Positions 1 through 64,000 of a DNA stretch of 64,000 bases are shown piece after piece (position 1 is the first letter of the stretch; every line of letters begins with the position of its first letter). Below the pieces are notes generated by a model. The model was not told the origin of the DNA. It was given only the letters and a program-made list of their open reading frames with translations, and did not search any database. A program made the position numbers and the translations under genes. This DNA is from Pseudomonas helmanticensis (GTDB taxonomy: Bacteria; Pseudomonadota; Gammaproteobacteria; Pseudomonadales; Pseudomonadaceae), in contig NZ_FXUY01000001.1 of NCBI RefSeq assembly GCF_900182985.1, forward strand, positions 4,351,501-4,415,500. The letters run 5' to 3'.

Positions 1-1
1 C

Positions 2-586
2 CTGATCCTGCGTGAAGACAACGCCGACCTGCGTCTGACCGAAAAAGGCCGCGAGCTCGGCCTGGTCGATGACGCGCGTTGGGCGGCCTTCTGCAAGAAA
101 CGCGAAAGCATCGAACTCGAAGAGCAACGCCTGAAAAGCACTTGGGTTCGCCCGAATACGCAGCAAGGCGATGCGATTGCCGAAAAATTCGGCACGCCGC
201 TGACTCACGAATACAACTTGCTCAATCTCTTGAGTCGTCCGGAAATCGACTACGCTGGTCTGGTCGAAGTGACCGGCAACGGCGCCGAAGATCCACAGGT
301 CGCCGAGCAGGTTGAAATCAAGACCAAGTACGCCGGTTACATCGACCGTCAACAGGACGAAATCGCCCGTCTGCGCGCCAGCGAAGACACTAAATTGCCT
401 GTGGATATCGATTACACCAACATTTCCGGTCTCTCCAAGGAGATCCAGAGCAAGCTCGGCGCGACTCGTCCAGAGACGCTTGGCCAGGCTTCGCGGATCC
501 CGGGCGTGACCCCGGCAGCGATTTCGCTGTTGATGATTCATTTGAAAAAACGCGGCGCGGGCCGTCAGTTGGAGCAAAGCGCTTGA
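2..586 (+). CDS. mnmG: tRNA uridine-5-carboxymethylaminomethyl modification protein MnmG (GidA), C-terminal part
   Basis: This is an open frame running in from the left edge and ending in TGA at 584-586, giving 194 residues. It matches the C-terminal domain of MnmG, the FAD enzyme that with MnmE modifies U34 of certain tRNAs. Recognisable stretches are [31 protein letters not shown] and the tail [10 protein letters not shown]...[19 protein letters not shown], the helical region that contacts MnmE and tRNA. The family is about 630 residues, so roughly 435 N-terminal residues, including the FAD Rossmann domain, lie outside the window. The stop overlaps the rsmG start as TTGA. mnmG-rsmG-parA-parB is the classic gene order beside the gammaproteobacterial origin. 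Confidence 0.97.
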
Positions 587-1227
587 GTTCTAAGGTCACT
601 TCGCAACACGCCGAAGAGTTATCCACAGGAGCCCGCGAGCTCGGTGTCAATCTCACTGAACCCCAGCACGAACTGCTGCTGGGTTATCTGGCCCTGTTGA
701 TCAAATGGAACCAGGCCTACAACCTGACCGCCGTGCGTGATCCGGACGAAATGGTCTCGCGGCACTTGCTCGATAGTCTCAGCGTGATGTCGTTCATCGA
801 AAACGGCCGTTGGCTCGACGTCGGCAGCGGCGGCGGCATGCCGGGGATCCCGTTGGCGATCCTGTATCCGGACGCGCAAGTGACCTGTCTGGACAGCAAC
901 GGCAAGAAAACCCGCTTCCTGACCCAGGTCAAACTCGAACTCAAACTGGATAACCTGCAAGTTATCCACAGTCGTGTTGAAGCCTTCCAGCCTGCACAGC
1001 CGTTCAACGGGATCATTTCCCGGGCGTTCAGCAGCATGGAGAACTTCACCAACTGGACTCGCCACCTCGGCGATGCCGATACACGCTGGCTGGCAATGAA
1101 GGGCGTTCATCCGGCCGATGAGCTGGTAGCATTGCCGGCAGACTTCAAACTCGATAGCGAACACGCCCTGGCCGTACCCGGTTGCCAAGGCCAACGCCAT
1201 CTGCTGATACTGCGCCGCACGGCATGA
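583..1227 (+). CDS. rsmG: 16S rRNA (guanine-527-N7)-methyltransferase RsmG
   Basis: This 214-residue protein is the SAM-dependent enzyme that makes m7G527 in 16S rRNA. The glycine-rich SAM loop [16 protein letters not shown] is at about residues 79-94, followed by the acidic CLDSNGKK strand end and the IISRAFSS region typical of RsmG. Length is normal. The start is TTG at 583, overlapping the mnmG stop by four bases (TTGA), which suggests translational coupling. The gene carries two DnaA boxes (619 and 962), so sequence near the origin serves both coding and DnaA binding. Confidence 0.96.
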
Positions 1228-1736
1228 TTGGGAACACAAGCAAGAATGGCTAAGGTATTCGCGATAGCGAACCAAAAGGGTGGTGTGGGCAAGACCACCA
1301 CCTGCATCAACCTCGCAGCATCCCTGGTCGCGACCAAGCGCCGGGTGCTGTTGATCGATCTCGATCCACAGGGCAACGCCACCATGGGTAGCGGTGTGGA
1401 TAAACACGGCCTGGAAAATTCGGTCTATGACCTGCTGATCGGCGAATGCGATCTGGCCCAGGCCATGCACTATTCCGAACATGGCGGTTATCAACTGCTG
1501 CCGGCCAACCGCGATCTGACGGCGGCCGAAGTGGTGCTGCTGGAAATGCAAATGAAGGAAAGCCGTCTGCGCAGCGCGCTGGCGCCGATCCGTGAAAACT
1601 ACGATTACATTTTGATCGACTGCCCGCCGTCGCTGTCGATGCTGACGCTGAACGCATTGGTCGCCGCTGACGGGGTCATTATCCCCATGCAGTGCGAGTA
1701 CTTTGCGCTCGAAGGTCTCAGCGACCTTGTGGATAA
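619..1736. other. Cluster of four exact DnaA boxes within rsmG and parA
   Basis: TTATCCACA occurs at 619-627 and 962-970, and its complement TGTGGATAA at 1395-1403 and 1728-1736. All four are inside coding sequence. This is the densest group in the window and the nearest to the expected oriC, which lies beyond the left edge on the far side of mnmG. Confidence 0.7.
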
Positions 1737-2043
1737 CATCAAGCGCATCGCCGAGTTGTTGAACCCGAACCTGAAAGTCGAAGGCCTGCTGCGGACCATG
1801 TATGACCCGCGTCTGAGCCTGATGAATGACGTTTCGGCACAGCTCAAGGAACACTTCGGCGAGCAGCTGTATGACACGGTGATTCCTCGCAACATCCGCC
1901 TGGCCGAAGCGCCGAGCTATGGCATGCCGGCACTGGCCTACGACAAGCAATCGCGTGGCGCCCTGGCTTATCTGGCCCTGGCCGGCGAGATGGTTCGCCG
2001 TCAGCGCAAAAATTCACGCATCGCCGCCGCTCAGGCAACTTAA
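1246..2043 (+). CDS. parA: Chromosome partitioning ATPase ParA (Soj)
   Basis: This 265-residue deviant Walker ATPase works with ParB-parS complexes in origin segregation. The deviant Walker A motif KGGVGKTT is at residues 11-18, the LLIDLDPQGNAT strand (Walker A') follows, then LIDCPPS (Walker B) at about residue 118 and the C-terminal RLAEAPSYG signature of chromosomal Soj proteins. I chose ATG 1246 (MAKVFAIANQKGG) rather than the in-frame TTG at 1228, because family members begin at this point. The gene starts 18 bases after rsmG and ends 9 bases before parB, so the two partition genes are probably cotranscribed. Confidence 0.96.
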   Translation: MAKVFAIANQKGGVGKTTTCINLAASLVATKRRVLLIDLDPQGNATMGSGVDKHGLENSVYDLLIGECDLAQAMHYSEHGGYQLLPANRDLTAAEVVLLEMQMKESRLRSALAPIRENYDYILIDCPPSLSMLTLNALVAADGVIIPMQCEYFALEGLSDLVDNIKRIAELLNPNLKVEGLLRTMYDPRLSLMNDVSAQLKEHFGEQLYDTVIPRNIRLAEAPSYGMPALAYDKQSRGALAYLALAGEMVRRQRKNSRIAAAQAT

Positions 2044-2052
2044 GGAATCCCC

Positions 2053-2925
2053 ATGGCCGTCAAGAAACGAGGTCTCGGACGTGGACTGGATGCACTGCTG
2101 AGTGGTCCGACCGTCAGCGCGCTGGAAGAACAGGCCGCGCAAGCTGACACCCGTGAGCTGCAGCACCTGCCGCTGGATCTGCTGCAGCGTGGCAAGTACC
2201 AGCCGCGCCGGGACATGGATCCGCAGGCGCTGGAAGAGCTGGCGCTGTCGATCAAGGCACAAGGCGTGATGCAGCCGATCGTGGTTCGCCCGATTGGCGG
2301 TGGCCGCTTTGAAATCATCGCCGGTGAACGCCGCTGGCGCGCGAGCCAGCAAGCCGGGCAGGAAACCATCCCGGCGATGGTCCGTGATGTACCGGATGAA
2401 ACCGCGATCGCCATCGCGCTGATCGAGAACATCCAGCGTGAAGACCTCAACCCGATCGAAGAAGCGGTAGCCCTGCAGCGTTTGCAGCAGGAATTCCAGC
2501 TGACCCAGCAGCAGGTCGCCGAAGCTGTGGGCAAGTCCCGCGTCACCGTGGCCAACCTGTTGCGTCTGATTGCACTGCCGGAAGTCATCAAGACCATGTT
2601 GTCCCACGGCGACCTGGAAATGGGTCATGCCCGTGCATTGCTCGGTCTGCCAGAGAATCAGCAGGTGGAAGGGGCGCGACATGTTGTCGCACGCGGCCTC
2701 ACTGTGCGCCAAACTGAAGCACTGGTTCGCCAGTGGTTGAGTGGCAAACCGGAGCCTGTGGAAGCCACCAAACCCGACCCGGATATCGCCCGCCTCGAAC
2801 AGCGTCTGGCCGAGCGCCTAGGCTCTGCGGTGCAGATTCGCCACGGCAAGAAGGGAAAAGGTCAGTTGGTGATCGGTTACAACTCCCTCGATGAGCTTCA
2901 AGGTGTGCTCGCGCACATTCGCTGA
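2053..2925 (+). CDS. parB: Chromosome partitioning protein ParB (Spo0J)
   Basis: This 290-residue centromere-binding CTPase loads at parS sites and spreads along DNA. Seen in order: the basic start KKRGLGRGLDALL, which binds ParA in this family; the nucleotide-binding box AGERRWRAS; ENIQREDLNPIEEA; the helix-turn-helix TQQQVAEAVGKSRVTVANLLRL, which reads parS; and the C-terminal dimerisation domain ending in GYNSLDELQGVLAHI. An AAGGAA ribosome site precedes ATG 2053. Three parS sites for this protein lie farther right in the window (40948, 54239, 55158). Confidence 0.97.
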   Translation: MAVKKRGLGRGLDALLSGPTVSALEEQAAQADTRELQHLPLDLLQRGKYQPRRDMDPQALEELALSIKAQGVMQPIVVRPIGGGRFEIIAGERRWRASQQAGQETIPAMVRDVPDETAIAIALIENIQREDLNPIEEAVALQRLQQEFQLTQQQVAEAVGKSRVTVANLLRLIALPEVIKTMLSHGDLEMGHARALLGLPENQQVEGARHVVARGLTVRQTEALVRQWLSGKPEPVEATKPDPDIARLEQRLAERLGSAVQIRHGKKGKGQLVIGYNSLDELQGVLAHIR

Positions 2926-2970
2926 AACATTTCCTCATGTAGCGCGCAGTCGGAAATCACTACCTGACAG

Positions 2971-2999
2971 TTGAATAGGGGCAGAACCGCCCCTATACT
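2971..2999 (+). promoter_or_regulatory. Sigma-70 promoter of the atp operon, with a palindromic spacer
   Basis: TTGAAT (2971-2976) and TATACT (2994-2999) are separated by exactly 17 bases, about 75 bases upstream of atpI. The spacer contains the inverted repeat TAGGGGC-AGAACC-GCCCCTA (2976-2982 and 2989-2995), which touches both hexamers. The repeat could be an operator, or a hairpin ending parAB transcripts. Confidence 0.7.
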
Positions 3000-3073
3000 C
3001 TGCGCGCATTTTGTCGGCACAAATTATGCCAAGTTATTGAATTCTGGCAGCCGACCATTGGAGAGCAAATGTG

Positions 3074-4367
<1,294 letters not shown>

Positions 4368-4391
4368 GACCAGTCTCGACTAGTCTGATGT

Positions 4392-4413
4392 CCTTCCCGG
4401 TCAAACGGGAAGG
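4392..4413 (+). other. Intercistronic hairpin between atpB and atpE
   Basis: CCTTCCCG (4392-4399) and CGGGAAGG (4406-4413) form a perfect 8-bp stem with a 6-base loop. No T-run follows, so it is more likely an mRNA processing or stability element than a terminator. The following leader is A/T-rich (about 4437-4475) and ends in the strong ribosome site GGGAGGAAAG directly before atpE, as expected for the subunit needed in most copies. Confidence 0.55.
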
Positions 4414-4485
4414 GGCTCTTCACAGGGCACCTGAAACGATTTGTTTTACCGCTTTAATCTAAAAAACCTAAACCATACGACGTAA

Positions 4486-4758
<273 letters not shown>

Positions 4759-4817
4759 TTACCCGGATTCTTCCGAGTAATTTGATGTGATGGACAACGT
4801 AACTGCGAGGTGTTGGC

Positions 4818-5288
4818 GTGAACATTAATGCGACCCTGATTGGCCAGTCCGTTGCGTTCCTGATTTTTGTACTGTTCTGCATGAAGTATGTATGGCCTCC
4901 GGTCATCACTGCCCTGCACGAACGTCAAAAGAAGATCGCTGATGGTCTGGACGCTGCCAGCCGTGCAGCTCGCGACCTGGAGTTGGCCCAAGAAAAAGCG
5001 GGTCAGCAACTGCGCGAAGCGAAAGCTCAGGCAGCTGAAATCATCGAGCAAGCCAAGAAACGCGGTAACCAGATTGTCGAAGAGGCCGTTGAAAAGGCCC
5101 GTGTCGACGCTGACCGTGTGAAGGTTCAGGCTCAAGCCGAGATCGAACAGGAACTGAACAGTGTCAAAGACAAGCTGCGCGCCCAAGTGGGCATGCTGGC
5201 TGTCGGCGGCGCCGAGAAGATCCTGGGTGCCACAATCGATCAAAACGCGCACGCAGAGCTGGTTAACCAACTGGCTGCTGAAATCTAA
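4818..5288 (+). CDS. atpF: ATP synthase F0 subunit b
   Basis: This 156-residue peripheral stalk subunit has an N-terminal membrane anchor (about residues 5-27, [19 protein letters not shown]), followed by a long, charged, Ala/Glu/Lys/Arg-rich coiled coil that dimerises and binds subunit delta. Length is the standard 156. The start is GTG at 4818, preceded by GCGAGG. It is followed closely by atpH (12 bases). Confidence 0.96.
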
Positions 5289-5300
5289 GCGAGGGCGATC

Positions 5301-5837
5301 ATGGCAGAACTGACCACGTTGGCCCGACCTTACGCTAAGGCGGCCTTCGAGCACGCTCAGGCCCACCAGCAACTGGCCAATTGGTCAGCCATGCTCGGCC
5401 TGGCTGCAGCGGTGTCACAAGATGACACCATGCAGCGCGTGCTCAAGGCCCCGCGACTGACGAGCGCAGAAAAGGCCGCCACGTTTATTGACGTGTGCGG
5501 CGACAAGTTTGATGCCAAGGCACAGAACTTCATCAATGTCGTTGCCGAAAACGACCGTCTCCCGCTTTTGCCGGAGATTGCCGCTCTTTTCGACCTGTAC
5601 AAGGCCGAACAAGAGAAGTCGGTAGACGTTGAAGTGACCAGTGCTTTTGCATTGAACCAAGAACAGCAAGACAAACTCGCCAAGGTTCTCAGTGCACGAC
5701 TCAACCGGGAAGTGCGCCTGCAAGTTGCGGAGGATGCTGCCCTTATAGGTGGTGTCGTTATCCGCGCCGGCGACCTGGTTATCGATGGCTCGATTCGCGG
5801 CAAAATCGCGAAACTTGCCGAAGCATTGAAATCTTGA
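5301..5837 (+). CDS. atpH: ATP synthase F1 subunit delta
   Basis: This 178-residue protein joins the b-subunit stalk to the top of the F1 alpha3beta3 head. The start [19 protein letters not shown] is the conserved first helix of the N-terminal domain. The C-terminal signature [29 protein letters not shown] is the OSCP/delta family pattern. It lies between atpF and atpA as usual, with a 21-base gap before atpA. Confidence 0.96.
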
Positions 5838-5858
5838 GTTTGAAGGGGCAGCAGAGCA

Positions 5859-7403
<1,545 letters not shown>

Positions 7404-7408
7404 GCCGC

Positions 7409-7432
7409 AGCGGGAGCCGCGAGGCTCCCGCT
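7409..7432 (+). other. GNRA-capped intercistronic hairpin between atpA and atpG
   Basis: AGCGGGAGCC (7409-7418) pairs perfectly with GGCTCCCGCT (7423-7432) around a GCGA tetraloop, giving a 10-bp stem. No T-run follows and transcription must continue into atpG. It probably protects the atpA mRNA end or sets subunit ratios. Confidence 0.65.
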
Positions 7433-7453
7433 TGCTAACCTGATAGGTGTTAC

Positions 7454-8314
7454 ATGGCAGGCGCAAAAGAGATTCGCAGTAAGATTGCGAGCATCAAAAG
7501 CACGCAAAAGATTACCAGCGCCATGGAAAAAGTGGCGGTAAGCAAAATGCGCAAGGCACAAATGCGCATGGCTGCTAGCCGTCCTTATGCGGAACGTATC
7601 CGCCAGGTAATTGGGCATCTGGCCAACGCCAACCCGGAATACCGCCACCCGTTCATGATCGACCGCGAAATCAAGCGTGTGGGTTATGTTGTGGTGAGCA
7701 GTGACCGTGGTTTGTGCGGCGGCTTGAACACCAACCTGTTCAAGGCCCTGGTCAAGGACATGGCGGTAAACCGCGAAAACGGCGTCGAGATTGATCTGTG
7801 TGTCGTTGGTAGCAAGGGTGCGGCCTTTTTCCGCAACTTCGGCGGTAACGTCGTTGCAGCTATCAGCCACCTGGGTGAAGAGCCGTCGATCAATGACTTG
7901 ATCGGCAGCGTCAAGGTGATGCTGGATGCCTACCTGGACGGCCGTATTGACCGCCTGTCCGTGGTGTCCAACAAATTCATCAACACCATGACGCAACAGC
8001 CTACCGTGGAGCAATTGATTCCACTGGTGGCCACCCCGGATCAGGATCTCAAGCACCACTGGGACTATCTCTACGAACCGGATGCCAAAGAGCTGCTTGA
8101 CGGCTTGATGGTCCGCTACGTTGAGTCGCAGGTCTATCAGGCGGTGGTCGAGAACAACGCGGCTGAACAAGCTGCGCGGATGATCGCGATGAAGAACGCT
8201 ACCGACAACGCCGGTGATTTGATCAGCGATTTGCAGCTGATCTACAACAAGGCGCGTCAGGCTGCGATCACCCAAGAGATCTCGGAAATCGTCGGCGGCG
8301 CTGCCGCGGTTTAA
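7454..8314 (+). CDS. atpG: ATP synthase F1 subunit gamma
   Basis: This 286-residue central stalk subunit rotates inside the alpha3beta3 ring. The N-terminal helix [20 protein letters not shown] and the C-terminal helix containing [18 protein letters not shown] form the antiparallel coiled-coil axle; the latter is the gamma family signature. The middle Rossmann-like domain includes [11 protein letters not shown]. It follows atpA after a 50-base spacer containing a hairpin. Confidence 0.97.
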
Positions 8315-9721
<1,407 letters not shown>

Positions 9722-9726
9722 TCCCG

Positions 9727-9744
9727 GCGCCCGGCAACGGGCGC
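9727..9744 (+). other. GNRA-capped intercistronic hairpin between atpD and atpC
   Basis: GCGCCCG (9727-9733) pairs with CGGGCGC (9738-9744) across a GCAA tetraloop, starting five bases after the atpD stop. Like the hairpin after atpA it lacks a T-run. Confidence 0.6.
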
Positions 9745-9766
9745 TAATTTAGGTTGAGGCAATCAG

Positions 9767-10192
9767 ATGGCTATGACAGTCCATTGCGATATCGTCAGCG
9801 CGGAAGGGGAAATCTTTTCCGGCCTGGTCGAGATGGTGATTGCGCACGGTGCACTGGGTGATCTTGGTATCGCTCTGGGTCACGCGCCGCTGATCACTAA
9901 TCTCAAGCCGGGTCCGATCCGCCTGATCAAGCAAGGCGGGGAGCCTGAGGTGTTCTACATCTCCGGTGGTTTCCTCGAGGTTCAGCCGAACATGGTCAAG
10001 GTGCTTGCCGATACCGTGCAACGTGCCGCCGATCTGGATGAAGCTCAGGCTCAAGCAGCTCTCAAAGCTGCCGAGCATGCTCTGCATGAAAAAGGCGCTG
10101 ATTTCGACTACAGCGCTGCGTCAGCACGTCTGGCCGAGGCAGCAGCTCAGCTGCGCACCGTCCAGCAGATCCGCAAGAAGTTTGGCGGTTAA
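9767..10192 (+). CDS. atpC: ATP synthase F1 subunit epsilon
   Basis: This 141-residue rotor subunit inhibits ATP hydrolysis and binds gamma and the c-ring. It has the N-terminal beta-sandwich ([22 protein letters not shown], then [16 protein letters not shown] and [20 protein letters not shown]), followed by two C-terminal helices (about residues 90-138). It is the last gene of the atp operon, and a strong terminator begins 28 bases downstream. Confidence 0.97.
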
Positions 10193-10220
10193 TCCGTCAG
10201 CCACTTGTTGTGCGATTGAT

Positions 10221-10250
10221 AAAAAAGGGTAGCCTCGGCTACCCTTTTTT
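10221..10250 (+). terminator. Rho-independent terminator of the atp operon
   Basis: AAAAAAGGGTAGCC, a short loop, and GGCTACCCTTTTTT form a perfect stem ending in a T-tract (10245-10250, then CTTTTCC). The A-run on the left also makes it usable in the opposite direction, although no minus-strand gene ends here. Confidence 0.92.
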
Positions 10251-10310
10251 CTTTTCCGAATTCCAAAAACCCGGTCGCAGTTGCTGACCACCCAGGATTG
10301 GTAGCCAGTC

Positions 10311-11678
10311 ATGTCTCTTGAAATCGTTATCCTCGCGGCCGGTCAAGGCACTCGTATGCGTTCGGCATTGCCGAAGGTGTTGCACCCGATTGCCGGCAAT
10401 TCCATGCTGGGCCATGTTATCCACAGCGCCCGGCAACTCGATCCGCAACGCATTCACGTGGTCATCGGCCACGGTGCCGACGTGGTGCGCGAACGTCTGG
10501 CGGCTGATGACCTGAATTTCGTCCTGCAGGACAAGCAACTCGGTACCGGCCACGCCACTGCTCAGGCTGTGCCGTTCATTACTGCCGACACTGTGCTGAT
10601 CCTCTACGGCGACGTGCCATTGATCGAAGTCGAAACCCTGCAACGTCTGCTCAAACAAGTCGTTCCCGGGCAAATGGGCCTGCTCACCGTTGAGCTGGAT
10701 GACCCGACCGGCTATGGCCGCATCGTTCGCGATGCCGGAGGCAAGGTCACGGCAATCGTTGAGCATAAAGATGCCAGCGAAGCACAACGCGCGATTACCG
10801 AAGGCAACACCGGCATTCTCGCTGTCCCGGCCAATCGTCTGGCCGACTGGATGAGCCGCCTGTCCAACAACAACGCTCAGGGCGAGTACTACCTGACCGA
10901 CGTGATCGAAATGGCGGTCAGTGACGGTCTGGTGGTTGCCACCGAACAACCGCATGATGCAATGGAAGTGCAGGGCGCCAATGACCGCAAGCAACTGTCC
11001 GAGCTGGAGCGTCATTACCAGTTGCGCGCTGGCCGTCGTTTGATGGCGCAAGGCGTGACCCTGCGTGACCCGGCGCGCTTCGATGTGCGTGGCGAAGTCA
11101 CCGTAGGTCGCGACGTGCTGATCGATATCAACGTCATCCTCGAAGGTAACGTTGTTATCGAAGACGACGTGGAGATCGGCCCGAACTGTGTGATCAAGGA
11201 CAGCACCTTGCGTAGAGGCGTGGTGATCAAGGCCAACAGTCATATTGAAGGCGCTGTTCTCGGCGAGGGCAGCGATGCCGGCCCATTTGCGCGCCTGCGT
11301 CCTGGCACCGTGCTCGAAGCGCGGGCGCATGTGGGTAACTTTGTTGAACTGAAAAATGCCCACATGGGCGAAGGCGCAAAGGCCGGTCACCTGACCTACC
11401 TGGGCGATGCCGAAATCGGCGCGCGCACCAACATCGGCGCTGGCACCATCACCTGCAACTACGATGGCGCCAACAAGTGGAAAACCGTGTTGGGCGCGGA
11501 TGTGTTCATCGGCTCCAACAACTCGTTGGTAGCGCCTGTGGATATCTCTGCCGGTGCGACCACGGCGGCGGGGTCGACCATTACGCAGAATGTGGATAAC
11601 GCGCAGTTGGCGGTTGGGCGTGCGCGGCAGAAGAATATCGATGGCTGGAAGAGGCCGGAGAAGATCAAGAAGGGCTGA
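10311..11678 (+). CDS. glmU: Bifunctional GlmU: glucosamine-1-phosphate N-acetyltransferase / UDP-GlcNAc pyrophosphorylase
   Basis: This 455-residue enzyme makes the last two steps to UDP-N-acetylglucosamine, the precursor of peptidoglycan and LPS. The N-terminal uridylyltransferase has [18 protein letters not shown] at residues 7-24, and LYGDVPL. The C-terminal half (from about residue 250) is a left-handed beta-helix acetyltransferase with hexapeptide repeats and the active-site stretch [19 protein letters not shown]. The gene follows the atp terminator and is separately transcribed. glmR and glmS, next to it, complete the pathway apart from phosphoglucosamine mutase. Confidence 0.97.
10417..10425 (+). 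other. DnaA box in glmU
   Basis: Exact TTATCCACA within the early glmU coding sequence, isolated from the other boxes by over 1 kb. Confidence 0.5.
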
Positions 11679-11688
11679 GTTATCCACA
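11591..11688. other. Pair of convergent DnaA boxes at the 3' end of glmU
   Basis: TGTGGATAA at 11591-11599 (minus orientation) and TTATCCACA at 11680-11688 (plus) are 89 bases apart. The second begins just after the glmU stop codon. Confidence 0.55.
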
Positions 11689-11711
11689 GTCTCACTTAGC
11701 CACAAAAATCC

Positions 11712-11805
11712 AATGTGGGAGCGGGCTTGCTCGCGAATGCGATATATCAGTCACACATTCAGTGCCTGAGACGACGCTTTCGCGAGCAAGCCCGCTCCCA
11801 CATTT
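11712..11805. repeat. REPIN, family A (paired inverted REP)
   Basis: Two arms, TGTGGGAGCGGGCTTGCTCG (from 11714) and its complement CGAGCAAGCCCGCTCCCACA (ending 11802), flank about 42 bases. It is the only member of this family in the window; the other elements belong to a different REP family. It lies between glmU and glmR. Confidence 0.9.
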
Positions 11806-11840
11806 TTGTTTGTGACGTTTTAAAAAAGTCTGCCTGATGC

Positions 11841-11869
11841 TTGACGATTTGGGGCCGATAGGTTTTGAT
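11841..11869 (+). promoter_or_regulatory. Candidate promoter of glmR-glmS
   Basis: TTGACG (11841-11846) and TTTGAT (11864-11869) are 17 bases apart and lie 38 bases before the glmR start. The -35 is good; the -10 matches four of six consensus bases. Confidence 0.4.
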
Positions 11870-11882
11870 TGCTTCCGTTATC

Positions 11883-11895
11883 TTTCGAATCGAAA
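11883..11895 (+). promoter_or_regulatory. Palindrome TTTCGA-A-TCGAAA upstream of glmR, candidate GlmR operator
   Basis: This perfect odd palindrome is centred 18 bases before the glmR ATG and just after the candidate promoter. DeoR-family regulators commonly bind TTTCG/CGAAA repeats, so autoregulation by GlmR is plausible. Confidence 0.5.
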
Positions 11896-11906
11896 CTTAA
11901 GCCGCC

Positions 11907-12683
11907 ATGTCGAAACGCAATACGCCGCAGCGCCGTCACAACATCCTTGCCTTGCTCAACGAGCAGGGTGAAGTCAGTGTGGACGAATTGGCCAAGCGCT
12001 TCGAAACCTCCGAAGTTACGATTCGCAAGGATCTTGCCGCGCTGGAGAGCCATGGACTGTTGCTACGCCGTTACGGCGGCGCAATTACCATGCCGCAGGA
12101 ACTGGTCGCTGAAACCGCGCAAAGCGTTTCCAAGTACAAACAGGCGATTGCCCGCGCGGCGGTGAAACGCATCCGCGAGCACGCGCGCATCATCATCGAC
12201 AGCGGCAGCACCACCGCCGCGATGATCCCTGAACTTGGCCAGCAGCCGGGTCTGGTGGTGATGACCAATTCCCTGCATGTCGCCAACGCCTTGAGCGAGC
12301 TTGAGCACGAACCGGTGCTGTTGATGACCGGTGGCACCTGGGATCCGCATTCGGAATCCTTTCAGGGCCAGGTCGCCGAGCAGGTACTACGCTCTTACGA
12401 CTTCGACCAGTTGTTTATCGGTGCCGATGGTATCGATCTTGTACGCGGTACCACGACCTTCAACGAACTGCTCGGTTTAAGCCGGGTCATGGCTGATGTG
12501 GCGCGAGAAGTCATTGTCATGGTCGAGGCCGACAAGATCGGCCGCAAGATTCCCAACCTGGAGCTGCCGTGGAGCAGCGTCCATACCCTAATTACCGATG
12601 ATCGCCTGCCTATCGATGCACGCGATCAGATCCAGGCCCGCGGTATCACCGTGATTTGCGCGGCTGTCAGTCAGGAGAAATAA
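11907..12683 (+). CDS. glmR: DeoR-family transcriptional regulator GlmR
   Basis: This 258-residue protein has an N-terminal DeoR winged helix-turn-helix ([24 protein letters not shown] then [25 protein letters not shown], residues 7-60). A C-terminal sugar-phosphate sensing domain follows, with [13 protein letters not shown] near residue 98 and [14 protein letters not shown]. It ends two bases before glmS. The same arrangement in P. aeruginosa carries the name GlmR, so control of amino-sugar synthesis in response to a hexosamine phosphate is the likely role. A palindrome matching DeoR-type operators lies just upstream. Confidence 0.85.
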
Positions 12684-12685
12684 GC

Positions 12686-14518
12686 ATGTGTGGAATTGTC
12701 GGCGCAGTTGCTGAACGTAATATCACCGCCATCCTGCTCGAAGGCCTCAAACGCCTTGAATACCGTGGCTATGACAGCGCCGGTGTCGCGGTTTACACCA
12801 ACGACGAAACCCTTGAGCGCATGCGTCGCCCGGGCAAAGTCAGCGAACTCGAAGTCGCACTGGCCGAACACCCGCTGGTTGGCCGCCTCGGTATCGCCCA
12901 CACCCGTTGGGCCACCCACGGTGCGCCGTGCGAACGCAATGCCCACCCGCATTTCTCCGGCGACATCGCCGTGGTGCACAACGGCATCATCGAAAACCAC
13001 GAAGCCCTGCGTGAACAACTGAAAGCGCTGGGTTACGTGTTCACCTCCGACACTGACACAGAAGTCATCGCCCACCTGCTCAACCACAAGCTCAAGGATC
13101 AACCTGATCTGAGCGTTGCGCTCAAAGCCACTGTTAAAGAACTGCACGGCGCTTACGGTCTTGCCGTGATCAATGCCAAACAACCGGATCGTCTGGTCGC
13201 CGCGCGCAGTGGCAGTCCGCTGGTGATTGGTCTGGGTCTGGGCGAGAATTTTCTCGCCTCCGACCAGTTGGCCCTGCGCCAGGTCACTGACCGCTTCATG
13301 TACCTGGAAGAAGGCGATATCGCCGAAATTCGTCGCGATAACGTGCAGATCTGGGACGTCAACGGTAAAGCCGTCGAGCGCCAGACCGTGCAGTACAGCG
13401 ACGGTGCCGAAGCCGCCGACAAGGGCGAATATCGCCACTACATGCTCAAGGAAATCCACGAGCAACCGGCCGTTGTCCAGCGCACCCTCGAAGGTCGTTT
13501 GAGCAACGATCAAGTACTGGTTCAAGCATTCGGTCCACAAGCGGCCGAGCTGTTCGCCAAAGTGCGCAACGTGCAGATCGTCGCCTGCGGCACCAGCTAT
13601 CACGCGGGTATGGTCGCCCGTTACTGGCTCGAAGAACTGGCCGGCATTCCGTGCCAGGTCGAAGTCGCCAGCGAATTCCGCTACCGCAAAGTGGTGGTGC
13701 AGCCAGACACCCTGTTCGTAACCATCTCGCAGTCCGGTGAAACCGCCGACACCCTAGCCGCACTGCGCAACGCCAAAGAGTTGGGCTTCCTCGCCAGCCT
13801 GGCGATCTGCAACGTCGGCATCAGTTCGCTGGTGCGCGAATCCGACCTGACCCTGCTGACCCAGGCCGGTCGCGAAATCGGCGTGGCCTCGACCAAAGCC
13901 TTCACCACGCAACTGGTCGGCCTGCTGCTGTTGACCCTGTCGTTGGGCCAAGTGCGCGGCAGCCTTGCCAAAGGCGTTGAAGCCACACTGGTCGAAGAAC
14001 TGCGTCGCCTGCCAACCCGTCTCGGCGAAGCGCTGGCGATGGATAGCACGGTGGAAAAAATCGCCGAACTGTTCGCTGAAAAGAACCACACCTTGTTCCT
14101 TGGCCGTGGCGCGCAATTCCCGGTGGCGATGGAAGGTGCCTTGAAGCTCAAGGAAATCTCCTACATCCACGCCGAAGCTTACCCGGCCGGCGAACTGAAA
14201 CACGGCCCGCTGGCGCTGGTGGATAACGACATGCCAGTGGTTACCGTCGCACCGAACAACGAGCTGCTGGAAAAACTCAAATCCAACTTGCAGGAAGTCC
14301 GCGCTCGTGGCGGCGAGCTGATCGTGTTCGCCGACGAGAAAGCCGGGATGACCAACGGCGAAGGCACTCACGTAGTGCAAATGCCGCACATCCACGACAT
14401 CCTCTCGCCAATCCTCTACACGATTCCGCTGCAGTTACTGTCGTACTACGTTGCGGTGCTGAAAGGCACGGACGTCGATCAGCCGCGTAACCTGGCGAAG
14501 TCGGTGACGGTGGAATAA
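12686..14518 (+). CDS. glmS: Glutamine-fructose-6-phosphate aminotransferase (isomerizing) GlmS
   Basis: This 610-residue enzyme makes glucosamine 6-phosphate from fructose 6-phosphate and glutamine, the committed step to UDP-GlcNAc. Translation starts at ATG 12686, so that after Met removal Cys2 (MCGIVGAV) is the N-terminal nucleophile of the glutaminase domain. HTRWATHG and HNGIIENH follow. Two SIS domains (from about residues 290 and 460) bind the sugar phosphate, and the end KSVTVE is the family's conserved C-terminus. An in-frame start 30 bases upstream would mask Cys2 and is rejected. The gene end is the usual Tn7 attachment region; no transposon is present. Confidence 0.97.
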
Positions 14519-14519
14519 G

Positions 14520-14528
14520 TTATCCACA
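14520..14528 (+). other. DnaA box after glmS
   Basis: Exact TTATCCACA beginning two bases after the glmS stop codon, just before the REPIN at 14544. Confidence 0.5.
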
Positions 14529-14543
14529 ACTGAGTCAGCCGAA

Positions 14544-14622
14544 AAAGATCGCAGCCTGCGGCAGCTCCTGCACGGGAATCGTATTTCACCTGTAGGCGCT
14601 GCCGCAGGCTGCGATCTTTTGA
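14544..14622. repeat. REPIN, family B
   Basis: Inverted arms of the type AAGATCGCAGCCTGCGGCAG...CTGCCGCAGGCTGCGATCTT, about 40 bases apart, between glmS and the LysR gene. The strong stem may also end glmS transcription, since a TTTTGATTTT tract follows. Confidence 0.9.
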
Positions 14623-14645
14623 TTTTCAAGTGAGGGTCGACCCCG

Positions 14646-15572
14646 ATGGATCGCTTCCAGGAAATGCACATCTTCACCACCGTCGCCCAAGAGCAAGGCT
14701 TCTCCGCCGCTGCTCGTCGCTTGGGTCGGTCCGCCGCCAGCGTCACGCGGGCAGTGGCGGCGCTGGAGTTGCGGATCGGCACGCAGTTGCTGATCCGGAC
14801 CACGCGCAGTGTGCATTTGAGTGAAGCGGGGCAGCGTTATCTGGAAGATTGTCGGAGGATTCTCGCCGAGGTGCAGGAGGCCGAGGATTCTGCGGCGGGC
14901 AGTCATGCCCAGCCGCGTGGGCAATTGACGGTGACGGCGCCGGTATTGTTTGGTGATTTGTTTGTGACGCCAGTGATGGCGGGTTATCTGGCGCAGTATC
15001 CGGATGTCACGATCCACGCGGTGCTGGTCGATCGCATCGTCAATATGGTGGAAGAGGGCATTGATGTCGCAGTGCGCATCGGTGACTTGGCGGATAGCAA
15101 TCAGCATGCGATCCGAGTGGGAGAGGTACGTCGCGTCATCTGCGGTTCGCCGGACTACTTCGCCAAGTACGGTCGGCCGGTTCATCCCCAAGCGTTGGCC
15201 GGTGCGCCCGTCGTGGCGACCTCAGCGATTGGCCAGCAACGCACATGGCCGTTTCTCGACGCGGGCGAACCGCTCAGCGTGCGTCCCGAACCGCGCTTGA
15301 TCGTCACCGCCAATCAGGCAGCCATTACCGCAGCCTGCATGGGCTTGGGTTTGACGCGGGTGTTGTCCTATCAAGTGGCGAGCAAGATTGCCTCTGGTGA
15401 ACTTGAAATCGTCCTCGCCGAGTTTGAACTGCCGCCCTTGCCGATTCACGTGGTGTATCAGGGCGGACGCAAGGCCCCGGCGCGGATCCGCAGTTTTGTG
15501 GATTTCACGGTAGAGGCTTTGCGCGAACATCCGGCGTTGAAAAATGAGGCGTTATTGCACCAGTTGAAATAA
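14646..15572 (+). CDS. LysR-family transcriptional regulator
   Basis: This 308-residue protein has the LysR winged helix-turn-helix at residues 1-60 (MDRFQEMHIFTTVAQEQGFSA..., then GRSAASVTRAVAALELRIGTQLL) and a periplasmic-binding-protein-like effector domain from about residue 90. The middle contains YPDVTIHAVLVDRIVNMVEEGIDVAVRIGDL, a pattern of the AaeR/DmlR-like subgroup. It lies in the same direction as the GST and the flavin-ferredoxin fusion that follow, and may control them. The effector is not evident. Confidence 0.9.
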   Translation: MDRFQEMHIFTTVAQEQGFSAAARRLGRSAASVTRAVAALELRIGTQLLIRTTRSVHLSEAGQRYLEDCRRILAEVQEAEDSAAGSHAQPRGQLTVTAPVLFGDLFVTPVMAGYLAQYPDVTIHAVLVDRIVNMVEEGIDVAVRIGDLADSNQHAIRVGEVRRVICGSPDYFAKYGRPVHPQALAGAPVVATSAIGQQRTWPFLDAGEPLSVRPEPRLIVTANQAAITAACMGLGLTRVLSYQVASKIASGELEIVLAEFELPPLPIHVVYQGGRKAPARIRSFVDFTVEALREHPALKNEALLHQLK

Positions 15573-15599
15573 TTGATTGCGTTTGGTGGTGATTCTGTT

Positions 15600-15616
15600 C
15601 CCCCCGCAACGGGGGG
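15600..15616 (+). other. Short G/C hairpin after the LysR gene
   Basis: CCCCCCG, loop CAA, CGGGGGG gives a 7-bp stem 28 bases after the LysR stop. No T-run follows, so terminator function is uncertain. Confidence 0.35.
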
Positions 15617-15677
15617 ATGATGGTCTGCATCGGCGCTCTCATCCCCGCAGTGGCGCCCCTGTTCAGCGGAGTCGACC

Positions 15678-16304
15678 ATGCAAGCGATCAAACTCTACAA
15701 CTTCCCACGCTCTGGCCATGCTCATCGCGTCGAGTTGATGCTGTCCCTGCTGCAATTGCCGACCGAGCTGATCTTTGTCGATCTGGCCAAAGGTGAGCAC
15801 AAGCAGCCCGCCTATCTGGCGATCAACAGCTTCGGCCAAGTGCCGGCGATTGATGACGGCGGCGTGGTGCTGGCCGATTCCAACGCGATTCTGGTGTACC
15901 TGGCGCAAAAATACGGCAACGGTCGTTGGTTGCCGGCTGACCCGGTGGGTGCCGCCCATGTGCAGCGCTGGTTGTCCGCCGCTGCCGGGCCGATTGCTTT
16001 CGGTCCTGCTGCCGCACGCTTGGTCACCGTATTTGGCGCGCAACTCAATGCTGATGAAGCCATCACCCGCGCGCACAATCTGTTGAAAGTGATGGACGTC
16101 GAACTCGGCAAAACTCCTTATCTGGCCGGCGAAGAACCGACCATTGCCGACGTTTCCGCCTACAGTTACATCGCTCACGCGCCGGAAGGCAACGTGTCGC
16201 TGGAAGAGTACGGCAACGTTCGCGCCTGGCTGGCCCGCGTCGAAGCCCTGCCGGGTTTTGTCGGCATGCCGCGCACCGTCGCCGGTCTGCAAACCGCAGT
16301 CTGA
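15678..16304 (+). CDS. Glutathione S-transferase family protein
   Basis: This 208-residue protein has a thioredoxin-like N-terminal domain ([22 protein letters not shown]; the Ser13/His15 region corresponds to the glutathione-activating site). The conserved cis-proline segment [24 protein letters not shown] follows at about residues 53-76. The all-helical C-terminal domain includes PTIADVSAY, the N-capping box. The substrate cannot be read from sequence. It lies 45 bases before the flavin-ferredoxin fusion gene, perhaps in one detoxification unit with it. Confidence 0.92.
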
Positions 16305-16349
16305 TAATCGCAATCCACGCTGCGCCAGTGGTGCAGGGGAGAGGTCGTG

Positions 16350-18380
16350 ATGGAAGGTTCACCGTGGCACGCTGGCGAACAGCAGTTACAGGCCCATGTC
16401 GGCGTTGCCGAACGCATGGAAGCCTTCGGGCGCAAGGTGATTCGCACCTGGATGCCCGATCAGCACCGTGAGTTCTATCAGCAACTGCCTTTCCTGCTGT
16501 ACGGCGCAGTCGATGCGCATGGGCGGCCGTGGGCCAGTGTGCTCGAAGGCGCGCCAGGGTTTGCCCAATCGCCGGATCCCGAACACCTGCATTTCGCCAG
16601 TCAGGTCGCGGCCGATGACCCGGCGCAATTGCGCAATGGCGAGCCGATCGGTTTGCTCGGCATCGAGTTGCACTCTCGCCGGCGCAATCGCCTCAATGGC
16701 CATGTCGGCAATCTGGGCGCTCAAGGATTCGAGGTGAGCGTGGATCAGGCGTTTGGCAACTGCCCGCAATACATTCAGTTGCGTCAGTTCCAGCGTGTAG
16801 CACTGACTGATCCACAGACGCGCCCGGCTGAGCATCTGGATATTCTGGATGATGCCGCGAGCGCGTTGATCGCTGGCGCCGATACCTTTTTCGTCGCCAG
16901 TTACGTGGATGTCGATAGCCAGCGTGCGGTGGATGTTTCCCATCGAGGCGGTCAGCCCGGTTTCGTACGGGTGGAAGGCAACCGTCTGACCATCCCCGAT
17001 TTCGCCGGCAACCTGCACTTCAACACGTTGGGCAATCTGCTGCTGAATCCCAAGGCTGGCTTGCTGTTCATCGACTTTTCCACAGGCGATCTGTTGCAAC
17101 TCAGCGGGCGTACCGAGATTCTTCTCGAAGACCCGCAGATCGAGGCGTTTCAAGGCGCTGAGCGGTTGTGGACTTTCGAAGTGGAGAAACTGGTGCGGCG
17201 CCCGGCAGCATTGGCGTTGCGCTGGCGCTTCGACGGCATGTCGCCGACCAGTCTGTTGACCGGCAACTGGGCCGAGGCGGCTGCGCGTTTGCAGGCGCAG
17301 GCGCTGGGCAACCAATGGCGGCCGCTGCGGGTGGCGAAGATAGAAGCGGAAAGTCGCAGCATCCGTTCAATCTACCTGGAGCCAACAGATGGCGCCGGTT
17401 TGCCGGTGTTTCTCGCTGGTCAGCATTTACCGCTGCGCTTCACGATCGATGGCGAGGTGCATATCCGCACTTACAGCCTGTCGAGCGCGCCATCGGATGG
17501 TTTCTACCGGATCAGCGTGAAGCGCGAAGGGCTGATTTCGTCGCATCTGCATGAGCAGATCCGCGTTGGCGATGTGCTGGAAGCGCGGGCTCCACAAGGG
17601 CATTTCACTGTGGCGCCGCTGGAGCACCGCCCGCTGGTGCTATTGGCGGCTGGCGTGGGAATAACGCCGTTGCTGTCGATGCTGCGCGAAGTGGTGTACC
17701 AAGGCCTACGCACGCGGGGGATTCGTCCGACGCTGTTGTTGCAGAGTTCGCGCAGCCTGGCTGATCAGCCGTTTCGCAAAGAGCTGGACCGTTTGCTGGA
17801 AACGGCTGGCGATGCGGTACGGGTGCTGCGTTTGCTGAGCCAGCCAGAAGCCGATCTGCAAGAGGGTGAGGATTTCGATTTGCATGGGCGTATCGACAGC
17901 ACAGTGCTGAGGAACCTGCTGGATGCCGAGGATTTCGACCAGCTCGATTTCGTCCTTTGCGGCCCCGGTGGTTTTACCCAAGGGCTGTACGACAGCCTGC
18001 GCGAACTGGATGCGCGCGACGCGCAGATTCATGCGGAAACCTTTGGCCCGTCGACACTGAAACGCCAGGCCGACCCGGACGCCATCGTCATCGAACAACC
18101 GCCCGCAGCGACTACTTCGGTGCCTGTGGTGTTCGAGCGCTCGGCAAAAGAAGCGCGTTGGCAACCCGATGGCGGTAGCCTGCTGGAGCTGGCGGAAAGC
18201 CGTGGATTGCGTCCGGAGTTCAGTTGCCGCGGTGGCTCATGCGGCACCTGCAAAACAAGGCTGGTCAGCGGCGCAGTAAATTATCCACAGCCCCCGGCGG
18301 ACATTCCGGAAGCAGGCCACGTGCTGATTTGCTGTGCGGTTCCGGCACAAAGCAGCCAACCCTTGGTCTTGGACCTGTAA
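16350..18380 (+). CDS. Fusion of pyridoxamine-phosphate-oxidase-like flavin domain, ferredoxin reductase and 2Fe-2S ferredoxin
   Basis: This 676-residue three-part redox protein has residues 1 to about 320 resembling the pyridoxamine 5'-phosphate oxidase split barrel (RTWMPDQHREFYQQLPFLLYGAVDAHGRPWASVLEG; later LLNPKAGLLFIDFSTGDLLQLSGR). Residues about 325-570 form a FAD/NAD(P)H reductase with RTYSLSSAP (FAD) and LLAAGVGITPLLSMLREV (nucleotide). The C-terminal 85 residues are a plant-type ferredoxin with Cys in C-x4-C-x2-C (CRGGSCGTC) and a fourth Cys in LICCAVP. The pieces make an electron chain from NAD(P)H through FAD and Fe-S to the N-terminal flavin domain. The substrate is unknown. Start ATG 16350 follows GGGGAGAGG; GTG 16347 is also possible. 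Confidence 0.9.
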   Translation: MEGSPWHAGEQQLQAHVGVAERMEAFGRKVIRTWMPDQHREFYQQLPFLLYGAVDAHGRPWASVLEGAPGFAQSPDPEHLHFASQVAADDPAQLRNGEPIGLLGIELHSRRRNRLNGHVGNLGAQGFEVSVDQAFGNCPQYIQLRQFQRVALTDPQTRPAEHLDILDDAASALIAGADTFFVASYVDVDSQRAVDVSHRGGQPGFVRVEGNRLTIPDFAGNLHFNTLGNLLLNPKAGLLFIDFSTGDLLQLSGRTEILLEDPQIEAFQGAERLWTFEVEKLVRRPAALALRWRFDGMSPTSLLTGNWAEAAARLQAQALGNQWRPLRVAKIEAESRSIRSIYLEPTDGAGLPVFLAGQHLPLRFTIDGEVHIRTYSLSSAPSDGFYRISVKREGLISSHLHEQIRVGDVLEARAPQGHFTVAPLEHRPLVLLAAGVGITPLLSMLREVVYQGLRTRGIRPTLLLQSSRSLADQPFRKELDRLLETAGDAVRVLRLLSQPEADLQEGEDFDLHGRIDSTVLRNLLDAEDFDQLDFVLCGPGGFTQGLYDSLRELDARDAQIHAETFGPSTLKRQADPDAIVIEQPPAATTSVPVVFERSAKEARWQPDGGSLLELAESRGLRPEFSCRGGSCGTCKTRLVSGAVNYPQPPADIPEAGHVLICCAVPAQSSQPLVLDL

Positions 18381-19104
18381 CGAGCCCCCCTGTAGGAGCT
18401 GCCGAAGGCTGCGATCTTTTGATCTTGCGTTTATAGAATCGAAATCAAAAGATCGCAGCCTGCGGCAGCTCCTGCAGGGGGATGTGGTTCAGCCTGATCA
18501 GGCGTAGGACAGGGATTTCTCTTCAAGCAATTCCTGATACAGCTCTGTCCACTTGCGGCCCATCTCGTCGGCGGTGAATAACTGCCGATATCGTGCCTCA
18601 GCCTTCACGCCCATCGCAGCAGCGCGCACCGGATCTTCCCACAAGGTACGCATTGCCTCGCGAAACGCCCGGGGATTACTCGGCGGCACCACCAGCCCGG
18701 TTTCGTTGTGGATATTGATGTAGCTGGTGCCAGTGCCGATCTCACTGGAGATCATCGGCTTGCCGTACATCGCGCCTTCAAGCAGCGAAATACCGAACGC
18801 CTCCGAGCGCAGGTGCGAAGGGAAAACGATGGCGTAGCTCAGTTGCAGCAAGGCGACTTTGTCTTCATCACCCAGGCGCCCGAGGAAATGGATATTGCGC
18901 AGCCCCAGCGCCGCCGCTTGGGCATGCAGTTCCTGTTCGAGCGGGCCGGCGCCGACGATCACCACCGGGTAATCCACGTCTTTCAGCGCCTCGAGCAGAA
19001 TGTGCAGGCCTTTGTAGTAACGCATCACGCCGACAAACAGGAAAAACTTATCCCCAAGCTGTTGGCGCCAACGGTTCATGCGCTCGCTATCGGCCTGTGG
19101 ATAA
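18281..19104. other. Two DnaA boxes flanking the flavin-fusion/wbpZ junction
   Basis: TTATCCACA at 18281-18289 is inside the ferredoxin domain, and TGTGGATAA at 19096-19104 is inside wbpZ. Confidence 0.45.
18387..18482. repeat. REPIN, family B
   Basis: Arms CTGTAGGAGCTGCCGAAGGC... and ...GCCTGCGGCAGCTCCTGCAG face each other across about 30 bases, between the convergent ends of the flavin-fusion gene and wbpZ. The stem followed by T-rich sequence on both sides suits a bidirectional terminator. Confidence 0.9.
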
Positions 19105-19628
19105 CCTGCTTTGTTCAAGCCATACGGAATCACCCGGGTCTTGTCCTGAAACTGCTGCAGAACATCGCTGGTGTGCAGGTAGTTCGGCGAAGCCGCGACG
19201 ATGCGGTCGGCGCTGGCGAGGAAGCGGTTCATCAGCGGACGATAGAGTTTGAGCAGGTGCTTCTGGCGAATGATGTCCGAGTGGTAGGTGACGACACTGG
19301 GCTTGTTCGTTGCGCTGGCGAAATGCACCAGGTCCATGAACGGCCACGGGAAGTGGTAGTTGACCACGTCGGCCTCGGCGGCCATTTCGCGAAACTGCTT
19401 GAACACGCTCCAGGAGAAACCGGTGGAGGCGAACTGGATATCAAGTTTGGCGCGGTGCACTTCGTGCTGACCGAGTTTCACCACCGGCGGCGTCGGGTCG
19501 GCGCTGAGCGTCAGCACCTGGCCGTCGATGCCATGTTTGGCGCCGCTCTCGCACAGCTGGAAGATCACTTGTTCGATGCCGCCGACCGAATCAGGCAGGT
19601 AAGTCTTGAAAAAATGAAGTACGCGCAT
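18498..19628 (-). CDS. wbpZ: Glycosyltransferase WbpZ (D-rhamnan synthesis)
   Basis: This 376-residue GT4-family glycosyltransferase is the last gene of an eight-gene minus-strand operon whose order matches the P. aeruginosa common polysaccharide antigen locus. There WbpZ adds the first D-rhamnose to the lipid-linked primer. Seen: the N-terminal PDSVGGIEQVIFQL glycine-rich loop, FVGVMRYYKGLHILLEAL near residue 200, and the nucleotide-sugar clamp EAFGISLLEGAMYGKPMISSEIGTG near residue 285. The start ATG at 19628 is one base from the wbpY stop (TGAAATG). An in-frame upstream start at 19676 lies inside wbpY and is unnecessary. Confidence 0.87.
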   Translation of the reverse strand: MRVLHFFKTYLPDSVGGIEQVIFQLCESGAKHGIDGQVLTLSADPTPPVVKLGQHEVHRAKLDIQFASTGFSWSVFKQFREMAAEADVVNYHFPWPFMDLVHFASATNKPSVVTYHSDIIRQKHLLKLYRPLMNRFLASADRIVAASPNYLHTSDVLQQFQDKTRVIPYGLNKAGYPQADSERMNRWRQQLGDKFFLFVGVMRYYKGLHILLEALKDVDYPVVIVGAGPLEQELHAQAAALGLRNIHFLGRLGDEDKVALLQLSYAIVFPSHLRSEAFGISLLEGAMYGKPMISSEIGTGTSYINIHNETGLVVPPSNPRAFREAMRTLWEDPVRAAAMGVKAEARYRQLFTADEMGRKWTELYQELLEEKSLSYA

Positions 19629-19629
19629 T

Positions 19630-20760
19630 TCAACCTCCCATGGCCTGGCGGTAGGCACCGGCCGTGGCCTGTGCACAACGCTCCCAGGAAAAAAGCCGTG
19701 CCTGCTGCAATCCGGCTTCTCGGCATGCCTGCCAATGTGCTTGATCGTCGATCAACCGGCTCATTGCATCACGCAAGCCGTCTGCATCGTCAGCTTCAAT
19801 ATAGTTGCCGGCAGCCCCCGCCACTTCCGGCATCGCCGAGGAACGGGTGATGACTACCGGTGTGCCACTGGCCATCGCCTCGAGTACCGGCAATCCAAAA
19901 CCTTCATACAGCGAGGGAAAAATCAGCGCGCGGGCGCCGGCCAGCAGTTGTGCCACTTGTTCATCCGGCAGATAACCGAGCAGACACACATGCCCGCTCG
20001 CCAAGGCTTGGCGCAGCGGTTCGCTGAACTGTTCGCGCTCCCAGCCCGCCATGCCGACGATCAGCAACGGAAAGCGCTGGCGCACGGCTTCCGGTAACAG
20101 GGCGTGCGCACGCAGGGCCAGACAGAGATTCTTGCGCGGCTCGAGGGTGCCGACACACAGAAAGTATTCTCGAAAGCCCACGGCATGCGCTTTGAGTACT
20201 GCGTCGATGGCGTGCGGTTCGCGCGGATGGAAACGTTCGGCCACGCCCAATGGCGCTACGACAAAGCGCTCGGCGGGCAGACCAAAATAGTCCTGGGCTT
20301 CGTCGGCAATCGCCTGAGAGTCGGTCAGGATCAGCCGCGCCTGCTGTACGCCAGAGGCCAGGCGCCGCTCGATTTCCTTGAGCCGCGCCGGCGGCTGGGT
20401 TTCGGGAAAATGCAGGTGCGTGAGGTCGTGCAGGGTGATCACGGTCGGGCCGTTGAACGCCAGCGGCCACAGGCTCGGCTCGTGGTACAGGTCGATACCT
20501 TGCGTGCTGCCCTGATCGAAACGTTTCTGCTCCAGCCAGCGCCGGGCCTGATAAGCCCCGGGGATTTGCCGCAGCAGTGGCGTCAGGCGCGAGTAACCGG
20601 GCATGGCCGCTTCCGGCAATGCCGAACTCCAGCCCCAGCCATGGAACAAGCTGACCTCGACATCGGTTTCGCAGCGCAAAGCGTTGACCAGCTCCGCGAC
20701 GTAGTGGCCGATGCCGGTGCGCGGTGCTTGCAGAATCCGGGCGTTAAGGGCAATGCGCAT
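19630..20760 (-). CDS. wbpY: Glycosyltransferase WbpY (D-rhamnan synthesis)
   Basis: This 376-residue GT4-family enzyme begins MRIALNARILQAPRTGIGHYVAELVNAL. The C-terminal Rossmann domain has VGTLEPRKNLCLALRAHALL near residue 200 and the donor-binding SLYEGFGLPVLEAMASGTPVV near residue 283. In P. aeruginosa the equivalent adds two alpha-1,3-linked D-rhamnoses. The start at 20760 overlaps the end of wbpX by 17 bases. The assignment to WbpY rather than WbpX or WbpZ rests mainly on gene order. Confidence 0.86.
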   Translation of the reverse strand: MRIALNARILQAPRTGIGHYVAELVNALRCETDVEVSLFHGWGWSSALPEAAMPGYSRLTPLLRQIPGAYQARRWLEQKRFDQGSTQGIDLYHEPSLWPLAFNGPTVITLHDLTHLHFPETQPPARLKEIERRLASGVQQARLILTDSQAIADEAQDYFGLPAERFVVAPLGVAERFHPREPHAIDAVLKAHAVGFREYFLCVGTLEPRKNLCLALRAHALLPEAVRQRFPLLIVGMAGWEREQFSEPLRQALASGHVCLLGYLPDEQVAQLLAGARALIFPSLYEGFGLPVLEAMASGTPVVITRSSAMPEVAGAAGNYIEADDADGLRDAMSRLIDDQAHWQACREAGLQQARLFSWERCAQATAGAYRQAMGG

Positions 20761-22111
20761 GCTGCCTCGCTGGCGCCGCTGGCGCTTCCAGGACATGACG
20801 CACACTGCGTTCGGCCAGTTGCTCGCTGGCTTCGCGCCAGCCGATCCAGGTCCAGTCCGCGACATCGCGGGCGGCGGGGAACTGGCCGCTGCTTTCGAAG
20901 GCTGCGATCAGATCGGCAAGGCTTTGCGGCGCTTGCAGATCGAAGTACGCCATGAACTCACCGCCGATTTCGCGGAACACTGCGATATCGCTGGCCATTG
21001 CCGGCAGACCGCGCTGCATGGCCTCCACCAGTGGCAGGCCGAAGCCTTCGACGAACGAGGGGAAAACCAGTGCCTTGGAATGGGCGTAGGCGTGTTCGAG
21101 GCTGGTATCGCTCAGGTCGTTGAACATGAACAGCCGCTGATTCAGCTGCGGGTGAGCGCGCACCCGCTCAAGCAGGACCTCGCACTTCCAGCCGACACGC
21201 CCGGCGATGCACAGGCGGGCATTTGAGCCTGCAGCCCAGGCGCGCTCAAAGGCGTCGAGCAAATAGCCGTGGTTCTTGCGTGGCTCAATGGTGCTGACCA
21301 TCAGGAACACCGGCTCGGCTATGGCGAACATTTCGCGCAGGCGCGGTTCGACCGTTGCCTCGTTGCTGTGCAAGTCCAGCTCGGAGCCGAGGTGGAAAAA
21401 ATCCAGCCAGCGCTTGTCAGCCTGCGCGGAGCCGATGCGCTGTTGCAGTTCCTCACGCACCTGATCACGTACGGTCGCGGAGATCGCCATAAAACCATCG
21501 GCGGTGCGGCTGACCCAGTCGAACCACTCGCTGAAAACCTGCACCAGGCGCGTGTCGTAGAACTGCGGATGAGTCAGCGGGATCAGGTCGTAGATCACCG
21601 CGATGATGCCAACGCCATCGCGCTTGAGTCGTTCGACGTGGGCAAAAAAATCCGAGTGCCAGGAGGAATCCAGCAGCACCAGTTGATCACCGGGCTGATG
21701 TTGCAGCGGTGAGCAGCGCTTGAGCAGTTGCGTGTGGTTGATGGCGCCAATCAGCCGCAGCGGTAAACCGAACAAACCGAATGACGTCAGGCGATAGGCA
21801 ACATACAGCCCGCGTCGCAGCAGTTTCGAGCTGCTCCGGGTGTCGAGGCGCTGGTGCCCTTGCCAGAATCGATGCGCGAGGCGTTGCAGGCGTTCGCCGA
21901 ACGTCGCCAGGGCATTGAACAGCGGGGTGTCGAGCGGCGCCAGGCGCTGTACGCGATAGAGTTGGCCATTGAGCAGGATCACCGGCATGCATTCGACGCC
22001 TTCGGCGCTCGGCGGCAACTGTTTGATGACATTGCGCACCACGCGCTGGATTCCCGAGTTGACTTTCGGGTGCTTGAACACGTGGGTGCATTCCACCAGC
22101 AAGCGAGTCAT
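20744..22111 (-). CDS. wbpX: Glycosyltransferase WbpX (D-rhamnan synthesis)
   Basis: This 455-residue GT4-family enzyme is longer than its neighbours because of an extended N-terminal half (MTRLLVECTHVFKHPKVNSGIQRVVRNVIKQL, then a basic segment near residues 75-110). The catalytic C-terminal part has STIEPRKNHGYLLDAFERAW near residue 263 and PSFVEGFGLPLVEAMQRGLPAMASD near residue 350. The P. aeruginosa enzyme adds the alpha-1,2-linked D-rhamnose. The start ATG 22111 overlaps the wzt stop by four bases (ATGA). Confidence 0.86.
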   Translation of the reverse strand: MTRLLVECTHVFKHPKVNSGIQRVVRNVIKQLPPSAEGVECMPVILLNGQLYRVQRLAPLDTPLFNALATFGERLQRLAHRFWQGHQRLDTRSSSKLLRRGLYVAYRLTSFGLFGLPLRLIGAINHTQLLKRCSPLQHQPGDQLVLLDSSWHSDFFAHVERLKRDGVGIIAVIYDLIPLTHPQFYDTRLVQVFSEWFDWVSRTADGFMAISATVRDQVREELQQRIGSAQADKRWLDFFHLGSELDLHSNEATVEPRLREMFAIAEPVFLMVSTIEPRKNHGYLLDAFERAWAAGSNARLCIAGRVGWKCEVLLERVRAHPQLNQRLFMFNDLSDTSLEHAYAHSKALVFPSFVEGFGLPLVEAMQRGLPAMASDIAVFREIGGEFMAYFDLQAPQSLADLIAAFESSGQFPAARDVADWTWIGWREASEQLAERSVRHVLEAPAAPARQHAHCP

Positions 22112-23361
22112 GGCGTGCGCTCGACAGGTGTGGCCGCGGTTTCGCGAGTGATCGTGGTCTGCGCATTCAGCCAGGAACAGCCGACGAAATCCTCGTGCCG
22201 ATTGTTGATCACGTGGAACACCAGGCCGTAGTCGCGCCATTCGAAGTTGCGATCCAGGTGCGAATCCAGGCGCGACAGGCTCAGCGACACCGAATAGTTG
22301 CCTTTGCCCAGGCCCATGATGAAGGCGAAGCGATAGGTAAAGCGTTCACCGGCGTGCAGATCGGTCAGCGCCTTGCCCTGACGGTGGGTGTTGATGCCAT
22401 ACATCATCTGCCCCAGGCGATCCTTGAGGATGAAGCCCAGCACCAGGCGTTCGATGTCCTTGCGCACTTCGACCTGCACTTCCAGCACCACCGGCTGGCC
22501 GACTTCGGCGGCGTCGATGCTGCGATCGTGTTCGTCGAGCATGCGCACGCCGAGAATCGCCGCTTCACCGGTACCCGAGACGGTCTGCACTTCGCCCCCG
22601 GCGAGCATTTCCTGGCGCACGACCTGGCCTTCACGCTCGGCCATCAGGGCGTTGTAGTAATCGAGCACGGCTTCGGGTTTACCGTACATGGCCATGTGGC
22701 CATCCTTGAGCAGGATCGCCGAGTCGCAGATCGACTGAATTGCCGAGCGGTCGTGGGACACGATCAACAGCGTGGTGCCGGCCTTGCGGAAGCTGCGGAT
22801 GCGCTCGAAACTCTTGTGCTGAAAATAGGCGTCGCCCACCGACAGCGCTTCGTCGACGATCAGAATGTCCGGACGCCGGGCGGTCGCCACACTGAACGCC
22901 AGACGCATCTGCATGCCGCTGGAATAGGTGCGTACCGGGTGATCGATGGCGTCGCCAATCTCGGCGAAATATTCTATTTCGGGCATCAACGCTTCGATTT
23001 CTTCGAGCTGCATGCCCAGTAGCTGCCCGGCCATCACCGCGTTCTGGCGGCCGGTGAAGTCGGGATGAAAACCCATGCCCAGTTCCAGCAGCGCCGCGAC
23101 CCGACCTTCGATTTCGATCTTGCCCGCAGTCGGCTGGGTGGTGCCGGTGATCATCTTCAACAAGGTGCTTTTGCCGGCACCGTTGGCGCCGACAATGCCC
23201 ACCGCTTCGCCGGGGGCGATCTCGAATTCGACATCGCGCAGCACCCAGTGCTGATGATGACGGATCGGCGAGAAGGGGATCAGCCACTCGGCCAGCCGCG
23301 CCCAGCGGTTAGGGTATTGCTTGTAGGCCTTGCTCAGGCCGGTGACACGAATATGCCCCAT
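22108..23361 (-). CDS. wzt: O-polysaccharide ABC exporter, ATP-binding subunit Wzt
   Basis: This is a 417-residue ATPase of the ABC exporter that moves finished lipid-linked D-rhamnan across the inner membrane. Residues 1 to about 245 are the nucleotide-binding domain: Walker A GANGAGKST near residue 58, signature YSSGMQMRLAFSVA near 145, Walker B ILIVDEA near 165, then the switch histidine in IVSHDRSAI. Residues about 260-417 form a C-terminal beta-sandwich as in Wzt proteins that recognise a capped glycan terminus (EVRKDIERLVLGFILKDRLGQMMYGIN). That fits with the capping-type genes on the opposite strand. The start overlaps the wzm stop by one base (TGATG). Confidence 0.93.
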   Translation of the reverse strand: MGHIRVTGLSKAYKQYPNRWARLAEWLIPFSPIRHHQHWVLRDVEFEIAPGEAVGIVGANGAGKSTLLKMITGTTQPTAGKIEIEGRVAALLELGMGFHPDFTGRQNAVMAGQLLGMQLEEIEALMPEIEYFAEIGDAIDHPVRTYSSGMQMRLAFSVATARRPDILIVDEALSVGDAYFQHKSFERIRSFRKAGTTLLIVSHDRSAIQSICDSAILLKDGHMAMYGKPEAVLDYYNALMAEREGQVVRQEMLAGGEVQTVSGTGEAAILGVRMLDEHDRSIDAAEVGQPVVLEVQVEVRKDIERLVLGFILKDRLGQMMYGINTHRQGKALTDLHAGERFTYRFAFIMGLGKGNYSVSLSLSRLDSHLDRNFEWRDYGLVFHVINNRHEDFVGCSWLNAQTTITRETAATPVERTP

Positions 23362-24158
23362 CAGAGTTCATCCACCATTTCGCCGACGCGTTGACGAAAC
23401 AGCCGCAGCCCGAGCAGACAGAAAACGCTGCCGGTGATGAAGATCGGCAACAGCGAACTCCACACCGGCCATTGCCCATAGAGGAACAGGTTCTGATAAC
23501 TGCTGAACAGGTTGGTCAGCGGGTTGAGTTGCAACAGGCGTTGCACCCATTCCGGCAGGATGCTGATCGGATAGACGATCGGCGTCAGCCAGAACCAGAA
23601 TTGCAGGCAGATCGCGAACAGCTGACCGACATCGCGGAAAAACACGTTGAGCACACCGAGCACCATGCCCAGTCCGGCGCAAAACATCATTTGCAGCGCA
23701 ATCAGCGGCAACAGCGCCAGCAAGGCCATGCCTGGCCAGCGCCCGGTTACCAGCAGGAAACCCAGAAACAGCGCGATGATGATGGCGAAGTTGATCCCGG
23801 CATTGATCAGCACGATCACCGGCAGGCAGATCCGCGGGAAGCTGATTTTCTTCAGCAGATTGGCGTTGTCGAGAAACATCGTCTGGCTGCGCAAGGTGAT
23901 TTCCGAGAACAGTCCCCAGGCCAGCAGGCCGGCGCAGAGATAGACGCTGTAGGCCATGCTGTCGTCCACACCGGGCAGACGCGCGCGCATGATGTGCGAG
24001 AAAATCACCGTATACACGACGATCATCGACAACGGATTGAAGATCGGCCACAGGGCACCGAACAGCGAATTGCGGTAACGCGCTTGAAACTCTCGTTGCA
24101 CGCTGCCGAGGATGAATCCACGGTAGCTGCGCAACGAGCGATACAGGGAAAGCAGCAT
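23361..24158 (-). CDS. wzm: O-polysaccharide ABC exporter, membrane subunit Wzm
   Basis: This 265-residue ABC-2 type permease has the characteristic amphipathic start (SLRSYRGFILGSVQREFQARYRNSLFGALWPIFNPLSMIVVYTVIFSHIM) and six membrane helices (about residues 33-55, 70-88, 110-136, 142-168, 172-195 and 232-250). It pairs with Wzt to export polysaccharide. The start follows the wbpW stop with no spacing (TGAATG). Confidence 0.94.
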   Translation of the reverse strand: MLLSLYRSLRSYRGFILGSVQREFQARYRNSLFGALWPIFNPLSMIVVYTVIFSHIMRARLPGVDDSMAYSVYLCAGLLAWGLFSEITLRSQTMFLDNANLLKKISFPRICLPVIVLINAGINFAIIIALFLGFLLVTGRWPGMALLALLPLIALQMMFCAGLGMVLGVLNVFFRDVGQLFAICLQFWFWLTPIVYPISILPEWVQRLLQLNPLTNLFSSYQNLFLYGQWPVWSSLLPIFITGSVFCLLGLRLFRQRVGEMVDEL

Positions 24159-25601
24159 TCAATCGGTCCTGCCGTAATGGTCTTCGAAGCGGACGATATC
24201 GTCCTCTCCCAGGTATTCGCCGCTCTGCACTTCGATGATCACCAGATCGATCACGCCGGGGTTTTCCAGGCGGTGCTTGTGGCCGGCGGCGATGAACGTC
24301 GATTCGTTCTTGGCCACCAGATGCGTGCCGGTGCCGTTATTGGTGACCTTGGCCATCCCTTCGACGACCACCCAGTGTTCATTGCGGTGATGGTGCATTT
24401 GCAGGGACAGCTTGCCACCGGGTTTGACCACGATGCGCTTGATCTTGAAGCGCGGCCCTTCTTCGAGAACAGTGTAAGTACCCCACGGGCGGCTGACTGT
24501 ACGATGCAACCGATAGGCTTCGTGGGATTTGTCCTTGAGTTGCTTGGCCACCCGCCGCACGTCCTGCGCACGGTCGGCGTGAGCCACCAGCACCGCGTCG
24601 GCGGTGTCGACGATAATCAAGTTATCCACACCCACCGTCGCCACCAACCGATCTTCGCTCTGCACGAAGTTATTGTGGCTATCAATGAAGATCGCCTCGC
24701 CGCTGGCGCGGTTGTTGTCGGCATCGGCGGGCACCAGAGCCGCGACGGCGCCCCACGAACCGATATCGCTCCAGTCAAAACCGGCCGGCACCACGACGAC
24801 TTTTTCTGAGCGCTCCATCAGCGCGTAGTCGATGGAGATGTCGGTGATTTCCGCGAACAGCGCCGGTGACAGTTCTTGCTGCAAGCAGCCGACGGTTTCG
24901 ATCGGTGCGCTGGCGGCCATGCAGGCGCGGGTCTGTTCCAGCAGTTCAGGCGCATGCAATTGCAGCTCGGCAATCACGGTGGCGGTGGTGAAGCAGAACA
25001 TCCCCGAATTCCACAGGAAGTTGCCGCTTTCCAGATAATGCGTGGCGGTTTGCAGGTCGGGTTTCTCGACGAAGCGCTGCACTTTCGCCGCGCCTTTGGC
25101 GTCCAGCGGTGCGCCGGTTTCGATGTAGCCGAAGCCGGTTTCCGGCGCGGTCGGGATCACGCCGAAGGTCACTAGATAACCGTCCTTGGCCAGATTGACC
25201 GCGTGCTCGACGGCGGTTTTCAGCGCGTCCTGATTGACGATCAAATGGTCGGCCGGCATTACCACCATGATCGCGTCATCACCGTGCAGCGCTTGCAGTG
25301 ACAAGGCTGCGGCAGCGATAGCCGGCGCAGTGTTGCGCCCGGTCGGCTCGAGCAGGAAGTGCCCGCGATGGCGCGACACGTGGGCGGCGCAATAGTGATC
25401 CTTGCTCTGGAAGTAGTACTCGCGATTGGTCACCGTGACGATGTCGCCCCAGCCGTCGAGCAAAGCTGCGGCGCGCTGGTAGGTCTTGCCGAGCAGCGAC
25501 TGGCCGTCGGGCAAATTCATGAACGGTTTCGGATGGCCCTCGCGGGACACCGGCCACAAACGGGTGCCGGCACCGCCGGACAAAATCACGGGGATCAGCA
25601 T
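24159..25601 (-). CDS. wbpW: Mannose-1-phosphate guanylyltransferase / mannose-6-phosphate isomerase WbpW
   Basis: This 480-residue bifunctional type II PMI/GMP enzyme supplies GDP-mannose. The N-terminal pyrophosphorylase starts MLIPVILSGGAGTRLWPVSREGHPKPF, with the PADHLI and FVEKPDLQTA motifs. The C-terminal cupin isomerase includes RPWGTYTVLEEGPRFKIKRI and the metal-binding QMHHHRNEHWVVVEG near residue 410. Located between gmd and wzm, it feeds gmd and rmd, hence the name WbpW rather than AlgA or PslB. A DnaA box lies inside it at 24622. Confidence 0.92.
   Translation of the reverse strand: MLIPVILSGGAGTRLWPVSREGHPKPFMNLPDGQSLLGKTYQRAAALLDGWGDIVTVTNREYYFQSKDHYCAAHVSRHRGHFLLEPTGRNTAPAIAAAALSLQALHGDDAIMVVMPADHLIVNQDALKTAVEHAVNLAKDGYLVTFGVIPTAPETGFGYIETGAPLDAKGAAKVQRFVEKPDLQTATHYLESGNFLWNSGMFCFTTATVIAELQLHAPELLEQTRACMAASAPIETVGCLQQELSPALFAEITDISIDYALMERSEKVVVVPAGFDWSDIGSWGAVAALVPADADNNRASGEAIFIDSHNNFVQSEDRLVATVGVDNLIIVDTADAVLVAHADRAQDVRRVAKQLKDKSHEAYRLHRTVSRPWGTYTVLEEGPRFKIKRIVVKPGGKLSLQMHHHRNEHWVVVEGMAKVTNNGTGTHLVAKNESTFIAAGHKHRLENPGVIDLVIIEVQSGEYLGEDDIVRFEDHYGRTD
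24622..24630 (+). other. DnaA box in wbpW
   Basis: Exact TTATCCACA on the plus strand, opposite the wbpW coding direction. No other box occurs between here and 59389. Confidence 0.45.
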
Positions 25602-25604
25602 GGC

Positions 25605-27487
<1,883 letters not shown>

Positions 27488-27914
27488 ACAGCGACCCCTT
27501 GGTCTTGAACTTGCGCCACTTTCCCACAGGCTTTAAGGGGAAGTCTGTCAGACCGGTAGAAAAAACCGATAGGACGACAGGCGAAGTCGTTGTTGTAGTT
27601 GTTTGGTTGCCAATCTGTGCCAATTGCGCAGCAATTTCAACAGGTCCAACCGTGACTGGTCAGTTCTCGTCAGCGTAGCCCGATTTATTCTCGCCCGGCG
27701 GTTCACGAATCCTCAGCGGATGTGTTTAGAATGCCCCTCGTCGCGAAAACCCGGACGTTGATTGCGGGACCGCGACACAGGGTGAAACCGACCACTAAAA
27801 CAAGAACGAAGACGTGCTCAATGACTCAGGGCGAGAACGGTACGACCGACTCGATCCGAAGCTGAGACGTCATAGCATGAAGGTGCCAGGACGGCAGTTT
27901 CAGCGTGGGATGCC
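27488..27914. promoter_or_regulatory. Divergent intergenic region between rmd and the glycosyltransferase pair
   Basis: These 427 bases contain no convincing gene. They must hold the promoters of both polysaccharide gene sets. The sequence is more A/T-rich than its surroundings around 27585-27690. TAGAAT at 27727-27732 is a possible plus-strand -10, with a poor -35 (TTCACG, 19 bases away). I see no terminator or REP element. Confidence 0.5.
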
Positions 27915-29492
27915 ATGAATTTCATTCTTTACTCGGACGTCAACGACAGCTCCATCAGCCAGAGCCTGGGGCGTCCCGAATACAGCTATTACTTCGTGCT
28001 CAAGGCCTATCGCCCGGTGCTGGAAAGCCTTGGACGAGTGCATGTGGTGTCGTCCACCGCCGAGGTCGACGCGCTTTACCGCCAACTGCTCGCCGCCGGT
28101 GAAGACAGTGTCTTCCTGTCGTTCACCCCGCCGCAGAAAACCCCGGTCGATCTGCAATGCCCGACGATGTGCGTGGTGGCGTGGGAGTTCGATTCGATCC
28201 CTGATGAGCAGTGGGACAACGATCCGCGCCAGGACTGGACGCAGATGCTCGCGCGGCAGGGCCGGGTGATCACCTTGTCGAGCCACACCGCGCGCGCCAT
28301 TCGCCGAGCCATGGGCGAAGACTTTCCGGTGTTGGTGCTGCCGACGCCGCTGTGGGAAAACTTCGCGGCAATCCGTCAGCAGCATTTGCCGGTGCCGGTC
28401 AATCCGGGCGCCGCGCTGGCGATCAAGGGCTGCATTTTCGATACGCGCACGCTGGGCCTGTCCGCCGATGCGCTGATCCCGGCGCCGCTGAGCGCTGAAG
28501 AAGAGGCCGCACTGGCCGCCGAACTCGAAGCCGCCCGCCCGCCACCGCTGACCTTCAAGCGGCGCCTGATCATTGCCCGGCATTACTTGCGGCTGTGGGC
28601 GCTGGATCTCGGGCGTCAGCAAGCCGAGCCGGTGCCGCGGGTCAAATTTCTGCACAACTGGTATTGGGAAGGTCTTCGCGATCTGTTCGCGGACAACCTG
28701 CACGGCTGGCTCGAAAAACGCCTGCCGGCAATCTGTGGCCCTCAACCGCTGCCGCTGATCGAACCGCCTCCGCTGGATCTGCCGGACACCACCTCGGTGG
28801 TCGAAACCCGCGTTGACGGCGTGGTCTACGTCACCGTGTTCAATCCCAAGGATGGCCGCAAGAACTGGCATCAACTGATCACGGCGTTCTGCTGGGCGTT
28901 TCGTGAAACGTGCGACGCGACGCTGGTGCTGAAAATTACCCAGAACGATCTGGCGTCCTACTACAGCGAGTTGATGACCTTGCTCGCGCAGCTCACGCCG
29001 TTCGCCTGCCGGGTGGTGGTGATGCACGGTTACCTCGACGACGCGCAGTACGCCAGGCTCTATGCCGCCGCGAGTTTCTACGTCAATGCCTCGCGCTGCG
29101 AAGGCCTGTGCCTGCCGTTGATGGAGTTCATGTCCAGCGGCAAACCAGTGATCGCGCCGGATCACACAGCGATGGAAGACTACATCGATGATTCAGTGGC
29201 ATTCATGGTCAAGTCCAGCGAAGAGCTGACCATCTGGCCGCAGGACACCCGCATCATCTATCGCACCCTGCGATACCGTCCGGATTGGGGCTCGCTGAAA
29301 AACGCCTACGAACACAGCTACCGCACGGCCAAGGCGCCAACCCCGGAATATCAGCGCATGTCGGCTGCTGCCATCCAGCGCATGCACGACTACTGTGGTT
29401 TTGCCCCGGTGCAAAAGCGCATGGCGGATTTTTTCGGCCTGGTGCCGCAGACCACGGATGCCGCGCCAGTGACGGATAACGCCTCATGCTGA
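27915..29492 (+). CDS. Glycosyltransferase, GT4-like, first of a tandem paralogous pair
   Basis: This 525-residue protein starts MNFILYSDVNDSSISQSLGRPEYSYYFVLKAYRPVLESLG, closely resembling the next gene's product. Its C-terminal catalytic half has YVTVFNPKDGRKNWHQLITAF near residue 303, VVVMHGYLDDAQYARLYAAASFYVNAS near 365, and RCEGLCLPLMEFMSSGKPVIAPDHTAM, the donor-binding motif. Relative to its paralogue it has about 90 extra residues between the two domains (about 190-290, with a basic and aromatic stretch). Divergent from the D-rhamnan operon, it probably extends, caps or branches the polysaccharide. A similarly placed set follows rmd in P. aeruginosa (PA5455 onward). Confidence 0.82.
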   Translation: MNFILYSDVNDSSISQSLGRPEYSYYFVLKAYRPVLESLGRVHVVSSTAEVDALYRQLLAAGEDSVFLSFTPPQKTPVDLQCPTMCVVAWEFDSIPDEQWDNDPRQDWTQMLARQGRVITLSSHTARAIRRAMGEDFPVLVLPTPLWENFAAIRQQHLPVPVNPGAALAIKGCIFDTRTLGLSADALIPAPLSAEEEAALAAELEAARPPPLTFKRRLIIARHYLRLWALDLGRQQAEPVPRVKFLHNWYWEGLRDLFADNLHGWLEKRLPAICGPQPLPLIEPPPLDLPDTTSVVETRVDGVVYVTVFNPKDGRKNWHQLITAFCWAFRETCDATLVLKITQNDLASYYSELMTLLAQLTPFACRVVVMHGYLDDAQYARLYAAASFYVNASRCEGLCLPLMEFMSSGKPVIAPDHTAMEDYIDDSVAFMVKSSEELTIWPQDTRIIYRTLRYRPDWGSLKNAYEHSYRTAKAPTPEYQRMSAAAIQRMHDYCGFAPVQKRMADFFGLVPQTTDAAPVTDNASC

Positions 29493-30787
29493 TCATCATT
29501 CATTCGGAAACCAACCAGCACACCATCGCGCAGAATCTCGGGCGTTCGGAGTACAGCTATTACTTCGTGCTCAAGGAGTATCGGCCGGTGCTCGAGCGTC
29601 TCGGGCGCGTGGTGGAAGTGGCTGATCCGCAGCGTGAAGTCGATGCGCTGTACCTGGAATGCCTGAGCCGCGGCGAGCCGTGTGTCTTTCTGTCGTTCTC
29701 GCCACCGCATCGCACGCCGGTGCATCTGGCCTGCCCGACGCTGCCGGTGTTTGCCTGGGAATTCAGCACCATCCCCAACGAAGCGTTTGCCGGTGAACCG
29801 CGCAACGACTGGCGCAGCGTGCTGCACGCGTGCGGCGCAGCGATCACCCATTCCAGTTACACGGTCAACGCCGTGCGTGAGGCGATGGACGCCGATTACC
29901 CGATCGTCGCGGTGCCTGCGCCGGTCTGGGACCGCTTCGCTGCACGCGGCGCGCAATCGCAGGGGCAAGCATCGCCCGAGTCGTTTCGCCTGAGAATCAA
30001 AGGCCTGGTTGCCGACAGTCGAGCACTCGATCTCAATGCGTTCGGCCCCAAGCATTTGCGCAGTGGCAAGGGCATTGATTTTGCCGCGCCAGTGACCGAG
30101 CAGGAACTGCGGCTCGACGGCGTGGTGTACACCTCGGTGTTCAACCCTGGCGATGGGCGCAAGAACTGGGAAGACATGCTCAGTGCCTTCTGCGTGAGTT
30201 TTCGCGAGGTCGACGACGCCACGCTGGTGCTCAAGCTCACGCACCATGATGCCGAAGAAGCGCTCGGCGATATCCTCCATCACCTGTACAAAAACCAGTC
30301 CTATCGTTGCCGCATCGTGCTGATCTACGGCTATCTCGCCGATGCCGATTACGAGCAACTGGTGCAGGCCACACGTTACGTGGTCAACACCTCCTACGGC
30401 GAAGGCCAATGCCTGCCGCTGATGGAGTTCATGTCCTGCGGCAAGCCTGCCGTGGCTCCGCGCACCACGGCAATGATCGATTACCTGAGCGCCGACAACG
30501 CGTTCCTGATCGAGTCCACCGACGAACTCACGGCGTGGCCACACGATCCGCGCAAGGCGTTCCGCACGCTGCGTTACGCGACCAATTGGGCATCGTTGTG
30601 CCAGGCCTATGAGGCCAGTTACGACGTGGCCAAAAATCATCCGGCGCGTTACGCACAGATGGCGGCGCACGCCGTCAGCAGCCTGCAGGGTTTCTGCAGT
30701 CAGGCCGTGGCCGAGCAGCGCTTGCAGGCGTTCTTCGCGCAGTTGTTCGAGCGCCACACCGCCACCGTGGAAACCCCTCAAGCATGA
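29486..30787 (+). CDS. Glycosyltransferase, GT4-like, second of a tandem paralogous pair
   Basis: This 433-residue paralogue of the preceding product has N-terminal HTIAQNLGRSEYSYYFVLKEYRPVLERLGRVVEV and C-terminal YTSVFNPGDGRKNWEDMLSAF near residue 213. The GT4 donor motif YGEGQCLPLMEFMSCGKPAVAPRTTAM follows at about residue 304. It lacks the central insertion of the first copy. The start ATG overlaps the previous stop by seven bases (ATGCTGA), and it overlaps the acyltransferase gene by four (ATGA), so the four genes form a tightly coupled operon. Confidence 0.82.
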   Translation: MLIIIHSETNQHTIAQNLGRSEYSYYFVLKEYRPVLERLGRVVEVADPQREVDALYLECLSRGEPCVFLSFSPPHRTPVHLACPTLPVFAWEFSTIPNEAFAGEPRNDWRSVLHACGAAITHSSYTVNAVREAMDADYPIVAVPAPVWDRFAARGAQSQGQASPESFRLRIKGLVADSRALDLNAFGPKHLRSGKGIDFAAPVTEQELRLDGVVYTSVFNPGDGRKNWEDMLSAFCVSFREVDDATLVLKLTHHDAEEALGDILHHLYKNQSYRCRIVLIYGYLADADYEQLVQATRYVVNTSYGEGQCLPLMEFMSCGKPAVAPRTTAMIDYLSADNAFLIESTDELTAWPHDPRKAFRTLRYATNWASLCQAYEASYDVAKNHPARYAQMAAHAVSSLQGFCSQAVAEQRLQAFFAQLFERHTATVETPQA

Positions 30788-31938
30788 ACAGCAAACGGAT
30801 CATGGACATTGAAGTCCTGCGCGCGATTGCCGTGCTGGGTGTGCTGTTTCATCACCTGCAAGGCAGTCTGTTCACCGATCCGGTGCCGCTGCTGGAAAAA
30901 ATCCATGGCTGGGCGCAACCGTGGTGGGGCGTCGATCTGTTCTTCGCCATCTCCGGATTTGTCATCGCCCGCAGCCTGATCCCGGCGCTGCAAGGCTGTA
31001 CGACTCGCCAGGACTACTGGCAGCAGACGCGCAACTTCTGGCTGCGCCGGGCATTTCGACTGTTGCCGTCGGCATGGTTATGGCTGGCGCTGATGTTGCT
31101 GGCGTGCCTGTTCCTGAATCGCTCAGGAGCGTTCGGCACGCTGTCCGCCAACCTGCAAGCGACGTTGGCGGGCGTCTTCCAGTACGCCAACTTCCGCTTT
31201 GCCGACAGCTTCTTTCATTACGAATACGGCAGCAGTTTCGTCTATTGGAGTCTGTCGCTGGAGGAGCAGTTTTACCTGCTGTTCCCGCTGCTGATCGTGC
31301 TGTGCCGCAAGCATCTGGTCTGGGCTTTGCTGGCGCTGGTCGCGGTGCAGCTATTCACTTTGCGCACGCCGCTGCTGATGGTGGTGCGAACCGATGCGCT
31401 GGCACTCGGCGTGTTGCTGGCGATGTGGAGTGCGCAACCTGGTTATCAGCGCTGGCAGCCGACGTTCTTGCGTCGACCGTGGGCCGGGGTTGCGGCGTTG
31501 CTCGTGATCGCAGCGCTGTTGAGCTTCATGGCCACCGACCGTTTCACTTTTGCCAACTACCGCATCGGTTCGATCGCTGTGCTCAGCGCGCTGTTGGTGT
31601 GGATCGCTTCGTACAATCGCAATTACCTGATGCCGGCCGGTGGCGTTCAGCGTTTGCTGGCCTGGGTGGGCAGTCGTTCCTACGGTATTTATCTGATCCA
31701 CATTCCGGCCTATCAACTGGTGCGTGAGTTGATCTTCCGGTTGCAAAGCGCCGGCCTGCCAAGCCCGGCCGGACATCCGATCGTCACGCTGTTGCTGGCG
31801 TTCGGGCTGATCGTGCTGCTCAGTGAACTCAATTACCGCTTCATCGAAATGCCTATGCGCAATCGCGGTACCGCGCTGGTCAAGCGCCTCGGTACCTCGC
31901 CAACCGCCGTCCCATCCTCTGGAGCCACCTCATGCTGA
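30784..31938 (+). CDS. Membrane O-acyltransferase, acyltransferase-3 (OafA/YrhL) family
   Basis: This 384-residue polytopic protein has the family's N-terminal pattern DIEVLRAIAVLGVLFHHL (residues 8-25), with the catalytic-type histidine in HHL. FWLRRAFRLLPSAWLWLALML follows, then about ten membrane helices and the loop YGSSFVYWSLSLEEQFYLLFPLLIVL. Such enzymes acetylate surface glycans on the periplasmic side. Here the target is probably the D-rhamnan or its cap. It overlaps both neighbours (ATGA upstream, ATGCTGA downstream). Confidence 0.9.
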   Translation: MNSKRIMDIEVLRAIAVLGVLFHHLQGSLFTDPVPLLEKIHGWAQPWWGVDLFFAISGFVIARSLIPALQGCTTRQDYWQQTRNFWLRRAFRLLPSAWLWLALMLLACLFLNRSGAFGTLSANLQATLAGVFQYANFRFADSFFHYEYGSSFVYWSLSLEEQFYLLFPLLIVLCRKHLVWALLALVAVQLFTLRTPLLMVVRTDALALGVLLAMWSAQPGYQRWQPTFLRRPWAGVAALLVIAALLSFMATDRFTFANYRIGSIAVLSALLVWIASYNRNYLMPAGGVQRLLAWVGSRSYGIYLIHIPAYQLVRELIFRLQSAGLPSPAGHPIVTLLLAFGLIVLLSELNYRFIEMPMRNRGTALVKRLGTSPTAVPSSGATSC

Positions 31939-32771
31939 GCCTTTTGAAGAAACTCACGGCGGGCACGCCGGCACCCGCCCCTGCGCAGCCTGTTGCGGCG
32001 ACCGCCGAGAAAACCGACCCGTACATGCTTGGCCTGCACGATGCGATGCTCAGTGGCTGGTTCAATCAGGAAACCGGCGAGCTGTTCAAAGGTTTTCCGG
32101 TGAGTGCCGACGACACGCTGCTCGACGTCGGCTGCGGTGACGGTGGCAACGTGCACTTCTGCGGCATGCGCGGGGCGAAGATCATCATTGCCGACATCGA
32201 TGGCGCCAAGGTCGAAGCCACCCGTCAGCGCCTCAGCGATACCCCGGCGCGGGACATCGAATGCCATGTCACCGATTGCAATCCGCTGCCGATTGCCGAT
32301 GCCACGGCGACTCGCGTGGTCTCTACCGAAGTCATCGAACACGTCGACGATCCGGCGCAGTTTCTCGCCGAACTGGTGCGCGTCGGCAAACCTGGGGCGC
32401 TGTACTTGCTGAGCGTGCCGCATCCAAGCTCCGAAGACCTGCAGAAAGACATCGCTGCGGCGGAGTACTTCCAGAAGCCCAACCACATTCGCATCATCAG
32501 CGAAGAGCAGTTCAAGGCGATGGTCAGCGAAGCGGGGCTGGAGGTCATAAGCCACAGTCAGTACGGTTTTTACTGGTCGATGTGGATGTTGCTGTTCTGG
32601 GAAGCCAAGGTCGACTTCAGCAACCCCGATCACCCGTTACTCAATCACTGGGCCGATACCTGGAAAACGGTACTGGACTCGCCGCGTGGCGCGCAGATCA
32701 AGCAGGCGCTGGATGCCGTTGTCGCCAAAAGCCAGGTGATCATCGCCCGCAAACCCACGGCATCCCTGTAG
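31932..32771 (+). CDS. Class I SAM-dependent methyltransferase
   Basis: This 279-residue protein has the SAM loop LLDVGCGDGGNVHFCG near residue 64, the acidic ribose-binding IIIADIDGAKVEATRQRL, and the Methyltransf_11 pattern VVSTEVIEHVDDPAQFLAELVRVGKPGALYLLSVPHPS. As last gene of the glycan-modification operon it may methylate the non-reducing end of the polysaccharide. P. aeruginosa D-rhamnan carries a 3-O-methyl cap and has methyltransferase genes at the same position. The acceptor is inferred, not visible. Confidence 0.85.
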   Translation: MLSLLKKLTAGTPAPAPAQPVAATAEKTDPYMLGLHDAMLSGWFNQETGELFKGFPVSADDTLLDVGCGDGGNVHFCGMRGAKIIIADIDGAKVEATRQRLSDTPARDIECHVTDCNPLPIADATATRVVSTEVIEHVDDPAQFLAELVRVGKPGALYLLSVPHPSSEDLQKDIAAAEYFQKPNHIRIISEEQFKAMVSEAGLEVISHSQYGFYWSMWMLLFWEAKVDFSNPDHPLLNHWADTWKTVLDSPRGAQIKQALDAVVAKSQVIIARKPTASL

Positions 32772-32864
32772 GCGCTGCGGCACGCTGCGATCTTTTGATC
32801 TGGATTGTAAAAAACCGGATCAAAAGATCGCAGCCTCGTTTCACTCGACAGCTCCTACAGGGTT
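32767..32864. repeat. REPIN, family B variant
   Basis: Left arm CTGCGGCACGCTGCGATCTT and right arm AAGATCGCAGCCTCG, then TTTCACTCGACAGCTCCTAC. The distinctive CCTCGTTTCACTCG insertion is shared with the element at 49341, so the two form a subfamily. The element overlaps the methyltransferase stop codon. Confidence 0.88.
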
Positions 32865-32908
32865 TTTGTGTAACCTTGCGGTCTCGTGGTGTCAGGGATT
32901 GGGAAGGT

Positions 32909-34093
32909 ATGCGGTTTATTGTGGGTCTGTTCCTGGGCGTCTTGCTCTTGGGTTGCGAGCAGCGCGACCCGCCTGCCCTCGACCAACAACTCTATATCTG
33001 GCAACGCCAATGGACGCCGGCCCATGAGGCGGCGTTGAGCGGTAGCCATGATGACTTCTCGACATTGCGCGTGCTTGCGCTGCAAGCCTTCCCGAATGCA
33101 GGGTGGAGCCGGACGCGGATCGATTCACGGTTGTTGCAAGCCGATGGCCGCCCACTGATTGCGGTGATTCGTCTCGACGGTCAGCTGAAGTCGCTGGATC
33201 AGGATCAAGCCACCGCGCAGATTCTTCAGCTGCTCACAGAGTGGCAGGCGCAAGGCCTGACGCTGAGTGGCGTCGAGATCGACCACGATGCCGGTAACGC
33301 GCGTCTGCCGGACTATGCCGAGTTCCTCAAGCATCTGCGTTCGGCATTGCCGACGAGCCTGCCGCTGAGCATTACCGCGCTACCGGCCTGGCTCAGCAGC
33401 CCACAATTGCCGACACTCCTGCAAACCGTCGACAGCAGCGTGTTGCAAGTCCACGCCGTCAGCGATCCACGCCGAGGTTTGTTTGATCCTGCGCAGGCGT
33501 TGCAGTGGGCGAAAGACTGGGCGCGCGTTACCGACAAGCCGTTCTATCTCGCGCTGCCAGCCTATGGCGTGGCGTTGTTGGCGGACGACGGCGGGGCGCC
33601 GGTGGTGGAAAGCGAAGTGCAGCTTGAACGAGGCGGCGAGCGTCGGGAGTTGCTGGCTGATCCGCTGCAACTGAGCCAACTCGGCAAAACCTTGCGCGAC
33701 GACCCACCGGCACATCTCGCTGGGTTGATCTGGTTTCGCTTGCCGCTGGCCAACGACCGCCGCGCCTGGAGCCTGACCACGTTGGGCGCTGTGGCTCGGG
33801 GCGATGCGTTGAATGGTCAGCTCGGCGTGACGTTCAGCGAACACAACGGTCTCTACGACATCAAACTCGACAACCCCGGCAACCTCGACAGTGCCTGGCC
33901 CGCGCAAATCACCTTGAAGGCGCAACGCTGTGAAGGCGCCGACGCGCTCGCCGGTTATGCGTTGCAACAAAGCGCGGATCTGCTTACCTTCACCCGCCTG
34001 CGCGACGGCCGCTTGCCGGCGGGCGGACAACGCGCCATCGGTTGGGCGCGTTGCGCACATATTGATCAAGGAGGTTCGCATGTTGACCCGTAA
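32909..34093 (+). CDS. DUF3142 family lipoprotein
   Basis: This 394-residue predicted lipoprotein has the signal MRFIVGLFLGVLLLGC, with lipobox LLGC and Cys16. The mature part begins EQRDPPALDQQLYIWQRQWTPAHEAAL and reads like a TIM-barrel glycosidase-type fold typical of DUF3142 (LTLSGVEIDHDAGNARLPDYAEFLKHL, LPLSITALPAWL, FYLALPAYGVALLADDGGAP). No function is established for the family. I chose ATG 32909 after GGGAAGG. It overlaps the next gene by 14 bases, so the two products probably act together in the envelope. Confidence 0.8.
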   Translation: MRFIVGLFLGVLLLGCEQRDPPALDQQLYIWQRQWTPAHEAALSGSHDDFSTLRVLALQAFPNAGWSRTRIDSRLLQADGRPLIAVIRLDGQLKSLDQDQATAQILQLLTEWQAQGLTLSGVEIDHDAGNARLPDYAEFLKHLRSALPTSLPLSITALPAWLSSPQLPTLLQTVDSSVLQVHAVSDPRRGLFDPAQALQWAKDWARVTDKPFYLALPAYGVALLADDGGAPVVESEVQLERGGERRELLADPLQLSQLGKTLRDDPPAHLAGLIWFRLPLANDRRAWSLTTLGAVARGDALNGQLGVTFSEHNGLYDIKLDNPGNLDSAWPAQITLKAQRCEGADALAGYALQQSADLLTFTRLRDGRLPAGGQRAIGWARCAHIDQGGSHVDP

Positions 34094-36218
34094 CTGGCCC
34101 CGCCATCTGCTCTGCCTGAGCCTCTGCTTGCCGCTCGGTTCGGCGCTGGCCTGCGGCCCGGACTTCCCGATGCGCCTGCTCGACAATCGCGGGCAAACCC
34201 TGGCAGATCTGCCTGAGGGCAGCTTCCACTTTGAACTCAGTCGTCTCGGTAAAGCCATCGCCGGGCTGAACAGTGTCACCGCTGCGACGCACAATCCGGA
34301 CGACCTGTACGGCGAGGAAAACGCCGCCGTCGAGGCTCGGGAAAAGGCCGAACAGGCCGGTTTGAGCGTCGAACAGCAAGCGCTGGTCAAGCAACTGCGC
34401 GGGCTGACCGATGCACGTCAGGTCGACGTGCAGGGCGCGAGCCTGCCGGCGGAAATCCGTTTGTACGTGGCCGGTGCGGTGGCGTTTGCCACTGGCGAGC
34501 ATCAACTCGCGGTCGAATATTTCAACAAGCTGCTGGCGCTGCCGGCGGATCAGCGTCCATTGCGCAGCACCTGGGCGGCGTATTCGCTGGGGCGTAGCTG
34601 GTTTGCCATGAGCAGCGAAGGCGCGGATACGGTCGCGGCGCTGGAGCGATCGCGTGAGGCTTTCCGCCAAACCCGGCAGTTGAGCATCGACGGTTTCAGC
34701 GATCCGCTGGAGCTGGGGGTTGCCAGTCTCGGCGAAGAGGCGCGGGCGGTGCGCACGGCCGGCGACTGGAGCGGCGCCATCGAACTGTACGAAGCGCAAA
34801 ACCTGCATGGCTCGGCGGTGGGTTACACCTCGCTCAAGCAATTGATGAACGAATTGGCGGAGTTGCCCGAAGCCGAACTGGCGGAGTTGCTGCAGCACAA
34901 ATCGGTGCAACAACTGGTCACGGCCTCGCTGGTCAGTCGCCAGGGCTGGTCGTTTGGCGATGAGCCGCCGAACGAGAAAAAACTGGTGAAGCTGCTGCAA
35001 AACAGCACGCGCGGCAGCCTCGAAAACGCTGATCGCCTGGCAGCCATGAGTTATCAACAAGGCGATTATGCTGGCGCCAAGGCCTTCCTTGAAAACGCCG
35101 GTGATGGCGGACTCGCGTGGTGGTTGCGAGCAAAACTGGCGGTGCGCGACGGCGATAAAAATGCCGCCGCCGCAGCCTATTCGAAAGCCGCGCAAGCCTT
35201 CCCGCAGAAAGAAGACTGGGGTTATCGGCGCACGCCGGACTGGGCTTATGAAAGCCTTCAGCCGAAATGCCGGGTCGAGGGTGAAAGTGCGATCCTGGCG
35301 TTGCAGCGCGGCGAATACCTGCAAGCATTCGTGCAGTTGTATCGCAGCAATAGCACTTATTGGTTCGATGCGGCGACCGTCGCTGAGCGTGTGTTGACGC
35401 TTGCCGAGCTCAAGCAGTACGTCGATGAAAATGTCCCGGCACCGCCGGCGTTGACCCAGCAGGAGCGCGACAACTACGTTCCCTTGCCGGTCGCCGCCAG
35501 CCTGCGCAACCTGCTCGGTCGTCGCCTGCTGCGTGAGGGGCATTACGCCGAAGCGGTCGCTTATTTCGACAATCCCGATTTGCAGAACAAGGCCCGACTC
35601 TATGGCGAGCAACGGTTGAAAGCCGATTCCGCGTGGTGGCCGACCAAACGTGCCAGTGCGTTGTATAACGCGGCGTGGACGGCGCGCGAGTGGGGCATGG
35701 ACATTCTTGGCTACGAGATGGCACCGGACTACGCCACCTTCGGCGGCAACTACTCGCTGGAAACCACGGAACTCAAGGTCGGCCCGCTGGTTTCCGAAGC
35801 CGAAGTACAGCGTCAGAAGGCCAGTGAGGCGCAGCCGGATCAGCGTTATCACTATCGTTTTGTGGCCACGGCCCTGGCCAGTCGCGCCGCCGACAGCCTG
35901 CCGCATACCAGCCAGGCATTTGCCGCTGTGCTGTGCAACGCCGCCGGCTGGAACAGTAGCCTGGACGAGCAGAGCACGCTGTATCAGCGTTACGTCAAGG
36001 AAGGCGCGTTCGTGCCGTGGGCGGTGGACTTCGGCAATCAATGTCCGTACCCGGATTTCGAAAACGCCGACAAACGTTACGTCACCCAGGTCACGGACGC
36101 TGTGCGCACGACGCTGCGGCCGTACAAATGGCCGGTGCAGATTGGCGCGATTGTGCTGGTGACGGCGGCGGCATTGCTGTTGATCACTCGTCGCCAACGC
36201 AAGAACCGTAAAGGCTAG
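34080..36218 (+). CDS. Large exported, membrane-anchored protein with repeat-like helices, function unknown
   Basis: This 712-residue protein has an N-terminal signal peptide (MLTRNWPRHLLCLSLCLPLGSALAC) and one C-terminal membrane helix (about residues 685-703, IGAIVLVTAAALLLI), followed by the basic tail TRRQRKNRKG. It is thus exported and anchored with the bulk in the periplasm. The middle is helical and resembles TPR-like repeats: AVAFATGEHQLAVEYFNKLLALPADQRPLRSTWAAYSLGRSWF, YQQGDYAGAKAFLENAGD, EGHYAEAVAYFDNPDLQNKARLY. AAGGAGG precedes ATG 34080. Overlap with the DUF3142 gene suggests a two-protein envelope module. Confidence 0.75.
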   Translation: MLTRNWPRHLLCLSLCLPLGSALACGPDFPMRLLDNRGQTLADLPEGSFHFELSRLGKAIAGLNSVTAATHNPDDLYGEENAAVEAREKAEQAGLSVEQQALVKQLRGLTDARQVDVQGASLPAEIRLYVAGAVAFATGEHQLAVEYFNKLLALPADQRPLRSTWAAYSLGRSWFAMSSEGADTVAALERSREAFRQTRQLSIDGFSDPLELGVASLGEEARAVRTAGDWSGAIELYEAQNLHGSAVGYTSLKQLMNELAELPEAELAELLQHKSVQQLVTASLVSRQGWSFGDEPPNEKKLVKLLQNSTRGSLENADRLAAMSYQQGDYAGAKAFLENAGDGGLAWWLRAKLAVRDGDKNAAAAAYSKAAQAFPQKEDWGYRRTPDWAYESLQPKCRVEGESAILALQRGEYLQAFVQLYRSNSTYWFDAATVAERVLTLAELKQYVDENVPAPPALTQQERDNYVPLPVAASLRNLLGRRLLREGHYAEAVAYFDNPDLQNKARLYGEQRLKADSAWWPTKRASALYNAAWTAREWGMDILGYEMAPDYATFGGNYSLETTELKVGPLVSEAEVQRQKASEAQPDQRYHYRFVATALASRAADSLPHTSQAFAAVLCNAAGWNSSLDEQSTLYQRYVKEGAFVPWAVDFGNQCPYPDFENADKRYVTQVTDAVRTTLRPYKWPVQIGAIVLVTAAALLLITRRQRKNRKG

Positions 36219-36844
36219 GCCTGCTGGACGAAAGTCAGGCGTAGCGCAAAGCCGATCAACAGGCTGCCGAACAGCCATTGTTGAACGCGCTGGGCCGTTG
36301 GACTGTGATGCAGCCAACGGCCCAGCGCGGCACCGGTCAGCGCGTAGGCGCTGTCGAACAGCAGCCCGACGCCGACCAGCAAGCCACCTAACAGGGCGAA
36401 CTGGCTCAGCACTGGCGCGCCATCATTAACGATGAATTGCGGTAGCAGCACCGAGCAGAACAGCAGTGCCTTGGGATTGAGCAGGTTGGTCAGCAAACCG
36501 CGACGAATCGCTTCGCGCCACTGTCCATGGCTGTCGGCAATGTCGCTGGCGTTGAGGTTCGGCAGCAGCGTGCTGCGCAGGCATTGAATGCCGATCCACA
36601 GCAGATACGCGGCGCCTGCCAGCCGTACCACTTCGAATGTCCACGGTGCCGCCTTGAACAGCGCCGCCAGCCCCAGCGCCGCCAACGCGACATGGCAACC
36701 CCGAGCAATCCCCAGGCCGATCGCGGTGGCCAATGCGGCTCCGCGACCCTGACGTGCGCCGGTTTGCAGTAGCAGGATCATGTCCGGTCCGGGCAATAGA
36801 TAAACCACTGCCAGCGCCAGGAAAAACAGCCAGAGACTTGCCAT
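36215..36844 (-). CDS. LysE family amino-acid exporter
   Basis: This 209-residue membrane protein starts MASLWLFFLALAVVYLLPGPDMILLLQTGARQGRGAAL, the RhtB/LysE signature with PGPD at residues 20-23. It has six predicted helices. NLLNPKALLFCSVLLPQFI near residue 115 is also family-typical. It diverges from an Lrp-type regulator, the usual control arrangement for such exporters. Its stop shares the palindrome CTAG (36215-36218) with the stop of the convergent gene. The substrate is unknown. Confidence 0.93.
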   Translation of the reverse strand: MASLWLFFLALAVVYLLPGPDMILLLQTGARQGRGAALATAIGLGIARGCHVALAALGLAALFKAAPWTFEVVRLAGAAYLLWIGIQCLRSTLLPNLNASDIADSHGQWREAIRRGLLTNLLNPKALLFCSVLLPQFIVNDGAPVLSQFALLGGLLVGVGLLFDSAYALTGAALGRWLHHSPTAQRVQQWLFGSLLIGFALRLTFVQQA

Positions 36845-36987
36845 GTTGCCGCCCTTTCGTTGTCGATTCGGTGGTCCAAGTCTAGGGCGCAAGGGTGGGG
36901 CAGGTGCTTGCGTAGTTGGCTTCAAAAAAGCTCGGTATTGGCATAACCTGCTTCTTTTTGTGTTTCAACCATCAGGATCTGCCAAGC

Positions 36988-37461
36988 ATGAAACTCGACG
37001 CCTTTGACCGGAAGATTCTTGCCGCGCTGCAACGTAACGGACGCCTGAGCAATGTCGAGCTGGCGGATGAGATCGGTTTGTCGGCATCGCCATGTCTGCG
37101 CCGCGTGCGCATGCTGGAAGAAGCGGGGGTGATCCGTGGCTATCAGGCCAATCTGGATCGCGATGAAGTGGGGCTGGGGCTGACGGTGTTTGTCGGGGTC
37201 AAGGTCGAGCGCCATAACGACGAGCAGGCGGAAGCGTTCTACCGGGCGGTGACGGCGTTGCCGGAGGTGATTTCAGCGTTTCTGGTGTCCGGTGAATCGG
37301 ACTTTCTGCTGCAAGTGGTGGTGCCCGATCTGCGCGCGTATGACCGTTTTCTCAGCGGTTGTCTGCTGAAACTGCCAGGCGTGAGTGATATTCGCAGCAA
37401 CTTTGCGATTCATACGGTGAAGACGCCGGGGGCATTGCCGCTTGGGCATCTGCCTGCCTGA
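36988..37461 (+). CDS. Lrp/AsnC family transcriptional regulator
   Basis: This 157-residue protein has the N-terminal helix-turn-helix MKLDAFDRKILAALQRNGRLSNVELADEIGLSASPCLRRVRMLE and the C-terminal RAM effector domain (LTVFVGVKVERH..., VISAFLVSGESDFLLQVVVPDLRAYDRFL). ATG 36988 is chosen because the family starts here; the longer frame would begin within the divergent promoter region. It probably controls the adjacent exporter gene in response to an amino acid. Confidence 0.93.
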   Translation: MKLDAFDRKILAALQRNGRLSNVELADEIGLSASPCLRRVRMLEEAGVIRGYQANLDRDEVGLGLTVFVGVKVERHNDEQAEAFYRAVTALPEVISAFLVSGESDFLLQVVVPDLRAYDRFLSGCLLKLPGVSDIRSNFAIHTVKTPGALPLGHLPA

Positions 37462-37465
37462 AGAG

Positions 37466-37499
37466 CAAAGATCGCAGCCTTCGGCAGCTCCTACAGGGG
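37466..37499. repeat. Single REP arm, family B
   Basis: AAAGATCGCAGCCTTCGGCA followed by GCTCCTACAGGGG is one arm without a facing partner. It overlaps the stop codon of the lpd remnant and may mark a past deletion end. Confidence 0.75.
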
Positions 37500-37781
37500 T
37501 ACGCATTTCATCCCCTCGACATTCATCGCCGCCTGCCGCAACGCCTCCGACCGTGTCGGATGCGGATGACAGGTCAGCGCAATGTCCTCGGCCGAAGCAC
37601 TGAACGCCGTCGCCACACAGAACTCGCCAATCATTTCGCTCACGCTCGGGCCCACCAGGTGCACGCCGAGTACTTCGTCCGTGCGCTCGTCGGCGAGGAC
37701 TTTGGCAAAGCCTACGGTCTCGTGGTTAACCTTTCCCGGGCCATCGATGTGGCCCCAGCCCTTGATCCAGTCGACCTTGTT
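37491..37781 (-). pseudogene. Dihydrolipoyl dehydrogenase (lpd) remnant with internal deletion
   Basis: Ninety-six codons read without interruption on the minus strand to TAG at 37491. The C-terminal 78 residues (HETVGFAKVLADERTDEVLG, HLVGPSVSEMIGEFCVA, DIALTCHPHPTRSEAL) are the interface domain of dihydrolipoyl dehydrogenase, including the catalytic HPHPT motif. The first 18 residues, NKVDWIKGWGHIDGPGKV, belong to the FAD domain near residue 115 of the same enzyme. About 270 residues between them are missing. A TAG codon lies directly upstream and there is no start, FAD loop or redox-active cysteine pair. This is a dead, internally deleted copy. Confidence 0.82.
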
Positions 37782-37792
37782 CTAAAATTTCG

Positions 37793-37809
37793 AACGCAAA
37801 ATGTGCGTT
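37793..37809. promoter_or_regulatory. Inverted repeat AACGCA-AAATG-TGCGTT
   Basis: This perfect 6-bp inverted repeat with a 5-base centre lies just beyond the lpd remnant, about 135 bases before the SPFH operon. It is operator-like, but no regulator is evident. Confidence 0.3.
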
Positions 37810-37896
37810 TGTGGACATTTCGGTCAAGGCTTCAGGCAAGCGACAGGTTGGGCGCCATTGAATAAGCGCAATTGTGTACGAATATTTCACGCTTTT

Positions 37897-37911
37897 CGTT
37901 ATATCGTAACG
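37897..37911. promoter_or_regulatory. Candidate Zur-type box upstream of the SPFH/P-type ATPase operon
   Basis: CGTTATA-T-CGTAACG resembles the Zur-type pattern TGTTATA-N-TATAACA seen at 54685 and 56395, with two arm mismatches relative to self-symmetry. A second perfect palindrome, ATATCGT-A-ACGATAT (37901-37915), overlaps it. It lies 33 bases before the first gene. Confidence 0.5.
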
Positions 37912-37944
37912 ATATGAACAGCGAGCCAATGATGTTGGGGTGAT

Positions 37945-39903
37945 ATGCAAGTCGATCTGGAGGTTGATGGCACGCAAGTGACCGGACTGCCGCGCTTTCA
38001 ACAGGCGGCCACGCAGGGCAGACGATTGCGGCGTTGGGCGATCGGCTTGGGTGCATTGGCGGGTGCGGGCTGGGTGCTGGCGTTTTTTGTCGGGTTATTC
38101 GCACCGCAATCACTGTGGTTGCCGCTTTTGGTCAATCAGAGCGCAGCATTGCTGGTGTTGGTCGCAGGCCTGCAATCGGCTTGGTGGGTGACGCGCTGGC
38201 GCGCAGGGGTGATGAATCCTCAGGCGTTAACCCCGCTGGTGGTTGACGGGCCTCCCGCAGCCGATGGCTGGTATGAGCGCCTGCTCGATCGCCTTAGTCA
38301 GCGTGGCCTGCATCTGCTCGGGCAGATTGGTGCAGCGACGTTATGGTTGGGCGGGTGGGCGTTGCTGGTGCTACTTGGCATCGAGCAGGCGTGGAATCTG
38401 GCATTGCCGGCCGCCGCTGTCGGACTGTCCGCTACGGTGGGCGCGACGCTGGCGTTGCTGTTGGCGTTCGGTCTGTTGGTGCTGGAGCGGCAACTGGCCC
38501 AGGAAAATCCTGCGCAATGGCCAGAAGCAGGTTCGTTGGCACAATTGACGCGTGTCTCGATCATCAGTCTGGTGTTGGGTGCGGTGTGTTTGTTGTTTGC
38601 CGGCGAAAACTCCGTGTGGCCGGTTCGCGTTGCTGTGCTGATGGGTATTTTGCCGGGATTGGTCGCGATCGAGCTGCTATTGCGTGCCGTTCTTTCGGTT
38701 TTTAGCCCGCATCGCGAACAGCTCGAACCGCCGCTGCTGGCGCGCAGTTTTTTTGCCGACATGTTGCGTTGGCCGCCGCAGCCGCTACTCGCGTTGCAGC
38801 ACGAATTGCACAACCGTTTCGGCATCGATCTGCGGCAGATCTGGGCTTTCAGTTACATGCGTCGTGCCTTTCTACCGGTGCTGGCGCTGGTCGCGGTGGT
38901 TGGCTGGTTGCTCACCGGTATTCATGAAATCCCGCTGCAAGGCCGTGGCATCTACGAGCGTTTCGGCAAACCTGTGGAGGTCTTCGGTCCGGGCTTACAT
39001 AGCGGTTTACCGTGGCCTCTTGGGCGGGTGCTGAGCGTCGAAAACGGTGTAGTGCATGAGCTGGCAACCAGCGTCGGTGAAAACCCGACGCCTCTGCAAG
39101 CCGATCCCGCTGAGGGGCCGGCGCCGATGACGGCCAATCGGTTGTGGGACGCTAGCCACGTCAATGATAAATCCCAGGTCATCGCCAGCAGTCGGGGCGA
39201 GCAGCAGAGCTTTCAGATCGTCAACATGGACGTGCGGTTCGTCTATCGCATTGGTCTGAGCGATCAGGCAGCGCTGGCCGCGACCTACAACAGCGCCGAT
39301 GTTCCGACGCTGATTCGCAGCACCGCCAGCCGGATTCTGGTGCACGATTTTGCCTCGCGCACACTGGACGGTTTGCTTGGAGCGGACAGGGTAGGGCTGG
39401 CCGATGAAATCGGTCGCGCGGTGCAGGATGATCTGCAAAAGCTCGACAGCGGAGTGGAAATTCTTGCCACGGTGGTCGAAGCCATTCATCCACCGGCCGG
39501 CGCCGCCAATGCCTACCACAGTGTGCAAGCGGCGCAGATTGGCGCGCAGGCGTTGATCTCGCGGGAGCGCGGCGCCGCCGCTGAAGCGAGTAATCAGGCG
39601 CAACTGCAGGCCAGCCTTGCGCGCGATCAGGCCAGCGCCAATGCGCGTGAAATCAACGCAGCGGCGCAGGCTGCGGACCTGAAATTCGCTGCCGAACAAA
39701 AAGCCTATGCCAGTGCCGGTCAGGCATTTGTGCTGGAGCAATACCTCGGTCAGCTCAGCCAAGGTCTGAGTAAAGCCAAATTGCTGATACTCGACCACCG
39801 CCTCGGCGGCAGCAACGCGCCGACCATCGACCTGCGTACGTTCACGCTGCCGGCTGACCCGACGCCCGCGCGCACCACCGCTCAACCAGGAGTTAGCCAT
39901 TGA
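37945..39903 (+). CDS. Polytopic HflK-like SPFH (band 7) domain protein
   Basis: This 652-residue protein is much longer than ordinary HflK (about 400). It has about six membrane helices in the N-terminal half (residues 31-53, 58-82, 127-145, 151-180, 201-220 and 227-251) and a further one at 309-326, directly before the SPFH domain (GRGIYERFGKPVEVFGPGLHSGLPWPLG onward). A long Ala/Gln-rich coiled coil at about 535-610 is typical of HflK/C. It is the first gene of a four-gene unit with two more SPFH proteins and a metal P-type ATPase. A probable role is a membrane scaffold around the transporter; HflK/C proper form a cage around FtsH. Start ATG 37945 follows TTGGGG. Confidence 0.82.
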   Translation: MQVDLEVDGTQVTGLPRFQQAATQGRRLRRWAIGLGALAGAGWVLAFFVGLFAPQSLWLPLLVNQSAALLVLVAGLQSAWWVTRWRAGVMNPQALTPLVVDGPPAADGWYERLLDRLSQRGLHLLGQIGAATLWLGGWALLVLLGIEQAWNLALPAAAVGLSATVGATLALLLAFGLLVLERQLAQENPAQWPEAGSLAQLTRVSIISLVLGAVCLLFAGENSVWPVRVAVLMGILPGLVAIELLLRAVLSVFSPHREQLEPPLLARSFFADMLRWPPQPLLALQHELHNRFGIDLRQIWAFSYMRRAFLPVLALVAVVGWLLTGIHEIPLQGRGIYERFGKPVEVFGPGLHSGLPWPLGRVLSVENGVVHELATSVGENPTPLQADPAEGPAPMTANRLWDASHVNDKSQVIASSRGEQQSFQIVNMDVRFVYRIGLSDQAALAATYNSADVPTLIRSTASRILVHDFASRTLDGLLGADRVGLADEIGRAVQDDLQKLDSGVEILATVVEAIHPPAGAANAYHSVQAAQIGAQALISRERGAAAEASNQAQLQASLARDQASANAREINAAAQAADLKFAAEQKAYASAGQAFVLEQYLGQLSQGLSKAKLLILDHRLGGSNAPTIDLRTFTLPADPTPARTTAQPGVSH

Positions 39904-40940
39904 GCCAGTCGCATACTCACGAACCGCATGATCACAGCGGCCACGATCATGGTCGCGGCGGGCATCACCATCATCATGGTCATCATCACCACGGCGCGCC
40001 GGAAGAGGCGGGGCCGTTCCCGTGGCGACGCATGGGCTGGGCGGCGTTGCTGGTGGTATTTGCCATTGCTGCGGCGAGCCTGGTGCAAGTGCGCTCCGGC
40101 GAGGCCACGGTCATCACCCGTTTTGGTAACCCGTCGCGAGTGTTGCTCGAACCGGGTTTGAGCTGGCGCTGGCCGGCGCCGTTCGAGGCTGCGATCCCGG
40201 TCGATCTGCGTCTGCGCACCACCTCCAGCGGCTTGCAGGATGTCGGTACGCGTGACGGTTTGCGCATCATTGTGCAGGCGTATGTGGCTTGGCAGGTGCA
40301 GGGCGATCCGGACAATGTGCAGCGCTTCATGCGCGCGGTGCAGAATCAGCCTGACGAAGCGGCACGACAGATTCGCACCTTCGTCGGCTCGGCGCTGGAA
40401 ACCACCGCGAGCAGTTTTGATCTGGCGAGTCTGGTCAATACTGACGCCAGTCAGGTGCGCATTGGCGATTTCGAAGCGCAATTGCGTCAGCAGATTGATC
40501 AGCAGTTGCTCGCCACTTACGGCGTGCGCGTGGTGCAGATTGGTATCGAACGTTTAACCTTGCCGTCGGTGACGCTGACCGCGACGGTCGATCGGATGCG
40601 TGCCGAGCGCGAAACAATTGCCACGGAACGTACGGCGATCGGCAAGCGAGAAGCGGCGCAGATCCGTTCTGCCGCCGAACGCGATGCGCGAATTGTGCAA
40701 GCCGATGCGACGGTGAAAGCCGCCGATATCGAAGCGCAATCTCGCGTCGAAGCGGCGCAGATCTACGGTCGTGCTTACGCCAGTTCGCCACAGCTCTACA
40801 ACTTGCTGCGCTCGCTGGATACGCTCGGCACCATCGTCACGCCCGACACCAAACTGATTCTGCGTACGGATGCCGCACCATTCCGCGTGCTGGTCGATGG
40901 CCCGCCAACGCTCGACAGCAAAAGCGGATCGCAGCCATGA
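39900..40940 (+). CDS. HflK-like SPFH protein with histidine-rich N-terminus
   Basis: This 346-residue protein begins with a tail carrying 15 histidines in the first 31 residues (HTHEPHDHSGHDHGRGG, then runs of five and four His). This is followed by one membrane helix at about 45-63 and an SPFH domain from about 66 (ATVITRFGNPSRVLLEPGLSWRWPAP). An Ala/Arg/Glu-rich coiled coil runs at about 225-280. The His-rich tail suggests zinc or copper binding and ties the protein to the downstream metal ATPase. The start is TTG 39900, overlapping the previous stop as TTGA, with AGGAG 8-12 bases upstream. Confidence 0.83.
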   Translation: MSQSHTHEPHDHSGHDHGRGGHHHHHGHHHHGAPEEAGPFPWRRMGWAALLVVFAIAAASLVQVRSGEATVITRFGNPSRVLLEPGLSWRWPAPFEAAIPVDLRLRTTSSGLQDVGTRDGLRIIVQAYVAWQVQGDPDNVQRFMRAVQNQPDEAARQIRTFVGSALETTASSFDLASLVNTDASQVRIGDFEAQLRQQIDQQLLATYGVRVVQIGIERLTLPSVTLTATVDRMRAERETIATERTAIGKREAAQIRSAAERDARIVQADATVKAADIEAQSRVEAAQIYGRAYASSPQLYNLLRSLDTLGTIVTPDTKLILRTDAAPFRVLVDGPPTLDSKSGSQP

Positions 40941-41986
40941 GTGAAGAAGTTCCACGTGGAACACATTCGCTCAATAGCCCATGGATTCAAGCGGGACGTT
41001 TGGCGTTTTTTGCCTTGTACGCGGTGACGGTACTGGCCGCATTGGCTTGGGCGTTCTCCAATGTGCGGCAGATCGACCCGCAGAATCGCGCGGTGGTTTT
41101 GCACTTTGGCGCGCTGGATCGCATTCAGAATGCCGGTCTGTTGTTGGCGTGGCCCCAGCCATTCGAGCAAGTGGTTTTGTTGCCAGCGGCGGATCGGGTC
41201 ATCGAGCGCCGTGTGGAAAACCTGCTGCGCACGGATGAGGCGCTCAAGGCTGATCGGGTCGCCTCGTTCGCGACACCCTTGAGCGATGCATTGGCCGGCT
41301 CTGGTTATTTATTGACCGGTGACGCCGGTGTGGTGCAACTGGATGTCCGCGTGTTTTACAAAGTCACCGACCCGTATGATTTTGTCCTGCAAGGAGAACA
41401 TGTCTTGCCGGCACTCGATCGTCTGGTGACACGCAGTGCTGTGGTACTGACAGCCGCGCGGGATCTGGACACCATTCTGGTCGCCCGACCGGAACTGATC
41501 GGTGCCGATAATCAGGCTGCCGAGCGTCGTGAAAAACTCCGTGGTGATCTGGTGCAAGGCATCAACCAACGTTTGGCGAACTTGAAGGCGAGCGGCCAGG
41601 GCATCGGCATTGAAGTAGCGCGAGTCGATGTGCAATCGAGTTTGCCGGACCCAGCGGTCAGCGCTTTCAACGCGGTCTTGACCGCCAGTCAGCAAGCCGA
41701 CAAAGCCGTGGCCAACGCACGCACTGACGCCGAGAAACTCACTCAAACCGCCAACGAACTAGCTGACCGAACGTTGCAGGTCGCCCATGCACAGGCCGGC
41801 GAACGCCTGGCGAAAGCTTCTGCCGACACCGCCACCGTATCGAGTCTGGCCAGCGCCACCGACCCGCAAATGCTCCTGCGTCTGTACCGCGAGCGCATGC
41901 CGAAGATTCTCGGTCAGTCCGGATCGGTGACCACGGTCGACCCGAAAGACGATTCCCGCCTGATCATTCAGGGAGCCAGTAAATGA
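40937..41986 (+). CDS. HflC-like SPFH domain protein
   Basis: This 349-residue protein has a single membrane helix at about residues 19-40 and an SPFH domain beginning VRQIDPQNRAVVLHFGALDRIQNAGLLLAWPQPFEQV. A C-terminal coiled coil follows (about 250-300, Ala/Lys/Thr-rich). It overlaps both neighbours by four bases (ATGA at each end), so stoichiometric synthesis with the second SPFH protein and the ATPase is likely. A parS site is embedded in codons 4-9. Confidence 0.82.
   Translation: MSEEVPRGTHSLNSPWIQAGRLAFFALYAVTVLAALAWAFSNVRQIDPQNRAVVLHFGALDRIQNAGLLLAWPQPFEQVVLLPAADRVIERRVENLLRTDEALKADRVASFATPLSDALAGSGYLLTGDAGVVQLDVRVFYKVTDPYDFVLQGEHVLPALDRLVTRSAVVLTAARDLDTILVARPELIGADNQAAERREKLRGDLVQGINQRLANLKASGQGIGIEVARVDVQSSLPDPAVSAFNAVLTASQQADKAVANARTDAEKLTQTANELADRTLQVAHAQAGERLAKASADTATVSSLASATDPQMLLRLYRERMPKILGQSGSVTTVDPKDDSRLIIQGASK
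40948..40963. other. parS partition site 1
   Basis: AGTTCCACGTGGAACA contains the perfect 14-bp palindrome GTTCCACGTGGAAC and matches the Pseudomonas ParB-binding consensus (TGTTCCACGTGGAACA) at 15 of 16 positions. It lies inside the third SPFH gene. ParB encoded at 2053 is the expected ligand. Confidence 0.88.
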
Positions 41987-43890
41987 GCGCGACCACTGCT
42001 GCACCGAGCCTGTTGTCCTCGGCCGAACAACGCCGTGCGGCGCGTCAATTGACCTTGGCCATGCTCGCACTGGGTCTGCTGAGCCTCGGCTTGATTTGGC
42101 GCTGGATGATCCCGGAACAAACCGGCGTCAGTCAGTTACTGCTGGGTTTTGCCTCTTTATTGGTGGCTGTCCCGGTAATGCGTTCGGCGTGGTACAGCCT
42201 GCGTTACCCGAGTCTGCACGGGATTACCGATCAGTTGATCGCCTTGGCAATGCTTGGGGCGTGGGCGACCGGCGATCTGCTGACTGCGGCGTTGCTGCCG
42301 ATCATCATGATCTTTGGCCATGTGCTGGAAGAGCGCAGCGTGATTGGTTCGCAGGAAGCGATTCATGCCCTCGCCCAACTGACCCGCAGCCACGCGCGTA
42401 AGGTTCAGGCGGATGGTTCGATCATCGAAGTGGATAATGGCACGCTGAAATCCGGCGACAGGGTTGAGGTGCGAGCCGGAGATCGGGTGCCGGCGGACGG
42501 TCGGGTACTGTCCGGACAGGCCAGCCTCGATACGGCCTCGATTACCGGTGAATCGGTGCCGGTGGAAGCGGGCGTCGGCATGACAGTGTTCGGTGGTGCA
42601 ATCAACCTCGATGGTCTGCTGCGCATCGAAGTGACCCGCACGGGCGATGAATCGACACTGGGCAAAGTCATTGCCCTGATGCAAAACGCCGAACGTTCGA
42701 AGCCGCCAATTACCCGTTTGCTCGAGCGTTATGCCGGCAGTTACATGGTGTTGGTGTTGCTGCTCGCGGCAGTGACCTGGTTTATCACCAATGATGCGCA
42801 AGCGATGCTTGCCGTGTTGGTCGCGGCCTGTCCGTGCGCATTGGTGTTGTCCGCCCCGGCGACGGCGATTGCCGGTGTGGCGGTGGCGGCGCGGCACGGC
42901 ATTCTTATCCGCAGTTCGGCATTCCTCGAAGAACTGGCCGACCTCACCTCGCTGGTGGTCGACAAGACCGGCACTTTGACATATGGCACCTTGCGTTTGC
43001 AGTCGATCAACAGTCCGTGCGCCGATTCATCGACGGTCATGGCGTTGGCGGCCAGTCTCGGCGCGGCGAGCAGTCACCCGGTCAGCCGGGCTCTGGCGGG
43101 GCTGGTCAGTCAGGACGCGTGTTGGTCACTCAAGGATATTCATGAGCGCCAAGGCCTGGGTGTGGTCGCCATGACCGAGCAGGGCGAGGCGGCATTGGGC
43201 CGACCGGAGTTGTTTGGCCACCTGGGCATCGCCACGACAGCCGTGCCTGAGCACGACGGTCCGATTGCCGGCCTGGCGCTGAACGGTGAATTCCTCGCCT
43301 GGCTGTTGCTCGCCGACAGCGTCAAACCGGAAGCCCGCTTTGCCCTCAATGAGTTGCGTGAACTGGGGCTCGGACGGCAACTGTTGCTGACCGGTGATCG
43401 TCAGAGCGTGGCCCAGGCCCTGGCGCGAGATGTCGGCTTGCACGAGGTTGAAGCGCAAGCCTTGCCCGAGGACAAACTCAATCGCGTGCTCAAGGAAATC
43501 GACAATGGTTTCCGGCCAATGGTGGTCGGCGATGGCATCAACGATTCGCTGGCACTCAAGGCCGGTGTGGTCGGCGTGGCGATGGGCGTTGGCGGTGCCG
43601 ACATCGCACTGGCCTCGGCCGACATCGTGCTGATCGGCAGTGACCTGCGCCGACTCGGCACCTGTGTGCGGCTGAGTCGTCAATGCCGGCGAACCTTGCA
43701 GGTCAACGTGATCATCGGTCTGGGCTGGACGCTGGTGATCGTGGTGTTCGCTGCATTCGGCTGGCTCGGCGCTGCCGGGGCGATGATTGCTGCGTTGCTG
43801 CATAACCTCAGCACCTTGCTGGTACTCGGCAACGCCGGACGTTTGCTGCGTTTTCAGGAGCCGCTGTTGAAGCTCAAGGAAGAAACCTGA
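41983..43890 (+). CDS. Heavy-metal-translocating P-type ATPase, HmtA-like
   Basis: This 635-residue P1B-type ATPase has the membrane metal motif CPC at 283-285, the actuator TGES at 188-191, the phosphorylation site DKTGTLT with Asp327, the P1B His-Pro at 365-366 and the hinge GDGIND at 516-521. The last helix pair has LLHNLSTLLVLGNAGRLL. There is no N-terminal CxxC metal-binding domain, which is unusual for exporters of Cu or Zn. The arrangement with HflK/C-like genes matches P. aeruginosa PA2435-PA2439, where HmtA imports copper and zinc. Import of zinc, perhaps copper, is therefore inferred. It is coupled to the SPFH genes by an ATGA overlap. Confidence 0.86.
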   Translation: MSATTAAPSLLSSAEQRRAARQLTLAMLALGLLSLGLIWRWMIPEQTGVSQLLLGFASLLVAVPVMRSAWYSLRYPSLHGITDQLIALAMLGAWATGDLLTAALLPIIMIFGHVLEERSVIGSQEAIHALAQLTRSHARKVQADGSIIEVDNGTLKSGDRVEVRAGDRVPADGRVLSGQASLDTASITGESVPVEAGVGMTVFGGAINLDGLLRIEVTRTGDESTLGKVIALMQNAERSKPPITRLLERYAGSYMVLVLLLAAVTWFITNDAQAMLAVLVAACPCALVLSAPATAIAGVAVAARHGILIRSSAFLEELADLTSLVVDKTGTLTYGTLRLQSINSPCADSSTVMALAASLGAASSHPVSRALAGLVSQDACWSLKDIHERQGLGVVAMTEQGEAALGRPELFGHLGIATTAVPEHDGPIAGLALNGEFLAWLLLADSVKPEARFALNELRELGLGRQLLLTGDRQSVAQALARDVGLHEVEAQALPEDKLNRVLKEIDNGFRPMVVGDGINDSLALKAGVVGVAMGVGGADIALASADIVLIGSDLRRLGTCVRLSRQCRRTLQVNVIIGLGWTLVIVVFAAFGWLGAAGAMIAALLHNLSTLLVLGNAGRLLRFQEPLLKLKEET

Positions 43891-43908
43891 AACTATTTTT
43901 CACACTTC

Positions 43909-43936
43909 TGTAACGCCGTCAGGGTCGCCCTCTCTA
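43909..43936 (+). promoter_or_regulatory. Candidate ECF-type promoter of the bufferin operon
   Basis: TGTAAC (43909-43914), 16 bases, then TCTCTA (43931-43936). The spacing and TGTAAC-like -35 suit an extracytoplasmic-function sigma factor, as reported for some bufferin operons. It lies 66 bases before the peptide gene. No sigma factor gene is in the window. Confidence 0.35.
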
Positions 43937-44001
43937 GTGCTATGTCGGGACTGAACAACCTTCCAGCCGACACCCCCTGACGATTACCGAGGATAAGAAA
44001 A

Positions 44002-44253
44002 ATGACTATCAAGACCGCTGCTGCTGGTGCCGCTCTCGCTTTGGCCGCCGCCACGATGTTTGCCGGTGTCGCGACCAACGCAATGGCTGCCGATGCCAAT
44101 GTTCACTGCTACGGCGTGAATGCCTGCAAAGGCCAGAACGACTGCAAGACCAAAGACCACGCCTGCAAAGGCATGGGTTCGTGCAAAGGCCAGGGCTTCA
44201 AGGCGATGACTCAGACGGCTTGCGACAAAGCAGGTGGCAAGGTCGGCGAATAA
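44002..44253 (+). CDS. Bufferin-type exported Cys-rich metallophore precursor (BufA-like)
   Basis: This 83-residue precursor has a signal peptide, cleaved near ANAMAA-DAN (residue 30). The mature part of about 53 residues has six cysteines (36, 42, 48, 55, 61, 74) in repeated C-K-G or N-D-C-K settings: [36 protein letters not shown]. Directly following DUF692 (MNIO) and DUF2063 genes identify it as a bufferin-type RiPP, in which cysteines are oxidised to thiooxazole-type groups and the product sequesters copper in the periplasm. The repeat pattern looks closer to the BufA2-like than the BufA1-like form. It has a GAGGATAAG ribosome site. Confidence 0.82.
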
Positions 44254-44262
44254 CTGACCGGC

Positions 44263-44301
44263 AAGTGCCGCCGCAGTGGTTAACGCCACTGCGGCCACTT
44301 T
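44263..44301 (+). terminator. Intercistronic hairpin (attenuator) after the bufferin peptide gene
   Basis: CCGCAGTGG (44271-44279), loop TTAACG, CCACTGCGG (44286-44294) is a perfect 9-bp stem. Outer AAGTG/CCACTT adds imperfect pairing, and TTTTATC follows. It begins ten bases after the peptide stop and ends 17 before the MNIO gene start. Partial termination here would give more peptide than enzyme. Confidence 0.6.
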
Positions 44302-44317
44302 TATCAGGAGTCCGCTC

Positions 44318-45163
44318 ATGCCTGCTGTTCATCCTTTCCTTGGTTACGGCCTCGGCTTGCGTAGTGCCTATTACCAGCAGATCCTCGAACAGTCGCCGCA
44401 CGTCGACTGGTTTGAAGTGGTCTCGGAAAATTTCATGGTGCAGGGCGGCAAGGCCCTGTATTACCTCGACGCCATCGCCGAGCGCTATCCGTTGGTGATG
44501 CACGGAGTGTCCTTGTCCATCGGTGGGCCGCATGCCCTCGATCCGGACTATCTCAAACAACTCAAGCAACTTGCTGACCGGGTCAAACCGGCATGGATCT
44601 CCGACCACTTGTGCTGGAGCCGTGGCAACGCGCATCAGTTGCATGATCTGCTGCCACTGCCGTACACCGCCGAAAGCCTTGTGTACATCGCCGGGCGAGT
44701 CGCGCAAGTGCAGGACGTGTTACAGCGGCCACTGGTGCTGGAGAACGTCTCCAGTTATGTGCGCGCCGCGTCGGATGATTTCACCGAGTGGGAATTTCTT
44801 GCCGCTCTGAGCCGGGAGAGCGGCTGCGAGTTGCTGCTGGACGTGAACAACGTCTACGTCAGTTCACGCAATCACGGTTTCGATCCGTGGGCCTTCATCG
44901 AGCATCTGCCTGTCGATAAAGTCCGCCAGTTGCACCTCGCCGGGCACAGCGACTATGGCGACTACGTGATCGACACCCATGACCATCCGGTGAGCGATCC
45001 GGTCTGGGCGCTGTATCGACGCACCTTAGAACACTTCGGCCCGGTGGCCACGTTGCTCGAGCGCGATGATCATTTTCCGCCCTTCGAAGAATTGCTCGAT
45101 GAATTGCACACCGCGCGTGAACTGGGCGACCAGGTCCTGGCCAGGAGGCAACAATGCGCCTGA
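44318..45163 (+). CDS. DUF692 / MNIO multinuclear non-haem iron oxidase (BufB-like)
   Basis: This 281-residue TIM-barrel enzyme is of the multinuclear non-haem iron-dependent oxidase family. Metal-ligand candidates appear in family positions: SENF (Glu37), MHGVSLSIG (His62), SDHLCW (Asp96, His97), LENVSSY (Glu142), DVNNVYVSS (Asp175, Asn177), LHLAGHSDY (His206, His210), HDHPV and LERDDHFPP. It would oxidise cysteines of the adjacent peptide with DUF2063 as partner. ATG 44318 follows CAGGAG. The 3' end overlaps the next gene by ten bases. Confidence 0.9.
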   Translation: MPAVHPFLGYGLGLRSAYYQQILEQSPHVDWFEVVSENFMVQGGKALYYLDAIAERYPLVMHGVSLSIGGPHALDPDYLKQLKQLADRVKPAWISDHLCWSRGNAHQLHDLLPLPYTAESLVYIAGRVAQVQDVLQRPLVLENVSSYVRAASDDFTEWEFLAALSRESGCELLLDVNNVYVSSRNHGFDPWAFIEHLPVDKVRQLHLAGHSDYGDYVIDTHDHPVSDPVWALYRRTLEHFGPVATLLERDDHFPPFEELLDELHTARELGDQVLARRQQCA

Positions 45164-45942
45164 AAGAATGGCAACTGGCGTTCGAAGCGTTTCTGCTCGA
45201 TGACGGTGCCAATGCCAATATGGCGTTGAGTGACAGCCTGATCGGTGGCCCGACACTGGATATCGACACTGGGCTGGCGATCTATCACAACGCCTACAAG
45301 GCGCGGTTGCTGGAAGTGCTGCGTGATGACTTTCCGAGCATCCTGCACTGGATGGGCGATGAAGAATTCGAGCGGCTCGCCACCGCGTACATCCGCGAAA
45401 ACCCTTCAACTCATTACAGCCTGCGCTGGCTGGGTAGAGGCTTCGAAAGTTTTATCCGCGAGCATTTGATCCCGCAGCAGAGTGCCCCCTTGGCCGAATT
45501 GGCAGCGATGGAATGGGCATTCACCCTGGCCTTTGATGCGCCCGCCGGTGAACCGCTGACGATTGCAACAATGGCGACACTCGCCCCTGAAGAGTGGCCC
45601 GAGCTACAAGTCAAACCGAGCCCATCGTTGCAGTGGCAGATGTGCCGCTTCAATAGCCTTTCTCTGTGGCGGTCGCTGAAAGAGCAATCTGAATTTCCTG
45701 GCAGTACCACGCTGGAAATCCCTCAGGTCTGCCTGATCTGGCGTAACAACCTGATCTGCAACTACCGAAGCCTTGAACCTGCGGAAGCCGACGCGCTGAG
45801 TGGCTTGTTGCACGACGGCTGGAAATTCTCCGAACTGTGCGCTGCGCTGGCAGTCATTTATGGTGAGGGCGCACCACTTCAAGCTGTTACCTGGCTGAAA
45901 CAGTGGGTTGAGGAAGGCTTGCTGGAGCGTCTGCAACGATAG
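45154..45942 (+). CDS. DUF2063 RiPP-recognition partner protein (BufC-like)
   Basis: This 262-residue protein is encoded directly after the MNIO gene with a 10-base overlap and an AGGAGG ribosome site. Family pattern: LKEWQLAFEAFLLDD at the start, then GLAIYHNAYKARLLEVLRDDFPSILHWMGDEEFERLATAYI. DUF2063 proteins bind the precursor peptide and present it to the MNIO. The C-terminal half (about 160-262) ends with GWKFSELCAALAVIYGEGAPLQAVTWLKQWVEEGLL, resembling winged-helix folds. Confidence 0.86.
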   Translation: MRLKEWQLAFEAFLLDDGANANMALSDSLIGGPTLDIDTGLAIYHNAYKARLLEVLRDDFPSILHWMGDEEFERLATAYIRENPSTHYSLRWLGRGFESFIREHLIPQQSAPLAELAAMEWAFTLAFDAPAGEPLTIATMATLAPEEWPELQVKPSPSLQWQMCRFNSLSLWRSLKEQSEFPGSTTLEIPQVCLIWRNNLICNYRSLEPAEADALSGLLHDGWKFSELCAALAVIYGEGAPLQAVTWLKQWVEEGLLERLQR

Positions 45943-46027
45943 ATTTGGCTAATTAAATCGATAGCCTGCTATTTTTCAAGGATGGTCTACCCTCAGATCT
46001 GACGGTCTGAAACAAGGGGGATTTTCC

Positions 46028-47215
46028 ATGCTCGCGCAACTTCCACCGGCCTTACAGAATCTGCAGCTACCGCTTCGACTGCGGCTCTGGGACGGCCATG
46101 AGTTCAATCTGGGGCCGGCGCCCAGCGTCACCATCGTGGTCAAGGACCCGCTGATGGTTACCCAGTTCACCCACCCAAGCCTTGATGCGCTGGGAGCGGC
46201 ATTCGTTGAAGGCAAGCTCGAACTGGAGGGCTCGATCAGCGAGGTCATCCGGGTCTGCGACGAATTGAGTAATGCGTTGCTCGGCGACGATGACGACAGT
46301 CATCCTGTGCGCACCTTGCACGACAAGGAAACCGACGCCAAAGCCATCTCCTACCACTACGACCTGTCCAACGCGTTTTACCAGCTCTGGCTGGACAGCG
46401 ACATGGCGTATTCCTGCGCGTATTTCGAAACGGGTAGCGAAACCCTGGAGCAGGCGCAGCAAGCCAAATTCCGCCATTTATGCCGCAAGCTGCGTTTGCA
46501 GCCGGGCGAATACTTGCTGGATGTCGGCTGCGGCTGGGGTGGTCTGGCACGTTTTGCCGCACGCGAATTCGGCGCGAAAGTCTTTGGCATCACGCTGAGC
46601 AAAGAACAACTGGAACTGGCGCGCGAGCGCGTGAAGGCCGAGGGCTTGGAGCATCAGATCGAACTGCAACTGCTCGACTACCGCGATCTGCCCCAGGACG
46701 GGCGTTTCGACAAAGTGGTCAGCGTTGGCATGTTCGAGCACGTCGGCCACGCCAATCTGGCCGAGTACTGCAAAACCCTGTTCGGCGCGGTGAAGGAGGG
46801 CGGTCTGGTGATGAACCACGGCATCACCGCCAAACACACCGATGGCCGTCCGGTGGGACGCGGTGCTGGCGACTTTATCGAAAAGTACGTGTTCCCCAAT
46901 GGCGAGTTGCCGCACCTGGCGATGATCTCCGCCGAGATCAGCGAAGCAGGGCTGGAGGTTGTCGACGTCGAAAGCCTGCGCCTGCATTACGCTCGCACGC
47001 TCGATCACTGGAGCGAGCGGCTTGAGGACAACCTTGAGGCGGCGGGCAAGCTGGTCCCGGATCAAGCGCTGCGTATCTGGCGTCTGTATCTGGCCGGTTG
47101 TGCTTATGCGTTTGCGCGCGGCTGGATCAATCTGCACCAGATTCTTGCTGTGAAAACGCATCCGGATGGCAGTCATGAACTGCCATGGACGCGCGACGAC
47201 ATCTATAACCCTTGA
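46028..47215 (+). CDS. cfa: Cyclopropane-fatty-acyl-phospholipid synthase
   Basis: This 395-residue SAM-dependent enzyme converts membrane unsaturated fatty acids to cyclopropane forms. The SAM loop YLLDVGCGWGGLARFAAREFGAKVFGITLS is near residue 163, preceded by the lipid-binding region DLSNAFYQLWLDSDMAYSCAYFETGSETLEQAQ. VVSVGMFEHVGHANLAEY and FIEKYVFPNGELPHL follow. It is separately transcribed and converges on cls. Confidence 0.94.
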   Translation: MLAQLPPALQNLQLPLRLRLWDGHEFNLGPAPSVTIVVKDPLMVTQFTHPSLDALGAAFVEGKLELEGSISEVIRVCDELSNALLGDDDDSHPVRTLHDKETDAKAISYHYDLSNAFYQLWLDSDMAYSCAYFETGSETLEQAQQAKFRHLCRKLRLQPGEYLLDVGCGWGGLARFAAREFGAKVFGITLSKEQLELARERVKAEGLEHQIELQLLDYRDLPQDGRFDKVVSVGMFEHVGHANLAEYCKTLFGAVKEGGLVMNHGITAKHTDGRPVGRGAGDFIEKYVFPNGELPHLAMISAEISEAGLEVVDVESLRLHYARTLDHWSERLEDNLEAAGKLVPDQALRIWRLYLAGCAYAFARGWINLHQILAVKTHPDGSHELPWTRDDIYNP

Positions 47216-47222
47216 ACCTATT

Positions 47223-47242
47223 CCCTCTCCTTTGAGAGAGGG
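47223..47242. terminator. Candidate bidirectional hairpin between cfa and cls
   Basis: CCCTCTC (47223-47229) pairs with GAGAGGG (47236-47242) across six bases, between convergent genes 29 bases apart. There is no clear T-tract on either side. Confidence 0.45.
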
Positions 47243-47244
47243 AT

Positions 47245-48684
47245 TCATAGGATCGGCGAAATCAGCCGGGCGATCCGCATGCCGACTTGTTGCAGGCGGT
47301 GGATCTCCCGGCTTTCTTCTTTGGCGACTTCGTCGGCCAGCGCAAAGTCATCGTTGAGCATCTGTTCCACGGTAGCGGCAAAGGCACTGTCGACGGTCAG
47401 CAACATCACTTCGAAATTCAGCCGGAACGAGCGGTTGTCCAGATTGGCGCTGCCGATCGCGCTGATCTCGCTGTCGATCAACACGACTTTCTGATGCAGG
47501 AAACCGGGCCGGTAGCGGAACACCCGCACGCCGGCGCGGACGGCTTCAAAGGCATACAGGCTGGAAGCGGCGTAGACGATGCGGTGATCGGGGCGCGAAG
47601 GCAGCAGCAAACGCACATCGACACCGCGCAACACCGCTAGTCTTAACGCTGCGAAAACCGCTTCATCGGGAATGAAATACGGACTGGTGATCCACACCCG
47701 TTCGGTCGCCGCATGGATCGCTTCGACGAAGAACAGCGAGCAGGTTTCGTAGGCATCGGCCGGGCCGCTGGCGAGCAGTTGGCAGAGCACGCCGTCTTCG
47801 GGGTATTCATCCGGCAGGATCAGCGGCGGCAGGGTGCGTGCGGCCCAGAACCAGTCTTCGGCAAAGGATTCCTGCATGCACGCCACCACCGGGCCGCGTA
47901 CTTTGACGTGGGTATCGCGCCACGGCGCCAGGGGTGGTTTTTCGCCCATGTATTCATCGCCAACGTTGTGCCCGCCGACGAACCCGACCACGCCATCGAC
48001 AACAACGATTTTGCGGTGGTTACGGAAGTTGACCTGAAAGCGATTGAGCCAGCCGCTGCGCGTGGCGAAGGCTTTGACCTCGACACCAGCATCGCGCAGC
48101 GCCTGTACGTAACTATGGGGCAGGGCGTGGCTACCAATGCGATCGTAAAGCAGGTGAATCGCCACGCCTTCGGCGGCTTTCTTTAGCAGCAGATCGCGCA
48201 GGCGCTGGCCGAGCCGGTCATCGTGGATGATGAAAAACTGGATCAGCACGGCCTCTTTGGCCTGATCGATAGCATCAAAGATCGAGTCGAAAGTGGCTGT
48301 ACCGTTTACCAGCAACTGCACTTCATTGTTCGCCAGGCACGGCATGCGACCGAGTTTGGGCATCGCCCGCAATGACGCGTAGGCGTTCGACGCCCGTGCC
48401 GTCAGTGCTTCTTCCACCCATGGGCGCCAGTTCAGTTCGGAGATCGCCTGGCGCATCTGTTCGTTGGCCTGACGCCGCGCCTTGATGTAACCATCGAAGG
48501 TGCTGCGGCCGAACACCAGATACGGAATAAGCGTGAGGTAGGGAATGAAGATCAGCGACAATGCCCAGGCGATCGAGCCTTGAGCCGTGCGCACGGTGAG
48601 CACCGCGTGAATCGCGGCGATCAAACCGAGGGTGTGTATCAAGGCGATCAGATAACCGAAAATGTGCGGTCCAAAATAATCCAT
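47245..48684 (-). CDS. clsA: Cardiolipin synthase
   Basis: This 479-residue phospholipase-D superfamily enzyme joins two phosphatidylglycerols to cardiolipin at the inner membrane. Two N-terminal membrane helices (about residues 6-28 and 38-58, ending [18 protein letters not shown]) are followed by two HKD catalytic motifs: NHRKIVVVD near residue 220 and LHQKVVLID near residue 398, with [10 protein letters not shown] after the second. Length matches ClsA. I chose ATG 48684 (MDYFGPH); an in-frame start nine codons upstream is possible but less typical. Confidence 0.93.
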
Positions 48685-48815
48685 GGGGCAGCCTTGCTCC
48701 GGAAGATTCAATGCTTAAAAGACCATGTTCTGTGGTGAATGTCGCTATTTAATTGGTGCATGAACCGAAGCAATCGGCCGACGTCTAACGGCCACTACTG
48801 ATCAGGAGTTTTTCG

Positions 48816-49334
48816 ATGAACGTTCGTCTGCTGGGTTTGGCGCTGGGCCTGGGTTTGGCATTGCCGGTGGTTGCGCAGGCGCAGATGCTGCAGCCGGGGC
48901 TGTGGGAAATGACATCGAGCAACGTCAAGGTCGATGACCAGCCGATGGATGTGCAATCGATCCTCGGCCAGCTGCAAGGGCAGATGACGCCGCAACAGCG
49001 CGCAGCGCTGGAGAAGAACGGGATCAACATCGGCGGCAAAGGCATTCGTGCCTGCCTGACCCCGGAGCAGGTCGCGACCAATGATATTCCGCTGGCTGAC
49101 CCGCAGTCGGGCTGCAAGCAGCAGATCACCGACCGCACTGGCAACCAGTGGAAATTCCGCTTCAGTTGCCCGAAAGCGCAGGGCACCGGTGTGGCGACGT
49201 TCCTCAGTGATCGCGAGTTCACCACGGTGGCCAACGGCACATTCAACGCGATCGGGATCAACCAGAAGGGCAGCCTGGAAACCCGCGCGGTGTGGCTGGG
49301 CCAGGATTGCGGCGCTGTGAAACCCCGCGCTTAA
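48816..49334 (+). CDS. Exported DUF3617 family protein
   Basis: This 172-residue protein has a signal peptide (residues 1-22, MNVRLLGLALGLGLALPVVAQA) and starts its mature part with QMLQPGLWEMTSSNVKVDDQPMD, the DUF3617 pattern. A conserved CLTPEQVATNDIPLADPQSGC near residue 70 and FSCPKAQGTGVATFLSDREFTTVANG follow. It probably folds as a periplasmic beta-structure; no biochemical role is known. Confidence 0.85.
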   Translation: MNVRLLGLALGLGLALPVVAQAQMLQPGLWEMTSSNVKVDDQPMDVQSILGQLQGQMTPQQRAALEKNGINIGGKGIRACLTPEQVATNDIPLADPQSGCKQQITDRTGNQWKFRFSCPKAQGTGVATFLSDREFTTVANGTFNAIGINQKGSLETRAVWLGQDCGAVKPRA

Positions 49335-49340
49335 TGCGAC

Positions 49341-49444
49341 CCCTGTAGGAGCTGCGGCACGCTGCGATCCTTTGATCTTGATTGTCAAAAACAAGATCAA
49401 AAGATCGCAGCCTCGTTTCACTCGTCGGCTCCTACAGGGTTTTT
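49341..49444. repeat. REPIN, family B variant
   Basis: Arms CTGTAGGAGCTGCGGCACGC and AAGATCGCAGCCTCG, then TTTCACTCGTCGGCTCCTACAG. It is nearly identical to the element at 32767, including the TTTCACTCG insertion and terminal GGGTTTTTG, and sits between the convergent DUF3617 and dihydroorotase genes. Confidence 0.9.
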
Positions 49445-49447
49445 GAA

Positions 49448-50779
49448 TCAGCGCATGAATCGTAGCGCCAGACCCCGACATCCCTCGTTCACCCGTCCCT
49501 CGCGCCAGGCAATCTGCCCCGAGACAATCGTCGTACTCACTTGATGGCGAAAGCTGCGCCCGGCAAACGGCGTCCATCCGCACTGCGACAGAATCGGTTG
49601 CCGATTTACTGCCAGTGCCTGCGGCTTAACCAATACCAGATCCGCCCAATACCCCTCTCGTAAATACCCACGATCCGGAATCGCGAACAGATCCGCGACG
49701 CGATGGCTGGTCTTCGCCACCAGCGTGGATATCGGCAGAACGCCATCCGCGACCAGTTCCATCAATGCCGGAAACGCATGCTGCACCAATGGCAATCCCG
49801 AAGGAGCCCGCGCGTAAGGCTGCTGTTTTTCTGCCCACGTGTGCGGCGCGTGATCGCTGCCGATCACGTCGAGCCGATTGCTGTTCACTGCTTCGCGTAA
49901 CGCATCGCGATCGGCCTGGGTCTTGATCGCCGGGTTGCACTTGATCAGGTTGCCGAGGCTTGGGTAATCCTGATCATCGAACAACAAATGATGCAGACAG
50001 ACTTCAGCGGTGATGCGTTTCTGCGCTAACAGTTTGTCCTCGAACAACGCCAGTTCACGCGCCGTGGTCAGGTGCAAAACATGCAGACGTGTACCGTGAC
50101 GTTTCGCCAGTTCCACCGCCAGTGAAGAGGATCGATAACACGCCTCGGCATTGCGAATAAGGGGGTGAGCGGCGGGCGGGATTTGCTCCCCGAACAGTTC
50201 ACGCAAGTTGGCCGCATTGGCGTCGATACTTGGCGTGTGTTCGCAGTGGGCCAACAGGATCGTCGGCACCTCGGCGAACAGTCGCTCGAGGATCAGCGGA
50301 TCATCGACCAGCATGTTGCCGGTGGACGCGCCCATGAACACTTTCACTCCTGCCACTTCAGACGGATTGAGTGCGGCGACCGTGTCGAGATTGTCCCGGC
50401 TCACGCCAAAGTGAAAACCATAATTGGCCACCGAGGTGAGCGCCGCCCGACGCTTTTTATCTGCCAGCGCTTCGAGGGTGAGGGTGGCCGGATTGGTGTT
50501 GGGCATGTCCATGAAGCTGGTGATGCCGCCGGCGACAGCCGCGCGAGACTCGGTATAGAGACTGCCCTTGGTCGGCGCACCGGGTTCACGGAAGTGCACC
50601 TGATCATCGATCATTCCCGGTAGCAGCCACTGGCCGTTCGCGTCGATTTCTACCGTGGCGTTTTCGTCGTCGATGCTGCGCGCAATCTTGACGATGCGGC
50701 CGTTGCCGACCAACAGATCAGCATCAAACTCACGTCCCTCGTTAACCAGTCTGGCGTTGCGAATCAGCACGCTGCTCAT
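49448..50779 (-). CDS. pyrQ: Dihydroorotase, zinc-island paralogue
   Basis: This 443-residue amidohydrolase of pyrimidine synthesis has metal ligands in the family motifs DDQVHFREPG near residue 60, the carboxylated lysine in VAGVKVFMG near residue 145, HCEHTPS, VLHLTTA, and the catalytic GSDHAPHTWAEK near residue 300. It is the last gene of the folE2 operon. A spare dihydroorotase placed under zinc control is known in P. aeruginosa (PA5541, pyrQ), next to the same gamma-carbonic-anhydrase gene. Three bases separate it from that gene. Confidence 0.9.
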   Translation of the reverse strand: MSSVLIRNARLVNEGREFDADLLVGNGRIVKIARSIDDENATVEIDANGQWLLPGMIDDQVHFREPGAPTKGSLYTESRAAVAGGITSFMDMPNTNPATLTLEALADKKRRAALTSVANYGFHFGVSRDNLDTVAALNPSEVAGVKVFMGASTGNMLVDDPLILERLFAEVPTILLAHCEHTPSIDANAANLRELFGEQIPPAAHPLIRNAEACYRSSSLAVELAKRHGTRLHVLHLTTARELALFEDKLLAQKRITAEVCLHHLLFDDQDYPSLGNLIKCNPAIKTQADRDALREAVNSNRLDVIGSDHAPHTWAEKQQPYARAPSGLPLVQHAFPALMELVADGVLPISTLVAKTSHRVADLFAIPDRGYLREGYWADLVLVKPQALAVNRQPILSQCGWTPFAGRSFRHQVSTTIVSGQIAWREGRVNEGCRGLALRFMR

Positions 50780-50782
50780 GGT

Positions 50783-51343
50783 TCAGAACTCGTTCTGCAA
50801 GGCTTTGTAGCCGCGCACCAGATCGACGTTGGTGCGCGCCACATCCTCGGAAAACTCCGAGGCGCTGACGCTCACTGGCGGAAATAACGAGAGGTCGGTA
50901 TTCGGGCCGATGCGCGTGGTGGAGGGCACGTAGAAGGCGTCGGGCAAATCCCGCCCATCGACCACCGAGTTGTGCCGCACCACGCAGCCGTTGCCGACCA
51001 CGCAGTTAAACAACACGCTGTTGAAACCGATGAATACGCGGTCGCCAACCATGCACGGGCCATGCACGATCGAGCGGTGGGCGATGGAACTGAATTCGCC
51101 GATGGTCACCGCCGCGCCGGATTTCGAGTGGATCACCACGCCGTCCTGGATGTTCGAATTGGCGCCGATGGTGATCGGCTCCATCTCACCCGAGGCGTCC
51201 ACTTCGTCGGCACGGATCACCGCATAAGGACCAACGAAGACGTTCTCGCCGATCACCACTTTGCCGCAGATGATTGCCGTTTTATCGACGTAGGCCGACT
51301 CGGCGATCTGCGGTAAATCACCTGAAGGATTTTTGCGGATCAT
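50783..51343 (-). CDS. Gamma-carbonic-anhydrase-like hexapeptide-repeat protein
   Basis: This 186-residue left-handed beta-helix protein has hexapeptide repeats such as GKVVIGENVFVGPYAVIRAD, IGANSNIQDGVVIHS and VGDRVFIGFNSVLFNCVVGNGCVVRHNSVV. Histidines at ligand positions are visible (VIHS, IAHRSIVHG). Whether it has carbonic anhydrase activity, binds another metal, or serves only when zinc is scarce cannot be told. It overlaps the preceding substrate-binding-protein gene by four bases (ATGA). Confidence 0.85.
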   Translation of the reverse strand: MIRKNPSGDLPQIAESAYVDKTAIICGKVVIGENVFVGPYAVIRADEVDASGEMEPITIGANSNIQDGVVIHSKSGAAVTIGEFSSIAHRSIVHGPCMVGDRVFIGFNSVLFNCVVGNGCVVRHNSVVDGRDLPDAFYVPSTTRIGPNTDLSLFPPVSVSASEFSEDVARTNVDLVRGYKALQNEF

Positions 51344-52215
51344 GGTCGGCTCAGCGCGTCGTAAAGGGTGTTGAGGTTGTATTCGAACAGGCCGGTGAAA
51401 GTGCTGGCCGGGCCGCTCGCAGCGAGGGCATCGGAGTACAACGTGCCACCGATGTGCGCGCCGCTTTCGTCGGCGATCTGCTTGAGCAAGCGCGCATCCT
51501 TGATGTTTTCCATGAACACCGCTTTGACCTTGGCCTGACGGATCTGGGTAATCAGCGCGGCAACTTCGGCGGCCGACGGCTCGCGCTCAGTGGACAAACC
51601 CTGTGGCGCCATAAAGTCGATGCCGTAGGCCTGACCGAGATAACCGAAAGCATCGTGGCTGGTAACGATCTTGCGATTGCCCGGTGGCAGTGAACCGAGT
51701 TTGGTTTTGGCTTCGGTGAGCAGGGCGTAGATCTGCTTCAAATAGGTTTTGCTGTTGCGTTCGTAGTCGGTTTTGTTCGCCGGGTCGGCAGCGATCAACG
51801 CCTTGGTGATGTTGGCGATGTACAACTCGGTGTTCGCCAGATTGTGCCAGGCGTGCGGATCGGGAACGGTTTCGCCGTCTTCATCCAGCGAGCGCGGAAT
51901 CACGCCGTGACTGGCACTGATGACGGTCGCTTTGGTCTCGGTGCTGGTCACCAGTCGATCCAGCCACGGCTCGAAACCGAGGCCGTTCTTGATGATCAAC
52001 TTGGCGTTGAGTAGCGCTTTGGCGTCATCCGGTGTCGGCTCGTAGGTGTGTGCATCGGCGTCGGGGCCGACCATGTTGGTGATCTGGATATGCTCGCCAC
52101 CGACCTGATGGACCATGTCGGCGAGGATGCTGAAACTGGTCACCACCGGCAATTTCTCCGCTGCCGATAACGACATCGACAGCAGCAAGCTGAACAACAC
52201 GAGTAGAGCGCGCAT
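51340..52215 (-). CDS. Zinc-type ABC transporter, periplasmic substrate-binding protein (ZnuA-like)
   Basis: This 291-residue cluster A-I metal-binding protein has a signal peptide (MRALLVLFSLLLSMSLSA). Histidine ligands are placed as in ZnuA/PsaA proteins: DAHTYEPTPDD near residue 65, DPHAWHNLANTE near 130 and SHDAFGYLGQAYG near 195, with a late Asp/Glu. It lacks the long His-rich loop of many ZnuA proteins, so manganese or iron cannot be excluded. The start at 52215 is 11 bases after the permease stop. An upstream ATG at 52230 would overlap it as ATGA and add five residues. Confidence 0.87.
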   Translation of the reverse strand: MRALLVLFSLLLSMSLSAAEKLPVVTSFSILADMVHQVGGEHIQITNMVGPDADAHTYEPTPDDAKALLNAKLIIKNGLGFEPWLDRLVTSTETKATVISASHGVIPRSLDEDGETVPDPHAWHNLANTELYIANITKALIAADPANKTDYERNSKTYLKQIYALLTEAKTKLGSLPPGNRKIVTSHDAFGYLGQAYGIDFMAPQGLSTEREPSAAEVAALITQIRQAKVKAVFMENIKDARLLKQIADESGAHIGGTLYSDALAASGPASTFTGLFEYNLNTLYDALSRP

Positions 52216-52226
52216 CGGGAGACACC

Positions 52227-53093
52227 TCATTGGGATGTGAGCAAAGGCGGGCGGCGTAGCAGACCGTGAACCGGCCCGAACACCACCGACAACAGGTAAC
52301 CGACGCCTGCGACCAGCACGATGGCCGGGCCGCTTGGCAGCGAGTAATAGAACGACAGCAACAAACCGAACCACACCGAGAGGCAGCCGATCACGGCGGC
52401 GGTGGCAATCAGGATCGGCAGACGGCGACTCCAGAATCGCGACGCTGCGGCGGGGAGCATCATCAGTCCGACCACCATCAGCGCACCGATGGCCTGAAAG
52501 CCGATCACCAGGTTGAGCACCACCAGGGTCAGGAATACGCCGTGGGCGAGTGGTCCGAGACGACTGACGGTTCTCAGGAACAGCGGGTCGAGGGTGTCGA
52601 GCAACAGCGGTTGGTAGATCAACGCCATGGCGATCAGGCTGAATCCAGAGACCCACAACATGCCGGTGAGGGTCGGGCCGTCGACCGCCAAAGCCGAGCC
52701 GAACAACAGGTGAAGCAAATCGAGGCGTTTGCCGGCGACGCCGAGAATCAGCACGCCACTGGCGAGCGAGATTGGATAAATCGCGGCGAGGCTGGCGTCC
52801 TCGCGCAGGCCGGTACGACGGGTAATCCAGGCCGCGAGGCCGGCCATGCTCAGACCCGCGCCCAAACCTCCCAGTGTCAGTGCGGGCAAACTCAGCCCAG
52901 CAAACCAGAAGCCTAAAGCCGCGCCGGGGAGGATGCCGTGGGCCACCGCGTCACCGATCAGACTCATCCGTCGCAGGATCAAAAACACACCGAGTGGTGC
53001 TGTGCTGCAGGCCAATACCAGACCGCCGAGCAAGGCCCTGCGCATGAACACGAACTCATTGAACGGTTGCCATAAGTGGGCGACGGTGAGCAT
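52227..53093 (-). CDS. Zinc-type ABC transporter, permease (ZnuB-like)
   Basis: This 288-residue ABC-3 family permease has eight to nine membrane helices. It begins with FNEFVFMRRALLGGLVLACSTAPLGVFLILRRMSLIGDAVAHGILPGAALGF, the family signature with the coupling region. VVGLMMLPAAASRFWSRRLPILIATAAVIG near residue 205 is also characteristic. It starts one base into the ATPase gene stop (TGATG) and forms a complete importer with its neighbours. Confidence 0.92.
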   Translation of the reverse strand: MLTVAHLWQPFNEFVFMRRALLGGLVLACSTAPLGVFLILRRMSLIGDAVAHGILPGAALGFWFAGLSLPALTLGGLGAGLSMAGLAAWITRRTGLREDASLAAIYPISLASGVLILGVAGKRLDLLHLLFGSALAVDGPTLTGMLWVSGFSLIAMALIYQPLLLDTLDPLFLRTVSRLGPLAHGVFLTLVVLNLVIGFQAIGALMVVGLMMLPAAASRFWSRRLPILIATAAVIGCLSVWFGLLLSFYYSLPSGPAIVLVAGVGYLLSVVFGPVHGLLRRPPLLTSQ

Positions 53094-53761
53094 CAGGCCA
53101 CCTGTGTATGAGGTGTTTGCTGGATCAGCTCAGCGCTGGTGCCGAATACGCACTGGCTGTTTTTGATCAGCAAAGTCTGCGGGATGTGCTGGCGTACGGC
53201 GGCGAGGTCATGGCAAACCACGACCAGCGTTCGACCTTCGCCATGCCAGGCATGCAGGTGTTGCCAAAGTAGCTGTTGACCCAGTTCATCGAGCGCGGCG
53301 TGGGGTTCGTCGAGGAGTAGGACGGGGGCGTCGGTCAGGCTCAATCGGGCGAGTAGGGCGCGCTGTAATTCACCGCCAGAGAGGGCCATGAGTGGACGCT
53401 TTTCCAGTCCGCTCAGGTGCCAGTTTTCCAGTGCATCTTTGAGGCGTTGCGCGCGCAGCTGGGTTGAAAGTCGGCGGCCCCAAAATCCTGCCGCGATCAG
53501 TTCTTCCAGGCTGATGGGGAACTGACGGTCGAGGTGCTGTTGTTGGGGGAGGAAGGACAGTCCGCTTTGACGTGGAACACTGAGGGCGACGTTACCCGCC
53601 AAAGGCTTCTGCAATCCGGCAATGACTTTTAGCAGGCTGCTCTTGCCACAGCCGTTGGCACCGATGATCGCTGTCAGGCTGCCGTTATCAAGTTCTAGAT
53701 TCAGCGGTGCGGTCAGCGGTTGGCCGGGAGCGCCCCAACTCAGGGATTGGCAGCGGATCAT
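53093..53761 (-). CDS. Zinc-type ABC transporter, ATP-binding protein (ZnuC-like)
   Basis: This 222-residue ABC ATPase has Walker A GANGCGKSS near residue 35, the Q-loop FLPQQQHLDRQFPIS, the signature LSGGELQRALLARL near residue 128, Walker B VLLLDEPHAALDE, and the switch histidine in VVCHDLAAV. The wording matches the metal-importing ZnuC/MntB group. The start overlaps the folE2 stop by four bases (ATGA), so folE2 and the transporter are translated together. Confidence 0.92.
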   Translation of the reverse strand: MIRCQSLSWGAPGQPLTAPLNLELDNGSLTAIIGANGCGKSSLLKVIAGLQKPLAGNVALSVPRQSGLSFLPQQQHLDRQFPISLEELIAAGFWGRRLSTQLRAQRLKDALENWHLSGLEKRPLMALSGGELQRALLARLSLTDAPVLLLDEPHAALDELGQQLLWQHLHAWHGEGRTLVVVCHDLAAVRQHIPQTLLIKNSQCVFGTSAELIQQTPHTQVA

Positions 53762-54654
53762 GCTTGCTCACGCTGCCAGTGGCTTTCGGCGACGGCGTCA
53801 TGGGCATGCAAACTTTCAGCGTGAATCACGCGGAGGTGGAACTGGTTAACGCCAGGTGTTCGGCGAAGAGCGAGATTCAGTCGGCGCGCGGCGTCTTCAC
53901 AAAACATCAGGTTTTGGCCGTTGGCGAGGGCAAAGGCTTGTTCGTCTGCACGTTTTACTGCGGTTTGCACGGCGGTACCGAGGGCGGTTTCGGCGTCGTT
54001 GATGATGACACTAAGGGGCAATTCATCAACGAACTCGTCGAGGTGAAGATGCAGTTGTGCCGTGCTGCGTTGGCTGTGCGGTGTGGCGACGATGCCTTGG
54101 CTGGAGCCGAGCCATGCCAAAACGTCTGCGTGCTGGAGGGCTTTGTTGGCGAAGTCGTCGATGAATTGTTGCTGGATCAACTGTCGTGCTAACGCTGCGG
54201 AGCAGGGGCATGTTGAGGAGTAGGGCACTTCAATTTTAAGTTCCACGTGGAACATCTTGTTCTTCAGGCTTGCTGAAATCGTTGCCGGATAGGACTTCCA
54301 ACCGGCCAATGGACTGATCAGCGCGGGACGTTTCAACAGCAAATCGGTGTGGATATTCAGATAGGCCCGGTTGGACAACCCTTCGTGGCTTTGCAGAAAA
54401 CGCGTTAGAACCTGGTGCATCAGGGCAGGAGAAAGGCTCTCTTGTTCGAGCGCTTCCAGAGCCAGATAGAGCCGCGACATATGAATCCCACGAGCCTCGC
54501 CGTCATCAAGACTCACCCCGGCATCCGCCTTCGCACTCAAGCGTTGACCTTCCAACAAGATTGGTAAAGCGATGCCGCGCATCCCCACCCATTCGAGTGG
54601 CAAGGCTTGGCGAGCCGACTGCGCGGCGATATCCGGAAGTGTCAGCGAATTCAT
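53758..54654 (-). CDS. folE2: Zinc-independent GTP cyclohydrolase FolE2 (type IB)
   Basis: This 298-residue enzyme makes dihydroneopterin triphosphate for folate synthesis. The type IB family works with metals other than zinc and is commonly expressed under zinc limitation. Landmarks are LPLEWVGMRGIALPI near the start, KIEVPYSSTCPCSAALARQLI with the catalytic cysteine region near residue 140, and a C-terminal FCEDAARRLNLALRRTPGVNQFHLRVIHAESLHAHDA. It is the first gene of a six-gene operon. The Zur-type box at 54685 begins 31 bases upstream of its start. A parS site lies inside it. Confidence 0.93.
   Translation of the reverse strand: MNSLTLPDIAAQSARQALPLEWVGMRGIALPILLEGQRLSAKADAGVSLDDGEARGIHMSRLYLALEALEQESLSPALMHQVLTRFLQSHEGLSNRAYLNIHTDLLLKRPALISPLAGWKSYPATISASLKNKMFHVELKIEVPYSSTCPCSAALARQLIQQQFIDDFANKALQHADVLAWLGSSQGIVATPHSQRSTAQLHLHLDEFVDELPLSVIINDAETALGTAVQTAVKRADEQAFALANGQNLMFCEDAARRLNLALRRTPGVNQFHLRVIHAESLHAHDAVAESHWQREQA
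54239..54254. other. parS partition site 2
   Basis: AGTTCCACGTGGAACA, identical to the site at 40948, inside folE2 (coding on the opposite strand). It sits 13.3 kb from the first site and 0.9 kb from the third. Confidence 0.88.
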
Positions 54655-54684
54655 GTTCGGAACCATCGTGTTGATTAAATTAGA

Positions 54685-54699
54685 TGTTACATTATAACA
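54685..54699. promoter_or_regulatory. Zur-type operator between folE2 and the amidase gene
   Basis: TGTTACA-T-TATAACA is a 15-bp palindrome with a single asymmetric base pair, matching the zinc uptake regulator pattern TGTTATA-N-TATAACA. On the minus strand it contains TATAAT, a perfect -10 hexamer, so bound repressor would cover the folE2 promoter. The amidase gene on the other side starts 40 bases away. Confidence 0.82.
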
Positions 54700-54738
54700 A
54701 TACAAATCACGACGCCTTTTTCATGAACAGGCTTTCAT

Positions 54739-55941
54739 ATGCACAGACGCCATCTGCTTAATCTGATTCTGGCCAGCGCGGCCTTCGCCCTTCCTTTCAG
54801 TGCTTCGGCCACGCAGATTCGCAGCGCGCGACTCTGGCGGTCTGATGAGAAGCTGCGATTGGTCTTCGATTTAAGTGGGCCGGTGCGCTACAAAACCTTC
54901 GCTCTCAGTGCTCCAGATCGACTGATTATTGATGTGGCGGGTGCAGATTTGAGCGGTGACTTCAGCCAATTGGCGTTGAGTGGAACGGTGATCCGTTCGA
55001 TTCGATCCGGACTTTTTGGTCGAGGTGATACGCGTATCGTTCTCGATCTGAACGGCCCGGTACTGCTGAACAGCTTTCTTTTAGCGCCTCAAGATGGCCA
55101 GAGTCATCGTCTGGTGATGGATTTGGTCAGTGCGAAAACGGCGTCAATGGTGCCAATGGTTCCACGTGAAACACCCAAAATTAGCACGCATCCGAAACGC
55201 GACATCATCGTAGTAGTGGATCCAGGGCATGGTGGAAAGGATCCCGGAGCAGTCGGCGCCAAGGGTGAGCGTGAAAAAGATGTGGTGCTGTCCATCGCTC
55301 AATTACTCGCCAAACGCCTGAAAAAAGAGAACGGCTTTGATGTGAAGCTGGTGCGTAACGACGATTTTTTCGTTCCATTACGCAAGCGCGTAGAGATCGC
55401 CCGTCAGCACAAAGCCGACATGTTTATCTCGGTGCATGCCGATGCGGCACCACGGCTGACGGCTTCTGGCGCCTCGGTGTATTGCCTGTCTGAAGGTGGT
55501 GCAACCTCGGCGACGGCTCGTTTCATGGCGCAGCGAGAGAATGGTGCGGATCTGCTCGGCGCCACCAGTCTGCTTAATCTGAAGGATAAGGATCCGATGC
55601 TCGCCGGGGTGATTCTCGACATGTCGATGAATGCGACGATTGCCGCCAGTTTGCAGCTCGGCAGCACGGTGCTGGGCAGCCTTGCCGGCATCACCACGCT
55701 GCATCAGAAGCGCGTGGAACAGGCGGGTTTTGCAGTGCTGAAATCGCCAGATGTGCCCTCGATCCTGGTGGAAACAGGCTTCATTTCCAATGCGCGCGAC
55801 AGTCAGCGGCTAGTGACGGCGCGACATCAACAAGCGGTAGCGAACGGTTTATTCGAAGGTTTACAGCGCTACTTTGAAAAGAATCCGCCGATCGACAGCT
55901 ACCTTGCCTGGCAGCAAGAACAGCGCAAAGCGCAGGTCTAG
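54739..55941 (+). CDS. N-acetylmuramoyl-L-alanine amidase (AmiC-type)
   Basis: This 400-residue periplasmic cell-wall amidase cuts the bond between MurNAc and the peptide. The signal MHRRHLLNLILASAAFALPFSASA has twin arginines, compatible with Tat export as in AmiA/AmiC. An AMIN domain (about 26-125) targets it to the septum. The Amidase_3 domain (about 150-390) contains the zinc ligands of VVVDPGHGGKDPGAVG (His) and downstream Glu and His, for example FISVHADAAP, plus PSILVETGFISNARD. It is divergent from folE2 across a Zur-type box. The P. aeruginosa counterpart is at the same place (PA5538). Its stop shares CTAG with the convergent small gene. Confidence 0.93.
   Translation: MHRRHLLNLILASAAFALPFSASATQIRSARLWRSDEKLRLVFDLSGPVRYKTFALSAPDRLIIDVAGADLSGDFSQLALSGTVIRSIRSGLFGRGDTRIVLDLNGPVLLNSFLLAPQDGQSHRLVMDLVSAKTASMVPMVPRETPKISTHPKRDIIVVVDPGHGGKDPGAVGAKGEREKDVVLSIAQLLAKRLKKENGFDVKLVRNDDFFVPLRKRVEIARQHKADMFISVHADAAPRLTASGASVYCLSEGGATSATARFMAQRENGADLLGATSLLNLKDKDPMLAGVILDMSMNATIAASLQLGSTVLGSLAGITTLHQKRVEQAGFAVLKSPDVPSILVETGFISNARDSQRLVTARHQQAVANGLFEGLQRYFEKNPPIDSYLAWQQEQRKAQV
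55158..55173. other. parS partition site 3
   Basis: GGTTCCACGTGAAACA contains GTTCCACGTGAAAC, which differs from the two upstream sites at one arm base. It is inside the amidase gene, between its two domains. Confidence 0.75.
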
Positions 55942-56315
55942 CAGCCAGTAATCCGGCTGCAAGTGAACTTTGCACTGCTTCCACCAGAGCTGGAGAAGCG
56001 ATTGATGGTCGTCCAGCCGACACGCCGGGTGTATCCCACCCAGGCTTCTCCATCAGAAGCGATGCCAGTGAAAAACGTCAGCTGCCCGAAACGGCTGTTG
56101 GTCTGTGCCCAATAACGCTGGCCATTTCTTTCAAATCCACGCAGATACAGCGTGCTGCCGACAGTGTTGACGCTGTAAGCGTTGCCATCGGCATCGACGC
56201 ACGCCAGCAGATTCGCACTACGAGTGCAGCTCGCGAGCGCTGGTAACTGCGCTGAGGCATGCCCGACGACCAAAAAACCAAGGCTCAACAACGTGCATTT
56301 CAACGCGTTTCTCAT
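55938..56315 (-). CDS. Small exported protein of unknown function
   Basis: This 125-residue protein has a signal peptide (MRNALKCTLLSLGFLVVGHASA, residues 1-22). The mature part has four cysteines (ASCTRSANLLACVDADG and a C-terminal FTCSRITGC) and aromatic-rich beta-type sequence (YLRGFERNGQRYWAQTNSRFGQLTFFTG). I do not recognise a family. It starts 80 bases from the Zur-type box at 56395, facing away from zigA, so it may belong to the zinc response. I chose ATG 56315 over TTG 56327. Confidence 0.7.
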   Translation of the reverse strand: MRNALKCTLLSLGFLVVGHASAQLPALASCTRSANLLACVDADGNAYSVNTVGSTLYLRGFERNGQRYWAQTNSRFGQLTFFTGIASDGEAWVGYTRRVGWTTINRFSSSGGSSAKFTCSRITGC

Positions 56316-56394
56316 GGGGTTTTCCAAGTATTGCAGAAAGTCAGCTTCCTGCTCTTTGTCGCTCAGGACAAGAGTGGGGCTGGTCTATTTATAT

Positions 56395-56409
56395 TGTTAT
56401 ACTATAACA
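56395..56409. promoter_or_regulatory. Zur-type operator upstream of zigA
   Basis: TGTTATA-C-TATAACA is a perfect 15-bp palindrome, with A/T-rich flanks (ATTTAT on the left, TAAATAG on the right). TATACT inside it is a good plus-strand -10. It is 128 bases from zigA and 80 from the small exported-protein gene. Confidence 0.85.
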
Positions 56410-56536
56410 TAAATAGAAACTGAGCCTAAGCGGGCCGATTTCAAGCGTTTATCTTCAGCGAACCCCTCGCATGAAGCACCAAAACGCCATGCGCTGACAA
56501 AAGCGTCAATCGGCTGCGTTCCATGAGGATTATCCA

Positions 56537-57742
56537 ATGTCAGCCGAATTGCCCGTCACCGTACTTTCAGGATTTCTTGGTGCTGGAAAAAGTACGCTTT
56601 TAAATTACGTACTACGTAATCGCAAGGGTTTGCGCGTAGCAGTCATCATCAATGATATGAGCGAGATCAACATCGATGGCAGCGAAGTCCAGCGTGATGT
56701 CAGCCTTAATCGCGCAGAAGAAAAAATTGTCGAGATGAGCAACGGCTGTATCTGCTGTACGTTACGTGAAGACTTGCTTGAGGAAGTCAGCAAACTCGCT
56801 CGAGAGGGCCGCTTCGATTATTTGCTGATCGAGTCCACCGGAATCTCCGAGCCGCTACCGGTCGCAGAAACCTTCACCTTCCGCGATGAGCACGGGCAGA
56901 GTCTCTCTGACATCGCTCGGCTCGACACCATGGTCACTGTGGTCGACGGGGTGAATTTTCTACCGGACTACCAGGCGGCCGAAAGCCTCGCGTCCCGTGG
57001 CGAAATCCTCGGCGAGGAAGACGAACGTTCGATCACCGATCTGTTGATCGAACAAATCGAGTTCGCTGACGTACTGTTGATCAGCAAGATCGACCTGATT
57101 AGCCAGCCCGAACGTGAGGAGTTGATCGCCATCCTCAAACGCCTTAATGCCCACGCCGAAATCATCCCGATGGTGATGGGCGAGGTGCCATTGGAGAAGA
57201 TCCTTAACACCGGGCGATTCGACTTCGATAAAGCCGCCCAGGCACCGGGCTGGCTGCAAGAGTTACGCGGTGAACATGTGCCGGAAACCGACGAATACGG
57301 CATCGCATCGACGGCCTATCGCGCGCGCCGACCGTTTCACCCGCAACGCTTCTTCAACTTCATCGACCGTCCGTGGCTGAACGGCAAATTGCTCCGCTCC
57401 AAAGGTTTTTTCTGGTTGGCGAGCAAACCTACAGACGCCGGTAGCTGGTCGCAGGCCGGCGGTTTGATGCGTCACGGTTTTGCTGGTCGCTGGTGGCGTT
57501 TCGTGCCGAAAAACCAGTGGCCAGAGGATCAGGAAAGCACCGCGGCCATCATGGAAAACTGGGCGCCGAGCGTAGGAGATTGTCGTCAGGAGTTGGTATT
57601 CATCGGGCAGAACATCGATTTCCTACAACTTTCCAATGAACTCGATGCCTGCCTGCTCACCGATGACGAAATGACCCAGGGTGTCGAGGGCTGGCGATCG
57701 CTGCCGGATCCGTTCGGCCCTTGGCATGAAGAGGCTGCCTGA
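56537..57742 (+). CDS. zigA: COG0523 zinc metallochaperone GTPase (ZigA/CobW family)
   Basis: This 401-residue GTPase has Walker [10 protein letters not shown] at residues 12-20, the metal-binding CxCC motif in [16 protein letters not shown] near residue 72, ESTGISEP (Walker B region) and the base-specificity SKID near residue 180. The CobW C-terminal domain (about 270-395) includes [13 protein letters not shown] and [18 protein letters not shown] sequence ([13 protein letters not shown]). Such proteins deliver zinc to client enzymes during starvation. A Zur-type box precedes it, and it overlaps the DUF1826 gene by one base. Confidence 0.9.
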
Positions 57743-58386
57743 TGCTCGCCCTCAAACTGCAGCAAAACCGCACCCGTCATCAGCATCAAGGCCCTACGCC
57801 GAAAGCGCTGACACGAATTCTGCATGACGACACCAACCTGGCTGTCTGGCAGCGTCAACTGCCATTGCACATCAGCGATTTCGCCAAGTTGCTGCTGTCG
57901 CTGAACGAGCCTTTGGCAGAATCATTGTGTCTGGAGTTGCCGGAGGAAGACGCCGAGCCTGATCTGACCGGGTTGGCTTGCGGGTTCAGAGATCTCGCGG
58001 GTTATGAAGGTTTTATCGCCGACTTGAAATGGCTGGTCAGCGCCTTCGCCTGCTTACTCGGAGCCAAGCAAATCGGCCTGCGTCTGCGAGTGCTCGATAA
58101 GGCCATGTGCCCGCGTTTTCACGTCGATCATGTGCCGGTGCGGCTGATCACCACGTACGCCGGCGTCGGCAGCCAATGGCTCAAGGAAGGTGCGATGGAC
58201 CGCCAGCAATTGGGGCAGGCCAACGCCGAGCCGTATGCGAAAATCGAGCAACTCGACAGTGGCGACGTCGCTCTATTGAAAGGCGAGAAATGGCATGGTA
58301 ATGAAGGCTTCGGTCTGATCCATCGCTCGCCGCAACCGGCGGCAGGCGAACGTCGACTGATACTCACCCTGGACTGGCTCGGCTAA
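57742..58386 (+). CDS. DUF1826 family protein
   Basis: This 214-residue protein is coupled to zigA by a one-base overlap (TGATG). The conserved core is GAKQIGLRLRVLDKAMCPRFHVDHVPVRLITTYAGVGSQWL near residue 110, with a Cys and two His resembling a metal site. GDVALLKGEKWHGNEGFGLIHRSPQP near residue 170 looks like a cupin- or dioxygenase-type end. The family is regularly found beside COG0523 genes in zinc-responsive loci; its biochemical role is not known. Confidence 0.85.
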   Translation: MLALKLQQNRTRHQHQGPTPKALTRILHDDTNLAVWQRQLPLHISDFAKLLLSLNEPLAESLCLELPEEDAEPDLTGLACGFRDLAGYEGFIADLKWLVSAFACLLGAKQIGLRLRVLDKAMCPRFHVDHVPVRLITTYAGVGSQWLKEGAMDRQQLGQANAEPYAKIEQLDSGDVALLKGEKWHGNEGFGLIHRSPQPAAGERRLILTLDWLG

Positions 58387-58400
58387 CGCCTATAGACGTC

Positions 58401-58757
58401 TCAAGGCTTGAGCCACGAACCCTGGCTCTGGCCTTCGCAATACGGCTTCAAATACGCCGCGTCGGTGGCGACGCCGTAATAGTGGATGTCCTGGCGATAA
58501 GGCATATTGGCGACTTGCGCGTTGCTGCACACGCCAAATGCACCGCTCGGGCACTGATCGACGTACTGCACCTCAACTTTTTGTCCGGCCAGGGTCGGCT
58601 GGCAGAAACCGTCGCTGAACAGTTTCTGCGGGATATTGCGGTTCTGCTGGCAGACTTTTACGTCGAGCCGTTCACCCTGACTGTGCACCACGCAGGCCTG
58701 AGCCCACACTTCACTCGACAGCGAAGCCAACAGCAACGACCATCCCAACCAACGCAT
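58401..58757 (-). CDS. Small exported Cys-rich protein of unknown function
   Basis: This 118-residue protein has a signal peptide (MRWLGWSLLLASLSSEVWA, residues 1-19). The mature chain has six cysteines (QACVVHS, KVCQQNR, DGFCQPT, DQCPSGAFGVC, PYCEGQ), consistent with disulfides in the periplasm. Other readable features are VEVQYVDQCPSGAFGVC and QDIHYYGVATDAAYLKPYC. I do not recognise a characterised family. It diverges from the second cobW-like gene, with 29 bases between starts, and lies in the zinc island. Confidence 0.72.
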   Translation of the reverse strand: MRWLGWSLLLASLSSEVWAQACVVHSQGERLDVKVCQQNRNIPQKLFSDGFCQPTLAGQKVEVQYVDQCPSGAFGVCSNAQVANMPYRQDIHYYGVATDAAYLKPYCEGQSQGSWLKP

Positions 58758-58786
58758 CTTTGAATCTCCCAAGAAAGCTCCTGGCC

Positions 58787-59752
58787 ATGTTGCAGAACAT
58801 TCCTACCCATGTCATTGCTGGCCCTTTGGGCGCCGGCAAGACCAGCCTGATTCGCCAGCTCATGGCGCAGCGACCGGACGGCGAGCGCTGGGCGGTGCTG
58901 ATCAACGAGTTCGGTCAGATCGGCCTCGACGCCGCGCTGCTGACCAGCGATGCCGATGGTATCGCACTGGGCGAAGTGGCCGGCGGCTGTTTGTGCTGCG
59001 TCAATGGCGCACCGTTTCAGATTGGCCTCGGGCGTTTGTTGCGCAAGGCCAGGCCTGATCGGCTGTTCATCGAGCCGTCCGGGCTTGGGCACCCGGCGCA
59101 ATTGCTGAAACAGTTGAATGAGGCGCCGTGGTTGGGTGTGTTAGCAGTGCAGCCGTGTGTGCTGGTGCTGGATGCTCAGGCTCTTGCAGCGGGGAAAGCG
59201 TTGCCGGCAGCGCAGCAGGAAGCGTTGCTCAGTGCAGGTTTGCTGCTGCTGAACAAGGCGGAACACCTTGACGAAGAGGCTCGACAAAACATCACCAGTC
59301 GGTTGCCTCCAGTCCGACTGATCTGGACGCAGCAGGCGCAACTACCCCTGAGCGAACTCCCGGGTCTGGCTGCCAAAGCGCTCAACGGTGTGGATAACCT
59401 GGTTGTGCCCAAAGGGTTGGGACAAATGCCAGCCGTCTGGAGTGATCCGACGTTGCCGATTTGCTTGAATCAGGCGCAGGAGGGTGGCTGGAGCATTGGT
59501 TGGCGTTGGCATCCGGGGCAAAGGTTCGACAAGCAGCGCATTGCTGACTGGCTGAGCAGCCTCACTTGGCAGCGGGCGAAGCTGGTTATACACAGCGTGG
59601 ATGGCTGGGTTTCGGCGAATGCGCTGGATAGTGCGGAGTTGGTTTGGCTGGCCAGTGAATGGCGAAAGGATTCTCGGATCGAGCTGATCTTTGTCGATGC
59701 GCAAAACATCGATGAGTTGCAGCGGGGGTTGTCGGGGTGTCGGGAGGATTAG
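58787..59752 (+). CDS. Second COG0523 (CobW-like) GTPase
   Basis: This 321-residue G3E GTPase is shorter and divergent from ZigA. Walker A is GPLGAGKTS at about residues 11-19, the CxCC-type metal motif is GGCLCCVNGAPFQIGL near residue 70, FIEPSGLGHPAQLLK is near 95, and LNKAEHLD takes the place of the usual NKxD. The C-terminal domain is reduced. Two different COG0523 proteins in one island suggest different clients or metals. I chose ATG 58787 (MLQNIPTHVIAGP); TTG 58760 would add nine residues. Confidence 0.87.
   Translation: MLQNIPTHVIAGPLGAGKTSLIRQLMAQRPDGERWAVLINEFGQIGLDAALLTSDADGIALGEVAGGCLCCVNGAPFQIGLGRLLRKARPDRLFIEPSGLGHPAQLLKQLNEAPWLGVLAVQPCVLVLDAQALAAGKALPAAQQEALLSAGLLLLNKAEHLDEEARQNITSRLPPVRLIWTQQAQLPLSELPGLAAKALNGVDNLVVPKGLGQMPAVWSDPTLPICLNQAQEGGWSIGWRWHPGQRFDKQRIADWLSSLTWQRAKLVIHSVDGWVSANALDSAELVWLASEWRKDSRIELIFVDAQNIDELQRGLSGCRED
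59389..59397 (-). other. DnaA box in the second COG0523 gene
   Basis: Exact TGTGGATAA, the only box in the right half of the window. Confidence 0.4.
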
Positions 59753-59827
59753 ATCAAAAGATCGCAGCCTGCGGCAGCTCCTACATGGGATTCCCTGTGG
59801 GAGCTGCCGAAGGCTGCGATCTTTTGC
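59753..59827. repeat. REPIN, family B
   Basis: Arms AAGATCGCAGCCTGCGGCAG and CTGCCGAAGGCTGCGATCTT, about 32 bases apart, beginning directly after the stop of the second COG0523 gene and ending five bases before the convergent DUF3301 gene. Confidence 0.9.
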
Positions 59828-59831
59828 TTTT

Positions 59832-60251
59832 TCAGGGCTTCCACTTCGTATGTTCCTGCCGCCACTGACTCAACTCGATGACTTCCGCCCGTGGCCTGTG
59901 CACCTCAACCACCGGTGGCGTATCGTCGAACGGCGCCGGGTAGGGCGCCAGCTCGATCTGCGCACTGTGTGCGCCGAACTGGGTGATGGTGCCGTTATGC
60001 CGGGTTTCGCCGGTCACGGTGAATTCGAAGTTGTACACCCGTGCCAGTCGTCGGCGCCCGTTGGCGTCCTTGATGAAACCGATCTTCTTCAGTGCAACGT
60101 TGCCATCGAGCAGCTCGACACGCACGTTCAGGCAATGCTGTTTGACCCGCTCCAGCGCTCGCTCGCGCAAGCCGTGGTTGTGCCATAGCCACGCCCCGGC
60201 AGCGGCGAACAGCATCAGCACGAAGATGTTTTCGAGGGTCAGCATCAACAT
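59832..60251 (-). CDS. DUF3301 domain membrane-anchored protein
   Basis: This 139-residue protein has one N-terminal membrane helix (about residues 5-23, [18 protein letters not shown]), followed by [36 protein letters not shown] and [37 protein letters not shown], the DUF3301 pattern. Role unknown. The start could be ATG 60251 or ATG 60245; GGAG sits four bases before the first. Confidence 0.85.
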
Positions 60252-60362
60252 CAAACTCCAAAAGATAGTGCCAGCTTAACTGCGTCGCCGGTCTGTCGTA
60301 CAGGCTGCGTTTCGTCGCATACTGCGCGGCTTGAATTTCAATCGTTTTACGGAATGTCCCGA

Positions 60363-61235
60363 ATGAAACGTACGCCTCATCTGCTCGCCATTCAGTCCCA
60401 CGTCGTGTTCGGCCACGCCGGCAACAGCGCTGCGGTTTTTCCGATGCAGCGGGTCGGGGTCAACGTCTGGCCGCTGAACACCGTGCAGTTTTCCAATCAC
60501 ACGCAGTACGGTCAGTGGGCCGGCGAAGTGTTGGCGCCCCAGCAGATTCCCGAACTGGTCGAAGGCATCGCGGCGATTGGCGAGCTGGGCAACTGCGATG
60601 CGGTGCTGTCCGGTTACCTCGGCAGCGCGGCGCAGGGCCGGGCGATTCTCAGTGGCGTCGCGCGCATCAAGTCGGTCAATCCGAAAGCCTTGTATCTGTG
60701 TGATCCGGTGATGGGCCATCCGGAGAAGGGTTGCAGCGTGCCGACCGAGGTCAGCGATTTCCTCCTGGAAGAGGCAGCAGCCGTGGCGGACATCATGTGT
60801 CCGAACCAGTTGGAGCTGGACAGCTTTTCCGGGCGCAAGCCGCAGTCGTTGTTCGATTGCCTGGCCATGGCGCGGGCGTTACTGGCGCGTGGGCCGAAAG
60901 CGGTGTTGGTCAAACATCTGGATTACCCGGGCAAACCGGCGGATGGCTTCGAGATGTTGTTGGTGACGGCTGAAGGCAGCTGGCATCTGCGCCGTCCGCT
61001 GCTGGCATTTCCGCGTCAGCCGGTGGGCGTGGGCGATCTGACGTCCGGCCTGTTCCTGGCGCGGGTGTTGCTGGGCGATAGCCTGGTGGCGGCGTTCGAA
61101 TTCACCGCGGCGGCGGTGCATGAAGTGCTGCTGGAGACTCAGGCGTGCGCCAGTTATGAGTTGCAGCTGGTGCGCGCGCAGGACCGGATTGCGCATCCGC
61201 GGGTGAAGTTCGAGGCTACAGCGATAAGTCTGTAA
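60363..61235 (+). CDS. pdxY: Pyridoxal kinase PdxY
   Basis: This 290-residue ribokinase-fold enzyme of the vitamin B6 salvage pathway phosphorylates pyridoxal. Family landmarks: [40 protein letters not shown] at the start, [16 protein letters not shown] near residue 115, and the anion-hole/catalytic [19 protein letters not shown] near residue 220, with the catalytic Asp. I chose ATG 60363 (MKRTPH); ATG 60354 three codons earlier is also possible. Confidence 0.94.
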
Positions 61236-61250
61236 TCGCGTTATCGTTCA

Positions 61251-61328
61251 AAAAAGATCGCAGCCTGCGGCAGCTCCTGCATGGGAATGCAAAATCCTGT
61301 AGGAGCTGCCGAAGGCTGCGATCTTTCG
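61251..61328. repeat. REPIN, family B
   Basis: Arms AAAGATCGCAGCCTGCGGCA and TGCCGAAGGCTGCGATCTTT, about 38 bases apart, between the convergent ends of pdxY and the thioesterase gene. Confidence 0.9.
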
Positions 61329-61337
61329 CTTTTGATC

Positions 61338-61820
61338 TCAGGCGTCGCCCTTGATCTCCTGATAGCGCTTCTCCAGCTCTTGGCGAATCTGCCGACGTTG
61401 CTGCGCCTGCATATAGCGACGCTTGTCCTCACTGTTCTGCGGCTGCAGCGGCGGCACGGCGGCCGGCTTGCGCTGGTCATCTACCGCCACCATCGTGAAG
61501 AAACAGCTGTTGGTGTGGCGCACCGAGCGTTCGCGGATATTTTCGGTGACGACTTTGATGCCGACTTCCATTGAGGTATTGCCGGTGTAGTTGACCGACG
61601 CGAGGAAAGTCACCAGTTCGCCGACATGGATCGGCTCGCGGAAAATCACCTGATCCACCGACAGGGTTACCACGTAACGGCCGGCATAACGGCTCGCGCA
61701 GGCGTAGGCCACTTCGTCGAGGTATTTGAGCAGGGTGCCGCCGTGGACATTGCCAGAGAAGTTGGCCATGTCGGGGGTCATCAGTACCGTCATCGACAGC
61801 TGGGCGTTTCCGGGTTCCAT
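61338..61820 (-). CDS. Acyl-CoA thioesterase, hot-dog fold (YciA-like)
   Basis: This 160-residue protein has a single hot-dog domain. MTVLMTPDMANFSGNVHGGTLLKYLDEVAYACASRYAGRYVVTLSVD carries the catalytic Asp/His-Gly-Gly region and helix of the acyl-CoA hydrolase family. YTGNTSMEVGIKVVTENI and HTNSCFFTMVAVDDQRKPAAVPPL follow. The C-terminal tail (about 135-160) is charged and Gln/Arg-rich, as in the longer members. Start ATG 61820 (MEPGNAQLSM). Confidence 0.9.
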   Translation of the reverse strand: MEPGNAQLSMTVLMTPDMANFSGNVHGGTLLKYLDEVAYACASRYAGRYVVTLSVDQVIFREPIHVGELVTFLASVNYTGNTSMEVGIKVVTENIRERSVRHTNSCFFTMVAVDDQRKPAAVPPLQPQNSEDKRRYMQAQQRRQIRQELEKRYQEIKGDA

Positions 61821-62040
61821 AACGTTCTCACGGATCAAGGCTGATTTCTGGAAGCACCTCTGCGGGTGCCTGGTCACTTTTCAAAAGTACCGTTATCGGG
61901 ACGCCGGGCGACTGGCCGCCGTCACGCCTCGATCGATCTGTTTCCATATATTGCACCGCCTTCCAGCCACAAGTCGCGGTGTTAACCTGCAAAAGCCCCT
62001 CCCAAGGGCAATTCCCACACGAAAAGCGGATTTTTACTTC

Positions 62041-62075
62041 GCTCGCTCAGACTTTTCTGACGTCTGACTGCGAGC
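62041..62075 (+). promoter_or_regulatory. Inverted repeat in the leader of the KefB-type gene
   Basis: GCTCGC-TCAGAC (62041-62052) and GTCTGA-CT-GCGAGC (62062-62075) form a 12-bp stem with a two-base bulge and a 9-base loop. It ends 24 bases before the start codon, so it could affect ribosome access. Confidence 0.4.
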
Positions 62076-62099
62076 CTCGTCATTCAAGGAGCCCACGCC

Positions 62100-63863
62100 A
62101 TGCATGCCATCAGTTTTATTCAGGACCTGGCAGTGATCATGTTGGTCGCAGGCGTGGTGACCGTGTTGTTTCACCGTTTCAAGCAGCCAGTAGTGCTCGG
62201 CTATATCGTCGCCGGCTTCATCATCGGCCCGCACACACCGCCGTTCGGCTTGATCCACGACGAAGAAACCATCAAGACCCTCGCCGAGCTGGGGGTGATT
62301 TTCCTGATGTTCTGCCTGGGCCTTGAGTTCAGCCTGCGCAAGCTGTTCAAAGTCGGCGCCACGGCGTTTATCGCGGCGTTCCTCGAGATCGTCCTGATGA
62401 TCTGGATCGGCTACGAAATTGGCCGCTGGTTCGACTGGAACACCATGGACTCGCTGTTCCTCGGCGCGATTCTGGCGATCTCCTCGACCACCATCATCGT
62501 CAAAGCACTCAATGACCTGAAGATGAAAAATGAGCGCTTTGCGCAGTTGATCTTCGGCGTGCTGATCGTCGAAGACATCCTCGGCATCGGCATCATCGCG
62601 CTACTCTCGAGCATCGCCGTCAGCGGCACGGTCAGCTCCGGCGAGGTATTTTCCACGGTCGGCAAGCTGTCGCTGTTCATGATCGTCGCGCTGGTCATCG
62701 GCATTCTGCTGGTGCCGCGCTTGTTGGCTTACGTGGCCAAATTCGAAAGTAACGAAATGCTGCTGATCACCGTGCTCGGCCTGTGTTTCGGCTTCTGCCT
62801 GCTGGTGGTCAAACTCGAATACAGCATGGTTCTCGGTGCCTTCCTGATCGGCGCGATCATGGCCGAGTCGCGGCAGTTGCTGAAAATCGAGCGGCTGATC
62901 GAGCCGGTTCGCGACCTGTTCAGTGCGATCTTCTTCGTGGCCATCGGCCTGATGCTCGACCCGATGATTCTTCTTGAATACGCGTGGCCGATCGCGGTGA
63001 TCACCGTCGCCGTGGTGCTCGGCAAGATGTTGTCCTGCGGCCTCGGGGCCTTTATCGCCGGCAATGACGGACGCACCTCACTGCGCGTGGGGATGGGGCT
63101 GTCACAGATTGGCGAATTTTCCTTCATCATCGCCGCGTTGGGCATGACCCTGCAGGTCACCAGCAACTTTCTTTATCCGGTCGCCGTGGCCGTGTCGGTG
63201 ATCACCACGCTGCTGACGCCGTACCTGATTCGCGCGGCGGATCCGCTGTCGATCAGGTTGTCAGCGGCCGTGCCCAAGCCTCTCGGTCGCGTGTTCGGCA
63301 TGTATGGCGAATGGCTGCGCAGCATTCAGCCGCAAGGCGAGGGTGCGATGCTCGCGTCGATCATCCGCAAGATCTTGTTGCAGGTCGGGGTCAACCTGGC
63401 GCTGGTGATCGCGATCTTCTTCGCCGGGGCCTATTTCGCTGAACGCATCTCGCTGTGGCTGCAGGACTGGATCAGCGATCCGAGCTGGCAGAAGGCGTTG
63501 ATCTGGGGCGGGGCGTTGCTGTTGTCGTTGCCGTTCCTGATTGCCGCTTATCGAAAGCTCAAGGCGCTGTCGATGCTCTTGGCAGAGATGGGCGTGAAGC
63601 CGGAGATGGCCGGGCGGCACACGCAGCGAGTGCGTCGGGTGATCTCCGAAGTGATCCCGATTCTCTCGCTGCTGGTGATTTTCCTGCTGCTGGCAGCCTT
63701 GTCGGCCAGTATTCTGCCGACCAACAAGTTGCTGGTGCTGATCGCCGTGGTGGCGGCCGCCGTGGCGGCGCTGCTCTGGCGCTGGTTCATCCGCGTGCAC
63801 ACGCGGATGCAGGTGGCGCTGCTGGAAACCCTCGACAACCACAAGGAGTCGTCGGGGCATTGA
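62100..63863 (+). CDS. KefB-type cation:proton antiporter (CPA2 family)
   Basis: This 587-residue membrane protein has about 12 antiporter helices in residues 1-385. Signature stretches are FKQPVVLGYIVAGFIIGPHTP near residue 25, LGVIFLMFCLGLEFSLRKL near 65, FLGAILAISSTTIIVKAL near 120, FGVLIVEDILGIGIIALL near 155 and GMGLSQIGEFSFIIAALGM near 335. It has no RCK/TrkA-N nucleotide-binding domain. Instead the last 170 residues hold three or four more helices (about 420-445, 462-480, 520-540 and 545-560). It probably exchanges potassium or sodium for protons. P. aeruginosa has a gene of this type near pdxY. Confidence 0.9.
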   Translation: MHAISFIQDLAVIMLVAGVVTVLFHRFKQPVVLGYIVAGFIIGPHTPPFGLIHDEETIKTLAELGVIFLMFCLGLEFSLRKLFKVGATAFIAAFLEIVLMIWIGYEIGRWFDWNTMDSLFLGAILAISSTTIIVKALNDLKMKNERFAQLIFGVLIVEDILGIGIIALLSSIAVSGTVSSGEVFSTVGKLSLFMIVALVIGILLVPRLLAYVAKFESNEMLLITVLGLCFGFCLLVVKLEYSMVLGAFLIGAIMAESRQLLKIERLIEPVRDLFSAIFFVAIGLMLDPMILLEYAWPIAVITVAVVLGKMLSCGLGAFIAGNDGRTSLRVGMGLSQIGEFSFIIAALGMTLQVTSNFLYPVAVAVSVITTLLTPYLIRAADPLSIRLSAAVPKPLGRVFGMYGEWLRSIQPQGEGAMLASIIRKILLQVGVNLALVIAIFFAGAYFAERISLWLQDWISDPSWQKALIWGGALLLSLPFLIAAYRKLKALSMLLAEMGVKPEMAGRHTQRVRRVISEVIPILSLLVIFLLLAALSASILPTNKLLVLIAVVAAAVAALLWRWFIRVHTRMQVALLETLDNHKESSGH

Positions 63864-63884
63864 CCGGCCGGGGCGGCTGGCTGA

Positions 63885-64000
63885 TCAGCTTTCCAGCCAG
63901 ACGTCCCGCGCCCAGTGCCAGACCGATTCCCAGGATTCTTCGGTGATCAGCTCTTCTTCGCCCGACCACAGCACCACGGTGCCGTCTTCTTCGACGCAGT
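63885..64000 (-). CDS. Conserved hypothetical protein, C-terminal fragment
   Basis: The last 37 residues of a minus-strand gene run off the right edge: CVEEDGTVVLWSGEEELI, then TEESWESVWHWARDVWLES and TGA at 63885-63887. The acidic, tryptophan-rich ending is distinctive, but I cannot assign a family. It converges on the KefB-type gene with 21 bases between stops. Confidence 0.7.
   Translation of the reverse strand, partial: CVEEDGTVVLWSGEEELITEESWESVWHWARDVWLES

Follow-up and report, generated by a model that had tools for sequence, protein, structure and literature searches.

A conserved unit of three SPFH proteins and an HmtA-type P-type ATPase in Pseudomonas helmanticensis

Why should three genes for SPFH proteins, relatives of those that form the HflK/HflC cage of FtsH, be joined to the gene of a metal pump? 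This question is raised by a locus of P. helmanticensis that lies in a stretch of 64,000 nucleotides (the window). The features considered here are as follows (positions in the window).

37898-37911, + strand: Zur-type operator GTTATATCGTAACG, with 33 bases between it and SPFH1; matches the published Zur consensus GWWAYWNNNTWHCR (PMC10393844)
37945-39903, + strand: SPFH1, 652 aa; SPFH domain at residues 332-544 (periplasmic by prediction), plus seven predicted membrane helices
39900-39903, + strand: TTGA overlap of SPFH1 and SPFH2, read in the sequence
39900-40940, + strand: SPFH2, 346 aa, TTG start; SPFH domain at residues 63-246, with a single membrane helix and a His-rich tail
39900-39992, + strand: His-rich tail of SPFH2, residues 1-31, 15 His
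40937-40940, + strand: ATGA overlap of SPFH2 and SPFH3, read in the sequence
40937-41986, + strand: SPFH3, 349 aa; one membrane helix, SPFH domain (residues 45-265)
41983-41986, + strand: ATGA overlap of SPFH3 and the ATPase, read in the sequence
41983-43890, + strand: HmtA-type P1B ATPase, 635 aa, N-terminal metal-binding domain absent; TIGR01525 525.2 bits (cut-off 346.25)
42829-42837, + strand: CPC motif of M4, Cys283-Pro284-Cys285, in 88/88 sequences
43801-43815, + strand: M6 motif His607-Asn608-Leu-Ser-Thr611, where P1B-4 has HEGxT and P1B-2 its Asp

A four-gene unit with a His-rich tail

The cluster and its zinc response are already in print; the new part of this analysis is that the four genes act as one unit. 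Among 148 genomes of the family, the same 19 carried SPFH1, SPFH2 and the ATPase (identities of 50-100%, 70-100% and 74-100%, respectively), near one another on a single strand by coordinates, and the next ATPases among the matches listed in family genomes had at most 39% identity. Separate SPFH1, SPFH2, SPFH3 and ATPase queries, each with its own E limit, all led to one set of 10 plasmid records among 72,556, with Rhizobium, Burkholderia, Paraburkholderia and Klebsiella as hosts. Gene order was kept in all 100 loci read, and the trio was present in all six loci outside the family that had been picked up by the ATPase alone. In addition, pairwise distances of the four proteins correlated at 0.91-0.98 (19 loci). 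Matches were found in 12 of 397 genomes drawn from the phylum, three of them outside the family, and in 5 of 244 drawn from the order, all within it. Class-wide surveys with SPFH1 and with the ATPase (274 genomes each, at most four candidates scored per genome) matched the own genome alone, and the Klebsiella copy had no blastn match in E. coli genomes. An earlier, sequence-only reading of this DNA had stated that SPFH genes separating freely from the ATPase would refute its proposal of a dedicated SPFH microdomain around the importer; no separation occurred in any survey made. Chance association of the four genes was ruled out by the genome, plasmid and locus-order surveys.

The same reading had described a 4-base overlap at each of the three junctions, which ORF coordinates and the sequence bear out. 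A spacing of -4 was found between SPFH1 and SPFH2 in 53 of 87 loci, between SPFH2 and SPFH3 in 81, and between SPFH3 and the ATPase in 85. In the P. aeruginosa-like genus this last junction is open, with 43-638 bases (5/5 loci read), and tight coupling of the genes is thus common, not essential. The argument that overlaps prove coupling was dropped because of these open junctions.

All 15 His noted in the first 31 residues of SPFH2 are present, within residues 5-31. A tail with at least six His occurred on SPFH2 in 97 of 100 loci by script, and in 98 once the piece before the stop in locus L175 is read. The position of the tail varied: some loci have it on SPFH2, some on the ATPase and 12 of 100 on both proteins, and none of the 100 lacked it altogether. 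The SPFH2 tail was absent from two loci, L149 and L177, whose tails are very similar; these are probably one lineage, and since there are so few independent events, the pattern is no statistical proof. In a wider set of SPFH2 relatives, at least six His were found in 101 of 120 proteins, a count of the SPFH2 side alone, such that pairs with weak or absent tails are possible there. The remaining 19 included 13 that were cut short or had no countable tail and six with 3-5 His. In L175, SPFH2 is interrupted and the tail lies on the piece before the stop; the script had scored neither tail for this locus.

It had been proposed that the His tail replaces the missing metal-binding domain or buffers the metal. 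This idea is strengthened by relatives that place the tail on SPFH2, the ATPase or both; however, simple replacement is weakened by the loci in which both proteins have it. The fact that the pump was always seen with the trio and a His-rich tail suggests that it works within a dedicated protein enclosure under zinc shortage.

The SPFH proteins compared with HflK and HflC

All three SPFH proteins scored above the PF01145 (Band_7/SPFH) gathering score of 23.6 (69.5, 110.9 and 66.2 bits for SPFH1, SPFH2 and SPFH3). Seven hydropathy peaks in SPFH1 agree with the approximately seven membrane helices reported earlier for this protein, and K/R counts predicted an N-in topology with the SPFH part outside. 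Solved relatives found by sequence search of the trio were mainly E. coli HflK and HflC (7vhp/7wi3 chains). In these matches, in its SPFH domains and in its predicted N-in topology with a periplasmic SPFH part, the trio is like the HflK/HflC cage of FtsH. However, it is made of three paralogues, one of which has seven predicted helices, and its genes are joined to that of an ATPase pump. It also differs in its scores, all of which were under the cut-offs: with the HflK model TIGR01933 (cut-off 159.4), SPFH1, SPFH2 and SPFH3 reached 52.3, 39 and 89.8 bits, and with the HflC model TIGR01932 (cut-off 134.4), SPFH2 reached 96.9 bits. The earlier assignment of the His-tailed protein to HflK and the third protein to HflC is therefore reversed: SPFH2 is best against HflC and SPFH3 against HflK, both below cut-off.

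The main rival explanation, which we regard as possible although doubtful, is that the trio serves as a form of HflK/HflC for zinc starvation and modulates FtsH, which is a zinc protease as well, and that the ATPase is only a co-regulated operon partner. The solved relatives of the trio fit this explanation, and in the available text of PMC9431628 the P. aeruginosa trio is taken to modulate FtsH. Residues R141, E142 and R185 of HflK have been mutated to break FtsH binding, as reported in the available part of PMC13220708. Two of these, R141 and E142, could be aligned, but not R185; E142 is kept as Glu372 of SPFH1, but R141, an FtsH-contact Arg, is replaced by His371. In addition, all three proteins are far under the NCBI HflK/HflC cut-offs, a further pair of neighboring SPFH genes in the genome resembles hflK/hflC, and a pure modulator would have no need to remain beside the ATPase when transferred between classes, whereas the same 10 plasmids carry all four genes.

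It is decidedly unlikely that the trio only protects or assembles the ATPase (stability or insertion, e.g., shielding it from FtsH), with no direct role in transport and with a His tail that only buffers metal. Linkage and gene order agree with such a role, as does a published model in which the HflK/C cage shields membrane proteins from FtsH (told in the available part of PMC13220708); however, protection alone does not explain the invariant His residues of the SPFH1 domain (His352, His405, His515 and His525 in 40 sequences).

Zinc, copper and the P. aeruginosa counterpart

The operator sequence GTTATATCGTAAC recurred without change upstream of SPFH1 in 54 of the 79 Pseudomonas stretches, the window among them, and a Zur-type site scored 11-13 of 14 in 5/5 enteric loci. 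The window operator alone was not significant (p ~0.11 against shuffles that kept only single-base content, with upstream starts partly mis-set and counts approximate), nor was GTTATANNRTAACR when searched as the sole pattern across this genome (5 placements, control 3). No significant Zur-type site was detected upstream of the Rhizobium-type, Burkholderia, Paraburkholderia, Klebsiella-plasmid, Cellvibrio, Thalassocella and g234 copies. Approximately 6-16 kb from the unit we found FolE2, a ZnuA-like protein, two cobW/COG0523 genes and two more Zur-type sites. Both the operator, seen in copies from Pseudomonas and from enteric bacteria, and the zinc-starvation genes nearby suggest zinc scarcity as the setting, which is also supported by published zinc-depletion induction (PMC4542158 and PMC11761036, in the parts available). 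Copper may matter as much as zinc, because a bufferin (copper) operon follows the unit in 39 of 80 genome loci; bufferins were absent from the other 41 and from the seven plasmid loci.

In available published text, the P. aeruginosa HmtA cluster (PA2434-PA2439) similarly contains three SPFH genes (PA2439, PA2438 and PA2437) with the P-type ATPase HmtA (PA2435; PMC4542158, PMC8531726, PMC11761036). A P. aeruginosa SPFH2 (P0187) is 83% identical to SPFH2 here over 86% of it. However, in the genus that we call P. aeruginosa-like, the ATPase itself bears a His tail and does not overlap SPFH3 (5/5 loci), whereas here the ATPase has no tail and all junctions overlap. According to the same partly available sources, the cluster responds to zinc depletion (PMC4542158, PMC11761036), Zur binds and shifts the PA2439 promoter in vitro (PMC8531726), and PA2438 and PA2439 proteins were up in zinc depletion (PMC11761036). 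The rise of HmtA protein was not significant (p 0.05-0.12; PMC11761036), hmtA mRNA stayed low and zinc did not repress it (PMC8531726), and a zinc-starvation study lists PA2437-PA2439, with PA2435 unnamed in its available text (PMC9431628), suggesting that the regulation of the pump may at times differ from that of the trio.

The same trio is found in P. aeruginosa PA14 as PaFlo5-PaFlo6-PaFlo7, described in the available part of PMC13086221 as a three-SPFH operon that was probably horizontally gained; a table in PMC9431628 equates PA14_33070, 33080 and 33110 with PA2439, PA2438 and PA2437. PaFlo5-7 were deleted in PA14 in 2026, and growth in LB was unaffected (PMC13086221). A text search of the main text of that paper gave no occurrence of HmtA or ATPase, and its available part contained no zinc test of the deletion.

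The ATPase and a proposed uptake device

Pfam matched E1-E2_ATPase and Hydrolase in the ATPase and no HMA domain, as expected from the earlier remark that the protein lacks its own N-terminal metal-binding domain. Its TIGR01525 score and the presence of DKTGT and CPC in 88/88 sequences identify a heavy-metal P1B ATPase. It is HmtA-type by neighborhood (trio and ATPase) and by its 74-83% identity to the copies in two other family genera. D98, T101, H113, C283 and C285 were invariant (88/88 sequences); T583 and the M6 residues H607, N608 and T611 were conserved in 87/87 readable sequences (one more was gapped in M6), and M6 reads HNxST or HNxGT.

The best-scoring solved ATPase was P1B-4 sCoaT (7qbz, 252 bits), which likewise has no classical N-terminal domain and in which the M2 Gly-His and M6 His aligned. 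However, P1B-4 is defined by SPC in M4 and HEGxT in M6 (PMC8880997, available part), whereas all sequences here have CPC and HNxST or HNxGT, and exit residues Glu120 and Glu658 of sCoaT are Thr101 and Asn608. CPC is shared with P1B-2 Zn/Cd exporters (ZntA, CadA), but their M2 Glu, M5 Lys and M6 Asp (E202, K693 and D714 of SsZntA; PMC8880997, available part) are replaced by Thr101, Thr583 and His607 in all readable sequences; the aligned Zn/Cd-type ATPases had Glu101, Lys583 and Asp607 in 10/10 (10 of 14 aligned paralogues). Thr101 was dropped as a unique mark, as two Cu-type paralogues align Thr at this position.

For P. aeruginosa HmtA, inward Zn/Cu transport has been published (Lewinson 2009, as told in the available parts of PMC10393844 and PMC8456098), and its overexpression raised cell Zn and Cu (PMC10393844). 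It is very unlikely that the ATPase exports Zn or Cu to the periplasm like other P1B ATPases, loading periplasmic proteins or relieving copper stress: although its nearest solved relatives are named metal exporters or transporters, its closest NCBI models are of the Cd family, bufferin neighbors point to copper and hmtA mRNA was zinc-unresponsive in one study, export is at odds with this metal accumulation, the missing exporter residues, the Zur-type operator in two bacterial families, the loci that have no bufferins, and the rise of PA2438/PA2439 (and, non-significantly, HmtA) in zinc depletion.

Our preferred explanation, for which we see about an even chance, is that the unit works as one metal-uptake device under zinc scarcity, with the SPFH proteins assembled around an ATPase that pumps inward and with His tails that accept the metal in the cytosol. 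When zinc is low, Zur would let go of the operon. We infer that SPFH1-3 would assemble, like HflK/HflC, into a mixed ring or vault at the periplasmic side of the inner membrane, and that the seven-helix SPFH1 would anchor it and hold as client the HmtA-type ATPase instead of FtsH. In this organism the ATPase may pump Zn (and Cu) inward, via a Cys/His path without the charged residues of zinc exporters. The cytosolic tails (on SPFH2 here, also on the ATPase in some relatives) may receive or buffer the entering metal.

A broader idea, which at present seems unlikely, is that this is a transferable kind of transporter, in which metal import by a P-type ATPase would depend on its being the client of an SPFH vault built from three paralogues. 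His352, His405, His515 and His525 of SPFH1 would present metal in a closed periplasmic chamber to a pump without the path charges of exporters, interchangeable cytosolic His tails would receive it, and it would be the SPFH assembly that allows a P-type metal pump to work inward.

Metal import by any P1B ATPase is unsettled; HmtA is a claimed case, and a review considers that confirmation is needed (PMC10393844). If the pump never occurs without the SPFH trio, its working form may escape assays in which HmtA is studied by itself. The pump is also a candidate client, other than FtsH, for bacterial SPFH proteins.

Conservation of the four-gene unit

Three SPFH genes (SPFH1, SPFH2 and SPFH3, the trio) are followed in the window by a P1B ATPase gene, and these four genes are here called the unit.

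Features of the window
37898-37911: Zur-type site upstream of SPFH1, matching the consensus of PMC10393844
37945-43890, forward strand: SPFH1, SPFH2, SPFH3 and P1B ATPase, with a four-base overlap at each junction
44002-45942: immediately downstream of the ATPase gene, a copper RiPP operon of the bufferin type, with BufA2 precursor, MNIO maturase and DUF2063 partner
49448-59752: zinc-starvation island (FolE2, ZnuA-like protein, ABC ATPase, hexapeptide protein, amidohydrolase, amidase and two cobW genes, which we take to be COG0523)

Pfam placed Band_7 in each SPFH protein, and E1-E2_ATPase and Hydrolase domains in the ATPase. The sequence-only reading had described overlaps of four bases at every junction, which are present in the window sequence, and an ATPase without its own N-terminal metal-binding domain, which agrees with the absence of an HMA domain in Pfam.

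The four-gene unit was never seen to come apart in the material examined: in the proposed survey of co-occurrence, the trio and the ATPase were not separated in any genome, plasmid or locus set. SPFH1 was present in 19 of 148 Pseudomonadaceae genomes (E <= 1e-20). SPFH2 was found at no less than 70% identity in exactly these 19 (the remaining 41 genomes with an SPFH2 match showed 27-31%), and the ATPase in the same 19 at no less than 74%, the next ATPases among the matches listed reaching at most 39%. By coordinates, SPFH1, SPFH2 and ATPase were close to one another on one strand in 19/19. Separate plasmid searches with SPFH2 (E <= 1e-30), SPFH3 (Klebsiella copy as query, 1e-25), ATPase (1e-110, chosen to exclude other P1B ATPases) and SPFH1 (1e-15), all at limits set by us, returned the same 10 of 72,556 records: seven Rhizobium, one Burkholderia, one Paraburkholderia and one Klebsiella. 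The ATPase query detected 1/274 genomes in the class sample, 5/244 in the order sample and 12/397 in the phylum sample, three of them beyond the Pseudomonadaceae; for two of these three, the same query run on their own families detected 5/149 and 1/151 genomes. At all six ATPase-found loci beyond the family the trio was present in the same order, with SPFH2 interrupted in one.

The four genes were ordered on one strand in 100/100 loci compared. This set comprised the window, 80 genome loci (the top-ranked 80 of 455 confirmed places, with 78 from Pseudomonas), seven of the ten plasmid records, six of the 18 remaining family genomes and the 6 ATPase-found loci. Since 87 loci were picked for SPFH2 and 6 for all three searched genes, independent tests are limited to the 6 ATPase-found loci and the surveys. 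Pairwise distances among the four proteins correlated at 0.91-0.98 (19 loci), as expected if they travel together. Broken frames in one or other of the four genes were observed at L079, L100, L118 and L175.

The four-base overlap was found at 85/87 loci between SPFH3 and ATPase, 81/87 between SPFH2 and SPFH3, and 53/87 between SPFH1 and SPFH2. In the P. aeruginosa-like genus (a label that, like 'enteric' and, for L178, 'Rhizobium-type', was assigned from content and named plasmid or protein relatives), a gap of 43-638 bases preceded the ATPase start in 5/5 loci. At least two of these loci carry an extra gene between SPFH3 and the ATPase (L156, 5642-6094; L160, 5339-5866), encoding a small protein whose start is signal-like, perhaps PA2436.

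Transport path and histidine tail

The top-scoring solved structure for the window ATPase was sCoaT (7qbz). Key residues of sCoaT in the available text of PMC8880997 are S325 and C327 (SPC), H657 and E658 (HEGxT) and E120 of membrane helix M2, with E658 and E120 proposed to act in outward release. S325, C327, H657, E658 and E120 align with C283, C285, H607, N608 and T101 of the window ATPase. C283, C285, T101, H113 and D98 were identical in 88/88 ATPase sequences, and T583, H607, N608 and T611 in 87/87 readable ones. In contrast, among 14 other P1B ATPases, hand-picked from ATPase matches in family genomes, 10 had the Zn/Cd-exporter set Glu101, Lys583 and Asp607; residue 101 in the remaining four (Cu-type and one unlike) was Thr, Thr, Ala and Val. 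By these residues, the path through the window-type pump is of Cys/His type and lacks the charges of exporters, which is compatible with an odd transport mode and is no proof of import.

Seven hydropathy peaks were counted in SPFH1 (35-53, 57-75, 128-146, 162-180, 201-219, 235-253 and 308-326), in line with the roughly seven membrane helices initially reported. Among 40 sequences including the window, some of which begin too far downstream, 27 had seven peaks, 12 had six and 1 had five. Because Lys and Arg are most abundant at the N-terminus and in loops two and six, the N-terminus is predicted to be inside and the SPFH domain periplasmic. Our count for SPFH2 reproduced the 15 His reported in its first 31 residues; this stretch precedes a single membrane helix and, by analogy with HflK/HflC topology, should be cytosolic.

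A tail was scored from 6 His upward on SPFH2 and from 4 His upward on the ATPase. By this count, 85 of the 100 loci had it on SPFH2 alone, 12 on both proteins, 2 on the ATPase alone (one locus on a Klebsiella plasmid, the other on an enteric chromosome) and 1, L175, on neither; the interrupted SPFH2 of L175 nonetheless bears a tail. Both proteins were tailed in P. aeruginosa-like, Rhizobium-type and Paraburkholderia copies, and the ATPase tail was absent from the window's own lineage, Burkholderia, Cellvibrio-type loci and 4/5 enteric chromosomes. This pattern, based on few independent events, is expected if the tail serves the complex and not one subunit. Six further SPFH2 proteins, outside the loci compared, had weak tails of 3-5 His.

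Zur-type sites and neighboring genes

The window contained 6 matches to the Zur consensus against 1.4 expected. Four represent two dyads read on both strands, at 54685 (at the FolE2 gene start) and 56395 (before a cobW gene), and the match at 43889 is probably due to chance. Upstream of SPFH1, 71/96 stretches scored at least 10 of 14, compared to 8% of shuffles; single stretches were often non-significant (window, p about 0.11). A stronger sign than such single scores is exact recurrence: among 79 Pseudomonas stretches, from related genomes, GTTATATCGTAAC was exact in 54 and GTTATANNGTAAC occurred in 63. Enteric copies scored 11-13 in 5/5 loci (p 0 to 0.06). No significant Zur-type site was detected upstream of Rhizobium-type, Burkholderia, Paraburkholderia, Klebsiella-plasmid, Cellvibrio, Thalassocella or g234 copies. 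A palindrome resembling GATACGTAATAACGTATC, perhaps an operator, precedes SPFH1 in Rhizobium-type L144, L145 and L178, and L174 has, in addition to a Zur-type site, the perfect palindrome AGCGAACATTTATGTTCGCT about 150 bases before SPFH1.

Bufferin precursor and maturase genes were present in 39/80 genome loci (best 80 of 455) and 0/7 plasmid loci. Upstream of the unit, a Paraburkholderia plasmid (L148, 1-3424 and 5786-6235) carries a zinc ABC transporter and a PCu(A)C copper chaperone, and an RND-like pump pair plus an amidase-like gene appear, from the sequence, to be common to the two Cellvibrio-type loci L064 and L068 (about 1100-7730).

Published evidence and a proposed working mode for the unit

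The P. aeruginosa counterparts are PA2439, PA2438 and PA2437 (SPFH1-3) and HmtA (PA2435). As far as the available texts of these studies go, loss of znuA raised the cluster 5.6- to 14.4-fold (PMC4542158); zinc depletion raised PA2438 and PA2439 proteins, and HmtA at p 0.05-0.12 (PMC11761036); and N-acetylcysteine, read as a zinc chelator, raised PA2437-PA2439, with no PA2435 in the main text (PMC9431628). The PA2439 promoter was shifted by Zur, and hmtA mRNA was low without repression by zinc (PMC8531726, in the text available); the former is at odds with PMC10393844, in which Zur bound every uptake promoter but hmtA.

Through the locus table of PMC9431628, the trio could be matched to PaFlo5-7 of PMC13086221. 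According to the parts of the latter available, joint deletion left LB growth normal, lowered biofilm by about 20% and, per the discussion, caused some attenuation in Galleria. Its main text contains neither 'HmtA' nor 'ATPase', and 'zinc' once, concerning FtsH. In the open-licence PMC literature we found no treatment of SPFH proteins together with HmtA, and combining HflK, HflC, SPFH, P-type ATPase and zinc yielded the FtsH topic only. Modulation of FtsH by the trio, the chief rival explanation, is already a published guess, and one of the two testable FtsH-contact residues is kept.

Four SPFH1 histidines were invariant in 40 sequences with identity down to 35%. Three of these positions could be aligned with E. 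coli HflK, which carries different residues there, and the fourth falls in an unaligned stretch; the four histidines can be regarded only as possible members of a metal site in the periplasm. The most likely working mode of the unit is that an SPFH assembly would enclose an inward metal pump.
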